64,000 nt of DNA from an uncultured Paracoccaceae bacterium. Its GTDB lineage: Bacteria; Pseudomonadota; Alphaproteobacteria; Rhodobacterales; Rhodobacteraceae. The notes below the pieces were generated by a model. It was not told where the DNA came from. It saw only the letters and a program-made list of their open reading frames with translations, and made no database searches. The stretch covers positions 124,001-188,000 of the forward strand of contig CANNFU010000001.1 of NCBI GenBank assembly GCA_947503965.1, read 5' to 3'. The position numbers were made by a program, and so were the translations under genes. This document shows, in pieces, positions 1 through 64,000 of this stretch. How positions within the stretch are numbered: position 1 is the first letter of the stretch; each line of letters starts with the position of its first letter.

Positions 1-2641
1 CGCCCGTGACCTCAACCCGGCTGATCGTGCCGCCATCCAGCGCCTTGTTCAGCAGTTTCCGGCTGAGTTCGGGCAAAAGCGTATTGGTCAGGATCGCATC
101 GATCATCCGACCACCACTTTCAATCTCGGTACAGCGGGCCTTGATCAGGTCGTGCACGCCATCACCGATCACCAGTTCGGCATCGTATTGCTTGGCCAGT
201 CGGCCCGCGATCGCGGCCAGTTTGTGATTGGCGATAACTTCGATCATCTGATCCGACAGCGGATAATAGGGAATGGTCACCAATCGACCCAGCAATGCCG
301 CAGGAAAGACTTTCAACAACGGTGCACGCAAGGCTGCGGTCAGTTCATCCAGATCAGGTTTGACCGTGCCGTCTTCGGTCATGGCCATGATCTCGTCCGA
401 GCCGACATTCGAGGTCAGCAAGATCAGCGTATTCTTGAAGTCAATCCGGCGCCCTTCGCTGTCATCCATCATGCCTTTGTCGAAGACCTGAAAGAAAATC
501 TCGTGCACATCGGGGTGGGCTTTTTCGACTTCATCCAGCAGCACAACAGAATAGGGCCGCCGCCGCACCGCTTCCGTCAGGATCCCCCCTTTGCCATAGC
601 CCACATAGCCAGGCGGCGCGCCTTTCAGCGTGGATACGGTGTGCGCCTCCTGAAACTCGCTCATATTGATGGAAATCAGATTCTGTTCGCCACCATAAAG
701 CATGTCCGCCAAGGCAAGAGCTGTTTCCGTCTTACCCACGCCAGAGGGGCCGCAGAGCATGAAAACACCCATGGGTTTTTCAGGTGCGGAAAGACCCGCG
801 TAAGAGGTCTGGATACGTGCGGCGATCATCTCTGCCGCATGGTCTTGTCCGGTGACGCGGGCGCGGATCGTATCGACCAGCTCCAGCGCACGCTCGGCCT
901 GGCTGGCCATCATGCGGCCGGTCGGGATACCGGTCCAATCCTGCACAACAGATGTCACGGCGGCGGTATCAACCGAAGGCAGGATCAGCGGCTTTTCCCC
1001 TTGTGCTTCCGTCAATTCTGCCATCTTGGCCTGCAAATCGTCCATCACCGCACCCCGGTCCGCGGGGTCGAGCGCCTCAGTCTCAGTCTGTGGATCATCT
1101 TCGCCGTCGATCGGCGCGCCGCTTTCACGCAGCTTGGCGCGTAAGGCAATGATCTCTGCCACAAGCGCCTTTTCCGCATCCCAGCGGGCGTTTTCTGCGG
1201 CCAATTCCGATTGTGTTTCTTCCAGCTCTGCCGTGATGCTCTCGATGCGCTGCGCAGTGTCGATGCCGATACCTGCCTCACGCTCCGCGATGGTCAATTC
1301 CAGCTCAAGCGCGGTTGCGCGCCGTTCCAGATCCTCAACTGCACCCGGCGTGGCATGTTGGGAAATCGCCACACGGGCGCAGGCTGTGTCCAGCAGACTG
1401 ATCGCCTTGTCGGGCAGTTGCCGCGACGGAATATAACGGTGTGACAGTTCAACAGAGGCCGCAATCGCCTCGTCCAAAATCTCAACCTGGTGGTGCTTTT
1501 CCAGAACGCCTGCCACGCCGCGACACATGCGGATCGCGTTTTCGACGCTCGGCTCTTCGACCTTGACCACCTGAAACCGCCGGGTCAGCGCCGGATCCTT
1601 TTCGATATGTTGTTTGTACTCGTCCCATGTTGTCGCCGCGATTGTACGCAATTCACCACGCGCCAGTGCGGGTTTCAGGATATTGGCCGCATCACCCGTC
1701 CCTGCCGCACCGCCAGCGCCGATCAGTGTATGCGCCTCGTCGATGAACAGGATAATCGGCGTGGGCGAGGCCTGAACCTCATCGATCACCGATTTCAGAC
1801 GCTTTTCAAATTCGCCCTTCATCGACGCACCCGCCTGCATCAGGCTGACATCCAGCATATGCAACGCGACATTGCGCAGCTGTGGCGGGACATCACCACG
1901 CACCAGCCGCTGCGCAAACCCTTCGACCACAGCCGTTTTGCCAACCCCGGCTTCCCCGGTCAGGATCGGGTTATTCTGGCGGCGGCGCATCAGAATATCG
2001 ACGATCTGACGAATTTCTGGATCACGACCCACAACCGGGTCCATCTTTCCGTCGCTGGCGGCCGCCGTCATATTCGTGGCATATAGATCAAGCGCAGATT
2101 GTCCGCCGGGGGCTGCTTTGGGTGTTGCGGCAATCGTCGTCTGACCCTCGATCGAGTCGGCAAGCAGATCGTCCAACTGGGTGGACATCGCGGCCGCATC
2201 CACCTTGTCGAATTCGGCTGAGATCCGAAACAGCAACGATTCCAGCACGGGTGTCTGGCGCATTGCCAACAGCAGATAGGCCGACCTGACCGTTTCGTCA
2301 CCGAACTCCAACTGGCCAAAATTCCACGCATCACGGATTGCGTGAAAAAGATGATCGGAAAATTCCTCGACCGCACTTGCCCCGCGGGGCAGCGCATCCA
2401 ATGCGCGTGTTACATCTGTCGATAACGTACCCTCATCCACCTCTGCCGCACGCAACAGCAACGTGAAATCTGATCCGCACTCATCCAGCATCGCACCGAT
2501 GAAATGGACCAGTTCAACATAGGGATTGCCACGTGCCTTGGCGGCGGCGGCGGCCCCGGAAAAAGCCTTGAGACAAAGCGGGTTGAGCTTTCCAACAAGC
2601 TCCTTCCGCTTGACGGTTTCAGACGATCCATTTTGGGCCAA
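1..2641 (-). CDS. tssH: T6SS AAA+ ATPase TssH/ClpV (C-terminus cut by window edge)
   Basis: ClpV is the cytosolic AAA+ unfoldase that disassembles contracted TssB/TssC sheaths so they can be reused. About 880 codons lie in the window and only a few C-terminal residues should be missing, because the read-through stops in the usual terminal beta region. Visible landmarks are the N-domain (KELVGKLNPLCLKAF, then RGNPYVELVHFIGAM), Walker A of the first ATPase (GEAGVGKT) with its LFIDEAHTLIGAG Walker B region, the middle coiled coil, and Walker A of the second ATPase (GPSGVGKT). No in-frame ATG precedes the N-domain. The best start is TTG at 2641, with a GGGGGG ribosome-binding site eight bases upstream. 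It is divergent from the kinase gene at 2787. Family assignment is secure; the start is inferred. Confidence 0.93.
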   Translation of the reverse strand, partial: MAQNGSSETVKRKELVGKLNPLCLKAFSGAAAAAKARGNPYVELVHFIGAMLDECGSDFTLLLRAAEVDEGTLSTDVTRALDALPRGASAVEEFSDHLFHAIRDAWNFGQLEFGDETVRSAYLLLAMRQTPVLESLLFRISAEFDKVDAAAMSTQLDDLLADSIEGQTTIAATPKAAPGGQSALDLYATNMTAAASDGKMDPVVGRDPEIRQIVDILMRRRQNNPILTGEAGVGKTAVVEGFAQRLVRGDVPPQLRNVALHMLDVSLMQAGASMKGEFEKRLKSVIDEVQASPTPIILFIDEAHTLIGAGGAAGTGDAANILKPALARGELRTIAATTWDEYKQHIEKDPALTRRFQVVKVEEPSVENAIRMCRGVAGVLEKHHQVEILDEAIAASVELSHRYIPSRQLPDKAISLLDTACARVAISQHATPGAVEDLERRATALELELTIAEREAGIGIDTAQRIESITAELEETQSELAAENARWDAEKALVAEIIALRAKLRESGAPIDGEDDPQTETEALDPADRGAVMDDLQAKMAELTEAQGEKPLILPSVDTAAVTSVVQDWTGIPTGRMMASQAERALELVDTIRARVTGQDHAAEMIAARIQTSYAGLSAPEKPMGVFMLCGPSGVGKTETALALADMLYGGEQNLISINMSEFQEAHTVSTLKGAPPGYVGYGKGGILTEAVRRRPYSVVLLDEVEKAHPDVHEIFFQVFDKGMMDDSEGRRIDFKNTLILLTSNVGSDEIMAMTEDGTVKPDLDELTAALRAPLLKVFPAALLGRLVTIPYYPLSDQMIEVIANHKLAAIAGRLAKQYDAELVIGDGVHDLIKARCTEIESGGRMIDAILTNTLLPELSRKLLNKALDGGTISRVEVTG

Positions 2642-2786
2642 TGCAAACGCCCCCCATCTAAAAATCCTGCCGTAGCGCAACGGTTTACCAAAAAGGTGTC
2701 GCGCCTCAATGCAGAGTAGCCTATCCTTTCATTCAACTGAAAGCGACATTTGATTTTTACCTGCTCTTGTTTCATGGAAGACCCCG
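2642..2786. promoter_or_regulatory. Divergent promoter region between tssH and the T6SS kinase operon
   Basis: This 145-bp gap separates the leftward clpV gene from the rightward kinase-led operon, so it must carry or overlap promoters in both directions. It is more AT-rich than its flanks. I see no convincing paired -35/-10 boxes or operator palindrome in it. The only recognisable element is the GGGGGG ribosome-binding site for the tssH TTG start. Confidence 0.45.
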
Positions 2787-4877
2787 ATGACGCATCCGCT
2801 CCCCGGTGATATTTTCAATGTCGGACAGGTTCTTAACAATACCTATGAAATCGACAGGATATTGGGGCGTGGCGGCACAGGCGAAGTGTATCGCGCACGC
2901 AACAAGATCACCGAGCGATTAGTCGCCGTCAAAGCTCTCAATCGCCAGTTTTCCGGAAACGCCGATTATATCGAGTTGATGAAGCGCGAAGAAGAAATGC
3001 GCGCGATTCAGCACGACGCTGTCGTGCGCTATACAGAATGTTCTTTGTCCGATGATGGCCATGTGTTTCTGGTCATGGATTATGTCGAAGGCCCCCCACT
3101 TAGCGAGGTGATGACACAGCGCCGGATGGACCCGCGTGAATTGCTGATCATCGGGCACCGCGTGGCCGAGGGATTGGTGGCGACACACGCCAAGGGCATC
3201 ATCCACCGCGATCTGTCGCCTGATAACATCATCCTGCGTCACGGCGATCCCACCAAGGCAACGATCATCGATTTCGGCATCGCCAAGGATACCGCCGTCG
3301 GCGCCCGGACCATTGTGGGATCAGAGTTTGCGGGTAAATACGAATATTCCGCCCCCGAACAGCTTGATGGGCATGTGACGCCGCAATCGGACCTCTATGC
3401 TGTCGGGGCGACATTGCTCGCGGCATGGCGGGGTGAAACTCCGTTTACAGGTGCCACCCCCGGCGAGATCATCCGCCGCAAGCAAAACCCGTTGGACACC
3501 GAAGGCCTGCCAGACATGCTGCGCCGCATTGTAGAGGCACTGACGGCACCCAACCCATCCAATCGCCCGCCCGATGCTGCTGCCGTCGTGCAACAAATTG
3601 ATCAGGTCCTGCGTCCAAAGAATGGCGCCGACCAGACAAGCGATCAAAAACCCGGCAAAACGCGGCGCTGGCCGTTTCTGGTCGTAGGTGCAGCTTGTAT
3701 CGGACTTGCGGTTGCGTGGTTTGGGGGCCTGTTCGATGCTTTGCGAACACCGCCATTGCCAGTGGCGCAGCCCTACATGCTGGAACTTGTTGTCGCGGAT
3801 GACACAACACCAATCCTGACAGGCCACGCGCCCGACGCAGTCACCGCCGAACACTTTCGCGCAGTCATCGCTGAGCGTTTCGGCCGGGTGCCAGGTGGTG
3901 ATTTGATACTCGCCAGCGGCCTGCCCGATGAGGCATGGCAGGACGAGGCGCTGACCCTGATCCAGTACCTAACCGTTTTGGAAACCGCACAATTATCGAT
4001 CAGCGATCGTACCGCGACGCTGGCGGGACTGGCCGCTGACGTCGGTATCCGATCAGCCCTGACAGACCAGATCGACAGCTTCACCAATGCGTATGGTTGG
4101 CGCATCACCAGCGATCTGAAGGCCGGACCTCTTTCGCTCTCTTCCGACACAATCGCAAGCGCTTTGCAAGCGGTGGAGGATTGCGGCCCGCTGACAGTGG
4201 AAGGTGCAAATCAGGGGCAATTCGGGATCAGTGATCCGGTCAGGATCACTGGAAACCTCGCCGAAGGCGACACACAAAACAAGATCACTGATCTTCTGAA
4301 CCCTATGGTGGGCGACAGGTCCATCACTATAGGAACACAAACACTGAACCAGGGCATATGCACTATTCGGCGTGTACTGGCCGGGGTACCGACAAGTGGT
4401 GCGACACTGGCGCTATCGGACGGTGAAACCGGTTTGCGCAATCTTTCGGGCGTCTTCACCATAGGGCAAAATCCTGTGGTTGACCTCCTCATACCAGAAC
4501 AACACGGGGCTGCTTCAGTTTGGATGTTCGCGATTGATCCGGACGGGTCGGCCACGAACCTTATACCCAATCGCATTAACGAAAATACACAGGTAAGTCA
4601 GCTATCAAGCCTGCAGGATGGCATTTACCGCACGCGTGTTTTGGACACGATTGCGCAAGTGAAGAACCGCAATGCGGATTTGGCATTTGAGATCAGCGCC
4701 GACGACTTTGGCAAAAGCGAAATCTTCGTTATTCTTTCACGCGCGCCGCTGTTCGATGCACCCCGACCAGAAAGCGAAAGTTCGGCCGCAATCGCCCAAG
4801 CCATGGATGAGATACTGATGCAAGAACCCGCCAGCATTATCGGTTTCGCATCCACCATCATTGACGCCCGGCCATAA
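2787..4877 (+). CDS. ppkA: Membrane Ser/Thr protein kinase of the T6SS (PpkA-like)
   Basis: This is a Hanks-type kinase expected to phosphorylate the FHA protein or another T6SS component and so switch assembly on. The kinase domain spans roughly residues 20-275, with glycine loop GRGGTGEVY, catalytic Lys in VAVKAL (about 49), catalytic loop HRDLSPDN (about 140) and DFGIAK. One transmembrane helix follows at about 292-312, then a 380-residue periplasmic part. That part ends in a region with SVWMFAIDPDGSATNLIPN, resembling the DUF4384-type domains attached to T6SS kinases. It leads the main operon, 80 bp ahead of tssA. Its antagonist phosphatase is at 26359-27081. The length (696 aa) suits PpkA proteins. 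The kinase call is certain; the phosphorylation target is inferred from context. Confidence 0.9.
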   Translation: MTHPLPGDIFNVGQVLNNTYEIDRILGRGGTGEVYRARNKITERLVAVKALNRQFSGNADYIELMKREEEMRAIQHDAVVRYTECSLSDDGHVFLVMDYVEGPPLSEVMTQRRMDPRELLIIGHRVAEGLVATHAKGIIHRDLSPDNIILRHGDPTKATIIDFGIAKDTAVGARTIVGSEFAGKYEYSAPEQLDGHVTPQSDLYAVGATLLAAWRGETPFTGATPGEIIRRKQNPLDTEGLPDMLRRIVEALTAPNPSNRPPDAAAVVQQIDQVLRPKNGADQTSDQKPGKTRRWPFLVVGAACIGLAVAWFGGLFDALRTPPLPVAQPYMLELVVADDTTPILTGHAPDAVTAEHFRAVIAERFGRVPGGDLILASGLPDEAWQDEALTLIQYLTVLETAQLSISDRTATLAGLAADVGIRSALTDQIDSFTNAYGWRITSDLKAGPLSLSSDTIASALQAVEDCGPLTVEGANQGQFGISDPVRITGNLAEGDTQNKITDLLNPMVGDRSITIGTQTLNQGICTIRRVLAGVPTSGATLALSDGETGLRNLSGVFTIGQNPVVDLLIPEQHGAASVWMFAIDPDGSATNLIPNRINENTQVSQLSSLQDGIYRTRVLDTIAQVKNRNADLAFEISADDFGKSEIFVILSRAPLFDAPRPESESSAAIAQAMDEILMQEPASIIGFASTIIDARP

Positions 4878-4957
4878 TGGCTAAAAAGTGGTAAAAGTTT
4901 GTCAGAATCAATTTGTTGTGTGACAGTTGCGGGCATTAATGAAGATAATCTTAAGAT

Positions 4958-6088
4958 ATGATGATACAGCTGGCCAGCTTTCACAGTGTTATTGATCCAG
5001 CGGCGCCTTCGGGCATCGATTTGAGAAACGTGCAAGAGTTTCACGCCATTGAGCGGATGCTTGAACCGGCCGCGCGCGATGCGCGCGTCAAGATCAACAC
5101 TGAAGGTCCCCCGGCAATAGCCGATGTGGATTGGGGTGCGGTCTTTGACGCATCCGCGGAACTGGCCAAGACAGGGCGTGACCTACGTTTGCTTGTGATC
5201 GTCGTTCGCGCGCTTACCAATCAGGATGGGCTGGCAGGTTTGGCCGCTGGCCTGGCCCTGATCAACGAGACATTGGAACAGCACTGGGATAGCGTGCATC
5301 CGCTCTTGCGTGAACGGGACGACCCCCAACAGGCCGCATTGCGGCGGATCAACAGCCTTAAACAGCTGGAAAACGACGATAATGGCCTGCTGGGTGATCT
5401 GGAAATGAACCCGGTCATGACGCTGCCGGGTCTTGGGGTTATCACGGGACAAAATCTTTATGATGCCGCGCTCAGCGAATTCGATGCGATGAACAACGCG
5501 CCCTCTGGCCTTAACGCGGCCGAAAAGGAAAAGCTGCGCAGCGCCTATGAAGCCAACCGAAACCGCGTGACTGCCGCCTGCCGTGCTGTGGCCGCCGAAC
5601 AGCCCGATTTTGCCGCAACATTGAAAAAGGACGTCGCGGATGCCCTTGACGCTATCGGCACCTTGCAAAGCCGTTTCTCCAAGAAAGCCGGGCTTGCAAA
5701 CGGGGCCGGCATCCATTTTCCGGAACTCACCAATTTCCTGAAGCGCGTCCAAACCATGATGGAGACCGGGATGGTCGAAACAGATGCAGCCGAACCGGAA
5801 ACAGCCAGCCCAGCGCAGAAACCGCAGGCGGCGGCCAGCACAAAGCCAACTGCGACTGCAGCGGCCACGCCGGGCGAGATCAACTCGCGCGATGATGTTG
5901 AACGCGCACTTGGCCAGATCATCGCATTTTACGAACGCACCGAACCGTCCAGCCCTATCCCGCATTTGGCGCGACGGGTGCAACGTATGGTACATATGGA
6001 TTTCATGGAATTGATGTCCGAAATTGCGCCAAGCGGCATGAAAGAATTTCGCAACGCCGCCGGCGTTCAAGATAACAAAGGCTCATAA
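4958..6088 (+). CDS. tssA: T6SS cap/baseplate protein TssA (ImpA N-terminal domain)
   Basis: TssA coordinates baseplate priming and tail-sheath polymerisation in the cytoplasm. The N-terminal ImpA_N region is clear at about residues 15-135 (SGIDLRNVQEFHAIERML, then HWDSVHPLLRERDDPQQAALRRINSL). A low-complexity Ala/Thr/Pro linker at about 275-305 separates it from a short C-terminal segment ending in a helical region (HLARRVQRMVHMDFMELMSE), the usual build of the shorter TssA class. Two adjacent ATGs (4958 and 4961) could start it and the upstream Shine-Dalgarno is weak. It lies 17 bp before tssB. Confidence 0.88.
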   Translation: MMIQLASFHSVIDPAAPSGIDLRNVQEFHAIERMLEPAARDARVKINTEGPPAIADVDWGAVFDASAELAKTGRDLRLLVIVVRALTNQDGLAGLAAGLALINETLEQHWDSVHPLLRERDDPQQAALRRINSLKQLENDDNGLLGDLEMNPVMTLPGLGVITGQNLYDAALSEFDAMNNAPSGLNAAEKEKLRSAYEANRNRVTAACRAVAAEQPDFAATLKKDVADALDAIGTLQSRFSKKAGLANGAGIHFPELTNFLKRVQTMMETGMVETDAAEPETASPAQKPQAAASTKPTATAAATPGEINSRDDVERALGQIIAFYERTEPSSPIPHLARRVQRMVHMDFMELMSEIAPSGMKEFRNAAGVQDNKGS

Positions 6089-6105
6089 GCAGGGAAAAAC
6101 CGACT

Positions 6106-6645
6106 ATGGCAGATAGCAAGCAAAAGGTCATTGAGCGTAATCGCGCCCCAAGGGTGCAGATTGCCTATGACGTCGAACATTATGGCAGCCCAACAACGAT
6201 CGAACTGCCCTTCGTGATGGGTGTGATGGCCGATCTGGCCGGCGCATCCGAAACCGCCGAGGCACAACGCCCGATCGGTGAGCGTAAGTTCGTCGAAACG
6301 GATGCGGGCCGTTTCCCCAAATTCATGGAAGCCCTTGCACCCCGTGTGAAAGCGCGTGTGCCAAACACGCTGCCTGCTGCAGATGGTGAGGAAAAGGACG
6401 AAGAGTTATTCGTCGATCTGACGTTTAAATCCATGTCTGATTTCGCACCCGACAAGGTGGCAGAACAGGTGCCTGCCCTCGCTGAGTTGCTCAAGATGCG
6501 CCAGCAGCTTGAAGAGCTTTTGGGATACATGGACGGTAAGGTCGACGCGGAAAAGCGGATCGCACAGCTTCTATCCAATGAGCCGCTTTTGGCCCAAGCG
6601 GCAGAGGCCGCGATGAAGGCCGAAGAAGAAAAAGGGGAGGGTTGA
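6106..6645 (+). CDS. tssB: T6SS contractile sheath small subunit TssB
   Basis: TssB (VipA/ImpB) pairs with TssC to build the contractile tail sheath in the cytoplasm. The family start is clear (NRAPRVQIAYDVEHYG, then ELPFVMGVMADLAG), followed by FVDLTFKSMSDFAPDKVAEQVPAL and the C-terminal helical RQQLEELLGYMDGK region. Length (179 aa) is normal. The ATG at 6106 follows the tssA stop by 17 bp, and the 3' end lies just ahead of tssC. Confidence 0.95.
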   Translation: MADSKQKVIERNRAPRVQIAYDVEHYGSPTTIELPFVMGVMADLAGASETAEAQRPIGERKFVETDAGRFPKFMEALAPRVKARVPNTLPAADGEEKDEELFVDLTFKSMSDFAPDKVAEQVPALAELLKMRQQLEELLGYMDGKVDAEKRIAQLLSNEPLLAQAAEAAMKAEEEKGEG

Positions 6646-6647
6646 TC

Positions 6648-8153
6648 ATGGCCGATACAGAGGCCCAAGGGGCAGGCAAAGAAACGGAAACTCTGGATCT
6701 GGGCGAGTTCTCTTCGCTTTTGGAAAAGGATTTTCGGGTCAAGGAAAGTGAATCCGACAAACTGCAGGCGCTGGTCCAAAACCTGGCCGTCGCAGCGAAA
6801 GAACGCTCAGGCACAGCCACGATTTCCGGCAACGCCGTCAAATCGATCAAATCGCTGATCGCCGGTATCGACAACATGCTGACCGACCAGGTCAACGAAA
6901 TCATCCACGCCCCCGAGGTCCGCGAGATCGAAGGCACATGGCGGGGCCTGCATTATCTGGTCAACAATACCGAAACGGATCAGAAACTGAAAATTCGGGT
7001 CATCAATATCAGCAAAGACGAACTTGCCGACCATCTGGAAGATTTCGAAGGCCAGATGTGGGATCAGGCTGACATGTTCAAAAAGGTGTATTCCGACGAA
7101 TATTCCATGTTCGGCGGAGAGCCCTTTGGCTGCATCGTGGGGGCCTACGAATTCTCGCACAAACCCAAGGATGTGGGCATGCTGCGCAACCTGTCAGGGA
7201 TCTGTGCAGCGGCACATGCACCGTTTATCGCGGCAGCGGCGCCGCAGCTGTTCCGCATGGATAGCTGGCAGGAATTGCCCAATCCACAGGATCTTGAACA
7301 GATCGTGTCGTCCCCCGACTACGCCAGTTGGCAATCCCTGCGCGAAAGCGAGGATGCACGCTATATCGGCCTGACCATGCCACGTGTGCTGGGGCGCTTG
7401 CCTTATGGTGCGGAAACGGTGCCAGTCAAAGGCTTTAGTTTTGAAGAACGGATCGACGGCAAGCACGACAACTATGTGTGGATGAACGCAGCCTTCGCGA
7501 TGGGTGTGAACATCAACCGCAGCCATAAACTTTATGGCTGGGGCACGCAGATCCGTGGCGTAGAAACAGGGGGCACGGTCATTAACCTGCCCGTACATAC
7601 CTTCCCCACCGACGATGGATCGGTGGCGATGAAATGCCCCACCGAAATCGCCATTGATGACCGGCGCGAGGCGGAATTGGCAAAACTGGGCATGATGCCG
7701 ATCCTGCACCGCAAGAACACCGATACGGCAGCCTTCATCGGTGCGCATAGTCTGCAGGACGACGAAGCGCGCGCTGGTCGTTTAGTTGACCCCGACGCAC
7801 AAGCAAACGAACGTCTGTCAGCAAACCTGCCCTATCTGTTCCCCGTCAGCCGCTTTGCGCATTACCTCAAGGCGATTGCGCGCGACAAGGTCGGTTCGTT
7901 CAAGGAAAAGGACGACATGCAGGTCTGGCTGTCGGAGTGGATCAATCGCTACGTTTTGGCGAATACGGCCATGGCGGATGATAAGGCCAAAGCCAAGCGT
8001 CCTTTGGCCGCCGCCGAAGTGCAGGTGGATAGCGTCGAAGGACGGCCAGGCTATTACAACGCCCGCTTTTTCCTGCGACCACATTACCAATTGGAAGGCA
8101 TTAACGCGTCACTGCGGCTTGTCTCTGAGTTACCGTCGGTCAAGGATTCCTAA
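6648..8153 (+). CDS. tssC: T6SS contractile sheath large subunit TssC
   Basis: TssC (VipB/ImpC) is the main structural protein of the contractile sheath and carries the part recognised by ClpV. Family landmarks include the HAPEVREIEGTWRGLHYLV stretch at about residue 90, GGEPFGCIVGAYEFSH, and the C-terminal RPGYYNARFFLRPHYQLEG. I chose ATG 6648 because GGGGAGG sits at a proper distance upstream; an alternative TTG at 6642 would be too close to it. That gives 501 aa, the usual size. It follows tssB by two bases and is followed by hcp. Confidence 0.95.
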   Translation: MADTEAQGAGKETETLDLGEFSSLLEKDFRVKESESDKLQALVQNLAVAAKERSGTATISGNAVKSIKSLIAGIDNMLTDQVNEIIHAPEVREIEGTWRGLHYLVNNTETDQKLKIRVINISKDELADHLEDFEGQMWDQADMFKKVYSDEYSMFGGEPFGCIVGAYEFSHKPKDVGMLRNLSGICAAAHAPFIAAAAPQLFRMDSWQELPNPQDLEQIVSSPDYASWQSLRESEDARYIGLTMPRVLGRLPYGAETVPVKGFSFEERIDGKHDNYVWMNAAFAMGVNINRSHKLYGWGTQIRGVETGGTVINLPVHTFPTDDGSVAMKCPTEIAIDDRREAELAKLGMMPILHRKNTDTAAFIGAHSLQDDEARAGRLVDPDAQANERLSANLPYLFPVSRFAHYLKAIARDKVGSFKEKDDMQVWLSEWINRYVLANTAMADDKAKAKRPLAAAEVQVDSVEGRPGYYNARFFLRPHYQLEGINASLRLVSELPSVKDS

Positions 8154-8194
8154 TCGCAGCTTCTCTCTAAACTTAAACTGAAAGGATTTTTAAC

Positions 8195-8683
8195 ATGCCA
8201 CTAACCGGTTACATGAAGATCGATGATATTCCGGGCGAGTCCGTCCGGGCCGGCCATGAAGATGAAATTGATATTCACGGTCTTCAGTGGAAAGCAGCGC
8301 AGGCAAGTTCCGCCAGCAGCGGCTCGGGCCGTACCCAAGCGCGGGCGCAGGTGTCGGCATTTACATGTCACAAGATGATGGATGCGGCGTCGCCATATTT
8401 GGCGCTGGCCTGTATGCAAGGCAAATCAATCCCGGAAATCACCGTCAGCGTGCGCAAAGACTCCGGCGAAGCACATCTGGACTACTACACAGTGGTTTTG
8501 GAAAGCTGCATTATTGCGAGTTACGAAGTTGTCAATGATGGCAGCGACCCGGATGATAACATGTTGTCAGAAGTGGTTTCGATCTCCTTCGAACACATCA
8601 AGAAGAAGTACGTTGTCCAAGCCGATGATCACTCTGCCGGCGCCGAACATGAGATCGAATACGACGTTGTAGGCGGGGTCTGA
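8195..8683 (+). CDS. hcp: T6SS inner-tube protein Hcp
   Basis: Hcp forms hexameric rings that stack into the tube inside the sheath and are expelled on firing. The 162-aa protein has the normal Hcp1-family layout: MPLTGYMKIDDIPGES at the start, the beta-barrel core (EIDIHGLQWKA, CMQGKSIPEITVSVRKDSGEAHLDYY) and the C-terminal SFEHIKKKYVVQ segment. An AAAGGA ribosome-binding site lies upstream of ATG 8195. It sits in the sheath gene order B-C-hcp-E, so it is the structural tube protein and not an orphan effector carrier. No C-terminal effector extension is present. Confidence 0.94.
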   Translation: MPLTGYMKIDDIPGESVRAGHEDEIDIHGLQWKAAQASSASSGSGRTQARAQVSAFTCHKMMDAASPYLALACMQGKSIPEITVSVRKDSGEAHLDYYTVVLESCIIASYEVVNDGSDPDDNMLSEVVSISFEHIKKKYVVQADDHSAGAEHEIEYDVVGGV

Positions 8684-8686
8684 TAC

Positions 8687-9412
8687 ATGCCCGAACGCAC
8701 AGGACCGAGCGTCACACCGATGGCCCGAAGCGAGGCGATCCAGCCGTCGCTTTGGGACCGTCTGGTTGATGATCTGCCCGGTCTTGATGCGGAAATCGAA
8801 AGCCAGCGCCGCCATTTGTCCAAAGAGCTTGGCGGTGCTGACAAACTGAATACCCTGCTTGATGATGGGCGGCAGGTCATCGCGAATGATACGCTTGATG
8901 AAGGCGTCAAACGTCTGATTTACATGTTGCAGGCGAACCTGCAACGCCGCCGGACCCTGCAGGCCAGCGGTATTGCCGTTACCCGAAATGTCCTGCGCGA
9001 GGCTGTGCGCCGCGATATCGAAACCCTGTTCAACATAGAACGGATGCAGGCGGACACACAGATGACCGACCGCGAGGCCCGGATAATCGAGACACCCGAC
9101 CGCCTGCTGGCAGATTTTCCGCAGGTGCGCCGCAGCGTGATCAATTACGGTGTGCCGTCATTTGCCGGGCGCAGCGGTTCGGACTTTGACAAAACCGCAC
9201 TCGCCCGCGAATTGCGCGACATCCTGACCGTGTTCGAGCCACGGTTGAAGCCGAACACAATCAAGGTCGATATCGATATCAATGACAAATCGGGGATGAA
9301 AATTACAGTTGATGCGATGTTGATGTTATCGCCGACGCCCGAAAGGTTAAAGCTGTCGACTACAATCGACCTTGATAGTGGGGCTGCTGCCACTGTGCTG
9401 GACGATGACTAA
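8687..9412 (+). CDS. tssE: T6SS baseplate protein TssE (gp25-like), long form
   Basis: TssE is the gp25-like wedge protein that starts sheath polymerisation on the baseplate. The gp25 fold covers roughly residues 100-225, with ETPDRLLADFPQVRRSVINYGVP and the conserved acidic stretch ELRDILTVFEPRL. At 241 residues it is longer than typical TssE proteins (around 135-180) because of an N-terminal extension of about 75-100 residues. Part of that extension (LWDRLVDDLPGLDAE) resembles the usual TssE opening, with a helical segment following. It starts 3 bp after hcp, and its TAA overlaps the tssF ATG as TAATG. Confidence 0.88.
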   Translation: MPERTGPSVTPMARSEAIQPSLWDRLVDDLPGLDAEIESQRRHLSKELGGADKLNTLLDDGRQVIANDTLDEGVKRLIYMLQANLQRRRTLQASGIAVTRNVLREAVRRDIETLFNIERMQADTQMTDREARIIETPDRLLADFPQVRRSVINYGVPSFAGRSGSDFDKTALARELRDILTVFEPRLKPNTIKVDIDINDKSGMKITVDAMLMLSPTPERLKLSTTIDLDSGAAATVLDDD

Positions 9413-11280
9413 TGGATCGCACCTTCCTGCATTATTACGAAAGCGAGTTGGAACATATTCGCGATATGGCCAGCGACTTTGCCGCATTGCACCCCTCTGT
9501 CGCCACCAATCTGTCGCTGGATACAACCCCCTGCCCTGATCCTTACGTAGAGCGACTGTTAGAGGGGGTGGCCTACCTTGCCGCCCGCACCCGGCTCAAG
9601 GTTGACGCCGAAAGCAGCCGACATGTGCGCAATCTTCTTGATGCGCTTTATCCTGATATGGTCGCGCCAGCGCCAGCCATGTCAATGGCCCGGCTGACAC
9701 CCGGCGATCAGGTCGAAGGGATGGTCGAAGGCTATAAGGTGGCGCGCGGTACGCGGCTGATCTCTGGCTTGCGCGACGGGCTGACGACACGCGCGACCTA
9801 TACAACCGCGCAAGACGTGGCCCTTTGGCCAATCCAGATTACCGCCGCTGATTACCTCCAGGATATTGGCGCCCTGCGTGCTGCCGGTCTGCGCGACGGA
9901 TCAGGTACGCGGCCTGCGGCGGGGGTCCGACTGACACTGAAAGCGGCCGGGCCAATCCCGCTGAATACGCTCAAGCTCGACACGCTTGATCTTTATCTGG
10001 GGCACAAGGCACGCGATGGCCAGCTATTCGACGCCATCCACGGACATCAGGTCGGGGTTATGGCGCGCTCGGGCGACGCATCATTTGTGCCGCTTGCCGA
10101 TTGCAGCATGGTCGGCGTCGACCGAAATGAAAGCCTGCTACCGCAAGTGCGGCGCGCCTTTCAGGGCTATGGTTTGATCCGGGAATATTTCCTGATGCCC
10201 GAACGGTTTCACTATGTGCGCCTGCATGATTTGCAGCGGGTCGTACCGGGTGCCAAGGACAGTATCGAAGTGCTGATCATTCTCGATAAGGCGCAGCCGG
10301 ACATCGCGGACATATCACCACAAGATTTCCAGCTTTTCGTCACCCCAATCGTGAACCTGTTCGAACGCGAATGTAACATCGTTGAACTGGACCCCGGCCG
10401 CGCTGCTCATGTTGTCCATCCCGACCGGACACGCCCGCTGGACTACGAGGTATTTCGCCTGATCCGGGTCGAGGATGTCGAAAACGATGGACCGACCGCC
10501 AAGATACCTCCGATCTTTGCGGCCGAGGGTGGCCATGCCGGTCGTCTGTCTTACAGCATCGAGCGGCAGGTCCGCCGCCCCAGCGCAGATGAGGTCAGGC
10601 GCGGGCAGATGCGCACCAGTTATGCCGGTGACAACGTGTTCATCGCGCTCAGCCATGACGGGTCAAAGCGCGCAGGCGGCCCGGTGCGCAGGCTGGATAT
10701 CCGGGCGCTTTGCACGAACCGGGACCTGCCGATCCTTGATGACAACCCCCAACTGACACTGGATTCCGGTGCACCAGTCAACGCGATCAAACTGCTGCAG
10801 ACGATCAAAAGGCCACGCAGCAGCCTGCCCGCCGTGTTGCCTGCGGCTGGCCCCGAAGATATCCGGCGGGACGAACTTAACTGGCGGTGGATCAGTCAGT
10901 TATCGCTCAACCATCTGTCGCTGGCAGAGGAAGGGACAGATGCGGCCCCGCTTCGCGCACTTCTGGCGCTGTATGCAGACCGAGGTGATCCGGCGCTGAT
11001 GCGGCACAGTCAATCCCTGCGCGGGGTCAGCTCTGGCCCGCTTTTTGAACGGCTGCCGATCAAGGGGCCGATCTGCTTTGGCCACGGCACCGCAATCACA
11101 CTTGATATCGACGAAAGCATGATGAGCGGACACAGCCAATTGCTGCTTTCGGCCCTGCTTGCGCAGCTTTTGCGCCGTCAGGCCGCGATCAACGCTGTGA
11201 TACGCACTAAAACCCGCCTTGTCGGATCACAAGAGGAGGTGACATGGCCGCTCACGCTCGGCAATCGCACGATGATCTGA
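9412..11280 (+). CDS. tssF: T6SS baseplate protein TssF
   Basis: TssF joins TssG and TssE in the baseplate wedge. It opens with the family hallmark RTFLHYYESELEHIRDMASDFAALHP, followed by DPYVERLLEGVAYLAARTRLKVD. The end region RLVGSQEEVTWPLTLGNRTMI is a less conserved version of the usual TssF tail. Length (622 aa) is typical. Translation is coupled to tssE at the TAATG junction, and its 3' end overlaps tssG by 37 bp, suggesting the two partner proteins are made together. Confidence 0.94.
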   Translation: MDRTFLHYYESELEHIRDMASDFAALHPSVATNLSLDTTPCPDPYVERLLEGVAYLAARTRLKVDAESSRHVRNLLDALYPDMVAPAPAMSMARLTPGDQVEGMVEGYKVARGTRLISGLRDGLTTRATYTTAQDVALWPIQITAADYLQDIGALRAAGLRDGSGTRPAAGVRLTLKAAGPIPLNTLKLDTLDLYLGHKARDGQLFDAIHGHQVGVMARSGDASFVPLADCSMVGVDRNESLLPQVRRAFQGYGLIREYFLMPERFHYVRLHDLQRVVPGAKDSIEVLIILDKAQPDIADISPQDFQLFVTPIVNLFERECNIVELDPGRAAHVVHPDRTRPLDYEVFRLIRVEDVENDGPTAKIPPIFAAEGGHAGRLSYSIERQVRRPSADEVRRGQMRTSYAGDNVFIALSHDGSKRAGGPVRRLDIRALCTNRDLPILDDNPQLTLDSGAPVNAIKLLQTIKRPRSSLPAVLPAAGPEDIRRDELNWRWISQLSLNHLSLAEEGTDAAPLRALLALYADRGDPALMRHSQSLRGVSSGPLFERLPIKGPICFGHGTAITLDIDESMMSGHSQLLLSALLAQLLRRQAAINAVIRTKTRLVGSQEEVTWPLTLGNRTMI

Positions 11281-12272
11281 CCGCCTTGGCCGAAAAGGCG
11301 GGACGCGCGGATTTCTTTGCCCTCCTGCGCGCGATAGAACAGATCGATGGCCGCCGGTTCGGGCGCGAAGGTGGACCGGGTGACGAACCCGCACGCCTTG
11401 GTCAGCATGTACGCTTGTCCTTTGCAACATCCGACGTGGCCGAGATACAGACCGATCCGCACACAAAGGTGGCGGTAAATGTGCTGGGGCTGCTGGGGCC
11501 AGAAGGTCCGATGCCGCTTTACCTGACCCGCTGGGTGATGGCGCGACTGTCGAACCGCTGGTTTGCAGGTGACGCCGAAGGGGTCACATCGGACACCGCC
11601 TTCAAGGATTTTGCGGATGTCCTGCAGCATCGGCTGATTGCGCTTTACTGGCGTGCCTGGGCCGATGCACGGGCCGAAGTACAAGTCAGCCACAAGGGCG
11701 GCGGCCCCAGCATGGCGATCCTGCGTGCGCTCGCCGGCCTCGGCATGGCGGCTGGTCAGACCGCGCCGCACGACAGTGCCAAGTTGCGCCATGCCACCAC
11801 GCTGGCCCACCACATCACCAGCCCCGACAAACTGATCAGCTATCTGGCCGATGCAATTGGCGTGCCCGTTACATTGCAGGAATTTGTTGGCCAATGGGAT
11901 GCGATCCCTGCCCCATTACAATCCCGGCTGGGCCACAGCTATTGCGGTCTGGGCGAAAGCGCGGTGATCGGCGCGCGCAGTTTTTCGCGCCAAAACCGGG
12001 CAGAACTGCGGCTTGGCCCCTTAAGCTATGCAGAATTCCTTGCCCTGCTTGACGATCCCGGCACCCGCGAAAAGTTGCGCCATGCGATCCTCTTTGCCGC
12101 CGGACATGGCACATCATTCCGTGTGCGGCTGGTGCTACAGGCCGCTGAAGTGCCCGCCGCACGCCTTGGCGATTGCAGGTTAGGTATGAATGCGTGGGTC
12201 CAGCCGCGCCGCGATCAGGACGCTGATGATCTGACACTTTCGGATGTCACTGTCACACAGGCTGCGGCATGA
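11244..12272 (+). CDS. tssG: T6SS baseplate protein TssG
   Basis: TssG is the second core wedge subunit and binds TssF. Recognisable blocks are FFALLRAIEQIDGRRFGREG, LGLLGPEGPMPLYLTRWVMARL (the conserved GLxGPxGPLPxHLTE-type motif) and the C-terminal FGQ-like area with LRLGPLSYAEFLALL. The ATG at 11244 has GGAGGTGAC directly upstream inside tssF, so the two genes overlap by 37 bp. Length (342 aa) is normal. Its stop overlaps the next gene as ATGA. Confidence 0.93.
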   Translation: MAAHARQSHDDLTALAEKAGRADFFALLRAIEQIDGRRFGREGGPGDEPARLGQHVRLSFATSDVAEIQTDPHTKVAVNVLGLLGPEGPMPLYLTRWVMARLSNRWFAGDAEGVTSDTAFKDFADVLQHRLIALYWRAWADARAEVQVSHKGGGPSMAILRALAGLGMAAGQTAPHDSAKLRHATTLAHHITSPDKLISYLADAIGVPVTLQEFVGQWDAIPAPLQSRLGHSYCGLGESAVIGARSFSRQNRAELRLGPLSYAEFLALLDDPGTREKLRHAILFAAGHGTSFRVRLVLQAAEVPAARLGDCRLGMNAWVQPRRDQDADDLTLSDVTVTQAAA

Positions 12273-13534
12273 CCCAGGCGCAACTGATCCTCGAAAGCTC
12301 GCCCGGACCACAAGCACGGATGAGCTATCCCATCGGCGGTAATTCTGTCGTGATCGGGCGCGGTGATGACGCGGATTGGCAGCTTGATGATCCGGATATG
12401 TATCTCAGCCGCAAGCATTGCGTGATTGCAATGTCAGATGGGCAACTGATGGCAACCGATACCAGTCGCGGCGGTACATTTGTCGATGGGGCCGAACAGC
12501 CCGTTGGCACCGGAAATGCCGTCGCCTTGACCGATGGTATGCGCCTGCGGATGGGGGATTTCGTATTTCGGGTTGATCTGGCTGTCGCGGCTAGCAGGAC
12601 AACCGACATACCCGAAAAGCACACCAGCAGTTTCACATTTGCCGCAGCGCCTGTACCTGACCCGACACCGGCCAGTCGCCCCGAAGATCTGCCGCCACCT
12701 TTTGACCCCTTTGCCGATAACACAGCCAAACAGACTGCGGCGGCCAAGGAAGCAACGCCACCAAAGCCGCTGGACATGGATGACCCATTTGGTCTGGACC
12801 TGCCACCGCGCACGGCCGAGACCCCCGCCCCCTCCGGCAACCGCTTCTTCGATGCGCCGCTTGCCGCACCGCTGGAACCCGAACCACCCCGCCCAGAGCC
12901 AACACCGCCGGAACCGGCAGCGACGCCCGCACCTCAGCTCGCCATATCTGATGATGCGCTACGCGCGGCACTGTTGCGCGGCATGGGCATCGACCCTAAC
13001 CGGATGCCAACTACAGACCCCATCGCGCAGATGGAGGCGATTGGGGCGCAATACCGCTATCTGGTCGAAGGCGTGATGCATCTGTTGCGCGCACGGGCCT
13101 CTGAAAAGCAACAGGTGCGGGTCGCCCAAACGCTGATCTCCAGCGCGGATGTCAATCCGCTGAAGTTCCTCGCCACTGCCGATGACGCGATAACCACGAT
13201 GCTGGATGACAATCGCCCCGGCTATCTTGACGGGCCGGCGGCGATCAACAGCGCCTATCGTGATCTGGCCGATCATCAGGTGCGGACCTGGAACGCGCTG
13301 CAGTCAGCATTGCGGCGTATGATCGATCAGTTCAACCCGCAACAGATCGAAAACACGCTCGCCGACAGTGGTATGCTCGAGGCGCTTTTGGCCGGCGGGC
13401 GCAGCGCGCAGCTTTGGCGGGCCTATGAAGAACGATATCAGGACATCGCCCGCGCGGCAGAAGAGCGATTTTTAGGCGAGGTCGGCGAAAACTTTCGCGA
13501 CGCATATGAAGGCCATGAGGAGAAAAGACGATGA
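12269..13534 (+). CDS. tagH: T6SS FHA-domain protein (TagH/Fha-like)
   Basis: FHA proteins read the phospho-threonine mark set by the T6SS kinase and promote assembly. The N-terminal FHA domain (about residues 8-100) has the key residues GRGDDADWQLDDPDMYLSRKH and DTSRGGTFVDG. A long Pro/Ala-rich linker (about 120-225) leads to a C-terminal type VI FHA-associated domain (about 230-410; MEAIGAQYRYLVEGVMHLLRAR, WRAYEERYQDIARAAEERFLGEVGENF). It overlaps tssG and tssJ by 4 bp each (ATGA). With the kinase, phosphatase and TagF in the same cluster it completes a post-translational control set. Confidence 0.9.
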   Translation: MTQAQLILESSPGPQARMSYPIGGNSVVIGRGDDADWQLDDPDMYLSRKHCVIAMSDGQLMATDTSRGGTFVDGAEQPVGTGNAVALTDGMRLRMGDFVFRVDLAVAASRTTDIPEKHTSSFTFAAAPVPDPTPASRPEDLPPPFDPFADNTAKQTAAAKEATPPKPLDMDDPFGLDLPPRTAETPAPSGNRFFDAPLAAPLEPEPPRPEPTPPEPAATPAPQLAISDDALRAALLRGMGIDPNRMPTTDPIAQMEAIGAQYRYLVEGVMHLLRARASEKQQVRVAQTLISSADVNPLKFLATADDAITTMLDDNRPGYLDGPAAINSAYRDLADHQVRTWNALQSALRRMIDQFNPQQIENTLADSGMLEALLAGGRSAQLWRAYEERYQDIARAAEERFLGEVGENFRDAYEGHEEKRR

Positions 13535-13980
13535 TCATCAAACGGCGCACATTCATCATCTGCGGGGCAAGTGCTGCGGGTCTTTTCGCCTGTGGCGATG
13601 CGGGTCCCGGGACAATCACGGTGGCGGCAACAATGGCGGCGGGGGCCAATCCCGGTCCTGACGGGACCGACCGGCCATTGACCCTGACTTTCCTTGCATT
13701 GAACGCAACTGATGCGTTTGATGCGGCCGATGTATTGGCCTTGCAGGACCCCGAAACCGCGCTTGGCCCCACCTTGCTGCGCGTTGATCGGCTGGCCTTG
13801 GCCCCCGGCGGCAGTGGCATGCTCGATATTCCCGTAGCGCCTGGGGCGACCAGCCTTGGTGTGATCGCCGGTTTCCGCGATGTCGGCGGCAAGACGTTTC
13901 GTACAACCGCGCCGATCCCCTCATCCGGCGATATGTCCGTGACCATCGCGGTCAGTTCGACCGGTCTGGCTCTTTCGTAA
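13531..13980 (+). CDS. tssJ: T6SS outer-membrane lipoprotein TssJ
   Basis: TssJ is the lipoprotein that anchors the TssL-TssM membrane complex to the outer membrane. It has a lipoprotein signal peptide with a Cys lipobox (AAGLFAC, Cys about residue 21) and a short beta-sandwich domain. Conserved features are the NATDAFDAADVLAL and VDRLALAPGGSG segments, the latter near the TssM-binding loop of known TssJ. Length (149 aa) is typical. It overlaps the FHA gene by 4 bp and lies 22 bp ahead of tssK. Confidence 0.87.
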   Translation: MIIKRRTFIICGASAAGLFACGDAGPGTITVAATMAAGANPGPDGTDRPLTLTFLALNATDAFDAADVLALQDPETALGPTLLRVDRLALAPGGSGMLDIPVAPGATSLGVIAGFRDVGGKTFRTTAPIPSSGDMSVTIAVSSTGLALS

Positions 13981-14002
13981 CCATTATAAAGGTCTGCAGC
14001 AT

Positions 14003-15337
14003 ATGAGCGACGCAAACAGGGTTGTCTGGTCAGAGGGGCTTTTCCTGCGCCCACAGCACTTGCAACAGCAAGATCGGCACACCGATGCGCTGGTGCGGGG
14101 CGCGATGCAGGCGGCGTCGCATCAAAACTTCGGCTTTCGGCATCTGACACTCGACAAGGCAGCGCTTGAGGCAGGTCAGGTCGGCATTGAAACTGCGCAG
14201 GGCATCTTTCCGGACGGCACACCCTTCTTGCTGCCGGAAATGACAACCGGGCTGAAATCTGCGACCGTCAGCGCCAGCACCCATTCAGGGCTCGTGATGC
14301 TGGGCGTACCAGCCGTGCAAAGCGGGACCGCCACAATCGATCCCGAAAGCAATGGTCCGGCAGGGGCACGGTATTTGGGCCAGATCGCCACCGTCCGCGA
14401 CACGATCAAGGGTGGTGCTGACCCGACTGAAATTGAGGTCGCGCGCCTTGCCCCGCGCCTGTTCCTGCCAAAGGCCGCGACAGATGGCTACAGCTGCCTG
14501 CCCATCGCACGGATCAACGGGTTACATGCTGATGGATCGGTCGCACTTGACCCGGGCTTTCTGCCACCCGCCTTGGTTACCGCTGCCAGCCCCTGGTACG
14601 CTACTTTTCTGCAAGAGGTGCTGACCGGGCTTGACCGTATCAGGCAGGCACACGGCGATATCGTGATGCGGGGGGCCGGTGCCTCGGTCGAGAATCTGCT
14701 GATCCTTGAACTGGCGAATACGGCACATCCACGTATCGCACATATGATGAACCAGGACCTGTTTCACCCGTCCGAACTGTTCTCTGAGCTGGCAGGGCTT
14801 GCCGGGCGCATGGCAACTTTTGGCAGCTCGTCCCGGCGGATGTCGGAACTGCCAGCCTATACCCACGATGACCCACAGGCCGGGTTTGCCGCCATTGCCG
14901 ACACCCTTCGGTCGCTAATCCTGTCGCTGCGCCATGTCGAAGTGAAAAGCCAGACATTACAGGTCGCAAGCCACGCCGAAAACGTCTGGACCGTCCGGAT
15001 CGATAATGCCGATATCATCAACAAAAGCCGGATCGTCCTGCGGGTGGGTGGTGAAATGTCAGAGGCCATGCTGCGCAAGATTTTCGTCGAACAAGCGACA
15101 ATCGGGGCAGCGGATGAATTCGACGCGCTGTGGAAATCCAAACTTACGGGCATTCCGCTGAAACCTTTGCATTCGCAACCGCGCGAAATCCCTTATGATG
15201 GGGATAGGCTGTGTCTGGAACTGGACCGGACGTCGGATCATTGGGCGAAACTGGCGGATGCGCCGGGATTCGTGATCGGGGTGACTGGCAAACTGGACAA
15301 GCCACCGCTTATTGATTGCTATGCTGTGAAACGATGA
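14003..15337 (+). CDS. tssK: T6SS baseplate connector TssK
   Basis: TssK links the baseplate wedges to the TssL/TssM membrane complex. It starts with the diagnostic block VVWSEGLFLRPQHLQQQDRH and continues with FFLPKA-type and ARINGLHADG segments; the C-terminal neck and head (VIGVTGKLDKPPLIDCYAVK) is also present. Length (444 aa) is normal. The stop codon overlaps the tssL start as ATGA. Confidence 0.95.
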   Translation: MSDANRVVWSEGLFLRPQHLQQQDRHTDALVRGAMQAASHQNFGFRHLTLDKAALEAGQVGIETAQGIFPDGTPFLLPEMTTGLKSATVSASTHSGLVMLGVPAVQSGTATIDPESNGPAGARYLGQIATVRDTIKGGADPTEIEVARLAPRLFLPKAATDGYSCLPIARINGLHADGSVALDPGFLPPALVTAASPWYATFLQEVLTGLDRIRQAHGDIVMRGAGASVENLLILELANTAHPRIAHMMNQDLFHPSELFSELAGLAGRMATFGSSSRRMSELPAYTHDDPQAGFAAIADTLRSLILSLRHVEVKSQTLQVASHAENVWTVRIDNADIINKSRIVLRVGGEMSEAMLRKIFVEQATIGAADEFDALWKSKLTGIPLKPLHSQPREIPYDGDRLCLELDRTSDHWAKLADAPGFVIGVTGKLDKPPLIDCYAVKR

Positions 15338-16686
15338 CAAAGGATGATCCCTTCGGTCTGGAAACAGACGCCGGACGCACCCGGATCAGGCCAGCAAAGG
15401 CAGGGGCGCGGACGCCAACCCCAACACGGCAGCCCGCGGCCACCTTTGCGGATAGTTCCGCGCGGATGCGCCAGACGCGGGCCAGTGATAACCGCCTGAT
15501 TGCAGCATTCTCGTTGCTTCTGGGCCTTGCGCCAGAACTGGAGTCCGCTACCGTCGTGGAAGACCCCGACACGCTGCGCGCGCGCCTGCTGGACAACCTG
15601 ACCTATGCGCGCGATCAGGCGGTTTCGTCTGGTGTGCCGCTGTCGCGGGCCGATCAGGCCGCGTGGTTCGTCGCAGCACTTCTGGATGATATCGCGCTCA
15701 ATACCCCATGGGGTGGACAATCGGCCTGGCCACGCCAGCCGCTTGTCAGCGCACTGTATGGCGATGTCGATGCGGGCGAACGGTTCTTTGCGCGCGCAGA
15801 TGAATTGCTGCGCTTTCCTGACCGGGACGGTCACATGCTGGAGCTTGTTTTCATGTGCCTGTCCTTCGGCTTTCGGGGCATGCACCGAGTCACCGGCAGC
15901 CGTGGCGCCAGCGAATTAAACAGCCTGCGTGCCCAGATCGCGCGATATGTGCGTGATCCGGAAGCTGATGACAAACCACTCTCACCCCATTGGAAGGGTG
16001 TGGAGGCGCCGCAGGAAAAACAGGCCTTCGCCGTGCCATACTGGGCCATTGCGATTATCGCAGGTGTCGTGATGCTGGCGATTTATGTCGGACTGTCCAT
16101 GCGGCTGACTGGACAATCGGAACGGCTTTATGCGCTGGCGAATGTCTTGCCCCCACCCGAACGGGCCGAGGTCTTTCGCCCGGTCCGCGACACAGACCCG
16201 CCGCCGGTGATCGAACTTGAAACCGTGTCGCTTGACCTGTTACCGCTTTTCGCAGAGGCCGCGCCACCCGAGGACCTGCCCGCCCTGACGGGACGGGAAG
16301 ATGTCTCGCTCGTGATCATTGCAGTACAGGCCACGACGCCAGAGGTGTTTCGGTCCGCACAGGCTGAAATAAACGACGAATACCGTGATCTGATCGCTGC
16401 TATTGCACAGGTGATCGTTGAAAACGGCGACTTTATCGGTGGGGTATCAGTCGTCGGCCATACCGACAGCATTCCAGTCCAGCGTAGTAATCCTTTCGCA
16501 ACCAATCAGGGGCTGAGCGAGGCGCGCGCGCGCACCATTGCTGATTTGCTGATCGCATCCGGCGTAGCGGCTGATCTTGTCACGGTGTCGGGCAAGGCCG
16601 CGACCGAGCCCATTGGCGACAACGCGACCCGCGAAGGACGCGCGCGTAACCGCAGGGTCGAAATCATCATCACCAAAAGGATCTGA
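15334..16686 (+). CDS. tssL: T6SS membrane protein TssL with C-terminal OmpA peptidoglycan-binding domain
   Basis: TssL (DotU/IcmH) spans the inner membrane and contacts TssM and the baseplate. I place the start at 15334, where ATGA overlaps the tssK stop, giving 450 aa. The cytoplasmic DotU domain lies at about residues 45-200 (LIAAFSLLLGLAPEL, AALLDDIALNTPWG, FMCLSFGFRGMHRV). A transmembrane helix follows at about 238-258, then an OmpA-like domain (VVGHTDSIPVQRSNPF, NRRVEIIITKR) at the C-terminus. This is the extended TssL class that binds peptidoglycan directly. An upstream ATG at 15316 is possible but lacks an equally good context. Confidence 0.94.
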   Translation: MTKDDPFGLETDAGRTRIRPAKAGARTPTPTRQPAATFADSSARMRQTRASDNRLIAAFSLLLGLAPELESATVVEDPDTLRARLLDNLTYARDQAVSSGVPLSRADQAAWFVAALLDDIALNTPWGGQSAWPRQPLVSALYGDVDAGERFFARADELLRFPDRDGHMLELVFMCLSFGFRGMHRVTGSRGASELNSLRAQIARYVRDPEADDKPLSPHWKGVEAPQEKQAFAVPYWAIAIIAGVVMLAIYVGLSMRLTGQSERLYALANVLPPPERAEVFRPVRDTDPPPVIELETVSLDLLPLFAEAAPPEDLPALTGREDVSLVIIAVQATTPEVFRSAQAEINDEYRDLIAAIAQVIVENGDFIGGVSVVGHTDSIPVQRSNPFATNQGLSEARARTIADLLIASGVAADLVTVSGKAATEPIGDNATREGRARNRRVEIIITKRI

Positions 16687-16689
16687 TCC

Positions 16690-19600
16690 ATGGGCTTTGT
16701 CAAAACCATTTTTGGTTTTTTGTTCTCGCGACTGCTCTGGACGCTGATCGGTATCGCGCTGATTTGTGCGCTGATCTGGTTTTACGGACCGCTCTTTCAA
16801 TTTGGTACGATGGTACCTTTGGCAACACCGATCGCACGGATCATTCTGATCGGACTGATCGTGATCGCCTGGTTGGTGTCGATGCTGCTGAAGCAATTGC
16901 GCGTGGCGCGTGCCAACCGGATGTTCGTAACCGAACTGGCTGGACCGCCTGAACCGGCCCCCGCCGCCCCGGGCGAGGAAAACGTGGCCGAGGTGCAGGC
17001 GAAATTTCAAAACGTGCTGGAACAGGTGAAACGGTCCAAACTTGGTGGGCGCAAATTCGTACGCGACATGCCATGGTACGTGATCATCGGGCCACCCGGG
17101 ACCGGAAAGACCACCGCGCTGCGCCAGTCAGGGCTGCATTTCCCCATCGATCTGACCGATGATCTGAAGGGTATCGGCGGGACCCGAAATTGCGACTGGT
17201 TCTTTACCGAGGATGTAGTGCTGATCGACACAGCCGGGCGCTACGTCGAGCAGAAGAGCGACCCTGATGTCGATTCAACCGAATGGTTCGGCTTCCTGCG
17301 TGCCTTGAAAAAGCATCGCGGACGGCGGGCGCTGAACGGTGTGATCCTGACGCTTTCGGTAACGGAGCTAACCGAAAGTGAGACAGAACTGCGCGAACAT
17401 GGACGGCAAATCCGCAAACGTCTGGGTGAATTGCGTGATGAACTGGGCATCGATCTTCCGGTCTATCTGCTGATCACCAAGGCGGACCTGATTGTAGGGT
17501 TTGAGGCTTTCTTTAACGATCTGTCCACCCGCGAACGTGAACAGGTCTGGGGCGCGACGCTGCCTGTCGGTGCGCGCGTGCATGGCGACACGGTCGAGGC
17601 AGAAATGAAAGCCCTGCTTGCCAGCCTTGAACACCGCACCACCAACCGCGTGGCTGATGATATCCCGGTCGCTGACCGTGCCGCGGCGTTCCGCTTTCCC
17701 GCGCAAGTTGATGCACTGACCCGTCCGCTCAAGCAGTTGATCGAAACCGTCTTTGGCGAAAGCCGCTTTGATGATCCGGGGAATTTGCGCGGCTTTTACT
17801 TCACTTCTGCGACGCAAGAAGGCTCGCCCGTTGATGTGCTGGTCGGTGGGATTGCTGCGAATTTCGGGCTTCCCCAACCCACCATTAGCGCGCGACATTC
17901 CAGCGAGAAGCGATCTTTCTTTCTGCGCAACCTCTTGACCGACCTCATCTTCCCAGAGGCTGGTCTTGGCACCTTTGACGCCAAATCCGAAGAGCGGCGG
18001 CGATGGGTCTGGCGCGGCACAATGGCGGCCGCCTGTGTTGCGACGCTTGTGGCAGGCGGCATTTTTGTCGCATCCTATATTCAGCAGAATCGCGCAATCG
18101 CCGCCTATGGCGACACGCTGACAGGGCTGAGCGCCCGGTTGTCGAATATCGCGTCACGGCAGGCCCCCACCGACCCGCTGGATATGCCATTGGCGCTGGA
18201 CGCGATGGGTGAGCTGGGGCGCGCCAGCGCAGGTGCCCCCACCGGATTTCTGGCCAGCATCGGACCGACCGCAAGCGCAGAACGGCTCTATGCTCAGAAC
18301 ATCGCCTATACCCGTGGGCTCGACCATATTCTGCGTCCGCGTATGCTCGCCCTGCTTGAGGCCACGATGTGGCGGCAGATCCGCGATCCCGACTATTTGC
18401 TGGGCGCGCTAAAGACCTATCAGATGATGACCGGACTTGCCCCTTTTGATCAGGACTACGTCGCAGGCTGGTGGCAGAATCAGTTGCCCCTTCATGCACC
18501 ACTTGATCCCTTCCCCGACGCCGAGGCGCGCGATCATCAGTTGGCCGCCATTGATGTCATCGCGCAATCAACCGACTGGCCTGCGCCCGACCCCGCATTG
18601 GTCACCGCAGCTTTGGAAAGCGTTTGTTCGATCCCGATCAGCCTGCGAGCCTATCGTGCATTACTCAGCGATCCGGCTGTCGCAGGCCTGCCCGAATGGG
18701 CACCAGCCGTGCATATGGGGCCAAACGGCCCACAGACCTTCACCCGGCTTTCGGACAAGACCCTGCGCATAGGGTTACCCGGTGCCTTTACCTATGCCGG
18801 ATTTCACGAAACAGTTGCCCCGCGGATTGGCGCGGTTGCCCTGCAGGCGGCGGTTGACCGCACCGTTTTCGCAGGCGGTTGCGCCGAAAGCGCGGATGCA
18901 TCCGCCGACGGTATCGAAGCGGACATTGCCAAACTTTATTATGACGAATTCATTGCGCAATGGGATAGCCTTTTACGCGATCTGCGGATTGCCCCGATCA
19001 CGGATCTGGAAACAGCCACCCGCAATCTGCGTGATCTGTCCTCTGCTGATTCCTCGCTTCAACGGTTGCTGACGGCAGTTGTTGCGGAAACCGATCTGAC
19101 ACGCCCCAGCGAGGGCGAAGTCGCAACAGATGCGGCAACCCAAACCGTGCTGGCCGCAGCACAGCGGCGTCTGAAGGGCCTGACGCGACTGGGCCAGTCA
19201 TCAGGCCTGACCAATCAACTGGGTGGCGCGGGTGCGGAACAGGCGCTCAATGGCGCGCGTGTGGCAGAGCATTTCAAACCGCTGCGGGCCACCATTGCAG
19301 AGGTAGACGGCCAACCACCGCTGCTGACCGATGTCACCGCTGCTTTGGTTGCCCTGTCCAACGAATTGCAGATCGTCTCGGCCAGCCCCAATCCGCAGGC
19401 CGCCCTGTTGTCATCGGGTGGGCTGGCAGTGCTGACAGGGGCCATCGCAAACGAGGCTGCAATCCTGCCGGACCCAATCGATGACTGGATCACGGGGATC
19501 GCCGGGGACACGACAGCGGTGACAAGAGACGCCATCGTCGCAGAACTGAACGCAAAATGGCGGTCGGATGTTTTGCCGTTCTGCACAGCGGCCATCCAGG

Positions 19601-20229
19601 GGCGCTATCCATTCGACCAGTCCAGCCAGATCGACGTGAACCTCCTCGATTTCTCGCGCCTGTTCGGCGCCGGGGCATTAATCGACAGCTTCATCGAAAA
19701 CAGTCTCGCACAATATGTGAACACCAATACGCAGCCCTGGTCCTGGCGGGCAGATTTCGGATTGTCGGCCGAAGCGCTGGCCCCGTTCCAAAACGCGCGT
19801 GCTATTCGTGACGCCCTGTTTCCCGGCGGGTCAGAACCCGTAATCGGGTTCCTTCTTACGCCCGAAGACCTCAGCACCAAGGCCGCGCGGGTCACATTGA
19901 ATGTCGACGGCCAGACGCTCAGCTATTCTCACGCAAGCACGGCCGCGCAACCGATGACATGGCCAGGACCAAATGGGACCAATATGATCTCGCTGTCATT
20001 CACACCTTTGGAAGGTGGACCTGAGGCGATCCGCACGGTCACAGGTGCATGGGCCATTCTAAGACTGATCGGCAACGGGCAACTTAGCCCGACGGCCCTG
20101 TCAGAGGTCTTTGACCTGCGCCTTATTGGTGGGGGCTACAGCGCCAGTTTTAGGTTACAGGCAAATAGCGTCGTCAATCCGTTTGATTTACAGATCTTTT
20201 CGGGCTTTCGCTGTCCGGAAGGCTTCTAG
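16690..20229 (+). CDS. tssM: T6SS membrane-complex protein TssM (IcmF)
   Basis: TssM is the large inner-membrane protein whose periplasmic arm reaches TssJ. It has two N-terminal transmembrane helices (about residues 5-28 and 44-62), a cytoplasmic NTPase domain with intact Walker A (GPPGTGKTTALR, about 134) and the LIDTAGRYVEQ Walker B region, and a third helix at about 440-460. The remainder is the periplasmic IcmF-related and C-terminal domains (RYPFDQ, WSWRADFGLS, WPGPNG). Length (1179 aa) is typical. It begins 3 bp after tssL. A diverged paralogue of the periplasmic part is found at 23089-25503. Confidence 0.95.
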   Translation: MGFVKTIFGFLFSRLLWTLIGIALICALIWFYGPLFQFGTMVPLATPIARIILIGLIVIAWLVSMLLKQLRVARANRMFVTELAGPPEPAPAAPGEENVAEVQAKFQNVLEQVKRSKLGGRKFVRDMPWYVIIGPPGTGKTTALRQSGLHFPIDLTDDLKGIGGTRNCDWFFTEDVVLIDTAGRYVEQKSDPDVDSTEWFGFLRALKKHRGRRALNGVILTLSVTELTESETELREHGRQIRKRLGELRDELGIDLPVYLLITKADLIVGFEAFFNDLSTREREQVWGATLPVGARVHGDTVEAEMKALLASLEHRTTNRVADDIPVADRAAAFRFPAQVDALTRPLKQLIETVFGESRFDDPGNLRGFYFTSATQEGSPVDVLVGGIAANFGLPQPTISARHSSEKRSFFLRNLLTDLIFPEAGLGTFDAKSEERRRWVWRGTMAAACVATLVAGGIFVASYIQQNRAIAAYGDTLTGLSARLSNIASRQAPTDPLDMPLALDAMGELGRASAGAPTGFLASIGPTASAERLYAQNIAYTRGLDHILRPRMLALLEATMWRQIRDPDYLLGALKTYQMMTGLAPFDQDYVAGWWQNQLPLHAPLDPFPDAEARDHQLAAIDVIAQSTDWPAPDPALVTAALESVCSIPISLRAYRALLSDPAVAGLPEWAPAVHMGPNGPQTFTRLSDKTLRIGLPGAFTYAGFHETVAPRIGAVALQAAVDRTVFAGGCAESADASADGIEADIAKLYYDEFIAQWDSLLRDLRIAPITDLETATRNLRDLSSADSSLQRLLTAVVAETDLTRPSEGEVATDAATQTVLAAAQRRLKGLTRLGQSSGLTNQLGGAGAEQALNGARVAEHFKPLRATIAEVDGQPPLLTDVTAALVALSNELQIVSASPNPQAALLSSGGLAVLTGAIANEAAILPDPIDDWITGIAGDTTAVTRDAIVAELNAKWRSDVLPFCTAAIQGRYPFDQSSQIDVNLLDFSRLFGAGALIDSFIENSLAQYVNTNTQPWSWRADFGLSAEALAPFQNARAIRDALFPGGSEPVIGFLLTPEDLSTKAARVTLNVDGQTLSYSHASTAAQPMTWPGPNGTNMISLSFTPLEGGPEAIRTVTGAWAILRLIGNGQLSPTALSEVFDLRLIGGGYSASFRLQANSVVNPFDLQIFSGFRCPEGF

Positions 20230-20231
20230 GC

Positions 20232-20693
20232 ATGCCGCCTGGCCTGTTTGGCAAACTACCCGCCCATGGTGATTTTGTCAGCCGGGGCCTGCCCGCCGGC
20301 CTGCGCAACACGCTGGATCATTGGATCACACACAATATCGGGCAAAGAACACTTCCTCGAGACGGATTGCGTGCGCGTCTGACGCTTGGCGGTGGACCAA
20401 TACTGGCCGTCATCCAGCAAAGCCAAGACAAACATGGGCGGGTCTTTCCTATTGTCGTGGTGGCGATAGATGGCGGACATAATACGGATGCTGTGCACCA
20501 GTGGTGCGACCAGACCGCGGAACTGCTGCAGACAGCAATTGCGGATAAGCTCGACGTCGACACCTTGCTGACGATCTTGCCTGCCGCGCCACAGGCGATG
20601 GGCGACGGAACACAGGCGAGCGATATCATCTGGCGAAAAGGCGAAGCTGCCATACCGCTTGCTACTGGGCTATCAGCACTTAGTTCTGATTGA
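20232..20693 (+). CDS. tagF: T6SS regulator TagF
   Basis: TagF represses T6SS assembly post-translationally and works opposite the kinase/FHA pathway. The hallmark opening GLFGKLPAHGDFVSRGLP is present, followed by LDHWI and the beta-rich centre (RVFPIVVVAID). At 153 residues it is a compact stand-alone TagF, without the fused phosphatase known from some alphaproteobacterial versions; here the phosphatase is a separate gene at 26359-27081. It starts 2 bp after tssM, and its 3' end overlaps the convergent vgrG by 14 bp. Confidence 0.9.
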   Translation: MPPGLFGKLPAHGDFVSRGLPAGLRNTLDHWITHNIGQRTLPRDGLRARLTLGGGPILAVIQQSQDKHGRVFPIVVVAIDGGHNTDAVHQWCDQTAELLQTAIADKLDVDTLLTILPAAPQAMGDGTQASDIIWRKGEAAIPLATGLSALSSD

Positions 20694-22989
20694 TCTTGCT
20701 GCCCTTCATGGTGATCTCACCATTCGCCTTGATGTTGAACTTGCCCGAGGCATCAAAGCTGATGTCTTTACCCTCGACCGTGATAGTGCCGTCTTTTTTC
20801 AGGGTCATCACGGATGATCCGCATTTCAGAACAATGCTGTCCGCCGCCTCAAGCATCATGCCCTTGCCAGCTTTGATCCAGACATCCTCTGCGACGTCAT
20901 GGGTCTGACCTTTGCCAACCTTTAGCAGGCGTCCGCCTTCATTCGTCCAGCTTTGGTTACCTTTCAGCGTGATCGTTTCATTGCCGCCAACACTTTCGGT
21001 TCGGTTACCGGAAATGTTCTGGTTTTCGTTTCCTGATACTGTCCAGGAATTGTCAGCGCCAATCGTATGGCTTTGCTCGGCGGCGACCCTGACGGTGCGC
21101 GACGCACCCACGACCTGAGATTGAGCCGCACCAACTGTTCGGTTTTCGGCCGCACCAACCCGATCATCGCGCGCCAATGCCACCTTGATCGTTTGGGTCA
21201 TCGCAACCGTCTGGCTGTGCATGCCACCGATGTTTTCGGTGCTGTTGGCCACAATGCTGATCGTCTCATTCGCGCCGACGGTCAGCGAACGGTCATTGCC
21301 GACACTTTCGGTATCGTCATTGCCAATGTTGACGTCTCGGTTAGCGCCGATGGTCGTAGTCTTGTTGTTGCCCACATCCTCCATCCGGTCGACCCCGATA
21401 GACTGGGTGGCATTGTTGTCGACACGTTCGGAAAAATCATGCTGGATCAACCGGGTTTCATCATTCTTGATCAGTTCGTTATGGTCTTTCTGCGCTTGAA
21501 AATAGACCTCTTCGGCGCCGGCCTTATCCTCGAACCGCAATTCGTTAAAGCCACCTCCGCCTAGCGAGCTATCGGATTTCCAGCCCGATTGGGTGGCACT
21601 TCCCGGCAAACCATAGGGCGGCATCTGCGCCGCGTTATAGACGCGCCCTGTGATGATCGGCTGATCGGGATCGCCTTCAAGAAAGTCCACAATCACCTCT
21701 TGCCCGATGCGCGGGATCTGGATGAACCCGTAGCCCGAACCGGCCCAGACCGAGCTGACGCGCACAAAGCAGGATGAATTTTCGTCGCTTTTGCCCAGCC
21801 TGTCCCAATGAAACTGGACCTTCACACGTGCATATTCATCGGTGAAAATCTCTTCACCCGCGGGGCCGACAACAACTGCCGTCTGTGGGCCGCGCATGAC
21901 GGGTTTGGGGGTAACGCGCGGCGGGCGGTATTCCTCGGTCGTGGGGGTCAGGGCCAGACTAATCTCGAAACCTTCTTCCACGTCGCTGGTATGGGCGGAG
22001 TATTGACCATCCCAAATCTCGTATTCCGTGCGCAAAACTGCGTATTCCGCATTCTCTGCATCGCGCCAAAAATCAGTCAACTTAAAGAGATGACCGCTGT
22101 GAATACCGCGGACCGTCGCCTTGGCGGAGGCGCGCGCCACGGGGGATTTCAGCGTCTGCATCCGCACCAGCGCCAGGGCATCACCCCGGTCAAGCTCGGT
22201 ATAGGTGCCGGGATAGTGATACGCTTCGAGATCGCCAAGATCGTGCTGCCCGGGATTGACGGATTTGCCCATCAGGTCGGCGGCGGGTTTGGTGAAATCA
22301 TAGTCGGTATGGGTGAATCCGCCCGTCGTCACCTGCGCATCCCAGCTCCATTGCGTGACGAAATTGCGGTTCTCAAAGGTCGGGGGCAGATCAGGCGAAA
22401 AAGCAATCTGTTCCTGCCCCGGAGCCGGTTGCAGCGCGTTGAGCGTATCAACCAGGATCAGCGTATGCGCTCCGTCATCAAATTCGAAAAACGTGAAAAT
22501 CCCCTCGTGCTCCATCCAGCGCATCAGGAAATCGAGATCGGATTCGCCGTATTGCACACAATAGGGGATCGGGTCGTATGTGTTCTGCAGCCGGTTCTCG
22601 AACTTGGCTGCGGGATAGGCCGAAAACACCTGTTCAATAATTTCCACGATAGACAGATTCTGAAAGATGCGGTTGTCGGTCGATTTCGACAAAAACCACA
22701 ACCAGGGCCGCAACTGCGCCCGGTATCCGGCGAGGTCGCCTGACACCTCTGTCATGCTGAGCCGGTCAACCAGACCATGCAAGAACACGCAATCCCCATC
22801 GTCGTGACCAATGCGCAGGGTAATGCCCTGCCCCAACAGATCGGCAGCGGCGATATCAATATCCTCGCTGACCATGTCCACATCAAAAGCAAAGCATCCG
22901 CCGATTTCGTTATGCCCGCGCATCCGTGAAAACAACAGCGTGTCAGCCCCAAGCGGCGTGGTGATTGTAAATTCGCGTCCTTTAGGCAT
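20680..22989 (-). CDS. vgrG: T6SS spike protein VgrG
   Basis: VgrG trimers cap the Hcp tube and pierce the target cell. The gp27-like N-terminal part covers about residues 1-380 (FTITTPLGADTLLFSRMRG, YCVQYGESDLDFLMRWMEHEGIFTFFEF). The gp5 OB-fold follows (DEYARVKVQFHWDRLGKSDENSSCFVRVS, GSGYGFIQIPRIGQEVIVDFLEGDPDQP). The protein ends in the repetitive gp5 beta-helix (VGNDRSLTVGANETISI-type strands) and a short DUF2345-like tail. No extra effector domain follows, so cargo would have to be bound non-covalently. It is last in the leftward operon with the TssM-like chimera and convergent with tagF. Confidence 0.94.
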   Translation of the reverse strand: MPKGREFTITTPLGADTLLFSRMRGHNEIGGCFAFDVDMVSEDIDIAAADLLGQGITLRIGHDDGDCVFLHGLVDRLSMTEVSGDLAGYRAQLRPWLWFLSKSTDNRIFQNLSIVEIIEQVFSAYPAAKFENRLQNTYDPIPYCVQYGESDLDFLMRWMEHEGIFTFFEFDDGAHTLILVDTLNALQPAPGQEQIAFSPDLPPTFENRNFVTQWSWDAQVTTGGFTHTDYDFTKPAADLMGKSVNPGQHDLGDLEAYHYPGTYTELDRGDALALVRMQTLKSPVARASAKATVRGIHSGHLFKLTDFWRDAENAEYAVLRTEYEIWDGQYSAHTSDVEEGFEISLALTPTTEEYRPPRVTPKPVMRGPQTAVVVGPAGEEIFTDEYARVKVQFHWDRLGKSDENSSCFVRVSSVWAGSGYGFIQIPRIGQEVIVDFLEGDPDQPIITGRVYNAAQMPPYGLPGSATQSGWKSDSSLGGGGFNELRFEDKAGAEEVYFQAQKDHNELIKNDETRLIQHDFSERVDNNATQSIGVDRMEDVGNNKTTTIGANRDVNIGNDDTESVGNDRSLTVGANETISIVANSTENIGGMHSQTVAMTQTIKVALARDDRVGAAENRTVGAAQSQVVGASRTVRVAAEQSHTIGADNSWTVSGNENQNISGNRTESVGGNETITLKGNQSWTNEGGRLLKVGKGQTHDVAEDVWIKAGKGMMLEAADSIVLKCGSSVMTLKKDGTITVEGKDISFDASGKFNIKANGEITMKGSKINQN

Positions 22990-23088
22990 CGGTCAGATCG
23001 CTTTCTGCAAAATATTCGTTCGAAAGGCGGTAATTGCCACTATATCGTTGCAGCATAACGCAATTCGAACATCGTGTAAGTCATCTCA

Positions 23089-25503
23089 TCACAGTTGCGC
23101 GGGACAGTGCAGTGTTTGCATCAACTGCCGGACAGATACAGGGTTGATCGGATCTGCGAAACGCAGTTCCACAAACAGCCTTCCGCTGGCGTCGCGGATA
23201 TCGACCAGAAACCGCCTGCCTTCATCACGCGGGCGCAAGCGCAGATCATCAAGCAAACGTAGCAGACCCCAAGGCCCCGTCCGGGTGAGCGCGGCGCTGG
23301 GGGCTGCACCTGCGAACTGCAGCGCAATGCCCTGCGCCGCCCCCGGACCCGGCCAATCAACTGCGACAGGCGCTGCATTCGCCCCCATCTGCACCTCAAC
23401 ACCGCCAAGGCGCAGGGTTGCCGCACCACGTTCGGCCAGTGTCGTGATCGTCATATCAGCACCCAGTGCTCCGCCCTCAAACATTCCCGCGCTAATCGTC
23501 ATCGCCTGTTCCAGAAAGACGGCCGTATCAGGGGATAACCCTGCAAAGCGCGCTTCGGTCTTCCAGCGCCATGGGCTCTGCGCCATGTCCAGATTAGGCG
23601 CTGCAAACTGACGGTAGAACAGCGGGATCGCGCCAGTCGGACCCAGCATCTGCTCTACAGCGCGAAGGGGTACGGGCGGGCCTTCTCCAAACGGAAACCG
23701 CCCTGACAACGCCTGCTCGCACTGGGTATGCACCCGCACCCAAGCTCGCGACAATGGGGTATCAGCAGCATTTCCGCCACTGATCCGCGCCAGTGTGTCT
23801 TCGACCAGCAGGGCCACAACGCGGGGTGCTGCCCGCAGCGATTGAATCGACTGGGCGCGTGTCGTCACACTCATGATCGCCTCATCACCGCGCGCCTGAT
23901 CTAGATCACGGGTACTGAGCGCGACATTGACGCTTGCGAACAGCCGACCGATTTCTGCCATCCGGCCTTGTTCGACATATTGGATCATCGGACCAAAGGT
24001 ACGGGCCACCTCTTGCAGCAAAGGACGCGGTCGGGTGCGGTCGGACCCACCAACCTGCAACCAGACCTCTTGCAAAAGGGCCGGCAGCGGCGATTGAGAT
24101 TGCGACAGGATACCCGAAACGATGATCGCCGTCTCCGGCTCTTCGAAGGGAATAACGCGCAGATCGGACAACCAGTCCTGCCAGACACGGATCGTTTCGG
24201 TTTGCTGGCGGGCCAGCACCAGATCAGGCGTGTCATTGCGGCGCGGCAGGTCCTGCCCAAAAAGGGGGATCGCCAAATCACGGGTCTTCTGCACGGCCAC
24301 GCCCGACGCGATATCACGGGCCGCCGCCCATCCGGCGGTCGTGTACAGACCCGGCACCTGCAGCGGCGCGCCCGACCGGCGCTGTGCCACCTGTGCCAGA
24401 CGGGGCACTGCATTGCCCGCGTCCCAGACTGGCAGGTCCGCAATATCCGGCGCACGCAGCATCTCTAGCCAGGCCCGATCTGCCTCGGTCGTTTCGGCGG
24501 CAAACCCGCGAGCCTGTTCCATTATCAACGGATCGGGCGGCGGCAGATCGGGAACGGGGCCGGGAATGAACGCGATATGGGCAGCGAACCCCTTTAACCC
24601 GAATGTCTTTTCACGCGCCGCGACCCAACCGGCAAGAAAACCCGGCTCCCATGCGGTCTGCCCGGTCAATATCCCATGCGCGCGGATCGAATCGTAAAGT
24701 GCCAGCCCCTGCCCTTCGGTCGCCAATGCTAGATCAATCGCATCGCTTAGTAGAGGGGTCGCCGATTGGCTGACCGCCTGTTGATACCGCGCCTCTGCCT
24801 CGCCCACTGCGTCGGCAAAGGGCAGCGTTACCGCGCCGCGCAACGGCGCCTGGCGCACGGCGTGGCGCACATGGACCAGATCATCGGACAGCGTATTCAG
24901 CGTCTGCACGATCTGATCGCTTTGCCCGGTCATCCGTGCCATCAAATCGGTTTCCAAATCGACATAGGCCGCCAGCGCCTGTCGATGAAACCGCACCTCA
25001 AGATAAGTGACATAGGCGCCAAGACCGACGACCAGCATAGCCACCACACCGATGACAGCCCTCATCCCAAGCGCAGGTTGCTGCCCCTGCACTGTCCGCA
25101 CATCAGAGAAACGCCGCAGGCAATGGTCTAGAAATGCCGAAAGCGCCTCAAAATCAGCGCCCTGCCCCTTGGCGATATCAGCGAACTGCGCGATGTCCTG
25201 TTTCGTGATATTGCGCCCGCCAAAAAGCTTTTGCCGGACCAGACCCGACCACGCTGCCAGATTGACCCGGCGACGGCTGCGCACCGCCTGATCCGCCAAT
25301 GCAGCCAGCGCCAACCGGGCTGGAGGAATTTGGACAGACGGGATGCCTCGCGCCTCACACCCCTCGGCAAAGCGCTGCAACCGAGCGGCCAACTCATCGG
25401 CAAGCCTGCGCAGATCGGATATGTCATCAGCGCCCAGATGCGCCAGAAAATCCTCAAACGGTGCAGCCTCTTGGTGCAGAATTGTCTCTGTCTGCTGGGA
25501 CAC
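23089..25503 (-). CDS. TssM-like periplasmic protein with DotU/TssL-like N-terminus and no NTPase
   Basis: This 804-residue protein is a second membrane-complex protein inside the T6SS cluster. I take GTG 25503 as start (MSQQTETILH), two bases after the preceding stop. Residues 1-135 are helical and look like a DotU/TssL cytoplasmic domain (ALAALADQAVRSRRRVNLAAW, then FLDHCLRRF). One transmembrane helix lies at about 148-168. The rest aligns by eye with the periplasmic part of TssM at 16690-20229: SGRFPFGEG against QGRYPFDQS, SPWRWKTEARFAGLS against QPWSWRADFGLSAEA, VDWPGPG against MTWPGPN, then TGPWGLLRLLDD against TGAWAILRLIGN. It has no Walker A or B motif. It may form an alternative or auxiliary envelope complex. 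The TssM-type C-terminus is clear; the TssL-like N-terminus is moderately supported. Confidence 0.8.
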   Translation of the reverse strand: MSQQTETILHQEAAPFEDFLAHLGADDISDLRRLADELAARLQRFAEGCEARGIPSVQIPPARLALAALADQAVRSRRRVNLAAWSGLVRQKLFGGRNITKQDIAQFADIAKGQGADFEALSAFLDHCLRRFSDVRTVQGQQPALGMRAVIGVVAMLVVGLGAYVTYLEVRFHRQALAAYVDLETDLMARMTGQSDQIVQTLNTLSDDLVHVRHAVRQAPLRGAVTLPFADAVGEAEARYQQAVSQSATPLLSDAIDLALATEGQGLALYDSIRAHGILTGQTAWEPGFLAGWVAAREKTFGLKGFAAHIAFIPGPVPDLPPPDPLIMEQARGFAAETTEADRAWLEMLRAPDIADLPVWDAGNAVPRLAQVAQRRSGAPLQVPGLYTTAGWAAARDIASGVAVQKTRDLAIPLFGQDLPRRNDTPDLVLARQQTETIRVWQDWLSDLRVIPFEEPETAIIVSGILSQSQSPLPALLQEVWLQVGGSDRTRPRPLLQEVARTFGPMIQYVEQGRMAEIGRLFASVNVALSTRDLDQARGDEAIMSVTTRAQSIQSLRAAPRVVALLVEDTLARISGGNAADTPLSRAWVRVHTQCEQALSGRFPFGEGPPVPLRAVEQMLGPTGAIPLFYRQFAAPNLDMAQSPWRWKTEARFAGLSPDTAVFLEQAMTISAGMFEGGALGADMTITTLAERGAATLRLGGVEVQMGANAAPVAVDWPGPGAAQGIALQFAGAAPSAALTRTGPWGLLRLLDDLRLRPRDEGRRFLVDIRDASGRLFVELRFADPINPVSVRQLMQTLHCPAQL

Positions 25504-25505
25504 CG

Positions 25506-26354
25506 CTAGATCTGCCCGGCATCTGCCCAACGGCGCAATGTTTCGACACCGACTTCGAAATGCATCGAATCCTCGCGTGAATAGGTAGCACCCCAGTACC
25601 ACCCTTCTTCGTTGAAAAGCTCGGCGATCAACAACAGGCCAAATTGCGTGCTGCCATCGGCAAAATCATCAAGATCGTTGTCCAATGTGATGTCCACAGC
25701 GGTACCCCAGCTGTGATTGGAGATCGAAGAACGCGACCCTCGGATCAGCCGAACGCAAAGCGCACCTGCCGTCCCGACGGCGGCATAGATATCCGGCTCG
25801 CTCTCTTGCAGACGACCCATAATCCGTTCGAGCGAATCCAGTGCGGGTTTGATCATGGTGACACGGATCGGACCAATTTGCCGGGTTTCAAGAAGGGCGC
25901 GCAAGTTCGGATTGGTCACACTTTGGCAGGTCGTGTCATATTGCGCGCGCGGTTGGCCAAGAAGTTCAAGCATAACGCGGTTACCCGGCTGTGTGACACC
26001 AAGGTTAAACCGGCTACGGGCCAGCGTCATCTCTTCAGTCATCTCTACAGTGTCGTCGTGTTCGGCATGATCATCACCGAGACCCGATTGCAATGTCGGG
26101 GGGGCGGCGGCAACCGGGGCGGCTTCCAAGGCAGCACGCAGGCGGGCAATCTCATCTTCTGCTTGCCGCAACGCATCTTCAGCAGCAGCCTGATCTGTAC
26201 GCGCTGCGCGCAATTCCACCTCTGCGCGGTTCAACCGGACCAGGGCGCCACCATCCTCCACCTGCAAAAGCGCGGTGATCACGGCAAATACCAACCCGGC
26301 CAGCACCAATCCAATGGTAATGATCAAGGGACCGACAAATCCTGTGCCCCGCAT
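25506..26354 (-). CDS. Membrane-anchored M15-type D,D/L,D-carboxypeptidase-like protein of the T6SS
   Basis: This is probably a peptidoglycan-cleaving metallopeptidase placed to open the wall for T6SS assembly, comparable in role to TagX of Acinetobacter. It has an N-terminal transmembrane helix (about residues 8-31), a coiled coil (about 38-78), an acidic linker, and a C-terminal VanY/M15_4-type domain. Zinc and catalytic residues are visible: SNHSWGTAVDI gives His214 and Asp221, and EDSMHFEV gives Asp262 and His265. It sits 4 bp after pppA and 2 bp before the TssM-like chimera. The membrane anchor and lack of an immunity-gene partner argue against a secreted effector, though that is not excluded. 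Confidence 0.82.
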   Translation of the reverse strand: MRGTGFVGPLIITIGLVLAGLVFAVITALLQVEDGGALVRLNRAEVELRAARTDQAAAEDALRQAEDEIARLRAALEAAPVAAAPPTLQSGLGDDHAEHDDTVEMTEEMTLARSRFNLGVTQPGNRVMLELLGQPRAQYDTTCQSVTNPNLRALLETRQIGPIRVTMIKPALDSLERIMGRLQESEPDIYAAVGTAGALCVRLIRGSRSSISNHSWGTAVDITLDNDLDDFADGSTQFGLLLIAELFNEEGWYWGATYSREDSMHFEVGVETLRRWADAGQI

Positions 26355-26358
26355 TGCC

Positions 26359-27081
26359 CTATTGCTCCGTTGCAGCGATCACGATGACCGACACATTGTC
26401 CGGTGCACCAGCATCAAGGGCAGCGCGCACAAGCGCGGCAGCGGCGGTCTTGGGGTCCTCATGCGATTGCAGCGTCTGCGCGATCAGATAGTCCGGGACA
26501 CAGGTGGTCAGCCCATCACTGCACAGCAATATCCGATCATCCGCACGCATGGGCAACGTCACGAAATCCGCCACCACGGTCGGCTCTACCCCCATCGCGC
26601 GGGTGATCACGTTACGATCAACATGGTTCTGTGCCTCTTGCGGGGTGATAACACCATCATCGACCAATTCCTGAACCCGTGAATGATCATGTGACAACTG
26701 ACGCAATGTCCCCCCGCGCCAAAGATAGATGCGGCTGTCGCCGACCCACGCCAGATAAGACAGGTTGTCCTGAAGATAGGCGGCCACCAATGTGGCCCCG
26801 ATGGTCACACCCCGCCGGATCATCATTGCGTGAATGTCCGTATTGATGCGCGCGATCTGATCGGCCAGCATTACGTCGGGCTCTGCCCCGTCTTCAAGGG
26901 CCGCCAGACCATCCACAACCATTTCGGCAGCCACATCGCCGTGGCCGTGACCGCCCATCCCATCTGCAACAACCCATAGCTGACCAGTCGGATCCAGCAG
27001 GATCGCATCCTCATTGCGCGCGCGCACCTGACCGACATGGGTGTAACCTGCCCCAGAAAACCGCAATTCCGATGATGTCAT
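26359..27081 (-). CDS. pppA: PP2C-family Ser/Thr phosphatase PppA of the T6SS
   Basis: PppA removes the phosphate added by the T6SS kinase and so resets assembly. The 240-residue protein is a compact PP2C enzyme with the metal-binding motifs GQVRARNEDAIL, WVVADGMGGHGHGDVAA, LAWVGDSRIYLWR and GAPDNVSVIVI. I place the start at 27081, where GGTGGT lies upstream of ATG; an in-frame ATG 132 bp earlier would add an unconserved, non-globular leader. It heads the leftward operon pppA-M15 peptidase-TssM-like-vgrG and is divergent from the OmpA-type gene. Confidence 0.92.
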   Translation of the reverse strand: MTSSELRFSGAGYTHVGQVRARNEDAILLDPTGQLWVVADGMGGHGHGDVAAEMVVDGLAALEDGAEPDVMLADQIARINTDIHAMMIRRGVTIGATLVAAYLQDNLSYLAWVGDSRIYLWRGGTLRQLSHDHSRVQELVDDGVITPQEAQNHVDRNVITRAMGVEPTVVADFVTLPMRADDRILLCSDGLTTCVPDYLIAQTLQSHEDPKTAAAALVRAALDAGAPDNVSVIVIAATEQ

Positions 27082-27224
27082 CGCAACACCACCAAAGTGC
27101 CTTTGAAAACGCTGCGGCAAGGATTGTAGAAATAGGTCATTCTCTGCCGACCAAACGTTGCAATAAATCAAGTTTACCGCAATACTATGGGCTGTCCTAA
27201 TCCTTTTTTTCACTGGGGATTGTT

Positions 27225-27908
27225 ATGAAAAAACTGAATTTCGTCACTGCATTACTTCTGGGCGTCAGCGCCACTGCCGGTCAGGCGCAAGAAATCAACG
27301 AAAGCGAAATCATTTCGCTGTTCGAAGCACAGCGCGACGCGTTCACCGAATTGCGCGAAGGCGGCACCATGCGCACCCGCGGGCTGACGCTGGTGACCGT
27401 CGATGATGTAGAGTCCCCAGCCGTGGCCGAGCTTGAAACACCCGACAGCCCCGATGCAGGTGTTGAGCTTTCTCCACTGGAGACGACCACCGATACCGAT
27501 GTTGCACAGGTGACACCGACCGCCCCGCTGGCACCGCTGACCGATAGCGTGACGTTCGGGCGGCTTGATCCGGACCTGCAGGTCAATCTGTTCGTGAAAT
27601 TCGGTTTCGACTCGGCCGCAATCGCAGACGATCAGAAACCGACGCTTGATCGGATGTGCACGGTGATGCGCGATAGCGATATTGAGGTCTTTCAGATCGT
27701 CGGGCACACCGATAATGCGGGGTCAGACGCATATAACGAACAACTCTCGCGCCTGCGCGCGGAAGAGGTGGCGCGCTATCTGGTTGGCAGCTGCAACATG
27801 GCGGCAACCCGGCTGACCACGCTGGGGATGGGTGAACGTTTCCCAATCAACGAGGCAGATCCGCGTGCCGACGAAAACCGTAGGGTCGAATTCCAGGCGC
27901 TGAGCTGA
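27225..27908 (+). CDS. OmpA-family peptidoglycan-binding protein
   Basis: This is a secreted 227-residue protein with a signal peptide (about residues 1-21, ending GQAQ), an acidic Pro/Thr-rich linker, and a C-terminal OmpA-like domain at about 120-227. The domain carries the diagnostic IVGHTDNAGSDAYNEQLSRLRAEEVARYL and DENRRVEFQAL motifs. No lipobox is present. It should anchor an envelope assembly to peptidoglycan, and it is the second OmpA domain in the cluster besides TssL. Divergent placement next to pppA suggests it belongs to the T6SS locus, but it could be an unlinked wall protein. Confidence 0.85.
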   Translation: MKKLNFVTALLLGVSATAGQAQEINESEIISLFEAQRDAFTELREGGTMRTRGLTLVTVDDVESPAVAELETPDSPDAGVELSPLETTTDTDVAQVTPTAPLAPLTDSVTFGRLDPDLQVNLFVKFGFDSAAIADDQKPTLDRMCTVMRDSDIEVFQIVGHTDNAGSDAYNEQLSRLRAEEVARYLVGSCNMAATRLTTLGMGERFPINEADPRADENRRVEFQALS

Positions 27909-27925
27909 ACAAAAATGATATGAAT

Positions 27926-27940
27926 TCGCTGTTTCAGCGA
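27926..27940. repeat. Small perfect stem-loop after the OmpA-type gene
   Basis: A 6-bp perfect inverted repeat (TCGCTG, 3-base loop, CAGCGA) lies 17 bases after the stop codon. There is no clear U-tract behind it, so it is at best a weak terminator or a 3'-end stabilising hairpin. Confidence 0.3.
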
Positions 27941-28006
27941 TAGTCTGACATTTCCACTTCCCTCTGGGGGGATCCAAAGTGTGTGGAATGACGTCATTTC
28001 CCTTCG

Positions 28007-28030
28007 GTCCTTCTACCGTGTGAGAAGGAC
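28007..28030. repeat. 8-bp perfect inverted repeat
   Basis: GTCCTTCT and AGAAGGAC are separated by eight bases in an otherwise gene-poor gap (27909-28107). An A-run follows on the plus strand, so the T-run comes before the hairpin when read on the minus strand, and it does not have terminator polarity in either direction. It may be an operator-like dyad. Confidence 0.3.
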
Positions 28031-28107
28031 AAAAAAAGTACGGTCAAATGACCTTAAAGATCCGATGTGTCAGTCTGCAGTTCGTCTATGGAGCGGTCGA
28101 ATTTCTT

Positions 28108-28245
28108 TCAGAAAGCTGTGTCGTACAACTCATCCTTGATGATGCGATCGAAGCCGTCATATTCGCCTTTAAGCGACTGTAGCGGTCGTTCCAATTTCAG
28201 ACTGCCGGTTCGATTGCTAAACAAAGCGTACTCAGGATGCTTCAA
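28108..28245 (-). CDS. Possible 45-residue small protein (TTG start)
   Basis: After the 102-residue gene at 28232, the minus strand stays open in another frame for 45 codons from TTG 28245. It encodes a protein-like sequence (MKHPEYALFSNRTGSLKLE at the start, GEYDGFDRIIKDELYD near the end). It overlaps the end of the upstream gene by 14 bp. Composition looks coding, but no homologue is recognised and the start is unusual. It could instead be the old C-terminus of a frameshifted neighbour. Confidence 0.3.
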   Translation of the reverse strand: MKHPEYALFSNRTGSLKLERPLQSLKGEYDGFDRIIKDELYDTAF

Positions 28246-28540
28246 AATCCGGGACCTTGCCCAACCTGACTAGGAAGTTGGGCTGCCCAACTTCGCCGGA
28301 CGTCAAGTCCTCGCTTACCATATAAGCATCAGCACCAACGCACCCTTCCAAACTTGCTTCCCGTTCTGCACGGTCTTGTGCTTGCGATGCCGTTGAGTAT
28401 TGAAATTGCTTGCCAATTTTCAGTTTGAGTCGACCGTCATTTGCGGCTTTCGTTTCCACGTATGTCTGGCAAATGTAGTGAACTTTTTCCGTGTTCTGGT
28501 CTGACGTCATCGTACGAAAAATTGGGTTGACGATGAACAT
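28232..28540 (-). CDS. Hypothetical protein, 102 aa
   Basis: Not recognised. I choose ATG 28540 because it follows the 77-residue gene's stop by one base and the frame upstream of it lies inside that gene. The product is soluble, with no signal peptide or membrane helix. Two cysteines (HYICQTYVET, LEGCVGADAY) and an alternating pattern suggest a small alpha/beta fold. It appears to form a two-gene unit with the gene at 28542-28775. Confidence 0.5.
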   Translation of the reverse strand: MFIVNPIFRTMTSDQNTEKVHYICQTYVETKAANDGRLKLKIGKQFQYSTASQAQDRAEREASLEGCVGADAYMVSEDLTSGEVGQPNFLVRLGKVPDFEAS

Positions 28541-28541
28541 T

Positions 28542-28775
28542 TCATCGCTTTGCGACTGTATTAGATTTGCGTCCTTTACGTTCCGCCGCGGTCGTTTCGC
28601 GTGGCGTATTCGCTTCTCTTTCCAGACGGGCGTTACGCAATCTCGTGATCTTCGCTTGGCGCTTCTCTGCGTCTTCATCGACCATTTTTCGGACGACACG
28701 CGTTGTCTTATCCAGAGTCGTTTCCGGCTTGGCGTCATATGATTTGAATACAGACGTTTTTGTTAGCTTCGCCAT
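28542..28775 (-). CDS. Small basic hypothetical protein, 77 aa
   Basis: Not recognised. A strong AAGGAG ribosome-binding site eight bases before ATG 28775 supports it as a real gene. The product is highly basic and helical (KTTRVVRKMVDEDAEKRQAKITRLRNARLEREAN) with a Lys/Arg-rich C-terminal tail, suggesting nucleic-acid binding or a partner-binding coil. It is directly followed by the 102-residue gene and lies 49 bp downstream of the racemase gene on the same strand. Confidence 0.6.
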   Translation of the reverse strand: MAKLTKTSVFKSYDAKPETTLDKTTRVVRKMVDEDAEKRQAKITRLRNARLEREANTPRETTAAERKGRKSNTVAKR

Positions 28776-28824
28776 TGGTCAGTCTCCTTATTGGTTTTGG
28801 GATCACACGTTCGAACGCGACACA

Positions 28825-29946
28825 TTAAATCAATGCCAGATGTTTGGCTTTACATGGTGTGTTTTGGGACTGCCTTAGGCAGCGATCATCCAGCAGCGCC
28901 GTTTCGACATCGGGTGCCGCCATTGCACGCATCAACGCGTTGTAGTTCATCTGAAATCTCATTGCGGTTCCCACCCTCAACTCTGCATGGTTTGTACCAA
29001 CGACAAGGTGATCGCTTGTTGCACCAATCAATGTCGTTCCAGGAGGCATCGCAAGTCCTTGGATGTCAGTGTCCTGCTGCCCAATGGCGAGGATCAAACG
29101 CCGGGCACCAACGCCGTTTGAAACCAGACGAGGCTTTGCCAAATCCGGGCTGACCAAAGCAATGAGCGGCGGCGCAGGCTTTGCACGCGTCTCAACGACC
29201 TCGGCGATAAGCACGAAAGCATCGGTATGCATCCCGCCAATCTGTTCTCCCGTTATCGGATCCTTGCCAAGAAGTATCGCCTCGCCCAGCCTGAGATCAT
29301 TCACGCGACCCACGGGCTGTTTCCCAAACGCCCAAAGCAGGTTTGCCGAGTTGCCGCCAGACACAGTTTCAATATAGGGGCCGCACAGCCCCTCTATGTC
29401 GTTTGAAAGGTTGGAGAGGGCCACCATTTTGGCGGCAGTTGGTGCTACTCCGCTTAAACAGGCGAAGTTTGCGCCGATACCTTTCAAAGCGACGCCCGGC
29501 ATATTCACAACTTGTTGTGCAATGGCCCCTAGGTCCTCGGGCAGAATGCCTTCGCGCAAATCGCCCATCTCAATCATCAGAATGATACCGTGAACTGTCT
29601 TCTTTCGGATCGCGGCCGCAGCCAAACCTGCAATCACGACGATCTCGGTATTGTAACTTGCTTCGCACAATTGGACGACGTCTTCGACCTGGCTGAGCAT
29701 CGGTGTGCGGATCAGAGTGATTGAGCAGTTTATGTTCGCGTTCCTTAGTCGTCGCACATTGCTCAGACGGGCCTCTGCGAGACCTGTACATCCACCATCC
29801 AGCATTGCCTGCGCGACAGTTGGATGCCCGCAGACAGCTTTGGTCACGCCTGTCACACCAATGCCGCAGTCTTTCAGCCGCCCGACAACCGTTTCTGTGT
29901 TGTGGCGTATCTTCCCCAGATCCACTTCGATGCGAGGCGATGTCAT
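28825..29946 (-). CDS. Alanine-racemase-fold PLP enzyme (amino-acid racemase, Orr/YhfX-like)
   Basis: This is a fold-type III PLP enzyme expected to racemise an amino acid. The N-terminus shows the family barrel start and PLP lysine (IEVDLGKIRHNTETVV, then GVTGVTKAVCGHP; Lys about 36), followed by RTPMLSQVEDVV, MIEMGDLREGI and a C-terminal beta domain. It resembles the ornithine-racemase/YhfX branch more than housekeeping Alr. It overlaps the DUF1611 gene by ATGA, so the two are translated together, and a D-amino acid made here may be the partner enzyme's substrate. The exact amino acid cannot be read from the sequence. Confidence 0.82.
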   Translation of the reverse strand: MTSPRIEVDLGKIRHNTETVVGRLKDCGIGVTGVTKAVCGHPTVAQAMLDGGCTGLAEARLSNVRRLRNANINCSITLIRTPMLSQVEDVVQLCEASYNTEIVVIAGLAAAAIRKKTVHGIILMIEMGDLREGILPEDLGAIAQQVVNMPGVALKGIGANFACLSGVAPTAAKMVALSNLSNDIEGLCGPYIETVSGGNSANLLWAFGKQPVGRVNDLRLGEAILLGKDPITGEQIGGMHTDAFVLIAEVVETRAKPAPPLIALVSPDLAKPRLVSNGVGARRLILAIGQQDTDIQGLAMPPGTTLIGATSDHLVVGTNHAELRVGTAMRFQMNYNALMRAMAAPDVETALLDDRCLRQSQNTPCKAKHLALI

Positions 29947-31142
29947 ACTGCGGCCGCAGGTATGCTTGGTCGCAATCCAGGATAGGCCGCAACCACCATA
30001 GCAAGCAAATGGACGGTCGGTCGGCTCAACGCATCAGTCACCGGTAATCCCAGCTTTTGCGATTGTGAGGAAATGGTTTGCGTTATTTCGGCCTCTGACA
30101 TCCCCTCGTGGTTCAGCGTGACACCAATGACTTTCGTATCGGCAAATGCCTCGATCAGGGAAATCTCGCTCTCAGGTGTCGGCATCGGCATGTCGGGAAA
30201 ATCGCAGCGATGGGCGCGTTTGGGCGCGTGCTGAAGGATGACCGCATCCGGTTGGCTGCCGCGCAAGATAAAGGCGGATGTGCAAAAGGCGGGATGGCTC
30301 AGCGCGCCTTGCCCTTCGATCAGGATGACATCTGGGTGTTCAGTCTCAGATGCAGCAACAATTGCGCCCTCTAGTTCGCCACAGCAGAACTGGGGCGGCA
30401 CTGCGTCCATCGCAACACCGTATTTCGCGCCCTGCATCAGACCCGTCTGACCCGTGCCAACCAGCACGGTCTTGATGCCCTTCGCGTTCAGCGCACCCGC
30501 CAGAACGGTTGCCGTTGTCCGCTTTCCGATCGCGCAGTCAGTGCCAAGGACTGCGATGCGTAGCGCGTCCACACCCGCAACGCTGCCGTCGAACAGCTTC
30601 ATGTCTTTGCTGGGTTTGGGTTTGCGTATGTCGCGGATATTGACCTTGTATTCAGACGCTGCATTGGCAATCTCTGCATCGTCGCTCAGGTACTCATGCA
30701 GACCGCTGACGATATTCATGCCGTGCGAGATTGCATGCAGGACGACGCCGCGGTCCGTCAGTGACAGTCGTCCCGTTGACGGCGCCATCCCATAGATCAG
30801 TGTGTCCGGAATAGTGGCCGTATGAGCAATGGCGGCATCAAGGTTTTCGAAGATCGGTATGTCGTTCACCACATCATCAAGGACAAGGCCGCTGTCCTGT
30901 CCGTTATGGGTGCTATCGATGATGGACAAGATGCGATACGCCTCTGAATGACGCACCAGGCCGTTTGCGGTCTTACCGTCGATTTTGGCGAAGTTGCCCT
31001 CGCAATATACGATTGCCGATGGCGGTGAGGTCGAAGACATGTTTGCAGTCGCGCGTTGGGGTTCGTCGGGCATCGACGGTGGCGCCTGTGCACCCCTGAC
31101 GGGACGTCGGATGGTATTTGCCGCTTTGAGTTCGGTTTTCAT
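29943..31142 (-). CDS. DUF1611 family P-loop protein, DgcN-like N-acyltransferase
   Basis: Members of this family (DgcN) acetylate D-glutamate in a catabolic pathway. The 399-residue protein has an N-terminal Rossmann-like part (DTLIYGMAPSTGRLS, ISHGMNIVSGLHEYL) and a C-terminal P-loop domain with GTDCAIGKRTTATVLAGALN, then GTGQTGLMQGAKYG and ILIEGQGALSHPAF. Start 31142 has AGGGA nine bases upstream; about 60 residues precede the conserved core, so an internal start near 31040 is possible. DgcN is usually paired with an enolase-superfamily epimerase (DgcA); here it is coupled to a PLP racemase instead. Substrate unknown. Confidence 0.8.
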   Translation of the reverse strand: MKTELKAANTIRRPVRGAQAPPSMPDEPQRATANMSSTSPPSAIVYCEGNFAKIDGKTANGLVRHSEAYRILSIIDSTHNGQDSGLVLDDVVNDIPIFENLDAAIAHTATIPDTLIYGMAPSTGRLSLTDRGVVLHAISHGMNIVSGLHEYLSDDAEIANAASEYKVNIRDIRKPKPSKDMKLFDGSVAGVDALRIAVLGTDCAIGKRTTATVLAGALNAKGIKTVLVGTGQTGLMQGAKYGVAMDAVPPQFCCGELEGAIVAASETEHPDVILIEGQGALSHPAFCTSAFILRGSQPDAVILQHAPKRAHRCDFPDMPMPTPESEISLIEAFADTKVIGVTLNHEGMSEAEITQTISSQSQKLGLPVTDALSRPTVHLLAMVVAAYPGLRPSIPAAAV

Positions 31143-31219
31143 TGGTAATTCCCTTTTGTAGGTCGGCATGAATGGCAAAAGCGTCGCCACCTCTGTATGT
31201 TGAAGCTGATGCTGCCGCC

Positions 31220-31999
31220 CTAGTTGTTGAGAACGCAAAAGCCCTTGGACTTTCGGAAGTTTCTATTGCACTCCCAGCGATTTCCCGACCTATCCAGATG
31301 GGCGTTTTCGGGAATGTCTATTGCCTCGCATATTTGTCCAGAAGCGGCATAGCCACGCTCACACTTCCATCCATTGCCGTAGGTTGCGTCATCAAAATAG
31401 GCGTTTTCCGGGACCATAACTGCCGCGCAGGAACCATCCAGCTCAAAGAAGCCACGCTCACATGTCCAAGGCTGGCCATAGCTTGACGTGTTCAGATATG
31501 CGTTGGCGGGAACCGCAATGGCCACGCAAGTGTCACCCTCAGCTTTGAAGCCGCGGTCGCAAACCCATGGGGATCCATGTGACGTGCTGGTCAGATAGGC
31601 GTTCGTTGGTAGATCGATTTCCTCACATCTGTCATCGACCTTGATGTATCCCCGTAGACAGTACCAGCGTGCGCCAGATGGATCGAGGAACCCACCCTCA
31701 GGAACCGCAACGGCAACGCAATTGGCCTCGACGTCAGAAACAAATCCGTGAAAGCATTCCCAACCACGACCATAGGTCCGGTTGGTCTCGTAAGCGTTCT
31801 CGGGGGCGACAATCGCCGCGCAGTTCCCCGCATCAAGCCGGTATCCTATGTCGCATTCCCAGCCATCACCATAACTTTGGGGGCTGGCGTTTTCCGGCAT
31901 CGGCTGCGTCGCGGTTTGGGCGTATCCGGGCAGCGCGAGCGATAGCAGGGCGCAAATTGCCACTGCAAGCAGCCACATCATCGCCTGCATGTCTGCCAT
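31220..31999 (-). CDS. Secreted protein of seven Cys-pair repeats
   Basis: Function unknown. After a signal peptide (MMWLLAVAICALLSLALPGYA) the mature protein is almost entirely seven tandem modules of about 29-34 residues. Each carries W-x-C-x2-[GN]-[YF], then 5-8 residues, then Cys, and most close with a [AI]xxP-[ET]NA[YH] joint. One Cys pair per module suggests a disulfide-stapled repeat, EGF- or knottin-like in size but not a known EGF pattern. I chose ATG 31999 with GGGA eight bases upstream; in-frame ATGs at 32059 and 32041 would put extra residues before the signal peptide. It lies between a small membrane protein and the DUF1611/racemase pair on the same strand. Confidence 0.7.
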   Translation of the reverse strand: MADMQAMMWLLAVAICALLSLALPGYAQTATQPMPENASPQSYGDGWECDIGYRLDAGNCAAIVAPENAYETNRTYGRGWECFHGFVSDVEANCVAVAVPEGGFLDPSGARWYCLRGYIKVDDRCEEIDLPTNAYLTSTSHGSPWVCDRGFKAEGDTCVAIAVPANAYLNTSSYGQPWTCERGFFELDGSCAAVMVPENAYFDDATYGNGWKCERGYAASGQICEAIDIPENAHLDRSGNRWECNRNFRKSKGFCVLNN

Positions 32000-32048
32000 C
32001 ACAAGCGTCCCACAAGACGATTGCGGCAAAGCCGATTGCATTCCTGAC

Positions 32049-32402
32049 TTATGATCCATCTAATGTCAGTCCTTCCAGACAAGCGACTGCAAGATCACGG
32101 CTGGGTTGATCGGTACCGGGGAATGTGGCCCACCCTGTCGCCATCACTGCGCGACTGCGCCCATAGGACGAGGCATCCTGAATTGTCGCCAGCTTGGGCA
32201 CACGCTCCGGATCTGCCGCTGCGGCATTCAAACAGACCGGAACCATGGCCGATGTCACTTCTTGTGTGGCGAATGCTTGCGCCAGGTCCTGCGCGCCACC
32301 CCCGGTCGTCCAGCCACCCCACGTAAACCCCAGCACACTGACAGCAATCGCCCCGCCCACGGCACCGTAAGCACCGGGTTTCGTCCATTCTGGAAAAGTC
32401 AT
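32049..32402 (-). CDS. Hypothetical single-pass membrane protein, 117 aa
   Basis: A small protein with a transmembrane segment at about residues 8-30 (GAYGAVGGAIAVSVLGFTWGGW) and a short soluble part with two cysteines (VPVCLNAAAADPERV, AVACLEGLTLDGS). The pattern is that of a small conserved alphaproteobacterial membrane protein I have seen only as hypothetical. I use ATG 32402 (MTFPEWTKPG) because earlier residues are basic and unconserved-looking. It is first in the leftward run that leads to the seven-repeat protein and the racemase. Confidence 0.6.
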   Translation of the reverse strand: MTFPEWTKPGAYGAVGGAIAVSVLGFTWGGWTTGGGAQDLAQAFATQEVTSAMVPVCLNAAAADPERVPKLATIQDASSYGRSRAVMATGWATFPGTDQPSRDLAVACLEGLTLDGS

Positions 32403-33010
32403 TTTTTTGATCCTTTGGCGGAGAAAGCGCCGCCACACTGTTTTAACGTATGTTCTTATTGTCCTGATCTTGCGGAGGCTGCTTCGGCGTCGCGCTTATC
32501 GACCGGGCCTTGGTTTGGCCCTACCAGCCAGCTATTTGATCAATAGATGTATCACTGTGCATCAAGAGGGCACGAGAGTTGAGCTTTGCAGAACCTCATC
32601 TTCTGCAAAATACACATAGCTGCCCGGCTGCAATTCACCGATCTACCAGGCGACCTCCAGATAATGAGCAGAGGCCATCAATGATGTTTTGGTGCACGAC
32701 AACGTCGGCACCCTCATTAACATCAGATCCCAGCGGGGTCATAACAGCTGAATTTTGATGGTGGAAGATTGCAACTAGCTCTAGCAGGCGATCTACCTGA
32801 TCCGAAGATAATAACAACTGTTGTACTCTCTACCTAGCCACTTGGCTCTAGAAATACAACGGTGAAGAAAAGAACGATACATCTCCAAGGTGCCAATGGC
32901 ACACATTGAAGAGAGTGAACGGACAAGTGGTCTCTTCATTCCCTGGTTGGTGCTCTCCGCCCGTTCAGACCAAGTCCAACAAGCCCTGATCGAAGGCACC
33001 GGACCATGGC
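32403..33010. other. 608-bp gap without a convincing gene
   Basis: Both strands were read. Only short overlapping open frames occur, none with a good ribosome-binding site or recognisable domain, and base composition is lower in GC than the neighbours. The gap contains a perfect 9-bp dyad at 32585-32609. It lies downstream of the multicopper oxidase and upstream of the 117-residue membrane protein, so it probably holds that gene's promoter and possibly remnants of an earlier insertion. I could not identify an insertion sequence. Confidence 0.5.
32585..32609. repeat. Perfect 9-bp inverted repeat
   Basis: TTTGCAGAA and TTCTGCAAA flank a 7-base spacer. It has no T-tract of terminator type. Arm length and spacing would suit a dimeric regulator site or a short RNA hairpin. 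It is about 180 bp upstream of the 117-residue membrane protein gene. Confidence 0.4.
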
Positions 33011-34438
33011 TCAGGCCACTTCAAACCACGCCATCATACCGGATTTTTGATGCGACAGCATATGGCAGTGGATCATCCATGCCCCGGGATTGTCGGCCAC
33101 AAAGGCGATTCCGACAGTTTCGTCGGCACCGACCAGAACTGTGTCCCGAACGTCACCTGCGGCATTGGCAAAACCGCCTTTCGACTGGACGGTAAAGTGA
33201 TGACCATGCAGATGGATCGCATGTGGGAACATCGAACGGTTGGTCATTTCCAAATGGATTGTCCGACCCTGCGCCGCCCGGAATATCGGCTGATCCATTC
33301 CGTTGGCGGCACCGTTAAATGCCCAGACCATACCGTTGGATACAAGCTCTCGGAACCCCATAGTTTTGCCGGCAAAGCGGGCATCACGCATGCCGCGCAT
33401 CGCGCCGCCTTCCATCAGCAACGTCTCGCGCTGCGGGTTTGAAAGGTCAGGTGCCGGCAGCGTTCCCCACGCAGGCAAAGGGCGCATATCGGGATCGGAC
33501 ATGGCGACAGGTGCGCCCCCATGGACAAAGGCCGCGATCTCAACCAATTCCCCGTTGCCCGGATCAAGCAACAGACCGGCGCGCGCATCACCGTCCAGTC
33601 GGCCATCAATCACGACATCGGCCCTTTGGGCCGGGCCAAGCACCAGCGTCTCAAGGTCGCGAGGCACAACAGGGTGGCCGTCCAAAGCAATCAAGCGCGC
33701 GGTAAAGTCTGGCAGGGCCAGCGGCATGACCCGATCCGTGGCGGTGTTGATGATCCGTAACCGGACCCGCTCGGCGGGCCGAATATCAAATGCGGGATAA
33801 GCTACCCCGTTCACAGTGACGGTGTTGCCCATGCGCCCACCATGCGATGCCGCGTGCAGATCATCCCACCTGCCTTCGACGATCCTCGCCTCGGCGTCCA
33901 GTAGCCAATCATCCAGAACCAGCACCAGCTCGCGGGTTGCCGCGCCACTTTGACCCAGCCAGCGGTCGCGATCTTCCACAATCAACGGACCGGCAAGACC
34001 GCGCGCCACCTGTTCGGTACTGCGATTGTGTGAATGGTACCAATAAGTCCCCGGATCAGGAGCCACAAAGTCGTAGTCGAACCCGTCACCAGGCGGCACA
34101 GGTGCCTGCGTCAGCGGGGCCGCGCCATCCATCGCATTTTCAATGCGGATACCGTGCCAGTGAACCGCGGTGGCTTGCGGCAGATCATTCACCAACCGAC
34201 GCCTGACCCGTTCGCCGGCGCGCAGCCGAATTTCCGGGCCGGGCACCGTGCCCGACGCCCCGGTCGCATAGGCCCAGACAGGCGTTTCAGGATATCCGGC
34301 AGGCGCAAGCTGTGCGAATGCCGGTGCCGCCCTCAAAACCGGCAGATTGTCATCGGCCAGTACCGGCCGTGACAGCAAGGCAGATCCGCCAAAAGCAGTG
34401 GCGCCTTTCAAAACAGAGCGTCGAGAGAATAGATGCAT
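33011..34438 (-). CDS. Tat-exported multicopper oxidase (CopA/CumA-like)
   Basis: A periplasmic laccase-type oxidase that probably oxidises Cu(I) in copper tolerance. The signal peptide carries a twin-arginine motif (SRRSVLKG). All four copper motifs are present: HWHG (about 93-96), YHSHN (about 135), HAIHLHGHHF (about 415) and HCHMLSHQKSGMM near the C-terminus. Length (475 aa) fits the three-domain family. It is last in the copper operon, about 15 bp after copD. The substrate is inferred from its neighbours. Confidence 0.92.
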   Translation of the reverse strand: MHLFSRRSVLKGATAFGGSALLSRPVLADDNLPVLRAAPAFAQLAPAGYPETPVWAYATGASGTVPGPEIRLRAGERVRRRLVNDLPQATAVHWHGIRIENAMDGAAPLTQAPVPPGDGFDYDFVAPDPGTYWYHSHNRSTEQVARGLAGPLIVEDRDRWLGQSGAATRELVLVLDDWLLDAEARIVEGRWDDLHAASHGGRMGNTVTVNGVAYPAFDIRPAERVRLRIINTATDRVMPLALPDFTARLIALDGHPVVPRDLETLVLGPAQRADVVIDGRLDGDARAGLLLDPGNGELVEIAAFVHGGAPVAMSDPDMRPLPAWGTLPAPDLSNPQRETLLMEGGAMRGMRDARFAGKTMGFRELVSNGMVWAFNGAANGMDQPIFRAAQGRTIHLEMTNRSMFPHAIHLHGHHFTVQSKGGFANAAGDVRDTVLVGADETVGIAFVADNPGAWMIHCHMLSHQKSGMMAWFEVA

Positions 34439-34452
34439 TTGCTGTTTCCTTA

Positions 34453-35331
34453 TTAAAACTTCACCGGAGGTGTGGTAATTGACGTCAGCGTCGCAGTCGC
34501 AATCAAGATCAGCAGGACGGCAAAACCTTCAATCGCAATCGTGCGGCGCAGGTGCTGCGCGGCAAAGGGTGTGCCAGAGGCAAGCGCCGGAACCAGCCGC
34601 CACTTGTTCAGCGCGGCAAGGCCCATCAAGCCAGAAACCATGACAAGTTTGGCAAGCAGCGTCCAGCCATAGGCGGTGGTCAAAAGAGACGCAATCGATC
34701 CTGTCATCAGCCACGCGAATATGCCGCCCACCACAACCAGAAGTGCGACGATAAAGCTGGCGATTGTGCCAAACCGATGCAACAGCGATGCCCCATCTGG
34801 CTGATTGACCGCCTGCCGTAGCGGGATCAACGCGCCCACCCAGAACGCCGCTGCCAGCAGATGCAGCGTCAACAAACAAAGGAGCAACCACCGCGGATCA
34901 CCAAGCGAATGGCCAACAAATGCGTACGACACCGCAATCATCAGCGCACCACCCAGCCCCGCGCCAAAGCCAACAGCACCTTTGACCAGCATGGCGACGA
35001 CCAGCAAATGGCCCGTGCAACGCAAGACGGCCGCAGCGCCCAGCGGACTGTCCCAGACAAAACCAAGCATCATCAGGTCAAACGCCCCCGGCAGACCCAT
35101 ACCCGATATGCGGGCGGCGCGGATGCCGAACCGCAAAGCCAGTACGGCCAGCCCGGTCAGCGCAGCAACTACCGCAACTTTTCGCGCCAGACTCCGCACT
35201 TCGTTCGATGCGTGGGGAAACGCTGCCAGAAAAAGCGGGCCGCCCATCGCAAGCAACGCCGCGCAATAGCCCGCCGCATTTGCCAGGATTGCGATAATCG
35301 CCCATCCGTCGATTGGTGCCAGACCTTCCAT
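34453..35331 (-). CDS. copD: CopD-family copper-resistance membrane protein
   Basis: CopD proteins move copper across the inner membrane together with CopC. The 292-residue product has about eight hydrophobic helices, with membrane His residues (FVGHSLGDPRW, LHLLAAAFWVGAL) typical of the CopD domain at the C-terminal half. I start it at ATG 35331, five bases after the copC stop; upstream in-frame codons belong to the copC reading region. It is followed by the multicopper oxidase. Confidence 0.88.
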   Translation of the reverse strand: MEGLAPIDGWAIIAILANAAGYCAALLAMGGPLFLAAFPHASNEVRSLARKVAVVAALTGLAVLALRFGIRAARISGMGLPGAFDLMMLGFVWDSPLGAAAVLRCTGHLLVVAMLVKGAVGFGAGLGGALMIAVSYAFVGHSLGDPRWLLLCLLTLHLLAAAFWVGALIPLRQAVNQPDGASLLHRFGTIASFIVALLVVVGGIFAWLMTGSIASLLTTAYGWTLLAKLVMVSGLMGLAALNKWRLVPALASGTPFAAQHLRRTIAIEGFAVLLILIATATLTSITTPPVKF

Positions 35332-35336
35332 CAGGC

Positions 35337-35681
35337 TCAGTCGGCGACCGTGAAGCCAAAGCTGCCTTGCATCGGATGCCCATCCGCAGCCAGACCACGC
35401 CAATCAACCATGTAGGCCCCATCGGGCAGATCGGCGAGTGGCAGAGCGCGAAACACAATGACCGGGTCCATGCCGGTTTCCCGCTCTAACCCGATCTCAC
35501 CGTCAGGGCCGGTCATGATGATCGCAGTGACGCGCATCGGATCATCAAAGCGCATTTCTATGACATCGACAGATGTGACTATTGCTTTGTTTGCCGGTGT
35601 CGTCTGCTCTGATTTCGAATGCGCCCAAGCACCGGTTGCCATCGTGACCATTGCTGTCATTGCATAGATTGTCTGTTTCAT
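35337..35681 (-). CDS. copC: Periplasmic copper-binding protein CopC
   Basis: CopC is a small periplasmic copper carrier. The 114-residue precursor has a signal peptide ending at WA, so the mature protein would start with His (HSKSEQTTPANKA), the N-terminal copper ligand of the family. The beta-sandwich follows (VIEMRFDDPM, DGAYMVDWRGLAADGHPMQGSFGFTV) with the second conserved His. Its ATG overlaps the cytochrome stop as TAATG, and it is directly followed by copD. Confidence 0.9.
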   Translation of the reverse strand: MKQTIYAMTAMVTMATGAWAHSKSEQTTPANKAIVTSVDVIEMRFDDPMRVTAIIMTGPDGEIGLERETGMDPVIVFRALPLADLPDGAYMVDWRGLAADGHPMQGSFGFTVAD

Positions 35682-36142
35682 TATCTGTCTTCCATTGTAT
35701 TGTGACGGGCGCGGATGTCCTCGGGCCAAGTCGATTTTATATAGCTGAGCACAGCAATGATCTCTGCATCGGTCAGCACATTTTCATAGCTGGGCATGTC
35801 TGACGCATAGTCAGGATCGTCAATCAGCGCGGCCACCCCGTATTTTGTGAGCCCGAACAACGTATCACCATCATGATGCCAGGTATGCCCCGTTTCATCA
35901 TGCGGCGGCGCCGGAAGCCGGCCATACTCTTCCCACACCCGCCAATTAGGCTGACCCTCCAGTTCAGCACCATGGCAGGAGGCACAGTTTGCTTGGTAGA
36001 TCTCCGCGCCAAGTGCGACGATTGCGGGATCCGTATCACGCAGGACGATGCGGTCGGTTTCTGCGGGGGCTATGCCAAAGGTGTAAAGAACGGCCCCGAT
36101 CAGGACCGTCCCAACACCAGTAATCAGCGCGCGGCGCGTCAC
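35681..36142 (-). CDS. Membrane-tethered c-type cytochrome
   Basis: A monohaem cytochrome c with an N-terminal transmembrane anchor or uncleaved signal (about residues 5-24) and haem motif CASCH (Cys53, Cys56, His57). The probable axial Met is in DMPSYENVL and the C-terminal helix is DAEIIAVLSYIKSTWP. It likely passes electrons from copper oxidation or a partner oxidase. It overlaps DUF411 by 4 bp upstream and copC by 1 bp downstream, so it is an integral operon member. Confidence 0.9.
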   Translation of the reverse strand: MTRRALITGVGTVLIGAVLYTFGIAPAETDRIVLRDTDPAIVALGAEIYQANCASCHGAELEGQPNWRVWEEYGRLPAPPHDETGHTWHHDGDTLFGLTKYGVAALIDDPDYASDMPSYENVLTDAEIIAVLSYIKSTWPEDIRARHNTMEDR

Positions 36143-36633
36143 AATCCGGCCTGATAAAAGACCTCGCCATCACCCGCATCGCCACCAAAGGCCAACACGT
36201 CATACCGCGCTGACGGATCATTTCCCATCCCCGGCGAACCGCCAGGCATGCCCGGCACTGCGATCCCCGTGATATCGGGGCGTTCTTCCAACAATCGGGC
36301 CAGGGCCGCAAACGGAACATGACCCTCGACCACGTAGCCCTCGACCATCGCTGTGTGGCAGGCCCACATGCGACCGGGAATGCCCACATCCAGCTTTATG
36401 CTGGTCACGTCCACTGTGTCGGTCACTTCGACGTCGTAGCCTTCCTGACGGGCCAAATTGACCCACGCGCCGCAGCATCCGCAGGTCGGGCTTTTGGTCA
36501 CATGCATGGTGTGATGCTGGGCGATTGACATGTGGCTATCGGCATGGGCCACGTCCACCCATCCAAACGATACCATGCCAAGCGACAATGCGGCGATAGG
36601 GCCAAAGGACAAAAATATCTTGATCAGTTTCAT
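36139..36633 (-). CDS. DUF411 metal-binding protein
   Basis: DUF411 proteins are small periplasmic proteins commonly found with copper resistance genes. The 164-residue precursor has a signal peptide (about residues 1-32), then the Cys motif SPTCGCCGAWV, GRMWACHTAMVEGYVVEGHVP and AVPGMPGGSPGM with several Met residues that could bind Cu(I). ATG 36633 is preceded by AGAGGA at a proper distance. It overlaps the cytochrome gene by 4 bp. Confidence 0.88.
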   Translation of the reverse strand: MKLIKIFLSFGPIAALSLGMVSFGWVDVAHADSHMSIAQHHTMHVTKSPTCGCCGAWVNLARQEGYDVEVTDTVDVTSIKLDVGIPGRMWACHTAMVEGYVVEGHVPFAALARLLEERPDITGIAVPGMPGGSPGMGNDPSARYDVLAFGGDAGDGEVFYQAGL

Positions 36634-36726
36634 GAGATGTTCCTCTCGAATGATAAGCACGCGGGCATTGCCCGCCTTGATGTGATCTATGGTTTTAGTG
36701 CTGTGCGCAAAAAGGCGCTGCAGACA

Positions 36727-37041
36727 TCACACCGTGCGCGGAGGATCAAGAAGCCTGGATGGGCTGATGCCACTCAAGAAGGCGTCAGAGACGAAAAACA
36801 TATCCGCGCCGGCCTCGGGCGTGTGGTCGTGTAAATGAAATGCCGGAACAACAGCGGGCAGGACATGACAGGTCCGGGCGTGTTCAGTGCTATCCTCACA
36901 GCACACGTGCCGGCCATCTGCATCCATTTCAATAGAGGCATGATCATGAACGCGCACTTGACTATGTCCGATATCTGTCGCCGCGGAAAAAGACGCAGAC
37001 ATCGTGAGCATAACGATCAAAAGGAAACGGAGCACCACCAT
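36727..37041 (-). CDS. His/Cys-rich small secreted protein of the copper operon
   Basis: Not a recognised family. The 104-residue protein has a signal peptide (about residues 1-21) and a metal-binding-looking mature part (HSQVRVHDHA, HVCCEDSTEHARTCHV, FHLHDHTPE), with about ten His and three Cys in sixty residues. It is about 90 bp upstream of DUF411 on the same strand, so a role as periplasmic copper buffer is plausible but inferred. It resembles the short DUF2946-like proteins found near copper genes. Confidence 0.6.
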   Translation of the reverse strand: MVVLRFLLIVMLTMSASFSAATDIGHSQVRVHDHASIEMDADGRHVCCEDSTEHARTCHVLPAVVPAFHLHDHTPEAGADMFFVSDAFLSGISPSRLLDPPRTV

Positions 37042-37170
37042 GGCAACAGTCCTACATGGGCTGCGCGGAAGTTGGCAAGTGTCAGGTCCGTTACCTTCCG
37101 TCGCAGCTTACCGGTGACCCCTCGGCCGGTTGCTCCAAGCAGCTTGCGCTTCGCCACTAAAGGCTGTTTG

Positions 37171-38730
37171 TCAAAAATCTGTGGGTGCACCCCCTGCGGC
37201 CTTTCTCCGCTGGACAAAATCCGCGAGCGCGTCGCGCGCACCGTCATCCATCGGCGGCGCCTCGAATTCAGCGAGAATGCTCTTGAAGGTTCGATGCGCC
37301 CGTTCGGCGGTCCAGATGTTCCCGCTTGCCTCCCATGCCTCAAAATTTCGCCAGTCGGACACGAATGGCTGGTAGAAGGCTGTTTCGTAGCGTTGCTGTG
37401 TGTGTTCGATGCCGAAGTAATGCCCATTTGGACCCACCTCTTTGATGGCATCAACGGCGATGTCTTCGGGGGTCGTGGCGGTGATGGCGGGTTCCATATA
37501 GCGCTGGATCATCTGGATGATTTCGCAATCCATCACGAATTTTTCGGGGCAGGCGATCAGCCCACCTTCGAGCCAACCAGCGGCATGATAGACGATATTG
37601 GTCCCGGATTGGACAGCAGACCACAAGGCATTCGATGTCTCCCACATGGCCTGCCCGTCAGGCACGTTGGCCGCGCAAGAGCCGGACGCGCGCATCGGCA
37701 AGCCATAGAACCGTGCCATTTGCCCGGTCATTTGCGTGGCCCGCATATATTCCGGGGTGCCAAAAGCGGGCGCACCCGATTTCATGTCAACATTGCTGGT
37801 GAAGGTGCCGATAACACACGGCGTTCCGGGGCGGACATGTTGGAAAAGCGCAATGGCACTGATCGCCTCGGCAATGGACAGCGTGACCGCACCCGCCATC
37901 GTCACCGGCGCCATGGCCCCGGCCAGCGTGAAGGGCGTGACGATAATCGCCTGCCCCCGCCGGGCGCAGCGCAGGCAGCCGTCGATCATCAGGTCATCAT
38001 GTTTCAGCGGCGAGGTGGAATTGATGTTGGTGTACATATGCGGTTTGGACGCAAATTGATCCTCGCTCAGCCCGCCGGCGATCTTAACCATCTCCATCAC
38101 ATCCTCGATGCGTTCGCGGCCCAGCGAATAGGCGTGAACCACCTTGTCTGTCAGCAACAGCTTGTCGTGCACGATATCAAGATGCCGGACAGAGGCGTGT
38201 AGATCGACCGCCTCGACCGGATAGCCGCCAGCGAAGTGGATGCAGTTGAAATACTGCGTCAGCTTGAGAAAATCCGCGCATTTCGCGCGGGTGCCGGGGA
38301 CCTTTTTGCCGATCTCAAGATCGAAATAGTTGGGTGGGGATGAAACATTCCCGAAAAGGATATGTTTGCCGCCGATGGTGATTTTTCTATCGGGATTGCG
38401 CGGGGTGATATCGAACTGTGCGGGCGCATGGCCGAGCATTTCCATCACCCAATCGCGGCCCATGCGCACATTGGTGCCATTGACTGTGCAGCCAGCCTCC
38501 TTGAAGATTTGCAGGGCTTCGTCATGCAGGAATTCGATGCCGATATCCTCGAGAATACGCATCGCCCCATCATGGATGGCCTGTACACCCTCTTCGTCAA
38601 GCGGTTCTGTTGGGCGGTCTATGTTGACGGGAATGCGCCATGGCATCTGGTCGACACTGGCGGTACCGCGCCGGGTCGCGTTGCCGGCCCGTCCACCGCC
38701 GCGTCTACGTGGCTTGGATATGTCTGCCAT
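37171..38730 (-). CDS. MttB-family methyltransferase (non-pyrrolysine)
   Basis: A TIM-barrel corrinoid-dependent methyltransferase of the trimethylamine methyltransferase superfamily. The reading frame runs 519 residues without an internal amber codon, so it is the non-Pyl class; characterised members demethylate quaternary amines such as glycine betaine. Typical blocks are EGVQAIHDGAMRILEDIGIEF, HAPAQFDITPRNP, FHLRP-like FQHVRPGTPC and NIVYHAAGWLEGGL. An Arg/Gly-rich N-terminal tail is usual in alphaproteobacterial members. No corrinoid protein or reductive activator is adjacent. Substrate unknown. Confidence 0.85.
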   Translation of the reverse strand: MADISKPRRRGGGRAGNATRRGTASVDQMPWRIPVNIDRPTEPLDEEGVQAIHDGAMRILEDIGIEFLHDEALQIFKEAGCTVNGTNVRMGRDWVMEMLGHAPAQFDITPRNPDRKITIGGKHILFGNVSSPPNYFDLEIGKKVPGTRAKCADFLKLTQYFNCIHFAGGYPVEAVDLHASVRHLDIVHDKLLLTDKVVHAYSLGRERIEDVMEMVKIAGGLSEDQFASKPHMYTNINSTSPLKHDDLMIDGCLRCARRGQAIIVTPFTLAGAMAPVTMAGAVTLSIAEAISAIALFQHVRPGTPCVIGTFTSNVDMKSGAPAFGTPEYMRATQMTGQMARFYGLPMRASGSCAANVPDGQAMWETSNALWSAVQSGTNIVYHAAGWLEGGLIACPEKFVMDCEIIQMIQRYMEPAITATTPEDIAVDAIKEVGPNGHYFGIEHTQQRYETAFYQPFVSDWRNFEAWEASGNIWTAERAHRTFKSILAEFEAPPMDDGARDALADFVQRRKAAGGAPTDF

Positions 38731-38887
38731 TATGATGCCTTCGCACTGTTCAACGGCATCTTTTCACTGCGTCTTTGCTCAAGCCGCCTTGAATGCGACA
38801 ATTGATGTCGGAATTGGCGATAGAGCTAGATGGAAGGTGAATTAAAAAATGTCCAGAATATCTGACGCCAATGGATGTCCGTTTAAG

Positions 38888-38915
38888 TTGACAGATTACG
38901 AGTGCCTCCTAGACT
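38888..38915 (+). promoter_or_regulatory. Sigma-70-type promoter of the repeat-peptide gene
   Basis: A perfect -35 box TTGACA (38888-38893) and a -10 box TAGACT (38910-38915) are separated by 16 bp. Transcription would start near 38922, leaving a leader of about 25 bases with a GGAG ribosome-binding site before ATG 38948. It is the best promoter match seen in the window and suggests strong expression. Confidence 0.55.
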
Positions 38916-38947
38916 GGCATCACTGACAACAAATTGATGGAGTTGAT

Positions 38948-39232
38948 ATGATGATTGGGACCAAAGACGCAGGCAAAGTTCGTTTGGGTAATTATTCAGC
39001 GCCGACCTCGTTCAAAAACACAAAGAAAGTGAAATTGGGCAACGCCGAAACACCCGCGGCACTGAAAGACAGCAAGAAGGTCAAGCTGGGCGGCGGATTG
39101 GCACCCGCCGCGCTGAAGGACAGCAAAAAGGTCAAACTTGGTGCCGGACTGGCCCCCGCTGCGCTGAAAGACAGCAAGAAGGTTAAGCTGGGTGGTAGTT
39201 TCACCCCCGCCGCGCTGAACACAAAACGCTGA
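38948..39232 (+). CDS. 94-residue peptide of five 17-residue tandem repeats
   Basis: Function unknown. The protein is MMIG, five consecutive 17-residue units and the tail LNTKR. The consensus unit is [LF]K[DN][ST]KKVKLGx3xPAA; units 3 and 4 are nearly identical and unit 1 is the most diverged. There is no signal peptide, Cys or membrane helix. It is very Lys-rich, with LG and PAA boundaries that would suit repeated processing. GGAG precedes ATG 38948, and a good promoter lies upstream. The DUF6065-like gene follows 69 bp later with a strong stem-loop between. A repetitive precursor peptide, a surface-binding peptide or a nucleic-acid/polyanion binder are all possible. Confidence 0.75.
   Translation: MMIGTKDAGKVRLGNYSAPTSFKNTKKVKLGNAETPAALKDSKKVKLGGGLAPAALKDSKKVKLGAGLAPAALKDSKKVKLGGSFTPAALNTKR
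38960..39214 (+). repeat. Five 51-bp tandem repeats
   Basis: Units run 38960-39010, 39011-39061, 39062-39112, 39113-39163 and 39164-39214, exactly in frame with the 17-residue protein repeat. Units 3-5 are close to identical in DNA, which suggests recent expansion by slippage or recombination; unit 1 is old and diverged. Confidence 0.85.
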
Positions 39233-39240
39233 CCCGATTT

Positions 39241-39271
39241 GCGGGCTGGGGACACATAGTCCGCAGCCCGC
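39241..39271 (+). promoter_or_regulatory. GC-rich stem-loop between the repeat peptide and DUF6065-like gene
   Basis: The 31 bases form a 13-position stem (GCGGGCTG...CAGCCCGC outer part, then GGAC...GTCC inner part, one G-G mismatch) around the loop ACATA. It begins nine bases after the peptide stop codon. There is no U-tract, so it is more likely a partial terminator or an mRNA-stabilising element that favours the peptide over the downstream gene than a full terminator. Confidence 0.6.
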
Positions 39272-39301
39272 ATCCATTGACCTTCCATTTGGAAAATATC
39301 C

Positions 39302-40033
39302 ATGATTGAGTTTTTCGCTGTGGTCGAAGGTGGCTACAGCCCCATTCTGGCTGATCCCTCAGCAATGGGGCGGCTGCCCACCGCCGCTTTTCGGCATTGC
39401 GAGCCGGTGCGTACCGCCTCTCGGTTCGGTTGGTACGTCTTCTTGCCGGAACAATTGTCGGTGATCTGGGAAGAGGACAACTTCTTCTGGTCCATCGACG
39501 ATTTCGAGAACCGCTATCTGTTGTCGGATGCGATTCAATATCCGCATTTTTCAGATGCATTCGATAACGCGGCCCCCGAAGGCGATGCAGGCTATGCCCC
39601 GCCATTTCTGACCCGCACAAATGATGATGATATCCTGCAAATCTGGACCGGCCTGTTTGCCCGTACCCGCCCCGGCACCGGTCTTTGGGTGCGCGGACCA
39701 GTGAACATGGCCCAGCAATCGGCCCATACTGTGCTGGAAGGCGTAGTTGAAACGGATTGGTGGTTTGGCCCGCTCTTTGCCAATGTCAGGATCGAACGCC
39801 GCGATACCCCCATTGTGTTTCGCCAGACCCGCCCGTTTCTACAGGTTCTGCCCTTTGAAAAGGAACTGGGAAAAGAGACCGCGAAGGCGACACCAACCGT
39901 TCATATGGGGCTTGATGCGCTGGGGGATGCGGAATGGGATGCCTATCGTCGCACCGTTGTGGACCGTATGAAGACCGACAAACCGACAGGGGACTATGCG
40001 GTCATGGCGCGGAAGGGTGGTGCTCAGAAATGA
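39302..40033 (+). CDS. DUF6065-like protein, 243 aa
   Basis: Function unknown; it looks to me like the DUF6065 family, but this is unverified. It is a soluble protein with no signal peptide, rich in aromatic residues. Landmarks are FGWYVFLPEQLSVIWEED, a TGLFARTRPGTGLWVRGPVN block, ETDWWFGPLFANVRIERRDTPI and a C-terminal YRRTVVDRMKTDKPTGDYAVM. Such compact conserved cores are compatible with an enzyme or a cupin-like binding fold, though no catalytic motif is certain. It is 69 bp downstream of the repeat peptide in the same direction and probably co-transcribed. Its 3' end overlaps the convergent HAD gene by 10 bp. Confidence 0.65.
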   Translation: MIEFFAVVEGGYSPILADPSAMGRLPTAAFRHCEPVRTASRFGWYVFLPEQLSVIWEEDNFFWSIDDFENRYLLSDAIQYPHFSDAFDNAAPEGDAGYAPPFLTRTNDDDILQIWTGLFARTRPGTGLWVRGPVNMAQQSAHTVLEGVVETDWWFGPLFANVRIERRDTPIVFRQTRPFLQVLPFEKELGKETAKATPTVHMGLDALGDAEWDAYRRTVVDRMKTDKPTGDYAVMARKGGAQK

Positions 40034-40716
40034 GCATCCAGCCAGCCGGGGATATGTCCGATATCCGGTAGCACCACATCGGCGTAGGGAGTCAGTTCAT
40101 CGGCAATTGCCGGGCCTGTCAGCACGCCGATGGTGATCATGCCCGCCGCGTGCCCTGCCTCCAGATCATGGGTGCTGTCGCCAATCATGGCGCAATGGCG
40201 CGGGTTCAGCCCGGTTTGTGCGCAAAAAGCAAGGAGCTGGCCGGGGCCGGGTTTTGATCCATACCCGCTGTCATAGCCAGCGACGAAATCGAAATGGTCG
40301 CGCACCCCGGCGCTGGTCAGGTTCATCAGCGCTGGTTCCTCGGCGTCATTTGTTGCAATGCCCAGCTTGAGGTTGCGTGATTTCAGCCCATCAAAGTATG
40401 GGATCAGCGGCACAGCCTGCACCTGTTCCACGGCACCTGCGGCGGCATTCATGCGCGGGATCAAGGTATCGTGTGTTTCGCCGGGCAGCACGGTCGACAT
40501 CGCGCTGGCGGTTTCTTCGACCGTAGACGCGATGACGACGCTGCCGGGCAGGAATTGCCGCGTATCCATATCGTAGCCCATGACATTGGCCAGTGCGCTG
40601 ATCCGCTCGGGGTCGCCCTGCGTCTCTTGCTGGATCATCAGCCCAGCCCAAGCCCCCCATGTGGCATTGAAGTCGAAAAGCGTGCCGTCCTTGTCGAATA
40701 TGAGGCCTTTGATCAC
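40024..40716 (-). CDS. HAD-superfamily phosphatase (phosphoglycolate-phosphatase-like)
   Basis: A 230-residue cytosolic hydrolase with the HAD motifs: nucleophile and acid/base Asp in IFDKDGTLF (Asp8, Asp10), motif II in LGIATNDAE, Lys in SKPGPGQL and motif IV MIGDSTHDLEAGHAAGM. The helical cap between motifs I and II is of the phosphoglycolate phosphatase type. It is divergent from the reductive dehalogenase gene 56 bp away. Despite the superfamily name it lacks signs of being a haloacid dehalogenase, so a link to dehalogenation is only positional. Confidence 0.88.
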   Translation of the reverse strand: MIKGLIFDKDGTLFDFNATWGAWAGLMIQQETQGDPERISALANVMGYDMDTRQFLPGSVVIASTVEETASAMSTVLPGETHDTLIPRMNAAAGAVEQVQAVPLIPYFDGLKSRNLKLGIATNDAEEPALMNLTSAGVRDHFDFVAGYDSGYGSKPGPGQLLAFCAQTGLNPRHCAMIGDSTHDLEAGHAAGMITIGVLTGPAIADELTPYADVVLPDIGHIPGWLDAHF

Positions 40717-40772
40717 GTGTCTTTCGCTTTCCGGTTATTGACAGTCGGGGGCGGTGGGCGGAGTTTGCGGGG

Positions 40773-43700
40773 ATGCGCAAATTTCGCTCTTACCGATCCC
40801 GTCCGATGCATCTCGGCCCGTTTCCACTGGAAAAGCTGGCGCGTCAATCCACGATTGATTTCGCAACATTGCCACCTTTCGCGCCCGTGTCGTTTCGTCG
40901 GCCCGATGACCGCCTGAGCATTGTGAATGCGATGCAGGACTATCAGGCAATGCTTGATGCGACCCGCGATGGGATGGTCAAACGCGAGATGGCCGAGATC
41001 CCCGATGATCTGGACGAACGGGCGCGGCATCTGAAGGCATTCGGATACTATTGTGATGCGAGCATGGTCGGGATTTGCGAAGTGTCGGCCAAGGCGTGGT
41101 TGCCCGCGGCGGTCGCAAACCCGGATGTGGGCCGGTTGGCTAAAAAACTCCGGGTGATGCAGCCGAAATCGCTGGCGGCGGGCATTGACGTGATCATGGC
41201 TGGCTTGCGCGAAAGCATGGCGTTGCCGCCTGTCGACTGTCGCCATCATAGTCATGCGTTGGTGTTCTTGTATGACCATTCGCGCGATCCCCGCGCGGAT
41301 GAGCCGGGAACAGAGTGGATCAGGGATGCGCTTCCCCAGCGTGCCTGTCTGCGCGGTATGGAAACGGCTGTTACACTGGCCAGTTACATCCGCACGCTGG
41401 GCTATGAAGCGCGGGCACATTCAATGGCGGCGTCGGATGTTCATCTGGGCGCACTGGCCGCCCTTGCAGGCCTTGTTGCTTTGGAAGATGGCGTTCTGCT
41501 CAATCCATTTACCTCAGACCGCTACGGGTTAGCGGCGGTGACTACGACGCTGCAGATGACGCCGGATCAACCGATTGTACCGGGCCAGAGACCACCGGCA
41601 AGCTATCGGACCGGGCTCGGAACCCACGCCAAATCGGCGCGGACACGTGACCCCTTTGACAAACGCGATTTTGCAGCGGGGCCGCACCCATTCGAGACGC
41701 TCAAGCGCGTAGAAGAACCCACCACCTATATCGACCGGCCCAACGTGGCGCGCGTGCCCAAACGGGCAAATATGTTCGTGCGCGGATTGTTCGGCGATAT
41801 GGGCAAACACGTGCAAGAGGCCACGAAGAACGGCAATTACGTGCGCAAATCGGCAGCGGCGTTTGCGTTTCGCCCCTCGCTTGGTGCGTTTGTGTTGTTG
41901 CAGGACGGTGAGGCCGCGCCATCGCCTGTCAACGCATCTTCGGGGCAGAATGCGGCGAACATCAAGGCAGCGCTTTATTATCTGGGTGCCGACGCCGTGG
42001 GTCTTTCCGCCTGCCCGGACTGGACCTATTACAGCCACGACGCAGTGGGCCAGCCGATTACCCCCTACCACAGCAACGCCATATCCATGATCATCGATCA
42101 GGGGCATGAGACGATGGAGGGCGCATCCGGCGATGACTGGATCGCCTGCGCCCAGTCCATGCGCGCCTATCTGCGGTTTTCCCTGCTGGGCGGTGTGCTG
42201 GCGCAGCATCTGCGCAACCTCGGCTATACCGCCCGGGTGCATTCGGTGATGGATGACGAGGTGCTGCACCCGCCGCTCCTGCTCCTCTCCGGTCTGGGTG
42301 AGGTCAGCCGGATTGGCGAGGTGATCCTGAACCCCTTCCTCGGCCCGCGCCTGAAATCCGGCGTGGTCACGACCAACATGCCCATGACCCATGACAAGCC
42401 GATTGATTTCGGCCTGCAGAAATTTTGCGACGCCTGCAACAAATGCGCCCGCGAATGCCCCTCCGGGGCGATCACCGCCGGGCCAAAGCTGATGTTCAAC
42501 GGCTACGAGATCTGGAAATCCGACAGCCAGAAATGCACCACCTACCGCGTCAGCCAGAAGAACGGGGCGATGTGCGGGCGCTGCATGAAAACCTGCCCTT
42601 GGAACCTCGAAGGGTTGTTCGCCGAAGCCCCGTTTCGCAAACTGGCCATGACCGTGCCACAGGCCGCCAAGGCGCTGGCGAAACTGGATGACATGGCTGG
42701 CAAGGGCGCGATCAACCCGGTCAAGAAATGGTGGTGGGACCTTGAGATGGAGGATGACGGCGCCTACCGTCCCTCCCGCCATCCGGTCAACAAACGCGAC
42801 CTGCAAAAGGACCTTGATCTGCAGTTCGCGGATCAGACCCTCGCGGTCTACCCGGCCCCCCTGGCACCGCCGCCCTACCCCTGGCCCTACCCGATGGATC
42901 GCGAGGCCGGGATCGAAGCCTATCAGGCCATGATCGGCGCGGATGAACACCGCAAACGGCGCGAGCAGGGGCTTGCCCCGGAACATGTCTATACGCCCGT
43001 CACAGGCGACGCCCCTGTGATGCAAGTGGTGATCAGCAAGGTCACAAAGATGACCGACGCGGTGACCAAATATGAATTTTCCCTGGCCGATGGGTCCGAC
43101 CTGCCACCCGCCACGGCAGGCGCGCATATCGACGTGGTCGTGGCCCCGGAATTCTTTCGCCAATACTCGCTCTCGGGCGACCCTGCCGACCGCAGCAAAT
43201 ACCAGATCGCCGTCCTGCGCGAGGATGCCGGGCGCGGCGGGTCACAGCTGATGCACCGCATCTTCACCGAAGGGCGCAGAGTGTTTATCTCCCGCCCCAT
43301 TAATCATTTTCCGCTGGTCGTGGATGCCGCAAAGACGCTTCTGTTCGGCGGGGGTATCGGCATCACCCCGATGATCGCAATGGCGCATCGTTTGCATCGT
43401 CTGGACGCGGACTTTGAGCTTCATTACAGTCTTCGCAGGCGGACTGACGCGGGCTTTCTGGATGATCTGGCCGCAGTGCCTTGGGCGGATCACGTGTATC
43501 TGCATGTGAGTGACGAGGGCACCCGGGCGGACCTGTCGCAGGTCATAACCTATTGCGAAGGTGCACATATTTACACCTGCGGACCCGATGCCTATATGGC
43601 CGCCGTGATCGAGGCCGCCACGCAGAACGGCTTTCCCGAACAGGCGCGGCATCTGGAATATTTCGCCGTGCCAGAGCAGCCCGCCTACGAGAACCATCCC

Positions 43701-43958
43701 TTCACTTTGGTACTGCAGGACGGCCGGGAAGTCGCGGTCGCAGCCGATGCATCGGCGTCAGATGCATTGATTGCCGCAGGTTTGCATGTGGATGTGAAAT
43801 GCGCCGATGGCCTGTGCGGTGTGTGTAAATGCGGCGTCTTGTCCGGTGAGGTCGAACACCGCGACTTCGTGCTGTCAAAATCGCAGCGGGAAAACCATAT
43901 GATTCTGTGTCAAAGCCGGGCCGCGGCCCCGCGCGGCATTGTGAAAATCGACCTTTAG
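40773..43958 (+). CDS. Self-sufficient reductive dehalogenase fused to flavin reductase and 2Fe-2S domains
   Basis: A 1061-residue cytosolic fusion that should reductively remove halogen from an organohalide, probably a halophenolic compound, using NAD(P)H. The N-terminal part (about 1-640) is the corrinoid-binding RdhA module, ending in two 4Fe-4S motifs: CDACNKCARECP (about 551) and C-x13-CGRCMKTCPW (about 588-607). An FNR-type reductase follows, with RQYSLSGDP (about 795) for flavin and GGGIGITPM (about 858) for nucleotide, then a 2Fe-2S domain with CADGLCGVCKC (about 1009). The order matches the aerobic, non-respiratory class known from Comamonas BhbA and the enzyme of Jhaorihella thermophila. 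There is no Tat signal and no RdhB anchor. No dedicated regulator or transporter is adjacent. Substrate not readable. Confidence 0.92.
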   Translation: MRKFRSYRSRPMHLGPFPLEKLARQSTIDFATLPPFAPVSFRRPDDRLSIVNAMQDYQAMLDATRDGMVKREMAEIPDDLDERARHLKAFGYYCDASMVGICEVSAKAWLPAAVANPDVGRLAKKLRVMQPKSLAAGIDVIMAGLRESMALPPVDCRHHSHALVFLYDHSRDPRADEPGTEWIRDALPQRACLRGMETAVTLASYIRTLGYEARAHSMAASDVHLGALAALAGLVALEDGVLLNPFTSDRYGLAAVTTTLQMTPDQPIVPGQRPPASYRTGLGTHAKSARTRDPFDKRDFAAGPHPFETLKRVEEPTTYIDRPNVARVPKRANMFVRGLFGDMGKHVQEATKNGNYVRKSAAAFAFRPSLGAFVLLQDGEAAPSPVNASSGQNAANIKAALYYLGADAVGLSACPDWTYYSHDAVGQPITPYHSNAISMIIDQGHETMEGASGDDWIACAQSMRAYLRFSLLGGVLAQHLRNLGYTARVHSVMDDEVLHPPLLLLSGLGEVSRIGEVILNPFLGPRLKSGVVTTNMPMTHDKPIDFGLQKFCDACNKCARECPSGAITAGPKLMFNGYEIWKSDSQKCTTYRVSQKNGAMCGRCMKTCPWNLEGLFAEAPFRKLAMTVPQAAKALAKLDDMAGKGAINPVKKWWWDLEMEDDGAYRPSRHPVNKRDLQKDLDLQFADQTLAVYPAPLAPPPYPWPYPMDREAGIEAYQAMIGADEHRKRREQGLAPEHVYTPVTGDAPVMQVVISKVTKMTDAVTKYEFSLADGSDLPPATAGAHIDVVVAPEFFRQYSLSGDPADRSKYQIAVLREDAGRGGSQLMHRIFTEGRRVFISRPINHFPLVVDAAKTLLFGGGIGITPMIAMAHRLHRLDADFELHYSLRRRTDAGFLDDLAAVPWADHVYLHVSDEGTRADLSQVITYCEGAHIYTCGPDAYMAAVIEAATQNGFPEQARHLEYFAVPEQPAYENHPFTLVLQDGREVAVAADASASDALIAAGLHVDVKCADGLCGVCKCGVLSGEVEHRDFVLSKSQRENHMILCQSRAAAPRGIVKIDL

Positions 43959-44233
43959 GTCCAATGCACCGCTTCGGCCCCCGGTAGCGCATAGCGCGCG
44001 CGCAAAGGCATATCGTACTTCAGGTCATGGGCATCGCAAAAGGCCATGACCCACGCATCATCCATGGTCAGGAACTCCAGCACAGAGGCCTGAAATGCAG
44101 GATCTGCGGCCTGTTCACGCAGATCATCCGCTGAGCCGCCGGTCGCACCAAGAAAAACCGGACACAGCTCTTCATGCCCGGCCAGCCAACCAAGCGCCTG
44201 AAGTGCGATGATCTGTGCTTGTTCAGGTCCCAT
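43955..44233 (-). CDS. DUF3572 family protein
   Basis: A 92-residue cytosolic protein of a family widespread in alphaproteobacteria and of unknown function. Recognisable parts are QAQIIALQALGWLAG near the start and the helical core VLEFLTMDDAWVMAFCDAHDL. It overlaps the dehalogenase stop by 4 bp in convergent orientation and is divergent from the GGDEF gene, the usual DUF3572-pleD neighbour arrangement in Rhodobacterales. Confidence 0.9.
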   Translation of the reverse strand: MGPEQAQIIALQALGWLAGHEELCPVFLGATGGSADDLREQAADPAFQASVLEFLTMDDAWVMAFCDAHDLKYDMPLRARYALPGAEAVHWT

Positions 44234-44325
44234 TTAAATTCCTTACGATTCCAGAAACCGTTTTTTAACCAATCAATCTCAAATTGTCTTCAGCCAAGCC
44301 AGGGGAAGATAAAGAGGTTCAAGAA

Positions 44326-45720
44326 ATGTCCGGTCGCATACTGATCATAGATACCGTCGCCACGAACAGGATCGTTCTAAAGGTAAAGATGTTGTCTGCA
44401 CAGTTCAGTGTCGACGCCTGTTCAAGCCGGATCGAGGCGGAGGCGATTATCGCAACCAACCGACCAGATCTGATTTTGATCAATCTGTCCGACCCGGTTG
44501 AGGATCGCCATTCCTTTTGTCAGGCACTTCGGCAGGACCCGCAGACCGCATCCATTGCGATCATCGCTGTGGGTGTCGCAGACACTTCGCGCGCCCGATT
44601 TGCAGCCCTGGATGCAGGTGCCGATGATGTGTTGCCGCGCCCGATGAACGATACCCTGCTGCTGGCGCGCATTCGCAGCCTGCTGCGCGTGCGCAGCGCC
44701 ACCGAAGAGCTGATGCTGCGCGACAGCACCAGCCGTGCGCTTGGTTTTGAGGACGCAAGGGCGAGTTTTGAAAACGCGGCCAATGTGGCCCTTCTGGCCC
44801 CGATCGAGACGGATCACCCGGCCTTTCGCGCGGTGCTGCAGACCGGTCTGGGCGTTCCGGTCCGTATATTGGACAGCAACGCAGTGCTGCGCAGCAATCA
44901 TGTGCAACCGACCCCCGATCTGTTCGTCATCGACGGCACCCATGTAGATACGCATCAGGCCAAATTGTTTGGCCTTGTTTCAGACTTGCGATCACGTTCG
45001 GATACCCGGTTGTCGACCTTGCTGATCATCGTGCCGGATGGCGCACCGGATATCGCCGCGATGTTCCTTGATCTGGGGGCCGACGATGTCGTGGCGGCCA
45101 GCACATCGGACGGCGAGATCACGTTGCGGGCGAAGGCGCTGGTGCGCCGCAAACTGCTGCATGACCGGTTGCGCGACACCGTCCGCAATGGGTTGCATGC
45201 AGCGGTGACAGACCCGCTGACGGGCCTCTACAACCGCCGCTATGTCGATCCGCATCTGGCGCGCATGGCCGAACAGGCCAATAGCGCGGGCCGCGAATTT
45301 GCCGTCATGATGATGGATATCGACCATTTCAAGGCGATCAACGATACCTATGGCCACAGCGCCGGGGATCGAGTCCTGGTGCAACTGGCCGAACGGTTGC
45401 GCGAGAACCTGCGCGCGATTGATCTGGTGGCGCGTGTGGGCGGAGAAGAGTTTCTGGTCGCAATGCCACGGACCACGACGGCGCAAGCACACGCGACCGC
45501 GAACCGGTTACGTCGTCTGGTGAATTGCCGCCCCTTTGATCTGGGCGATGACATGCCACGGCTGCGGGTGACTGTATCGGTCGGCGTCGCGGTCAGCCAC
45601 CAAGACGGGGTCACATCGCGCCTGCCGGACCAGATTTGCAATCGCGCAGATGCAGCCCTTTACGCGGCGAAATCTGCCGGGCGTGACCAGGTCGCGATGA
45701 GCCGGTCAGCCGCCGCCTGA
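44326..45720 (+). CDS. pleD: PleD-like diguanylate cyclase with degenerate receiver domains
   Basis: It makes the second messenger c-di-GMP. I start it at ATG 44326 (MSGRILIIDTVATNRIVL), giving 464 aa; an earlier ATG adds an unconserved leader. Receiver domain 1 (about 1-120) has changed phosphorylation residues: the acidic pair reads DT and the acceptor position reads Asn in LILINLSDP. Receiver 2 (about 150-285) is also degenerate. The GGDEF domain (about 300-455) is intact, with DPLTGLYNRRY, active-site GGEEF, and an inhibitory I-site RAID five residues before it. Activity is therefore likely controlled by something other than phosphorylation of receiver 1. Its end overlaps the next, convergent gene by 15 bp. 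Confidence 0.9.
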   Translation: MSGRILIIDTVATNRIVLKVKMLSAQFSVDACSSRIEAEAIIATNRPDLILINLSDPVEDRHSFCQALRQDPQTASIAIIAVGVADTSRARFAALDAGADDVLPRPMNDTLLLARIRSLLRVRSATEELMLRDSTSRALGFEDARASFENAANVALLAPIETDHPAFRAVLQTGLGVPVRILDSNAVLRSNHVQPTPDLFVIDGTHVDTHQAKLFGLVSDLRSRSDTRLSTLLIIVPDGAPDIAAMFLDLGADDVVAASTSDGEITLRAKALVRRKLLHDRLRDTVRNGLHAAVTDPLTGLYNRRYVDPHLARMAEQANSAGREFAVMMMDIDHFKAINDTYGHSAGDRVLVQLAERLRENLRAIDLVARVGGEEFLVAMPRTTTAQAHATANRLRRLVNCRPFDLGDDMPRLRVTVSVGVAVSHQDGVTSRLPDQICNRADAALYAAKSAGRDQVAMSRSAAA

Positions 45721-46194
45721 GGGGCGCTGTCTTTCTGATCGTGCTTTTGCCATTTCCGCAGCCAGCTCTGCGGCAAAGGCAGCGCGGCGTTCCGGTGTCA
45801 TGGCACTCACCACATCCAACAGCGCCCCCCCAAGCGTTTGCTGCAACGCTGTGTTGCGTGAAATCTGGGCCGCCATCGCATTTTCCATCTGCGCGACATC
45901 GAAAGGCTCGGCCGTCAGCGCCGCGATGATATCGCGCATTCCGCCACGCAGGTTGAGATCGCGCAAAGCGCGCTGTCGGATCAGATAACGTCGGATATCG
46001 CGCCGCTCATCCGGGGCCAGCGCGCGTCCGATAGGCCCCAACCCCACCTCGATCTGTGGGGGAGGGCCATCCGTCCATCGCCCTGACGATGCCGCACCGA
46101 CCACAATTCCGACCACCGCAAGGTTCAGGGCCAGCGACAGCACGAAGACGATCCGCCAAAGCCGGGACGGTTTAGAGCTTATCGGGTCAGCCAT
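45706..46194 (-). CDS. Periplasmic heavy-metal-sensor/Spy-like protein
   Basis: A 162-residue inner-membrane-anchored periplasmic protein: one helix (about residues 12-37, FVLSLALNLAVVGIVVGAA) followed by helices in the CpxP/Spy/ZraP pattern (ERRDIRRYLIRQRALRDLNLRGGMRDIIAALTAEPFD, MTPERRAAFAAELAAEMAKA). Members bind metals or damp envelope-stress signalling. It starts inside the end of the preceding TM protein (ATG 46194) and is last in the ECF sigma-factor operon. Confidence 0.82.
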   Translation of the reverse strand: MADPISSKPSRLWRIVFVLSLALNLAVVGIVVGAASSGRWTDGPPPQIEVGLGPIGRALAPDERRDIRRYLIRQRALRDLNLRGGMRDIIAALTAEPFDVAQMENAMAAQISRNTALQQTLGGALLDVVSAMTPERRAAFAAELAAEMAKARSERQRPSGGG

Positions 46195-46540
46195 CGGCAA
46201 ATAATCCTGTGTCAAAGGCGATATCGTCGCTCAGCAGTCCGACCGCAACAGGATCGCCGAACCAAGTTGCGGTGAAATCCTCGACCGATGCGGGTGGGGC
46301 CACGCCGATCCAGAGACCGGCGAGCGTCGCCGCAACAAGTCCGCCGACCGCAGGCCAGCCGCCGATCATCTCAAGCAGGCGCGTGGCCAGACCTCGCCGG
46401 CCGGCCGCACTTACGGTCTGTGGCGGTATCGCCTCGGCTATCACACGCGCAACCAACGCCTCGCTGGGTTCCGGCGCGATCTTGCGCGCTTCGGCGAACA
46501 GATCGTCGAGCATGTCGTTTTTCGGGTCAGTCATCATCAT
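46187..46540 (-). CDS. Small TM protein next to ECF sigma factor, probable anti-sigma-type regulator
   Basis: A 117-residue protein with a cytosolic N-terminal half (DMLDDLFAEARKIAPEPSEALVARVIAEA), one transmembrane helix (about 62-83) and a short periplasmic tail. Size, topology and position overlapping the sigma gene by 14 bp suggest it holds the ECF sigma factor at the membrane, with the Spy-like protein as its periplasmic sensor partner. No zinc anti-sigma motif is present, so this is inference. Three consecutive ATGs (46540, 46537, 46534) may serve as start. Confidence 0.65.
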   Translation of the reverse strand: MMMTDPKNDMLDDLFAEARKIAPEPSEALVARVIAEAIPPQTVSAAGRRGLATRLLEMIGGWPAVGGLVAATLAGLWIGVAPPASVEDFTATWFGDPVAVGLLSDDIAFDTGLFADG

Positions 46541-47114
46541 ACCCCAGTTCTGCCTTTTGCCCTGCCAGGATATCGGCCAAGGCCCGTTTGCCGCGTGCTG
46601 TCAGACTTTCCACGGACCGCACGCTGATGTCCATGATTTGCGCAATTTCGGGGTTGGACAGACCCTCCAGATGCCTAAGCGCCACCGCCTCTGCCTGTCG
46701 TACCGGCAATTGTGCCAGCGCGTCCGATAGTGCCTTGAGCCGCGTTTGCGTCTGGATTTGCGCAACCGCTCCGGGTGTGTCGTCAGTCGGTTCAGCGATC
46801 TGATCAAGCGACACGCCGCCCCGCCGTTTGCGCAACCGATCCGTGCAGAGGTTCGCCACAACGCGATAAAGCCATGTGCTGATCTGTGCCTCACCCTGCC
46901 GCCAATCGGGGGCGATTTTCCACAGCCGGATCATCGCCTCTTGCGCCACGTCTTCGGCCTCTGTCTGGTTGGCAAGCATCCTCGTCGCTTGTGCCAGAAC
47001 ACGCGGCAGCAGGCGCGCGGTCAGTTCCTGCGCCGCAACGGTATCCCCGTTCGCGAAGGCGACCAGCAGTGCGTCGTCCGGCATCTGCTGTGATACTGTC
47101 GGTGCCGATTTCAT
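46527..47114 (-). CDS. ECF-type RNA polymerase sigma factor
   Basis: A 195-residue extracytoplasmic-function sigma factor. Region 2 is seen at about residues 25-95 (NQTEAEDVAQEAMIRLWKIAPDW, STWLYRVVANLCTDRLRKRR) and region 4 at about 125-180 (LPVRQAEAVALRHLEGLSNPEIAQIMDISVRSVESLTARGKRAL). I use ATG 47114; an earlier in-frame start adds 17 residues without family resemblance. It leads the operon with the TM protein and Spy-like protein, and lies downstream of the EF-hand gene in the same direction. Confidence 0.92.
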   Translation of the reverse strand: MKSAPTVSQQMPDDALLVAFANGDTVAAQELTARLLPRVLAQATRMLANQTEAEDVAQEAMIRLWKIAPDWRQGEAQISTWLYRVVANLCTDRLRKRRGGVSLDQIAEPTDDTPGAVAQIQTQTRLKALSDALAQLPVRQAEAVALRHLEGLSNPEIAQIMDISVRSVESLTARGKRALADILAGQKAELGYDDD

Positions 47115-47191
47115 CAGGCCTCGTGCTATCCCGCCGCGTGATCCAAGGCAATTGGCAGGGGACAACAGGCCCCTGCCAGCTTTCTATCCAC

Positions 47192-47713
47192 TTAGTTGTC
47201 GCGACGCTCGTCACGGCGGTCGTCTCTGCGGTCATCACGCCGATCATCGCGGGTATCCCGGCGTCCATCCTGACGGTCGTCCCGCCGTTCATCGCGGCGT
47301 GTATCAATCGCTTCGCGGGCTGCACTAAACTCTTCCTCGCTTATGCCACCGTCGCCATCTGTATCCGCACGCTCAAACATCCGGGCCCGATTTTCACCAC
47401 GCCCCTCGCCCTGCTCGAGCACACCGTCGCCGTTGGTATCAAAGCGTGCGATAATGCGGGCGGCGCGTTCAGCGGCGCGGGCGCGTCCTGTTTCGGCCAG
47501 TTCTTCAACCGATAAGACACCGTCACCATTGGTATCGATGCTGATGAACCTTTCCGCTCCGCGCGCCTGCAATTCTTCTGCTGTAAGAATGCCGTCGCCA
47601 TTTGTATCAAGTGCATCAAAATCAAGCCGCTGCGGATGCCCTTCGGCCTGTGCTGACGCAGCCGTCATGACAAGCCCGGTAACGATTGCGCCTACTAAAA
47701 TCTTGGTCTTCAT
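47192..47713 (-). CDS. Secreted EF-hand calcium-binding protein
   Basis: A 173-residue periplasmic protein with signal peptide (ending AQA) and four EF-hand loops: DTNGDGILTAEE, DTNGDGVLSVEE, DTNGDGVLEQGE and DTDGDGGISEEE. The tail is a simple Arg/Asp repeat (RRDDRRDD-type) of about 35 residues. ATG 47713 has AGGAG six bases upstream and is a better start than ATG 47719. It precedes the ECF sigma gene by 77 bp, a common grouping in Rhodobacterales, and could be part of that regulon. Confidence 0.88.
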   Translation of the reverse strand: MKTKILVGAIVTGLVMTAASAQAEGHPQRLDFDALDTNGDGILTAEELQARGAERFISIDTNGDGVLSVEELAETGRARAAERAARIIARFDTNGDGVLEQGEGRGENRARMFERADTDGDGGISEEEFSAAREAIDTRRDERRDDRQDGRRDTRDDRRDDRRDDRRDERRDN

Positions 47714-47883
47714 TGCCATCTCCTTGTGGTCTGGTATCGCAGCTTCCCTTGCTGCTGGCCTTACTTGAACGGCGGCGTCCCGTATTTCCGTCGCGTGGAA
47801 CGCCCTTTTTCTTCACAAATTGACGCGCCCCCTTTTCAAGTCGCGCGGAATGGGCCATCTGAAGACGAAGATTGGAGCCGGAT

Positions 47884-48273
47884 ATGTCTGATACTGCCAC
47901 CCTTACCGATGACCGCCCGACACGTCCGGCCTTGCTGAACGGGCTACGCTGCCGCTGTCCGCAATGTGGGGAGGGCGCGCTGTTCACCCGCTATCTGAAA
48001 GTGACAGATCAATGCCCTGTCTGCGAAGAAGAGCTGTTTCACCACCGGGCCGATGATGGCCCGGCCTATCTGACCATCCTTCTGGTCGCACATATCATCG
48101 GCTTTGCCATTCATATCATGTGGGTGGTCTGGCGCCCGGAGCCGTGGGTCATGGCGACCGTTCTGAGTGTCGGGGCGGTTGCATTGTCGCTGGCTTTGCT
48201 GCCACGATTGAAGGGCATGATCGTTGGTATCCAATGGGCCCGGCGCATGCATGGGTTCGGGCACACCGCCTGA
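47884..48273 (+). CDS. DUF983 family membrane protein
   Basis: A 129-residue protein with the DUF983 signature: an N-terminal zinc-ribbon-like segment (LRCRCPQCGEGALFTRYLKVTDQCPVCEEELFHHRADDGPAYLTIL) followed by two transmembrane helices. Function is unknown. ATG 47884 with GGAG seven bases upstream is chosen. It is 19 bp ahead of the NUDIX gene, with which it probably forms an operon. Confidence 0.9.
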   Translation: MSDTATLTDDRPTRPALLNGLRCRCPQCGEGALFTRYLKVTDQCPVCEEELFHHRADDGPAYLTILLVAHIIGFAIHIMWVVWRPEPWVMATVLSVGAVALSLALLPRLKGMIVGIQWARRMHGFGHTA

Positions 48274-48292
48274 TCCCCGCTGGGAGGGCAGG

Positions 48293-48970
48293 ATGATTGA
48301 CACCCCAATCAAGGATGCAGCGACGATTATCGTCTTGCGCAATGCGGCACGGGTACCATCCGTTCTGATGGGCCAGCGCGGCGCTGGTGCGGCTTTCATG
48401 CCGGGCAAGTTTGTCTTTCCCGGCGGCGCCGTTGATCCAAATGATGCGGGCGTGCCCCTGACCCCGCTCAACCCACTGGACGAAACGCGGTTACGCAGCG
48501 AAAGCACAGTGTCACCTGTATCCCTTGCCGCGGCAGCCATCCGTGAGTTGTGGGAGGAAACAGGCCAGGTTTTGGGTGCCAAGAGTGTGTGGTCAGATCC
48601 GCCGCAGGGCTGGCGCGGCTTTGCCGCGACAGGGCATCGTCCACATGGTGGGGCGCTGCAGTTTTTTTTCCGTGCAGTAACACCCAGGGGCCGTCCGCGC
48701 CGGTTTGATGCGCGCTTCTTTCTGGCTTTGGTTGATGATCTGGTCACGGACCCCGATGATTTTTGCAATGCCGAGGACGAGCTGGCACATCTGCAATGGG
48801 TGCCTTTGGCCGCTGCCCGTCAATTCGATCTGCCCTTCATCACCCAGGTCGTATTGGCAGAGCTGATTGCCCATATCAAACGCGGCGGGCCACCTGCGTC
48901 AGTGCCGTTTTTTCGCAACGATGATGAGGCGCACCTGATCAGCCGACTTAGCGGCAAGGGGCCGCTTTAA
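48293..48970 (+). CDS. NUDIX hydrolase
   Basis: A 225-residue cytosolic NUDIX-family pyrophosphatase. Key parts are FVFPGGAVDPND and the Nudix-box end AAAAIRELWEETG, with an insertion of about 25 residues between them that is common in the larger NUDIX proteins of this group. ATG 48293 follows GGGAGGG. It is behind DUF983 and overlaps the convergent DMT-transporter gene by 4 bp. Substrate not predictable. Confidence 0.87.
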   Translation: MIDTPIKDAATIIVLRNAARVPSVLMGQRGAGAAFMPGKFVFPGGAVDPNDAGVPLTPLNPLDETRLRSESTVSPVSLAAAAIRELWEETGQVLGAKSVWSDPPQGWRGFAATGHRPHGGALQFFFRAVTPRGRPRRFDARFFLALVDDLVTDPDDFCNAEDELAHLQWVPLAAARQFDLPFITQVVLAELIAHIKRGGPPASVPFFRNDDEAHLISRLSGKGPL

Positions 48971-49869
48971 GTAACCAGCACAAGAATGATGATGCTCGCG
49001 GTAAGCAGAGCCAGCCCCTGCCATTCCCGGGCGCTGACCTTTTCGCCGAAAACAAAAGCGCCGATCATCAGGGAGAACAGCAATTCCACCTGCCCGACCG
49101 CGTTCACATAAGCTGCGTTTTGCAGGGTGAAGGCTGTGAACCAGCAGATAGAACCGATCATACTGGTCAGGCCAACCAGCCCCGCGATGCGCCAGGCGCG
49201 AATGACGGCGGTGATCTGTCCGCCCTCCTGCCACCTGAGGTACAGCGCCATAGCGATTGTCTGGAATGCGGTGACAAAGGCCAGCGTGACGATCGCACGG
49301 TAAAACACGTCGCCATCCCCTAACGACAGCGAGGCGCCGCGATAACCGTTACCAGAAATGCCGAAAAGGATGCCTGCGCCAAGGCCCAGTGCCGTGGCCC
49401 GGTTAAAGATGCGTTTGCGCCAAGGCCCAACGCCACCGGGCGGGTCCGAGAGCAGAAGGACCCCGGCCAGCCCAACGCACATCGCAAAAATCGCCCAACC
49501 GGCGAACGTGTCCCCCAGGATAATGAAACCGAAAAGCGCGCTCAACAGAACCTCGGTCTTCTTGAACGTGATGCCGACCGCGAAGTTACGGTGCGTAAAC
49601 AGTGCGACGACACACATTGTGGCCAGGATTTGCGATGTACCGCCCGCCAGCATGTAAGGCCAGAATTGCGCAGGAACCTGCGGTGCGCCTTGCCCGGTTG
49701 TCGTGGCGTACACGGTCGCGATGATTGCGACAAAAGGCGCGGAATAGATGAACCGCGCAAATGTGGCCCCGGCAGTGGAGAGCTGCGTCGACTTCAGATG
49801 CTTTTGCAGCATGAAGCGCAAGGTTTGCGCCGCAGCAGCACCCAGCGTGATCATTATCCAGGGTTCCAT
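48967..49869 (-). CDS. DMT/EamA-family transporter
   Basis: A 300-residue inner-membrane protein with ten predicted helices in two EamA repeats, of the drug/metabolite transporter superfamily. The second repeat ends with VELLFSLMIGAFVFGEKVSAREWQGLALLTASIIILVL, the typical EamA close. Substrates of this group include amino acids, nucleosides and small metabolites; none can be named here. It lies 24 bp after the desaturase gene on the same strand. Confidence 0.88.
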   Translation of the reverse strand: MEPWIMITLGAAAAQTLRFMLQKHLKSTQLSTAGATFARFIYSAPFVAIIATVYATTTGQGAPQVPAQFWPYMLAGGTSQILATMCVVALFTHRNFAVGITFKKTEVLLSALFGFIILGDTFAGWAIFAMCVGLAGVLLLSDPPGGVGPWRKRIFNRATALGLGAGILFGISGNGYRGASLSLGDGDVFYRAIVTLAFVTAFQTIAMALYLRWQEGGQITAVIRAWRIAGLVGLTSMIGSICWFTAFTLQNAAYVNAVGQVELLFSLMIGAFVFGEKVSAREWQGLALLTASIIILVLVT

Positions 49870-49893
49870 GACAACCCCTATGCCCGTGAATGG

Positions 49894-50781
49894 TTAATTC
49901 CGCCAGAGTGGATGCGCGACGGGATCCTTGCGCCGCCACAGGTAGCGTGCAAAGACCTGTGCATAGGACCGATAGACATAGCCATCATTTCGACGCTGAT
50001 AGTGTTCCTTGCGCGATTGATACAGCGCGGGCAGATCATACCAAGGCACTTTTGGGTGCATGTGATGAACAACATGCAGGTTGTTATTCAGAAAGAGAAA
50101 CGCAAACGGGCCGCGGTCTTCAATGATCACGCTGCGCCCGCTGGCACGTTCGTGGGCTTTGTGTTCAAGGAAGGTGCGCAGCTTGAGCAGTGACATCGCC
50201 AGATAGGCGGCGATGAAATAAGCCCCGATCGGTGTCGGCGAGGCGCTGACGATCGCAAGCGTGAAAATCAGCGCCGGAATATGGAGCGCCCAGCCGCGCA
50301 CAACTGCAACGTCGCGCATACGCCATTCGCTGATGAAGAACATGATGGTGCCGATGGCAGGCCCGACAACAAATCGCCCGGCCAGTGTATTATTCCAAAT
50401 CAGCAGCGTTTGGATGGCGCGCGGTAGCCGGTCCCACACCGCAGGGTCAAGAAAGTTTGTCTCTGGGTCTTCGTATGGGTCAGTCAATGTCGCATCCGTA
50501 TGGTGCGCAAGATGTGTGGCCTTGAAGCGGGCATAGGGCACAACCAGCGTCAGCGGGGGCCAGATTAGCGCATCGTTCAACCATTGCAGACTGAACGGAT
50601 GGCCATGGATGACCTCGTGTTGCAGCGAGGCATGAAGCGCGATGATGATCGCGACAATGGGAATGAAAAGCGCAAAGGGAAGAACCCAAAGTGCGCCGAT
50701 CCATGCAGCGTAGCACGCAAGTATAAGCGCCAGCGTCGGCCATTCAACCGCGCGCGGATGTTGTTTGTTCTCCTGTCCCAT
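49894..50781 (-). CDS. Membrane fatty-acid desaturase-family protein
   Basis: A 295-residue di-iron membrane desaturase or hydroxylase. The three His boxes are intact: HEVIHGH (about 54-60), HLAHH (about 91-95) and HVVHH (about 218-222). Several hydrophobic helices surround them. It is shorter than acyl-CoA desaturases and closer to the small alphaproteobacterial desaturases related to carotenoid- or lipid-modifying enzymes. It precedes the DMT transporter and is divergent from the XRE regulator. Confidence 0.87.
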   Translation of the reverse strand: MGQENKQHPRAVEWPTLALILACYAAWIGALWVLPFALFIPIVAIIIALHASLQHEVIHGHPFSLQWLNDALIWPPLTLVVPYARFKATHLAHHTDATLTDPYEDPETNFLDPAVWDRLPRAIQTLLIWNNTLAGRFVVGPAIGTIMFFISEWRMRDVAVVRGWALHIPALIFTLAIVSASPTPIGAYFIAAYLAMSLLKLRTFLEHKAHERASGRSVIIEDRGPFAFLFLNNNLHVVHHMHPKVPWYDLPALYQSRKEHYQRRNDGYVYRSYAQVFARYLWRRKDPVAHPLWRN

Positions 50782-50828
50782 GCTGACACTCTAAGGTCTT
50801 CGGTCTGCTGGGCACATTCTGAGACTAG

Positions 50829-50864
50829 TTCACAAAACCCGCATATTGTGATTTAAATTCTGTA
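50829..50864 (+). promoter_or_regulatory. Putative promoter of a leaderless XRE regulator mRNA
   Basis: TTCACA (50829-50834) and TTAAAT (50853-50858) with 18-bp spacing would start transcription at or very near ATG 50864. No Shine-Dalgarno lies before this ATG, in agreement with a leaderless transcript. It also faces the desaturase gene start. Confidence 0.35.
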
Positions 50865-51724
50865 TGGTGACAAAAGTAGACAAACGTTATCGCGCGCAGT
50901 TGTTTCGCGACCGGCTCACGGCGGCAATGACGGCAGTCAATATCTCGCAAAGCGCACTTGCCCGGCAAACTGGTGTGGATCGGTCGACCTTGTCGCAATT
51001 GCTGAAAGATAAGGGTGCACGTTTGCCAAACGCGCAGTTGGTGGCCGAGGCGGCAGCAGTGCTGGGGGTCAGTGCGGATTGGTTGCTGGGTCTCTCGGAC
51101 CGGCCGGAACAGGCTGCTGATCTGGTTGCCGCTGCGATTTCAATGACCGAGGCGCCCCGCGCAATGGTCGATGATCAGATTTTTGCCTGGCATCAAGAGG
51201 CTGCGGGTTACAAGATCCGCCATGTCCCTGCGGGTTTGCCAGATATGTTGAAAACCGAAGACATGTTGCGCTGGGAGTATGCGCCGTCGCTGGGTAAGAC
51301 GATTGAGCAGGCGATCGGAGCAAGCCGGGACCGGCTGGAATGGATGCGCGGGGCGCGGTCGGACTATGAGATCGCGGTACCATTGGCAGAGCTGGAATCA
51401 TTTGCCGGGGCCACGGGATACTACGCAGGGCTGCCTGCCGATCTACGGCAGGATCAGTTGCGCCAGTTTCGCGATTTGCATGCGCAGCTTTACCCGTCTT
51501 TAAGACTGCATGTATTCGATACGCGGCAATTGTTTTCGGCACCGGTCACGGTGTTCGGCCCGCTTTTGGCGGTGATTTACATTGGGCGGAACTATCTGGT
51601 GTTTCGCGACACAGAGCGGGTCATGGCGATCACGCAGCATTTTGATCAGCTGGTGCGTGCAGCTTCGATCGGACCGCGCGAACTGCCTGCGTATTTTGAT
51701 GGGTTGATCGCAGAGGTCTGTTAG
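50864..51724 (+). CDS. XRE-family transcriptional regulator
   Basis: A 286-residue regulator with an N-terminal HTH_3 domain at about residues 15-70 (NISQSALARQTGVDRSTLSQLLKDKG) and a long C-terminal domain of about 190 residues rich in aromatic residues (DMLRWEYAPSLGKTIEQAIGASRDRLEWMR, VTVFGPLLAVIYIGRNYLVF). The latter probably senses a ligand or another protein. It is divergent from the desaturase gene, its most likely target besides itself. Confidence 0.87.
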   Translation: MVTKVDKRYRAQLFRDRLTAAMTAVNISQSALARQTGVDRSTLSQLLKDKGARLPNAQLVAEAAAVLGVSADWLLGLSDRPEQAADLVAAAISMTEAPRAMVDDQIFAWHQEAAGYKIRHVPAGLPDMLKTEDMLRWEYAPSLGKTIEQAIGASRDRLEWMRGARSDYEIAVPLAELESFAGATGYYAGLPADLRQDQLRQFRDLHAQLYPSLRLHVFDTRQLFSAPVTVFGPLLAVIYIGRNYLVFRDTERVMAITQHFDQLVRAASIGPRELPAYFDGLIAEVC

Positions 51725-51856
51725 ACCTGCAGGATTATTCTGTCCTGAAACCACGCACCTTGGATCAACCTTTGACACCCAAAGCCTCGCCCACTGCCGC
51801 GGAGACTCGCGATGCAATATGCGCGCTCTGCATGGGAACTGGGGATTATTCAGGTA

Positions 51857-52579
51857 TCAGTCATCGTGGAATTCGATTTCGTAGGAATAGGAATCCTCAC
51901 CAAGACATATCACCCGCGTGTCAAATGACCGTGTGATGCTTGATCCATCCTTGTATTCGAAAATCGCCTGCCCCGTCAGGTAATTGATAGAGCGTTGGTC
52001 CGGGTCTTCATCGCGCCACGATGCGTCTTCACCGATCAATCGCCAGCATCCATTTTGATAGCGGTATTTCTCGATGAATAGTGCGGGCGCGAAACTGGAC
52101 GTTACTTCCAGGATATTGCCGACAGCGCGGTAACTATAGCGACCGGCGTCATAGGGGTGCTCTGCCGCGACATGCCCGGCGCTGCCATCGGCTTCAAAGA
52201 CCACCATCATGTTTTGCAGCGGGCTGTCGGCTGTATTTATGAAAAGGATCTTGTTCGCCCCGTCGAAATCAAACTGCCATTCTTGCCGTCTGGTCGTGAG
52301 TTTATCCATATCGCTGACCGTCAGCGTTCTGAGCAGCCGGTCAAATCGCGGGTAGAGATCATCTGGCGTGGCAAGGTTGCTATAGCCTATCTCCAGTCCA
52401 ACAGCGTTCCCGATATCAGCCGCCATGTTGGCCAGATCGGATAATGCGTCGTCATTGCATATGGCGATCTCTGTGGCTGTCGCCGTTCCGCTACAATTCA
52501 GTATGCCCGCACCGACAGACGTCCCTGCGCCGGAAAACAGCAACGCAATAGCGAAGGCTTTAGAGTAGTTTGGTGACAT
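51857..52579 (-). CDS. Secreted hypothetical protein with LprI-like N-terminus
   Basis: A 240-residue exported protein with signal peptide (about residues 1-24). The mature N-terminus GILNCSGTATATEIAICNDDALSDLANMAADIGNAV resembles the Cys-pair start of LprI/lysozyme-inhibitor-like proteins. The remaining beta-rich part (WQFDFDGANKILFINTADSPLQ, RYQNGCWRLIGEDASWRDED) is not recognised and contains one further Cys pair. It stands alone between the XRE regulator and the GFA gene. Confidence 0.65.
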   Translation of the reverse strand: MSPNYSKAFAIALLFSGAGTSVGAGILNCSGTATATEIAICNDDALSDLANMAADIGNAVGLEIGYSNLATPDDLYPRFDRLLRTLTVSDMDKLTTRRQEWQFDFDGANKILFINTADSPLQNMMVVFEADGSAGHVAAEHPYDAGRYSYRAVGNILEVTSSFAPALFIEKYRYQNGCWRLIGEDASWRDEDPDQRSINYLTGQAIFEYKDGSSITRSFDTRVICLGEDSYSYEIEFHDD

Positions 52580-52787
52580 GGATTTCCCTCAAAACCGGCT
52601 TGTATCGCTGTTATCATGATCCGTTTTTGGCGTGAAGTTGATGCTGCGGAGTGTGTCGGCACCCGCGCGAATGCACCGCGTTCAGCGTTGTTTTCCCGTA
52701 AGGTGGCCGCTGTGGTAATCTGTCTGCACCCATACGATGCTCAAAGCAATCTGGACAACGGCCTTCAATTGATATCGTCTTAGACAG

Positions 52788-53231
52788 ATGACACATCATT
52801 CTGAAATTGTCGGTGGGTGCCAATGCGGCGCGGTGCGCTACCGCGTCGCATCGCTGGGGCGTTCATCTGTTTGCCATTGCCGCATGTGCCAGCGTGCGTT
52901 CGGCGCGTTCTACGCCCCTTTGGTTATTGCGAATGGGCTGGAATGGACCCACGGCAACCGCCGCCTGTTCGCAAGCTCTAACCTCAGCCAGCGCGGGTTC
53001 TGCGGCGCATGTGGCACACCGCTGAGTCTTGAAAACTTCGACGATGATCAGGTCGAGATTGCGACTGGTACCCTTGATAATCCCGAACTTGCACCGCCTA
53101 CATTGCAGATCAATCATCGCTTTGCATGCAGCTTTGCCGATCGGATCGGGTCACTGCCTTTACCCGGTGATGAAACGATTGCGGAAAACGACGCGTGGAA
53201 CGCGAAAATCATCTCTTACCAGAAACCCTGA
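52788..53231 (+). CDS. GFA-family zinc protein
   Basis: A 147-residue protein of the glutathione-dependent formaldehyde-activating (Gfa/CENP-V) fold. Zinc ligands are visible: GGCQCGAVRY (about 11-13), CHCRMCQRAFG (about 31-36) and FCGACGTPLS (about 78-81). Most members are annotated by fold only, so formaldehyde metabolism should not be assumed. It is a single gene convergent with the carnitine dehydrogenase gene 29 bp away. Confidence 0.88.
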   Translation: MTHHSEIVGGCQCGAVRYRVASLGRSSVCHCRMCQRAFGAFYAPLVIANGLEWTHGNRRLFASSNLSQRGFCGACGTPLSLENFDDDQVEIATGTLDNPELAPPTLQINHRFACSFADRIGSLPLPGDETIAENDAWNAKIISYQKP

Positions 53232-53260
53232 ACGGGACCGAGCCGCAGCCTGCGGACGAT

Positions 53261-54721
53261 TTAGCCTTTGACCCCCACAGCCTTGCCCGCACCTAAGGGG
53301 AGCGGTAACGCACCATGCGCCTGCGCGATCGCGTTCAACGTCGCGGCAAGGTGAGGTGCCGGTTCGCTGGCCCGGCGCGTTGCAAGGCTGACATGGATCA
53401 ACATATGCTCGCCCGTCGCCAGTTCCCGGTCACCGTCAAACATCCGGTGGAACAGATGCATCTTCTTGCCCGCGCCCAGCAGCACCTGTGTCTCGATCCG
53501 GATCGTGGCACCTGCATGGACTTCGTCCAGATGCCGGATATGGGTTTCGGCAGTGAAAAAACTGCCGCCGCTGGCGATATAGTCGGCGTCGCAGCCAATC
53601 AGCAGCATCATCCGGTCGGTGGCGTCACCGAAGGCTTGCAGATACTTCGCCTCGTTCATATGCCCGTTATAGTCTGTCCAATCCAGCGGCACGACCCGGT
53701 TCACGGTGACGATGGGCTGGCTGAGATCATCGGGCAGTTTGACGTCGCCTTCGACCCGCCGATCCTGCGCGTTCAGCAAGGCCCCTGCCCCCCAATCCTG
53801 CGCCTTTAGCCCGCGCAGGATCGTGACAAGGTTATCATCGCGGGCGCGCTCCAGTTCGCGGATGCTGTAGGCACCCGATTGGGCGTCGGACTGATCGGCG
53901 ATCTGGTTGATCAGATCTTCGGTCAGGTCCGGCACATCCATCAGCTTAGTCCAGGGCCATTCCAGACAGGGTCCGAACTGTTCGATGAAATGGCGCATCC
54001 CCGCCTCGCCACCCGCAATCCTGTAGGTCTCAAACAGTCCCATCTGCGCCCAGCGCAAGCCAAAGCCATAACGGATGGCGTTGTCGATTTCCTCGGTCGT
54101 GGCGATGCCGTCCTTGATCAGCCAAAGCGCCTCGCGCCAGACAGCTTCAAGGAAACGGTCAGCGATATGCGCGTCAATTTCAGCCCGCAGGTGGAGTGGA
54201 TACATACCAAGGTCGGTCAGGATCGCCTTGGCTTTGGCCACCATCGGAGCCGAGTTCTTATCGGTTGTGACCAGTTCGACCAGCGGCAGCAGGTAGACCG
54301 GATTGAACGGATGGGTCACGACGATTTGGGCGGGCCGCGTGGCACAGCCTTGCAATTCGGACGGTTTGAAGCCGCTGGTCGAGGACCCGATCACCGCAGT
54401 CGGAATGCAATGCTCTTGGATGGTCTGGTAAACCTTCCGCTTGAGATCAAGCCGTTCAGGCACGCTTTCCTGAATCCAGCTTGCCCCCCGCACGGCGTCC
54501 GAGATCGTATCGTGAAAGCTCAACTTGCCTTCTGCAGGCAAGGCCACGTCTGAGAGCCCCGGCAAAGACCGCCGCGCGTTGGCAAGAACTTCGCCAATCT
54601 TGCGTTCGGCCTCCGGGTCCGGGTCGAACACCCGCACGTCCCAGCCCATCAGCAGGAACCGTGCCGCCCAGCCGCCGCCAATCACGCCGCCGCCGATAAT
54701 CGCCGCTGTGCCGCGTAACAT
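53261..54721 (-). CDS. Carnitine 3-dehydrogenase fused to betainyl-CoA thioesterase
   Basis: The N-terminal part (about residues 1-320) is an NAD-dependent 3-hydroxyacyl-CoA-dehydrogenase-like enzyme (AAIIGGGVIGGGWAARFLLMGWDVRVFDPD) that oxidises L-carnitine to 3-dehydrocarnitine. The C-terminal part (about 330-470) is a hotdog thioesterase (LDWTDYNGHMNEAKYLQAFGDATDRM) that would release glycine betaine from betainyl-CoA. Total length (486 aa) fits the known fusion. With the BKACE enzyme at 55479-56393 it covers the route carnitine, dehydrocarnitine, betainyl-CoA, glycine betaine. It is last of a four-gene leftward operon. Confidence 0.9.
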   Translation of the reverse strand: MLRGTAAIIGGGVIGGGWAARFLLMGWDVRVFDPDPEAERKIGEVLANARRSLPGLSDVALPAEGKLSFHDTISDAVRGASWIQESVPERLDLKRKVYQTIQEHCIPTAVIGSSTSGFKPSELQGCATRPAQIVVTHPFNPVYLLPLVELVTTDKNSAPMVAKAKAILTDLGMYPLHLRAEIDAHIADRFLEAVWREALWLIKDGIATTEEIDNAIRYGFGLRWAQMGLFETYRIAGGEAGMRHFIEQFGPCLEWPWTKLMDVPDLTEDLINQIADQSDAQSGAYSIRELERARDDNLVTILRGLKAQDWGAGALLNAQDRRVEGDVKLPDDLSQPIVTVNRVVPLDWTDYNGHMNEAKYLQAFGDATDRMMLLIGCDADYIASGGSFFTAETHIRHLDEVHAGATIRIETQVLLGAGKKMHLFHRMFDGDRELATGEHMLIHVSLATRRASEPAPHLAATLNAIAQAHGALPLPLGAGKAVGVKG

Positions 54722-54727
54722 CTGGTC

Positions 54728-54970
54728 TTACCCTGTATTGGCGGGGTTGTTGAATTCGTCCGCAGGTTCGGGTTCGCCGCGCACGGAAGGATCACAGGCG
54801 ATCATGGGCGTGTTTGCGTCACGGATGATCAGGCCACCGCGCGCGCGGCATTGCTCAAACGTCATGCGCCCGCCGATCACCATAAGTTCCTGATTACCAC
54901 CGCCGCCAAAGCCAGTGCCGCCTTCGCAGGCAGCAAGAAGCATCACAGTGCCGATTGCCAAACGTTTCAT
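54728..54970 (-). CDS. Small lipoprotein, 80 aa
   Basis: Function unknown. A lipoprotein signal with lipobox LLAAC (Cys15), a Gly-rich stretch and a compact segment with two Cys (TFEQCRARGGLIIRD, TPMIACDPS) that could form a disulfide. It overlaps the lipocalin gene by 4 bp and precedes the carnitine dehydrogenase by 6 bp, so it is part of the operon. Similar small lipoproteins with an EQC-RARGG segment occur across Rhodobacterales. Confidence 0.75.
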   Translation of the reverse strand: MKRLAIGTVMLLAACEGGTGFGGGGNQELMVIGGRMTFEQCRARGGLIIRDANTPMIACDPSVRGEPEPADEFNNPANTG

Positions 54971-55482
54971 TGTGTTACCTCTTCCAGTCGGCTCAGGTCA
55001 TAGCCGTTGAATGCCAGTACATCGCGCGCGGCATTCAGCCGGTCTTCGCGGATATCAGGGGTCCGGTTCAGAATCCAGCCTGCGCGTCCATTGGGGGCAC
55101 CAACAACGGCGGTTTGATAGTCTTCGTCGGTCCACAGAACCCAGTAATCCGCAGCCACGAACGGTACCGATGGGAACCGCACCTTGAGCCGTCCGGGTCC
55201 GACAATTTCCGCCGTCCCGGCGATGCGGGATTTCTCAGACCCATCCGCATTGCGACAGATATTGAGGACCGAGATCAGCCCATCTTCGCGCAACCCATAT
55301 TCTGCCGTCACGCCGACGCAGCCCGCCTCGAACGGGACGGGATAGCGCGCGACCTCGTACCAAAGGCCGAGATAGCGTTCAGGCTCGAACACAGCTTTGG
55401 ACGCGATGGGCGTATCGGTATCGCGATAGACCTCAAAAACGCCGCAGCCGGACAGCAAAAGCGCAAGGACAAGCGCCCTCAT
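54967..55482 (-). CDS. blc: Outer-membrane lipocalin (Blc-like)
   Basis: A 171-residue lipoprotein lipocalin. Signal with lipobox LLLSGC (Cys13), then the lipocalin signature RYLGLWYEVARYPVPFEAGC and beta strands (LKVRFPSVPFVAADYWVLWTDEDYQTAVVG) ending in the RTPDIREDRLNAARDVL helix. Blc proteins bind fatty acids or lysophospholipids. It overlaps both neighbours by 4 bp, placing a lipid-binding protein inside a carnitine catabolic operon. Confidence 0.9.
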   Translation of the reverse strand: MRALVLALLLSGCGVFEVYRDTDTPIASKAVFEPERYLGLWYEVARYPVPFEAGCVGVTAEYGLREDGLISVLNICRNADGSEKSRIAGTAEIVGPGRLKVRFPSVPFVAADYWVLWTDEDYQTAVVGAPNGRAGWILNRTPDIREDRLNAARDVLAFNGYDLSRLEEVTQ

Positions 55483-56393
55483 GCCGCCACCGGGGCACGT
55501 TTGGTAAGGCCGAGCTTGGTGCGGACCTCGTCCGGGCCGATCACGCGGGCGCCAAGGCTTTCGATGATACCAACCGCCCGTTCAACAAGTTGGGCATTGG
55601 TGGCAAGCACGCCTTTGTCCAGCATCAGGTTATCCTCCAGCCCCACACGCACATTTCCGCCCGCAAGGACTGCAGCCGCAACATAGGGCATCTGGGAACG
55701 GCCCAGACCGAAGGCGGAAAAGGTCCAGTCGTCGGGGATATTATTCACCATCGCCATGAAGGTGTTCAGATCATCAGGTGCACCCCAAGGCACGCCCATG
55801 CAAAGCTGCACCAATGCGGGACTATCGAGGAAACCGTCCTTGACCAGTTGCTTGGCGTACCAGAGATGGCCGGTGTCGAATGCCTCTATTTCCGGTTTCA
55901 CGCCAAGTTCAGTCATCATCTGCCCCATGGCCTGCAGCATGCCGGGCGTGTTGGTCATGACATAATCGGCTTCGGCAAAATTCATGGTGCCGCAATCGAG
56001 GGTACAGATTTCCGGCAGGCACTGGGCCACATGAGCGACACGTTCGGTTGCGCCCACCATGTCGGTGCCTGCCACCGTCGGCAGCGGCTGTTCGACACCA
56101 CCAAAGACCATGTCACCACCCATGCCGGCGGTCAGGTTCAGGATCACATCAACCTCTGCCGCGCGGATGCGGTCGGTGACGTCGCGGTAAAGCGAAAGGT
56201 CCCGGGATGGTACGCCCGTATCAGGGTCGCGCACGTGGCAATGCACGATGGCCGCCCCGGCCTTGGCCGCGTCAATGGCGCTGTCGGCGATTTGCTGTGG
56301 CGAACGGGGCACGTGGGGGCTGCGATCCTGGGTAGAGCCAGAGCCGGTGACAGCACACGTGATAAAGACTTCGCGGTTCATTTGCAGCGGCAT
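55479..56393 (-). CDS. Beta-keto acid cleavage enzyme (BKACE/DUF849), dehydrocarnitine type
   Basis: BKACE enzymes condense a beta-keto acid with acetyl-CoA; in this context 3-dehydrocarnitine plus acetyl-CoA would give betainyl-CoA and acetoacetate. The 304-residue TIM-barrel protein starts at ATG 56393 with GGAGG five bases upstream. Zinc and active-site motifs are visible: FITCAVTGSG, IVHCHVRDPDTG, ILNLTAGMGGD, GVKPEIEAFDTGHL and GGNVRVGLEDNL. It heads the operon with lipocalin, lipoprotein and carnitine dehydrogenase/thioesterase. No regulator is adjacent. Confidence 0.9.
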   Translation of the reverse strand: MPLQMNREVFITCAVTGSGSTQDRSPHVPRSPQQIADSAIDAAKAGAAIVHCHVRDPDTGVPSRDLSLYRDVTDRIRAAEVDVILNLTAGMGGDMVFGGVEQPLPTVAGTDMVGATERVAHVAQCLPEICTLDCGTMNFAEADYVMTNTPGMLQAMGQMMTELGVKPEIEAFDTGHLWYAKQLVKDGFLDSPALVQLCMGVPWGAPDDLNTFMAMVNNIPDDWTFSAFGLGRSQMPYVAAAVLAGGNVRVGLEDNLMLDKGVLATNAQLVERAVGIIESLGARVIGPDEVRTKLGLTKRAPVAA

Positions 56394-56640
56394 CGGTGCC
56401 TCCCGTCGCAGTTTCCCGGGACACTGTGCGAAATTGCCCGCCTGCACAAGCCAATCCTTGACAGGTCAGGGGTTGGTCTGGCACTCGGGTCGCATGACAA
56501 GTCTGACACATATCGCAGCGGTCTATTTTACCAGCGCCATATAACGGCGGCTGGGTTCTTTCTGACATCTGACATCAACAGCCGCCCGCAAGGGTGTTGT
56601 TTTGTGGTGTCCTTGCGGGTCAAAATCGCAAAGGGACGAC

Positions 56641-57099
56641 ATGAACACGATTTCGATTGAAAAGGCAGCACCCCGCGATCTGCCGCAGATACAAAAGCTG
56701 ATCAGGGACCTGTCGGCCTTTCATGGGGATGAGGCACAGGTGACGCTTGAGCAATTGCAGGCGTTGTTTTTTGGCGATCATGCCCCGGCGCTTGCGTTTG
56801 TGGCCCGTGCTCCGGGTGGGTTGGTGGGCTATGCTGGCGTTCTGAAAAAGGTGCAGATCCACTCGGCGCGACCGGGTTTCGACATCCAGCATCTGTATGT
56901 GGCCGAACGCTGCCGGGCGACAGGCGTGGGGCGGGCGTTGATTGCAGCGGTCAAGGATCATGCCGCAGCAGAAGGCGCGAAAGGTGTGACCATTGGGACC
57001 GCCCCGGACAACAAAACGGCGCAAGCGGCCTATCGCGGGATGGGACTGGAAGAGATCACAGACGCGGGTCCACGGTTCTGGATCGGGATTGAGGGGTGA
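56641..57099 (+). CDS. GNAT-family acetyltransferase
   Basis: A 152-residue GCN5-related N-acetyltransferase. The acetyl-CoA loop is RCRATGVGRALIAAVKDHA (R/Q-x2-G-x-G/A pattern), and IQHLYVAERCR and AQAAYRGMGLEEI are the flanking strands. ATG 56641 (MNTISIEKAAPRD) has a GGGACG upstream. It is monocistronic and divergent from the carnitine operon, with a gap of 247 bp in which no other gene is apparent. Substrate unknown. Confidence 0.85.
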   Translation: MNTISIEKAAPRDLPQIQKLIRDLSAFHGDEAQVTLEQLQALFFGDHAPALAFVARAPGGLVGYAGVLKKVQIHSARPGFDIQHLYVAERCRATGVGRALIAAVKDHAAAEGAKGVTIGTAPDNKTAQAAYRGMGLEEITDAGPRFWIGIEG

Positions 57100-57207
57100 G
57101 ATGGGTTGCAGCACCCATCAAACGGGCGAAGGGCCATGAGCGAAACGCACAATGCCCCGCAGCCATATCCGGCAAGTGCGCGTGACACATTCTCTTTTGG
57201 CCACAAT

Positions 57208-57558
57208 CTATCGGGCGGACTGCCACAATGCCTTAGCAATTGTGACACCAGACCCGTAGCGCGCTCGTATGGCGGCGACGGCCCATGGGGTGCTGTAAAT
57301 CGTGCGTTGCACATTCGTTCCGTAAGGCAGAAAGCCGGTCACCAGTCGGTTGCCGACCGCTGCCTCAGCCGACCCGAACAAAGCCTCTTCCACCGGGCGC
57401 ATGACCCTTTGCGACGCGCCGAAGGTCTGCGGGATCGTCGGCGAAATTTCGAATGAGCCGACAAGGATGACACGGTCAGACGGTATCGCTATGACAGCCA
57501 CGAGCAACTTCGGAAGCAACTTGCGGACGTCTTGGGTGCCTAAGTCGCTTGAAGGCAC
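57208..57558 (-). pseudogene. Possible gene remnant, 116 codons
   Basis: An open frame with a GTG start immediately after a stop codon and no good ribosome-binding site. The second half reads like real protein (EEALFGSAEAAVGNRLVTG, TIYSTPWAVAAIRARYG), but I recognise no family. It fills most of the 556-bp gap 57100-57655 between the GNAT and DUF1028 genes. I take it as a truncated or decayed gene; a small intact hypothetical is possible. Confidence 0.35.
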
Positions 57559-57654
57559 TCAGCGGGCGCGCACCTTACACATACATCAGCAAGATCTACG
57601 CGCCAGAGCTAGATCGGTAGATACTGAATCCAATTCTTTCGCGCCTTGTATGCG

Positions 57655-58407
57655 TCAAGGCAGTTCCGTTGCGAATGACCGGCTGGTCCATCCTGACGCT
57701 TTGCGGCGTGCCTCTTCTGCGGCAATGGCGGCGTCGATACCGCTGCGGTCCGCCAGACCTGAAAAGTTGTCAGCCGTCGGCATCACGTCAGCCACATGCA
57801 GAAAACGTTCGCCGGCAACGTCAAGCAGCCGACGCAGTTCGGCAAGCGGGTCCGGATGATCATCAGCGCGGATATCCAGCCAAGGGTAGTCATCCTTACG
57901 GTGAATACGCAGGGCCGCCGATTGGGTGCCCCGCTTATCGCCACCAGCAGCTGCCCCCGCCTCCATTGCGGTCAAAAGCCGCTCTGCAAAGGGCATGTCC
58001 ATGTTGGATTGATAGGCGGAAAGCGTATCGGCGATAACCTGCGGTCCCGCCAGCATGTTGCCCGCAACAGACACGCCGTCGCCAATCGCATGCCCGGCCC
58101 AGTCGACGCACGCGTCGCCCGTATGGGCCGCTGACTGGCCAGCACTGTCGATCAAGTGGATCTGGCGTTGCAGGCGGCCGTCATCGCGGGCGATCATATC
58201 GTGCAGAACGGCATCAGCAGTTTCACCCTGTGCCAGCCTTGCTGCCCCTTCCACACCCAGCATCGGGTTGATGAAAGCCTGTGTCGCCACCGCGCATTTG
58301 CCGCCGCGGATATGGGGCACCAATGCGCCCACGGCAAAGAATCGGCTGGCGACAGCAACGGCAAGATGTCCGGTCTCAGGATCACGGGCAACGATGGAAT
58401 AGGTCAT
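57655..58407 (-). CDS. DUF1028 family protein
   Basis: A 250-residue cytosolic protein of the DUF1028 family, which adopts an Ntn-hydrolase-like fold and often sits beside peptide or amidase genes. Clear family blocks are MTYSIVARDPETGHLAVAVASRFFAVGALVPHI, AVATQAFINPMLGVEGAARLA and ACVDWAGHAIGDGVSVAGNML. It is last in the dipeptide transporter/gamma-glutamyltransferase operon, 9 bp after ggt, suggesting a role in breakdown of the imported compound. Its reaction is not established. Confidence 0.9.
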   Translation of the reverse strand: MTYSIVARDPETGHLAVAVASRFFAVGALVPHIRGGKCAVATQAFINPMLGVEGAARLAQGETADAVLHDMIARDDGRLQRQIHLIDSAGQSAAHTGDACVDWAGHAIGDGVSVAGNMLAGPQVIADTLSAYQSNMDMPFAERLLTAMEAGAAAGGDKRGTQSAALRIHRKDDYPWLDIRADDHPDPLAELRRLLDVAGERFLHVADVMPTADNFSGLADRSGIDAAIAAEEARRKASGWTSRSFATELP

Positions 58408-58416
58408 GGTTCCTCC

Positions 58417-60204
58417 TTATCGGCCAACGGCATAGGCCTGCATCAGACGCGGTGTGGCGGCGGCGCGCATCAGGCCATTTGGATCCCGGCTGGCGGCGGT
58501 CATGCGGCCAACCGTCCAGGGTTCGGCCACGTGAAGATCGTGACCGCGCGCTTTGAGATCAGCCATGACCGCCTCTCCAAATGCCGGTTCCACCATCAGG
58601 TGCCCCGGCTGTGTGCCGCGCGGATAGAACGAGCTTTGGAAATGGCTTGTGTTGAACAGGGGCGCATCGATTGCGGCCTGCAGGTTCATATCGCCGTGCA
58701 CCAGGCGCAGGAACAGGATCAGCTGCCACTGGTCCTGTTGGTCTCCGCCCGGTGTTCCAAAGGCCAGCGAAGGAGTTCCGCGCCCGGCCATGGATGGGGA
58801 AAGCGTTGTCCGTGGACGCCGCCCCGGTGCAAGCGATGTTGGCAGGCCATCGGTCAGCCAGAACATTTGCGCACGCGAATTCAGCGGCATGCCCAGACCG
58901 GGAACAACCGGTGACGATTGCAGCCAACCCCCCGACGGCGTGGCAGAGACCATGTTTCCCCACTGGTCGATCACGTCAATATGGACAGTATCGCCGCGCT
59001 TTTCCGACAGATGCGCCATGGTCGGCTCACCCGCGCCCGCGCCGGGGGCCGCAACGCTATCCTTGGCTGAGCGTTTGATCGCCGCCTGCGTCCAAAGATC
59101 ATATCCTTCAATCTGGCCCGGTCTTTGATCCAGCGACGCCCGCAGCCCGATCAGCGCACGGCGCGTCGCCGCATAATCGCGCGACAGCAGGGTGTCAGTC
59201 GGGATTTCCGTATGGCTTGGGTCACCATAATAGGCCTCGCGATCCGCGAACGAGAGCTTCATGACTTCCGTCACCGTATGGACGAAATCGGCACCGTTCA
59301 GATCCATGTCGGCGATGCCTATGCCGTCAAGCAGCCGCAGGGATTGCAAAAGTGTTGGCCCCTGGCTCCACATGCCCACTTTCCAGACAGTCCAACCATG
59401 ATAATCGACAGAAAGCGGCGCTTCGTAGGTCGCCTGCCAGCCCGCCATGTCCTGCCCGGTCAGCACGCCCTTGCGACGCCCGCCAGCGGCGTCCATCACA
59501 CAAGCGTCTTTCAGATAGCTGTCAATCGCTTCGGCCACGAAACCTTCGTAAAAGGCGCGCCGCGCTGCCTCGATCTGGGCTTCGCGGCCTGATGCGGCCT
59601 CGGCCTCGGTCAGGATGCGGTCATATGTGTCGGCAAGCGCGGGGTTGCAGAACAGGCTTTCAGGGGCCGGGGCGGACCCGCCGGGCAACCAGGTTGCGTA
59701 AGATGTCGGCCATTCGTCACGGAAGAAATCCGCCAGCCCGTCAATCGTGGCCGATACGCGCGCGAGGGTGGGATGCCCGTGCCGCGCGTAATGGATGGCG
59801 GGTTCCAGCACATCGCGCAGCGGCAACCGGCCGTGGTCGCGCAGCATCAGCATCCACGCGCCAAACGCGCCGGGAATGACCGTGGCCAGCAAGCCTGAGC
59901 CCGGGACCATGTCCAGTCCTTCCGACTTGTAATGATCAATCGTGGCCCCCGCAGGGGCCGTGCCTTGGCCGCAGACCACATGGGGCGCATCTTCGCCTGC
60001 CAGATGGATCAGCGCGGGCAAATCGCCCAATGGGCCGCACAGATGCGATTCGACGACCTGCAGGACAAAGCCCATCGCGGCCGCTGCATCAACCGCCGTG
60101 CCCCCCTTTTCAAGGATCGACATGCCCACTGTTGATGCGATCCAGTGCGTCGAAGTGGCGACGCCGAAGGTGCCAAGGATCTCTGGTCTTGTGGTGAATT
60201 GCAT
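58417..60204 (-). CDS. ggt: Gamma-glutamyltransferase
   Basis: Ggt cleaves gamma-glutamyl bonds such as that of glutathione. The 595-residue precursor should self-process at the catalytic Thr in RGDTVHIDVIDQWGN (about residue 406) into large and small subunits. The large subunit contains ALIHLAGE and TVIPGAFGAWMLML; the small subunit ends with APGRRPRTTLSPSMAGR, FGTPGGDQQDQWQLILFLRLV. No signal peptide is visible at MQFTTRPEILG, so it is probably cytosolic and acts on peptides after import. It follows the DppC-type permease by 14 bp and precedes DUF1028. Confidence 0.92.
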   Translation of the reverse strand: MQFTTRPEILGTFGVATSTHWIASTVGMSILEKGGTAVDAAAAMGFVLQVVESHLCGPLGDLPALIHLAGEDAPHVVCGQGTAPAGATIDHYKSEGLDMVPGSGLLATVIPGAFGAWMLMLRDHGRLPLRDVLEPAIHYARHGHPTLARVSATIDGLADFFRDEWPTSYATWLPGGSAPAPESLFCNPALADTYDRILTEAEAASGREAQIEAARRAFYEGFVAEAIDSYLKDACVMDAAGGRRKGVLTGQDMAGWQATYEAPLSVDYHGWTVWKVGMWSQGPTLLQSLRLLDGIGIADMDLNGADFVHTVTEVMKLSFADREAYYGDPSHTEIPTDTLLSRDYAATRRALIGLRASLDQRPGQIEGYDLWTQAAIKRSAKDSVAAPGAGAGEPTMAHLSEKRGDTVHIDVIDQWGNMVSATPSGGWLQSSPVVPGLGMPLNSRAQMFWLTDGLPTSLAPGRRPRTTLSPSMAGRGTPSLAFGTPGGDQQDQWQLILFLRLVHGDMNLQAAIDAPLFNTSHFQSSFYPRGTQPGHLMVEPAFGEAVMADLKARGHDLHVAEPWTVGRMTAASRDPNGLMRAAATPRLMQAYAVGR

Positions 60205-60218
60205 TTGGTCTTCCTCGG

Positions 60219-61100
60219 TCAGTGATCGCGTGGGTCAAGCGCATCGCGCAGCCCATCGCCAAGCAGGTTAAAGCCGAGCACGACCAGAAAGATCGCAATG
60301 CCCGGCCACATGGCCATCCACGGCGCTTGCTCAAGAAACGCCTTGGCGGTGTTCAGCATTGACCCCCATGATGGCGACGGTGGCTGCTGACCCAGGCCCA
60401 GAAACGACAGTGATGCTTCGGCGATGATGGCGGCCGCGATTGTCAGCGTGGCCTGCACCAGAAGCGGCGGCACGATGTTGGGCAAAACATAGCGGCCAAT
60501 GATGGCCGGGTGCGACAGGCCCACTGCATGGGCACCTTCGACATAATCCTCAGTCACGACCTGCATCGTCTGGGCGCGGGCCAGCCGAATGAAAATGGGC
60601 ACAGCCGAGAGGCCAATCGCGATCATCGCATTGGTCAAGGATGGCCCCAGAAAAGCCGCCAGCGCGATGGCGAGGATCAGAAAGGGTGCGGCCAGCAACG
60701 CCTCTGTAAAGCGACTGATGATGGCATCGGTCCAACCGCGGCAATACCCGGCCAGAACACCAAGCGGAACACCGACAGCAACCGCAATCGCGACCGAGAC
60801 AACGCCAGCAAGAAGTGACGCCTGCGCGCCCCAGATCATACGCGACAGGATATCGCGCCCGATTTCATCTGTACCCAGCCAATGGGCGGCAGAGGGGGCC
60901 TTGCGCACAGCACCCCAGTCGGTTTCGGCGGGCCCCGGCATCGGCAGGACAGGTGCCAGCAAAGCAATGATGACAAAGGTCAGGACGATGCTGCCGCCAA
61001 CCATGGCAGAAACATTACGCCGCAGCTTCGCCCAGACGCGGCTTTGCTTGGGCGGCAGCGCCTCTGCCTTTGCGGCGGGAATATCGGTCAAAGCGCTCAT
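60219..61100 (-). CDS. Dipeptide/oligopeptide ABC transporter permease, DppC type
   Basis: A 293-residue inner-membrane permease with an N-terminal helix followed by five more and the binding-protein-dependent transport motif near EDYVEGAHAVGLSHPAIIGRYVLPNIVPPLLVQ. GTDEIGRDILSRMIWGAQASL is the typical DppC-type periplasmic segment. It overlaps the DppB-type gene by 4 bp (ATGA) and forms the channel with it. The neighbouring Ggt suggests gamma-glutamyl peptides as substrate. Confidence 0.93.
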   Translation of the reverse strand: MSALTDIPAAKAEALPPKQSRVWAKLRRNVSAMVGGSIVLTFVIIALLAPVLPMPGPAETDWGAVRKAPSAAHWLGTDEIGRDILSRMIWGAQASLLAGVVSVAIAVAVGVPLGVLAGYCRGWTDAIISRFTEALLAAPFLILAIALAAFLGPSLTNAMIAIGLSAVPIFIRLARAQTMQVVTEDYVEGAHAVGLSHPAIIGRYVLPNIVPPLLVQATLTIAAAIIAEASLSFLGLGQQPPSPSWGSMLNTAKAFLEQAPWMAMWPGIAIFLVVLGFNLLGDGLRDALDPRDH

Positions 61101-62041
61101 CTGTCCGACATCTTCGGGTTCAGAACGCGATAGAGCGCGTCAGACAGGATATTCATCAACACGAACGCGATGGCAGTGCAAAGGACAATGCCTTGAACGA
61201 CGGCGTAGTCACGGTTGAACACCGCATCGACGACCAGCTTGCCAAAGCCCGGAATGGTGAAAATCTGTTCGGTCAGGACGGCCCCCGCCAGAAGTTCACC
61301 GAATAACAGCGTGATCACCGTTACAACTGGCACCAGCGCGTTGCGCAACGCATGTCTGATGACAACGACCTTTTCAGACAACCCCTTGGCCCGCGCCGTA
61401 CGGACATAGTCCGATTGCAGCACACCCAGCATCGCAGAGCGCGTGTGCCGCATCAGCGTCGCGGCCAGCCCGGTACCCAGCACAAAGGCGGGCATCAGCA
61501 TGGTGCGGATCGATTGCAGCGGGTCTTCGCTGAAGGGTTGATAGCCGGATGCAGGCAACCAGCCCAGTTTGACCGACACAAGCAGGATCATCATGATCCC
61601 GAGCCAGAAATTCGGCACGGACAGCCCGGACAGCGCAACAACATTGGCGAGCCAGTCAATCCACGTGCCCTTGTGGTAGGCGGACAGGATCCCGGCCGGA
61701 ATGCCAATAACAACAGCGATGATCAGTGCCATGGTCGCCAGTTGCAGGGTCACCGGCAGCTTTTGCGCCAGCAGCGTCAGCACAGGTTGCTGGGTGCGTA
61801 GCGAAATACCCAGATCTCCGCGTAATGCATTCCCGATCCAGTGGAAATACTGCAGATAAAGCGGATCGTTCAGGCGATATTTTTCGCGCAGATACTCAAG
61901 AATTTCGGGATTGCGGTCTTCGCCTGCCAAGGCAAGTACCGGATCGCCCGGCAGCAGCTTTTGCAAGAAGAACACAAGCACGGAAATCAGCAGGATCGTC
62001 GGGATCGCGACCAAAAGCCTGTGTCCAATGAAACTGAGCAT
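61097..62041 (-). CDS. Dipeptide/oligopeptide ABC transporter permease, DppB type
   Basis: A 314-residue inner-membrane permease with the DppB start (LSFIGHRLLVAIPTILLISVLVFFLQKLLPGDPV) and EAA-type loop (SDYVRTARAKGLSEKVVVIRHALRNALVPVVT). Six helices are apparent. It lies between the binding-protein gene and the DppC-type gene. Confidence 0.93.
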   Translation of the reverse strand: MLSFIGHRLLVAIPTILLISVLVFFLQKLLPGDPVLALAGEDRNPEILEYLREKYRLNDPLYLQYFHWIGNALRGDLGISLRTQQPVLTLLAQKLPVTLQLATMALIIAVVIGIPAGILSAYHKGTWIDWLANVVALSGLSVPNFWLGIMMILLVSVKLGWLPASGYQPFSEDPLQSIRTMLMPAFVLGTGLAATLMRHTRSAMLGVLQSDYVRTARAKGLSEKVVVIRHALRNALVPVVTVITLLFGELLAGAVLTEQIFTIPGFGKLVVDAVFNRDYAVVQGIVLCTAIAFVLMNILSDALYRVLNPKMSDR

Positions 62042-62100
62042 GACAGCAACCTTTGTGAAAAAGGCCTCTGGCGGCAGAATTGCCGCCAGAGGATATGGCG

Positions 62101-63609
62101 TTATTCCGACTTGGTCACACCGGACAGGCGGATCATGCCGTCAGGGTATGGCGTGTAGCCACTGATGGCGTCTGACAGTGCCCAGATCCATGTCTGGTGG
62201 TAGAGATAGATCAACGGCTTATCGTCATTCAGGATCGCCAATGCTGCGTCATAGCTTTCCTTTCGGGTGGCCGGATCATTTGATGTGCGCGCCGCATTCA
62301 GCAGATTGTCGATCTCGGGATTGCAATATTTGCTATCGTTGATCCCGCCCTCGCAGGTGACGAACTGATGAATATTCCCGTCCGGGTCAACGCGGCCTGA
62401 CCATCCAACCTGGCTGATTTCATAGTTGCCCGCTGACTGTTCGCTGAGCAGTGTCGCGAACTCCTTGGCCACCACGTTGACGGTGATCCCAGCCTCGCTC
62501 GCCATAGCCTGCACCACTTGGACAACCTGCTGTGCAACAGGGTTGGTCGACACCTGGATCTCGACCGTGGGGTTTTCCACACCGGCCTCGGCCAAAAGCG
62601 CGATGGCCCCTTCGACATCACGTGCAGGCACCGGAATGTCGCTGTTGTACCATGGCGACGTTGGGGGATAGGGCTGGTTGCCTGCAGCAAATGCGCCTTC
62701 GAACACGACCTGATTGATGATCTCGCGGTCAATGGCCATCGATAGTGCCTGACGCACACGTTTGTCCGAGCCAAAGGGGCCACCCGCCTTTTCACCATTG
62801 GCCACGTTTACGGTCAAACCCTGATAGCCAAGTGACACGGCCTGCTCCAGTTGCAGGTTGTCATCTGCGCTGACCGACGCGACATCTGTCGCGGCCAGAC
62901 GTTCGATCATATCAACATCACCAGCGCGTAAATTGGCGAGCCGCACGGTGTCATCGGTGATGGGCAGGAAGGTGACGCTGTCAAAGGCGAAGTTGTCGGC
63001 GTTGTAGTAATCCGCATACTTGGTGAGCACGATGCGGTCCTGCTGCACCCGTTCGGTAAAGCTGTAGGGCCCGGCGCACACAGGGGCGGCCCCGAATTCA
63101 AGCCCCATTTCTTCGGCAGCCTTGGGTGACACCATCATGCCCGACCGGTCAGCGAATTGGGCCAGCAATGTTGCATCGGGGTTGGACAGCATGATTTCGA
63201 TTGTCGTGTCATCAACAACATTGGTCCCACTGATCGAGGCCACTTCGGACTTGCGGCGGCTTTCATCTAGGGTCTTCGAGCGATTGATGTTGTAGGCCAC
63301 CGCTTCGGCGTTGAACGGCTCTCCGTCATGGAAGGTCACGTCATCGCGCAGCGTCATCGTCATCGTCATGCCATCGTCGGACCATGTCCAGCCGGTGGCC
63401 AGCATTGGAATGATTTCCAGATCTGGGGTGATATCAACCAGCTTGTCACAGACAGAGGCATAGACGATGCGCCCCACGAATGTGCGGGACTGATCGGGGT
63501 CAAGGATATCGGGGTCTTCGGCAAGGCCGATGCGCAAATCCTGCGCGCTGGCCATTGTCGTGGTCAACATCAAGGTTGCAGCAAGTGTCGTGATAGGTCT
63601 GATTTTCAT
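62101..63609 (-). CDS. Peptide ABC transporter substrate-binding protein (SBP_bac_5 family)
   Basis: A 502-residue periplasmic binding protein with signal peptide (MKIRPITTLAATLMLTTTMASA). Family landmarks are DLRIGLAEDPDILDPDQSRTFVGRIVYASVCDKLVD, GDVTFHDGEPFNAEAVAYNINRSK and DKRVRQALSMAIDREII. I use ATG 63609; the longer frame upstream is not signal-like. It captures the ligand for the permeases that follow 59 bp downstream. Confidence 0.93.
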   Translation of the reverse strand: MKIRPITTLAATLMLTTTMASAQDLRIGLAEDPDILDPDQSRTFVGRIVYASVCDKLVDITPDLEIIPMLATGWTWSDDGMTMTMTLRDDVTFHDGEPFNAEAVAYNINRSKTLDESRRKSEVASISGTNVVDDTTIEIMLSNPDATLLAQFADRSGMMVSPKAAEEMGLEFGAAPVCAGPYSFTERVQQDRIVLTKYADYYNADNFAFDSVTFLPITDDTVRLANLRAGDVDMIERLAATDVASVSADDNLQLEQAVSLGYQGLTVNVANGEKAGGPFGSDKRVRQALSMAIDREIINQVVFEGAFAAGNQPYPPTSPWYNSDIPVPARDVEGAIALLAEAGVENPTVEIQVSTNPVAQQVVQVVQAMASEAGITVNVVAKEFATLLSEQSAGNYEISQVGWSGRVDPDGNIHQFVTCEGGINDSKYCNPEIDNLLNAARTSNDPATRKESYDAALAILNDDKPLIYLYHQTWIWALSDAISGYTPYPDGMIRLSGVTKSE

Positions 63610-63646
63610 TGTCGTAACTCCCTGTTTGTCGTTCTGTTTGCGTAGT

Positions 63647-64000
63647 TTAGGTTGCAGCCTCTTTGTCTTTTCGCGCACGCGCCTCGCGATACAGATCAAA
63701 GCGCGCGGCGGCTGCGGGGCTGCGGGCCGTGGCATTGTCGGACAGTCCTGCCAGGTTCAGATCATCCGCAAAATGGCAGGCCACCTGGTGATCGGAATTT
63801 GTCAGTATGGGCCGTTCGCTGCGGCATAGGTCCGTCGCATGAGGACAGCGCGGATAAAAGCGGCAGCCGGTCGGCAGATCAATGGGATTGGGCGGATCGC
63901 CTTGCAGCTTGGCCGTCGCGACCCGTGCACCGATATGGGGCACGGGGATCGCCGCGATGAGTGCCGCCGTATAAGGATGGCGCGGGGCGTTGAATAATGC
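63647..64000 (-). CDS. Oligopeptide ABC transporter ATPase, C-terminal end (cut by window edge)
   Basis: Only the last 117 or so codons are in the window. They show the peptide-transporter ATPase C-terminus: APRHPYTAALIAAIPVPH, then LQGDPPNPIDLPTGCRFYPRCPHATDLCR, whose Cys residues belong to the oligo_HPY iron-sulfur-like motif. Walker motifs lie beyond the right edge. It is upstream of the binding-protein gene in the same operon. Confidence 0.9.
   Translation of the reverse strand, partial: ALFNAPRHPYTAALIAAIPVPHIGARVATAKLQGDPPNPIDLPTGCRFYPRCPHATDLCRSERPILTNSDHQVACHFADDLNLAGLSDNATARSPAAAARFDLYREARARKDKEAAT

Follow-up and report, generated by a model that had tools for sequence, protein, structure and literature searches.

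A gene cluster for type VI secretion (T6SS), a contractile injection machine, in an uncultured Paracoccaceae bacterium encodes an 804-residue protein that consists of a TssL head, one TssM-type helix and a complete TssM periplasmic body, with the NTPase domain omitted. This hybrid, a new variant, combines parts of two known families. It is the mark of a single T6SS lineage in the Alphaproteobacteria, which always retains canonical TssL and TssM as well. The membrane complex is usually viewed as made of a single kind each of TssJ, TssL and TssM; this lineage encodes an extra subunit with a TssL head in place of the TssM ATPase. We propose, with a probability of about 0.6, that in this lineage the hybrid is a second subunit of the membrane complex, compact, made as one chain and lacking an ATPase. 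It probably serves as a second membrane anchor built into the system, since in one lineage that lost it a complete extra TssL-TssM pair stands in its place.

The hybrid gene within a complete T6SS cluster

The window, by which we mean the whole 64,000-nucleotide stretch of DNA that was analysed, contains a complete T6SS with PpkA, TssA-C, Hcp, TssE-G, Fha, TssJ-M, TagF, VgrG, PppA and TssH. The plus-strand genes run in the order PpkA, TssA, TssB, TssC, Hcp, TssE, TssF, TssG, Fha, TssJ, TssK, TssL, TssM and TagF. The minus-strand genes follow the order PppA, M15 peptidase, hybrid and VgrG, with an OmpA-domain gene divergent from PppA. The hybrid is extra to a full TssL and TssM, as the original prediction had it, with the canonical pair present in the same cluster.

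2-2680, minus strand: TssH/ClpV, cut by the window edge (assigned from translation)
2787-4877, plus strand: PpkA kinase
13531-13980, plus strand: TssJ lipoprotein
14003-15337, plus strand: TssK
15316-16686, plus strand: canonical TssL, DotU plus OmpA domain
16690-20229, plus strand: canonical TssM, P-loop GPPGTGKT, three transmembrane helices
20232-20693, plus strand: TagF, N-terminal domain
20680-22989, minus strand: VgrG (TssI)
23089-25503, minus strand: TssL-TssM hybrid gene, 804 aa
23092-24972, minus strand: TssM periplasmic region of the hybrid, residues 178-804 (IcmF-related, helical, IcmF_C; from Pfam, structure and profiles)
24994-25080, minus strand: single transmembrane helix of the hybrid, residues 142-170 (from sequence hydrophobicity and profile match starts)
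25102-25488, minus strand: TssL/DotU-type cytosolic domain of the hybrid, residues 6-134 (structure Z 12.4-13.2, profile E 5.5e-11)
25506-26354, minus strand: M15_4 peptidase, N-terminal membrane anchor, SxHxxGxAxD and MH motifs intact
26359-27213, minus strand: PppA, PP2C phosphatase
27225-27908, plus strand: OmpA-domain periplasmic protein, divergent, conserved with the module

The hybrid gene begins with a GTG codon two bases past the stop of the M15 gene, the VgrG gene lies 99 bases beyond its end, and a genome search identified it as the sole copy. The M15 neighbour, which carries a Peptidase_M15_4 domain (Pfam, E 6.8e-13) and an N-terminal hydrophobic helix and sits in a T6SS locus, is likely a peptidoglycan hydrolase. 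A row of multicopper oxidase, CopD, cytochrome c and DUF411 genes at 33011-36660 looks like a copper-handling island adjoining the T6SS.

Two known families joined in one chain

Pfam detected the IcmF-related (E 3e-28) and IcmF_C (E 7e-12) domains in the window hybrid together with a weak DotU match at residues 20-86 (E 8e-4); IcmF-related_N was not found. Among 51 hybrid orthologues, all matched IcmF-related and IcmF_C, and 45 matched DotU individually (best 5.9e-8). The NTPase domain PF14331 and the P-loop were found in none of the 51, which bears out the absence of Walker motifs claimed in the original prediction. Judged by family cut-offs, the hybrid belongs to neither the TssM nor the TssL family. 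Its score against TIGR03348 (TssM) was 154.5 bits, below the curated cut-off of 388.15, and its TssL/DotU scores were likewise below theirs (20.5 against 89.95 bits, and 19.6 against 27). In place of a TssL-type C-terminal transmembrane anchor, with or without an OmpA domain, its one transmembrane helix leads into the TssM body.

Profile comparison with hhalign recovered both halves. In the profile test set beforehand for the C-terminal part, the periplasmic region matched TssM with E 1.4e-48, beyond what chance would give, and residues 6-131 of the head matched other Rhodobacteraceae TssL (probability 97.1, E 5.5e-11). Against the cluster's own TssL alone the head match was not significant (E 0.06), and a wider TssL set was required for significance. 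Head control scores, from shuffled TssL, TssK, VgrG and TssM, did not exceed 3.2 bits, against a TssL median of 35.7. Helical bundles can reach a Z of 13 by chance, and the sequence test of the head therefore matters.

We built an AlphaFold2 model of the full hybrid with the 51 orthologues (pLDDT 87.6), in which a low-confidence linker at residues 136-146 joins the two halves; the head modelled alone reached a pLDDT of 91.5. Superposition of residues 1-135 on DotU had been set beforehand as a test, and residues 6-134 aligned with all four TssL structures (6y4r, 4v3i, 3u66, 7thw). The Z scores were 12.5-13.1 in the full model (next unrelated structure 7.8) and 12.4-13.2 for the head folded alone (next unrelated 6.7). 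Retention of the TssM periplasmic region was confirmed in structure as well as by profile, with residues 578-804 matching the TssM C-terminal domain 4y7o (Z 20.2, rmsd 3.0). The hybrid has one hydrophobic helix, as had been predicted, where the TssM of the cluster has three. TssM proteins of other bacteria align to the hybrid from model position 151-154, that is, from the transmembrane helix onward. Because these matches begin at the helix, it appears, by position and profile-match starts, to correspond to the third helix of TssM, and the seam between the two halves appears to fall in the linker.

Conservation and lineage of the hybrid

We found 60 hybrid loci, nearly all in Rhodobacterales and Rhizobiaceae. 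The locus L080 was left out: its contig end (L080:1-3405) fuses a hybrid piece to unrelated DNA in one frame, a join that is probably an assembly artefact. About 50 species have the hybrid intact, in most cases 34-44% identical to the window protein, and invariant residues are spread over its whole length. Mean pairwise identity across Rhodobacterales and Rhizobiaceae was 39% for the head and 49-55% for the periplasmic parts. It was present in only one other genome of a phylum sample (n = 398) and in 7 of 248 genomes of a family sample, each of the seven also carrying a full TssM; an eighth match, in G077, was an ordinary TssM and was not counted. The hybrid is absent from most related Rhodobacteraceae T6SS. 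In plasmids of Rhizobium etli and Sinorhizobium americanum it is annotated as 'hypothetical' or 'ImcF-related', and the open-licence literature yielded no description when searched for a fusion of TssL with TssM, for an additional TssM or for 'ImcF-related'.

Hybrid-bearing T6SS formed one TssK clade (100/100). Since this first tree drew on loci found via the hybrid, a TssK-based census was added to remove the bias. It recovered 43 plasmids of the lineage, 38 with the hybrid, and the other five were from Mesorhizobium. Two Mesorhizobium plasmids analysed in full carry a single TssA-TssM set plus a second set of Fha, TssL and TssM, behind which come genes for PppA, PpkA, a DUF1036 protein, an M23 peptidase and an OmpA protein. 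Four Rhizobiaceae genomes (G799, G733, G673 and G871) have a second Fha-TssL-TssM-PppA-PpkA set in the hybrid's place. A single TssK was found in each of these four, in three further genomes with two TssM and in one Mesorhizobium plasmid; in the sister branch, two complete TssL-TssM pairs go with one baseplate. The second proteins, TssL2 and TssM2, are complete, the P-loop is kept in TssM2, and TssM2 derives from another TssM branch. In a tree of TssK plus TssM, the hybrid-less branch is nested within hybrid-bearing lineages with 100/100 at each key fork. Read most simply, this nesting suggests that the ancestor had the hybrid and that a complete second TssL-TssM pair replaced it on one occasion.

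Several further features were seen in these loci. Two full TssL-TssM pairs and two Fha genes, with a single TssK, occur at L153-L155, L157-L162 and L165-L166, in plasmids of Mesorhizobium and in several genomes of Rhizobiaceae. DUF2169, ketoacyl-synthase-like and PAAR-like genes lie behind TagF in rhizobial loci (L153:26731-29601, L156:8620-11758). A passage of PMC10564176 describes Acinetobacter TsmK as a pseudo-ketoacyl synthase, and a parallel with the rhizobial ketoacyl-synthase-like gene is possible.

Scored against TssL of the cluster's own type, the head of the hybrid reached about 0 bits, compared with 17 for TssL2, 28 for assorted alphaproteobacterial TssL and 36 for other Rhodobacteraceae TssL. 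Given these scores, the cluster's own TssL is not the evident source of the head. In a tree of the periplasmic region, joining of the hybrid's TssM half to canonical TssM had a p-AU of 0.35, and joining to the other TssM had 84/28, not starred, so that the tree did not decide between them as parent.

Proposed role in the membrane complex

The proposed second subunit would combine two roles in one chain. The TssL-type cytosolic head would dock at the sites used by TssL, namely the TssM cytoplasmic loop, TssK and TssE. The TssM C-terminal domain binds TssJ in EAEC, and the hybrid's helix and TssM-type body would form a non-ATPase pillar beside canonical TssM, capped by the one TssJ. The result would be a machine with mixed pillars and with ATPase arches on TssM only, in which the hybrid could serve as head and pillar at once. 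The co-made, membrane-anchored M15 peptidase would open the cell wall where the complex inserts, and the hybrid belongs to the PpkA/PppA phospho-control module. We infer the hetero-oligomer, its docking partners and its coupling to the peptidase.

The idea of an alternative envelope anchor, from the original prediction, gained strength from the branch with a full second TssL-TssM pair in place of the hybrid. That the two forms share the same role rests on a single evolutionary event, in which the hybrid may have been lost and TssL2-TssM2 gained independently of each other; the second pair could also be a remnant of another T6SS. The P-loop of TssM2 also makes the hybrid and TssM2 unequal in chemistry. 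More tentatively, the hybrid may be part of an obligate hetero-oligomer in which each pillar pair is one ATPase TssM and one hybrid, giving a fixed asymmetry of the kind that a single gene provides in other lineages, with the hybrid exchangeable in evolution for a full second TssL-TssM pair. This lineage offers a natural test of which parts of TssM need the ATPase, of whether the two pillars in each TssM pair have differing jobs, and of how cell-wall cutting is coupled to insertion of the complex.

Gene neighbourhood and alternative explanations

The order OmpA (divergent), PppA, M15 and hybrid was found in all 56 uncut neighbourhoods, the M15 gene lying directly upstream of the hybrid, usually with a 3-base gap. 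This constancy suits a different reading, in which the hybrid forms no pillar and is mainly a scaffold: as dedicated partner of a TagX-like hydrolase, it would guide M15, along with the OmpA protein, to the membrane complex as this forms. Passages of PMC5061870 and PMC10564176 describe TagX, which like the M15 neighbour is a pfam13539 enzyme, as essential for the Acinetobacter T6SS and as binding TssM. It is not obvious, however, why an adaptor of this kind would need the entire periplasmic body of TssM together with a head of the TssL type, and the M15 and OmpA genes occur without the hybrid in most of the related Rhodobacteraceae T6SS clusters examined, so that the M15 enzyme needs no hybrid in general. 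We consider this explanation the best of the alternatives but improbable. With the hybrid as second subunit, a tie to wall opening is plausible by analogy, because the M15 neighbour is of the TagX type, even though M15 elsewhere occurs without the hybrid. In the hybrid-less loci L094, L099, L117, L120 and L125, M15 often precedes a caspase-like gene, a call that rests on N-terminal sequence; an annotated caspase-domain gene is present in the Mesorhizobium locus too (L154, L158).

The operon with the PppA phosphatase would fit an off-switch, and a protein without an NTPase could hold the machine off by occupying the TssJ and TssL/TssK sites without ATPase activity. A changed ratio of two TssM forms does abolish T6SS function in Citrobacter rodentium (PMC4256274). 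Against such a decoy, PppA and PpkA accompany TssM in many T6SS that have no hybrid, and the nested branch has a P-loop-bearing TssL2-TssM2 instead, which would be odd for a decoy; we regard it as unlikely.

In Rhodobacterales, vgrG lies behind the hybrid at each of the 44 loci whose neighbourhood is complete, as expected if the hybrid picked the VgrG encoded there. It was found behind the hybrid in none of 12 rhizobial loci and in neither of the annotated plasmids of R. etli and S. americanum, which rules out spike recruitment as a general role and leaves it very improbable. Of the operon with M15 and vgrG in the original prediction, and of the co-occurrence it asked about, the M15 part stood in one direction, the hybrid always being found with M15 but M15 often without the hybrid, and the vgrG part held for Rhodobacterales only.

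The hybrid gene is broken across two reading frames at a few loci (L017/L064, L072, L015), through either assembly error or recent decay. That the hybrid is a functionless, decaying fusion left by a broken tssL-tssM duplication is nevertheless scarcely credible, given the number and divergence of species in which it is open and its invariant residues along the whole length.

Comparison with known systems

The hybrid shares the transmembrane helix and the whole periplasmic region of TssM/IcmF (TIGR03348; PDB 4y7o, 6ixh, 6hs7), but lacks the NTPase domain and the TM1-TM2 hairpin and has a TssL-type domain in their place. Its head has the same fold as TssL/DotU (PF09850; PDB 6y4r, 4v3i, 3u66, 7thw), aligned over about 127 of 160 residues, without the last part of the domain, and its transmembrane helix and periplasmic part are those of TssM.

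The use of two TssM-type proteins in one T6SS has a precedent in C. rodentium CTS1, where both TssM forms are required, at a fixed ratio (PMC4256274). There, a single gene with transcriptional slippage yields a short form without the C-terminus, whereas the hybrid has a gene of its own and retains the C-terminus but not the NTPase. The M15 neighbour can be likened by domain to Acinetobacter TagX, a membrane-anchored peptidase of the same type in the passages of PMC5061870 and PMC10564176; these passages describe a T6SS without TssJ, unlike the hybrid lineage, and a mention of a TssL-TssM hybrid was not found in those on TagX. The gene order described for the Rhizobium etli Mim1 T6SS (PMC10215855) could be matched neither to the hybrid form nor to the second-pair form. 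The TssL2-TssM2 sets of Mesorhizobium and Rhizobiaceae belong to the same T6SS lineage and add TssL and TssM functions beside PppA, PpkA and OmpA, with a peptidoglycan peptidase also present in Mesorhizobium. They differ from the hybrid in being two full proteins, with a P-loop and from a different TssM branch.

Follow-up and report, generated by a model that had tools for sequence, protein, structure and literature searches.

A tandem-repeat peptide gene and an adjacent DUF6065-subfamily gene of an uncultured Paracoccaceae bacterium look like an undescribed two-part system

Among the closest described counterparts of the gene pair reported here are the multi-core RiPP precursor/enzyme pairs, such as dikaritins, prochlorosins and graspetides. 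The present pair, located in a 64,000-nucleotide stretch of DNA (hereafter the window; contig CANNFU010000001.1, positions 124,001 to 188,000), resembles them in possessing (i) a small gene composed of nearly identical tandem units, (ii) a single conserved partner gene downstream, (iii) a hairpin between the two genes and (iv), in some lineages, a regulator or transporter close by. It differs from them in the lack of a visible conserved leader, of an invariant modifiable residue and of a known RiPP enzyme family, and no protease gene adjoins the window pair. A ribosomal precursor with repeated core-like units is present, as a repeat ORF with a selected translated frame. The protein encoded next to it in the window belongs to no known modifying-enzyme family (DUF6065 is its only assignment in Pfam), and the N-termini of the peptides, compared by eye, differ between lineages and reveal no conserved leader. 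Because the known maturation enzymes, the leader and the protease are missing, the pair was not filed as a RiPP; it may work like one.

The original prediction knew of no described system with these parts, and our searches agree with it. No known kind of system fits the tested features, and no paper naming DUF6065 or PF19541 was found in the literature searched (titles and the beginnings of abstracts); within that literature, the pair is therefore considered a new kind, and it looks like an undescribed two-part system.

The features of the locus are collected in Table 1. A 94-residue peptide made of five in-frame 17-residue repeats had been predicted, and the ORF, Tandem Repeats Finder and an in-frame alignment all confirmed it; the 51-nt array (score 215) is by far the best of the seven found in the window. 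The Lys-rich block, LG and PAA that had been ascribed to every unit were recognized in units 2 to 5, whereas unit 1 is divergent. The peptide has a computed pI of 10.5. Comparison of neighbouring units of the window gave pS = 34.8/51.8 (0.67) versus pN = 29.2/152.2 (0.19), and the corresponding values for 28 other arrays, pooled, are 0.40 and 0.18. As pS greatly exceeds pN between the window units, the protein sequence in this translated frame is under purifying selection, and the resemblance between the units has long been maintained in the protein.

Table 1. Features of the peptide–partner locus (positions refer to the window)
Feature	Position	Strand	Basis and description
Promoter-like site TTGACA-16-TAGACT	38888..38915	+	Consensus scan, 10/12 matches; weak
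Repeat peptide gene	38948..39232	+	94-aa ORF, Lys-rich, five 17-aa units
Unit 1 KDAGKVRLGNYSAPTSF	38963..39013	+	In-frame alignment; same unit type as the L025 array
Unit 2 KNTKKVKLGNAETPAAL	39014..39064	+	In-frame alignment
Unit 3 KDSKKVKLGGGLAPAAL	39065..39115	+	In-frame alignment
Unit 4 KDSKKVKLGAGLAPAAL	39116..39166	+	In-frame alignment
Unit 5 KDSKKVKLGGSFTPAAL	39167..39217	+	In-frame alignment
Hairpin after the peptide stop	39240..39272	+	Intergenic dG -32.6 kcal/mol, z -5.5 vs dinucleotide shuffles
Partner gene	39302..40033	+	243-aa ORF, DUF6065 subfamily, predicted dUTPase-like fold
Partner residues 146-156, EGVVETDWWFG	39737..39769	+	Conservation; reads as the place of dUTPase motif 3, in a statistically weak register

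Database searches assigned the peptides to no common family. Pfam returned scattered matches for 68 peptides, with any one family matching at most 4 of them, and NCBIfam gave short partial matches far under its cut-offs for the eight peptides searched. PHROGs and PADLOC contained no match for the window peptide, and a PDB sequence search with the L093 peptide produced none. A HET-s-type amyloid motif (PF11558) was considered for the window peptide and rejected, its score of 19.2 bits being under the cut-off of 32.2; across the 68 peptides, two match this family at E ≤ 0.01, both below the Pfam cut-off, and 66 do not.

The peptide and partner ORFs are separated by 69 nt. They are flanked by genes of the opposite strand that look unrelated, encoding an MTTB-type methyltransferase (5' side) and a HAD hydrolase (3' side). 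As originally stated, no export or protease gene lies beside the pair within the window (ORFs and Pfam); in relatives, genes of MFS, EamA or YeiH transporters are often adjacent. PADLOC identified no defence system, and a phage origin of the window copy was rejected, with the partner unmatched in the phage collection and no phage gene among the flanking genes identified. Further downstream (40773-43958, + strand), the window encodes a 1061-aa protein with a reductive-dehalogenase-type model match, followed by ferredoxin-reductase-like and 2Fe-2S parts. A multicopper oxidase gene occurs in the vicinity of the pair at three loci of Rhodobacterales type (window 33011-34438, L036:3836-5656 and L160:5917-7422); in L036 it immediately precedes the pair, and in the window it is on the opposite strand at a distance of about 4.5 kb.

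The stem-loop predicted after the peptide stop proved to be real and has no T-run behind it. Among 63 loci, the 60 nt located 3' of the peptide stop have a mean z of -1.91, and z < -3 was obtained at 20 of them; of the 60-nt stretches preceding the peptide none fell below this value, and of those following the partner 5 did. The window hairpin is probably an element of differential expression, and the recurrence of structure at this place suggests that the peptide is produced in excess over the partner. The promoter, originally called strong, is plausible but unremarkable: the site upstream of the peptide gene is a modest consensus match, and three such sites were found in the scanned stretch versus 1.2 expected.

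The gene behind the peptide had been called DUF6065-like, and its product indeed exceeds the Pfam cut-off for this family (PF19541; 63.3 bits vs 26.6, E 3e-17). DUF6065 is its sole Pfam match at E ≤ 1; NCBIfam and PADLOC returned nothing for it, and PHROGs one weak unnamed match. The partner belongs to a subfamily that is related to other DUF6065 proteins in profile-profile comparison (98.8%, E 6e-17) and has C, G-W, R, N and E-T-D residues in common with them. The subfamily is distinguished by (i) scores of 188 bits or more on an HMM of its own, on which the remaining DUF6065 genes identified reach no more than 53, with the exception of one further gene in L055 (114 bits); (ii) an additional conserved stretch around residues 60-108; and (iii) the upstream peptide, which it alone carries. 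The residues invariant in 97 partners include C33, R131 and N135, and R31, E34, E150 (89/97) and D152 (94/97) are near-invariant. Alignment with one peptide-less DUF6065 protein showed that C33, R131, N135, E150, T151 and D152 are common to both, while much of the stretch at residues ~60-108 is additional in the subfamily. Since the core residues are shared with a peptide-less protein, the core activity may have nothing to do with the peptide; the common core and the extra segment together suggest that the pocket is probably family-wide and that the peptide is probably recognized via residues ~60-108. In L011:349-1998 (- strand), a fusion protein combines a DUF6065 domain with one of the Cupin_8/JmjC type, which may hint at the role of the wider family; domains of this type hydroxylate proteins.

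A model of the partner, built from 97 sequences (mean pLDDT 90.8, pTM 0.85), confidently predicts a dUTPase-like fold. Among solved structures, dUTPases match it best (Foldseek E 5e-4), and superposition on 3ecy gave a Z of 10.6 and an rmsd of 2.8 over 117 residues, at 14% identity. The partner is thus like proteins of the dUTPase / dCTP deaminase fold (beta-clip) in its predicted fold and, in a statistically weak register, in the order of segments resembling motifs 2, 3 and 4, but it shows no significant sequence match to them, is about 100 residues longer, and is modelled with C-terminal helices in place of a Gly-rich motif 5.

When 146 related genomes were searched with the partner, three close relatives were identified in addition to the window copy, namely L014 (a second pair of the source genome), L004 and L005, each immediately preceded by a different repeat peptide; distant DUF6065 proteins were also identified, these without a peptide. 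A profile of the four partners retrieved 143 relatives in genome contigs (80 of which were kept) and 12 in viral contigs. The subfamily occurs in proteobacteria and also in phage-like sequences. Within the window's family, 8 of 394 genomes gave high scores (at least 219 bits), the source genome of the window contributing two copies; the subfamily is present in 5 of 385 genomes of an even sample of the class, which indicates a patchy distribution.

The repeat motif recurs beside DUF6065-like genes elsewhere, a point that the original prediction had proposed to check. In 73 of 100 upstream regions of partners, an HMM of the unit (16 residues, from 146 units of 49 loci) reached its threshold of 8 bits; this figure is partly by construction, since the 49 training loci are among those scored, and among loci outside the training set, 27 of 46 pass. 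A few false units were included in the training, e.g. from L087, which has no recognizable peptide. The controls gave no match in 100 reverse complements, 97 downstream regions and the upstream regions of 18 other DUF6065 entries, which count the own-genome copy three times and therefore represent 16 distinct genes. With either an HMM match or a tandem repeat accepted, a peptide, with the motif D-x-G-x-V-R-[LIF]-G-xxx-P or with tandem repeats, was found at 82 of the 95 partners with at least 150 nt upstream. The 13 partners failing this rule comprise four with a single motif of 6.5-7.7 bits and nine others, among them four Elioraea second copies and L063, whose divergent peptide is visible by eye. 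These counts exclude L095 (complete partner ORF not found), five loci with less than 150 nt upstream, and repeat copies of the same gene (L001, L003, L017, L018, L034, L061 and L080). The Elioraea partners without a recognizable upstream peptide (L072, L077, L087 and L100) form a branch of their own and offer a natural control for peptide-independent function.

The reverse test was performed on 75 genomes of another family, nine of which encode the partner. It yielded 28 repeat matches at E ≤ 0.01, 26 of them (six arrays) within about 1.4 kb of a partner; the remaining two are weak, one having internal stops and the other being partial. Repeats occurring mostly without the partner, the outcome that would speak against the pairing, were therefore not observed in the family tested. 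Unit types, assigned by eye from the peptides, track the partner tree, the 8 types requiring 9 changes across 74 labelled rows versus at least 38 in 200 label shuffles; the window partner clusters with those of L023 and L036 (support 99). The peptide and partner genes are thus adjacent, co-occurring and co-inherited.

Not only the repeat number, whose variation the original prediction had proposed to test, but also the length and sequence of the unit vary between lineages. Units are 11 to about 29 residues long and are present in 1 to about 27 copies, single-unit peptides being found among the relatives. The usual core is D-x-G-[KR]-V-R-[LIF]-G-x-x-x-P-[AS]-[LF], with lineage variants LGNMSPAFKV, HIANKSPAF, LGMMAPAFG, LGGLSPLF and LGGxxRLPA. 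No unit residue is strictly invariant: P is absent from some units, and G is replaced by A in the HIANKSPAF type.

The neighbourhoods of the relatives contain several kinds of recurrent genes. A regulator of the BTAD/TPR type (BTAD / SARP-type) is encoded near the pair at 35 of 91 loci (36 ORFs), with BTAD over the cut-off in L036; none was found close to the window pair or among the 10 other sources searched. A YeiH-type transporter gene is placed just upstream at 15 of the 91 loci, and an EamA transporter gene adjoins the pair in L014, L059 and L097. In the HIANKSPAF branch (four loci), an MFS transporter gene directly follows the pair; of the three products scanned, two are above the Pfam cut-off and one is just below it. 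At 14 Acetobacteraceae-type loci, most of them contigs listed as viral, the pair is followed by a terminase gene, and often by portal, scaffold and capsid genes too. The gene order YeiH-like, peptide, partner, response-regulator-like (opposite strand), terminase, portal, scaffold and capsid recurs, in whole or in part, in L086, L063, L094 and L116-L126, and may represent a fixed prophage or a gene-transfer-agent-like element. In an uncultured phage-like contig (L127:1-11442), the peptide (about 5018-5212, with an 11-residue unit) and partner (5294-6049) genes lie within a head-gene module, between a portal-like gene, so called from gene order and size as it has no family match, and a head maturation protease gene followed by that of the major head protein.

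Tentatively, we favour a dedicated peptide–partner module, in which the partner would recognize each unit and act on the units chemically. The small gene would give rise to a basic peptide with, depending on the relative, 1 to about 27 copies of the unit, probably in excess, and the dUTPase-fold partner would bind the units one by one, so that the array would multiply the number of units per peptide. Each unit would then be altered chemically, the peptide being a substrate of several units like those of multi-core precursor/enzyme pairs, and the product or a by-product would be exported by whichever transporter the lineage has nearby. Direct binding, recognition via residues ~60-108, peptide excess, modification and export are all steps that we infer. 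Single-unit peptides, the lack of an invariant unit residue and the 13 of 95 partners that are peptide-less by our rule argue against this reading. Given the absence of an invariant unit residue and of a protease or known maturation enzyme, and the presence of the core residues in a peptide-less DUF6065 protein, "peptide-binding" is nearly as good a description of the pair as "peptide-modifying".

It is accordingly a real possibility, if a somewhat doubtful one, that the peptide is a multivalent ligand and no chemistry takes place: it would serve as a tether or scaffold on which units dock to the partner, clustering or inhibiting it, with copy number setting the valency. dUTPases are trimers. 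Variable unit spacing and copy number around a short core motif that is retained, the lack of a strictly invariant reactive residue, and the peptide excess suggested by the hairpin all fit such a role, as do the short KVKL/KVRL strands modelled in the units. The latter come from a read-through model (stops read through; not a real protein), in which the units acquire periodic short strands with a pLDDT of about 62-75; inspected for docking, this model gave no contact evidence, and in fold comparison its dUTPase domain alone was matched. Single-unit peptides would be unable to cross-link, and the transporters beside the pair in several lineages are left unexplained by a ligand of this kind.

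We consider it unlikely that the partner handles nucleotides, using the dUTPase pocket to bind or hydrolyse them, with the peptide as its regulator or inhibitor. The structural match to 3ecy and the ordered motif-like segments point in this direction, and a protein repressor, Stl, is known from PDB titles to bind dUTPases. In the set of other DUF6065 proteins, the PGW..R..N, EGLVETDW and GEAFC segments fall on what we take to be dUTPase motifs 2, 3 and 4, an alignment that is statistically weak and serves as a lead. By our reading of the statistically weak alignment to dUTPase, GxVETDxWFG of the partner stands against motif 3 (GxIDxxYxG), with the catalytic Asp read as Glu in most members, and the Gly-rich motif 5 appears to be absent, the C terminus being modelled as helical. 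Profile comparison with 22 dUTPases (hhalign) gave probabilities of 0.2-0.35%, which are not significant, PF00692 is unmatched, and the source genome already carries a separate, ordinary dUTPase gene.

Self-assembly of the peptide into a beta-solenoid or amyloid-like fibre, for which the partner would be a chaperone or cap, appears very improbable: the periodic strands of the read-through model and the two sub-threshold HET-s matches agree with it, but the period is too variable for one solenoid, single-unit forms occur, and the other 66 peptides have no such match. Both genes are uncharacterised, yet a chance origin, i.e., a repeat ORF that arose by accident next to a conserved gene with no relation to it, is refuted by the co-occurrence, selection and hairpin controls and retains practically no probability.

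Returning to the dedicated module, a broader proposal is conceivable, though we hold it with reserve: the pair would represent a new class of ribosomal-peptide system, in which a dUTPase-fold protein, rather than any known maturation enzyme, processes tandem units; proteobacteria would have recruited it along with regulators of the BTAD type and several mutually unrelated exporters, and phages would carry it too. For the DUF6065 family, the analysis provides a predicted, dUTPase-like fold and, for one branch, a recurrent partner peptide, and with these two the function of DUF6065 becomes directly testable by co-expression. The dUTPase fold is known for nucleotide hydrolysis. If the partner only binds the units, the pair would constitute an undescribed multivalent peptide–protein module; if it modifies them, it would be a peptide-modifying enzyme built on a nucleotide-hydrolysis fold, and "new class of RiPP" would then be the better label.
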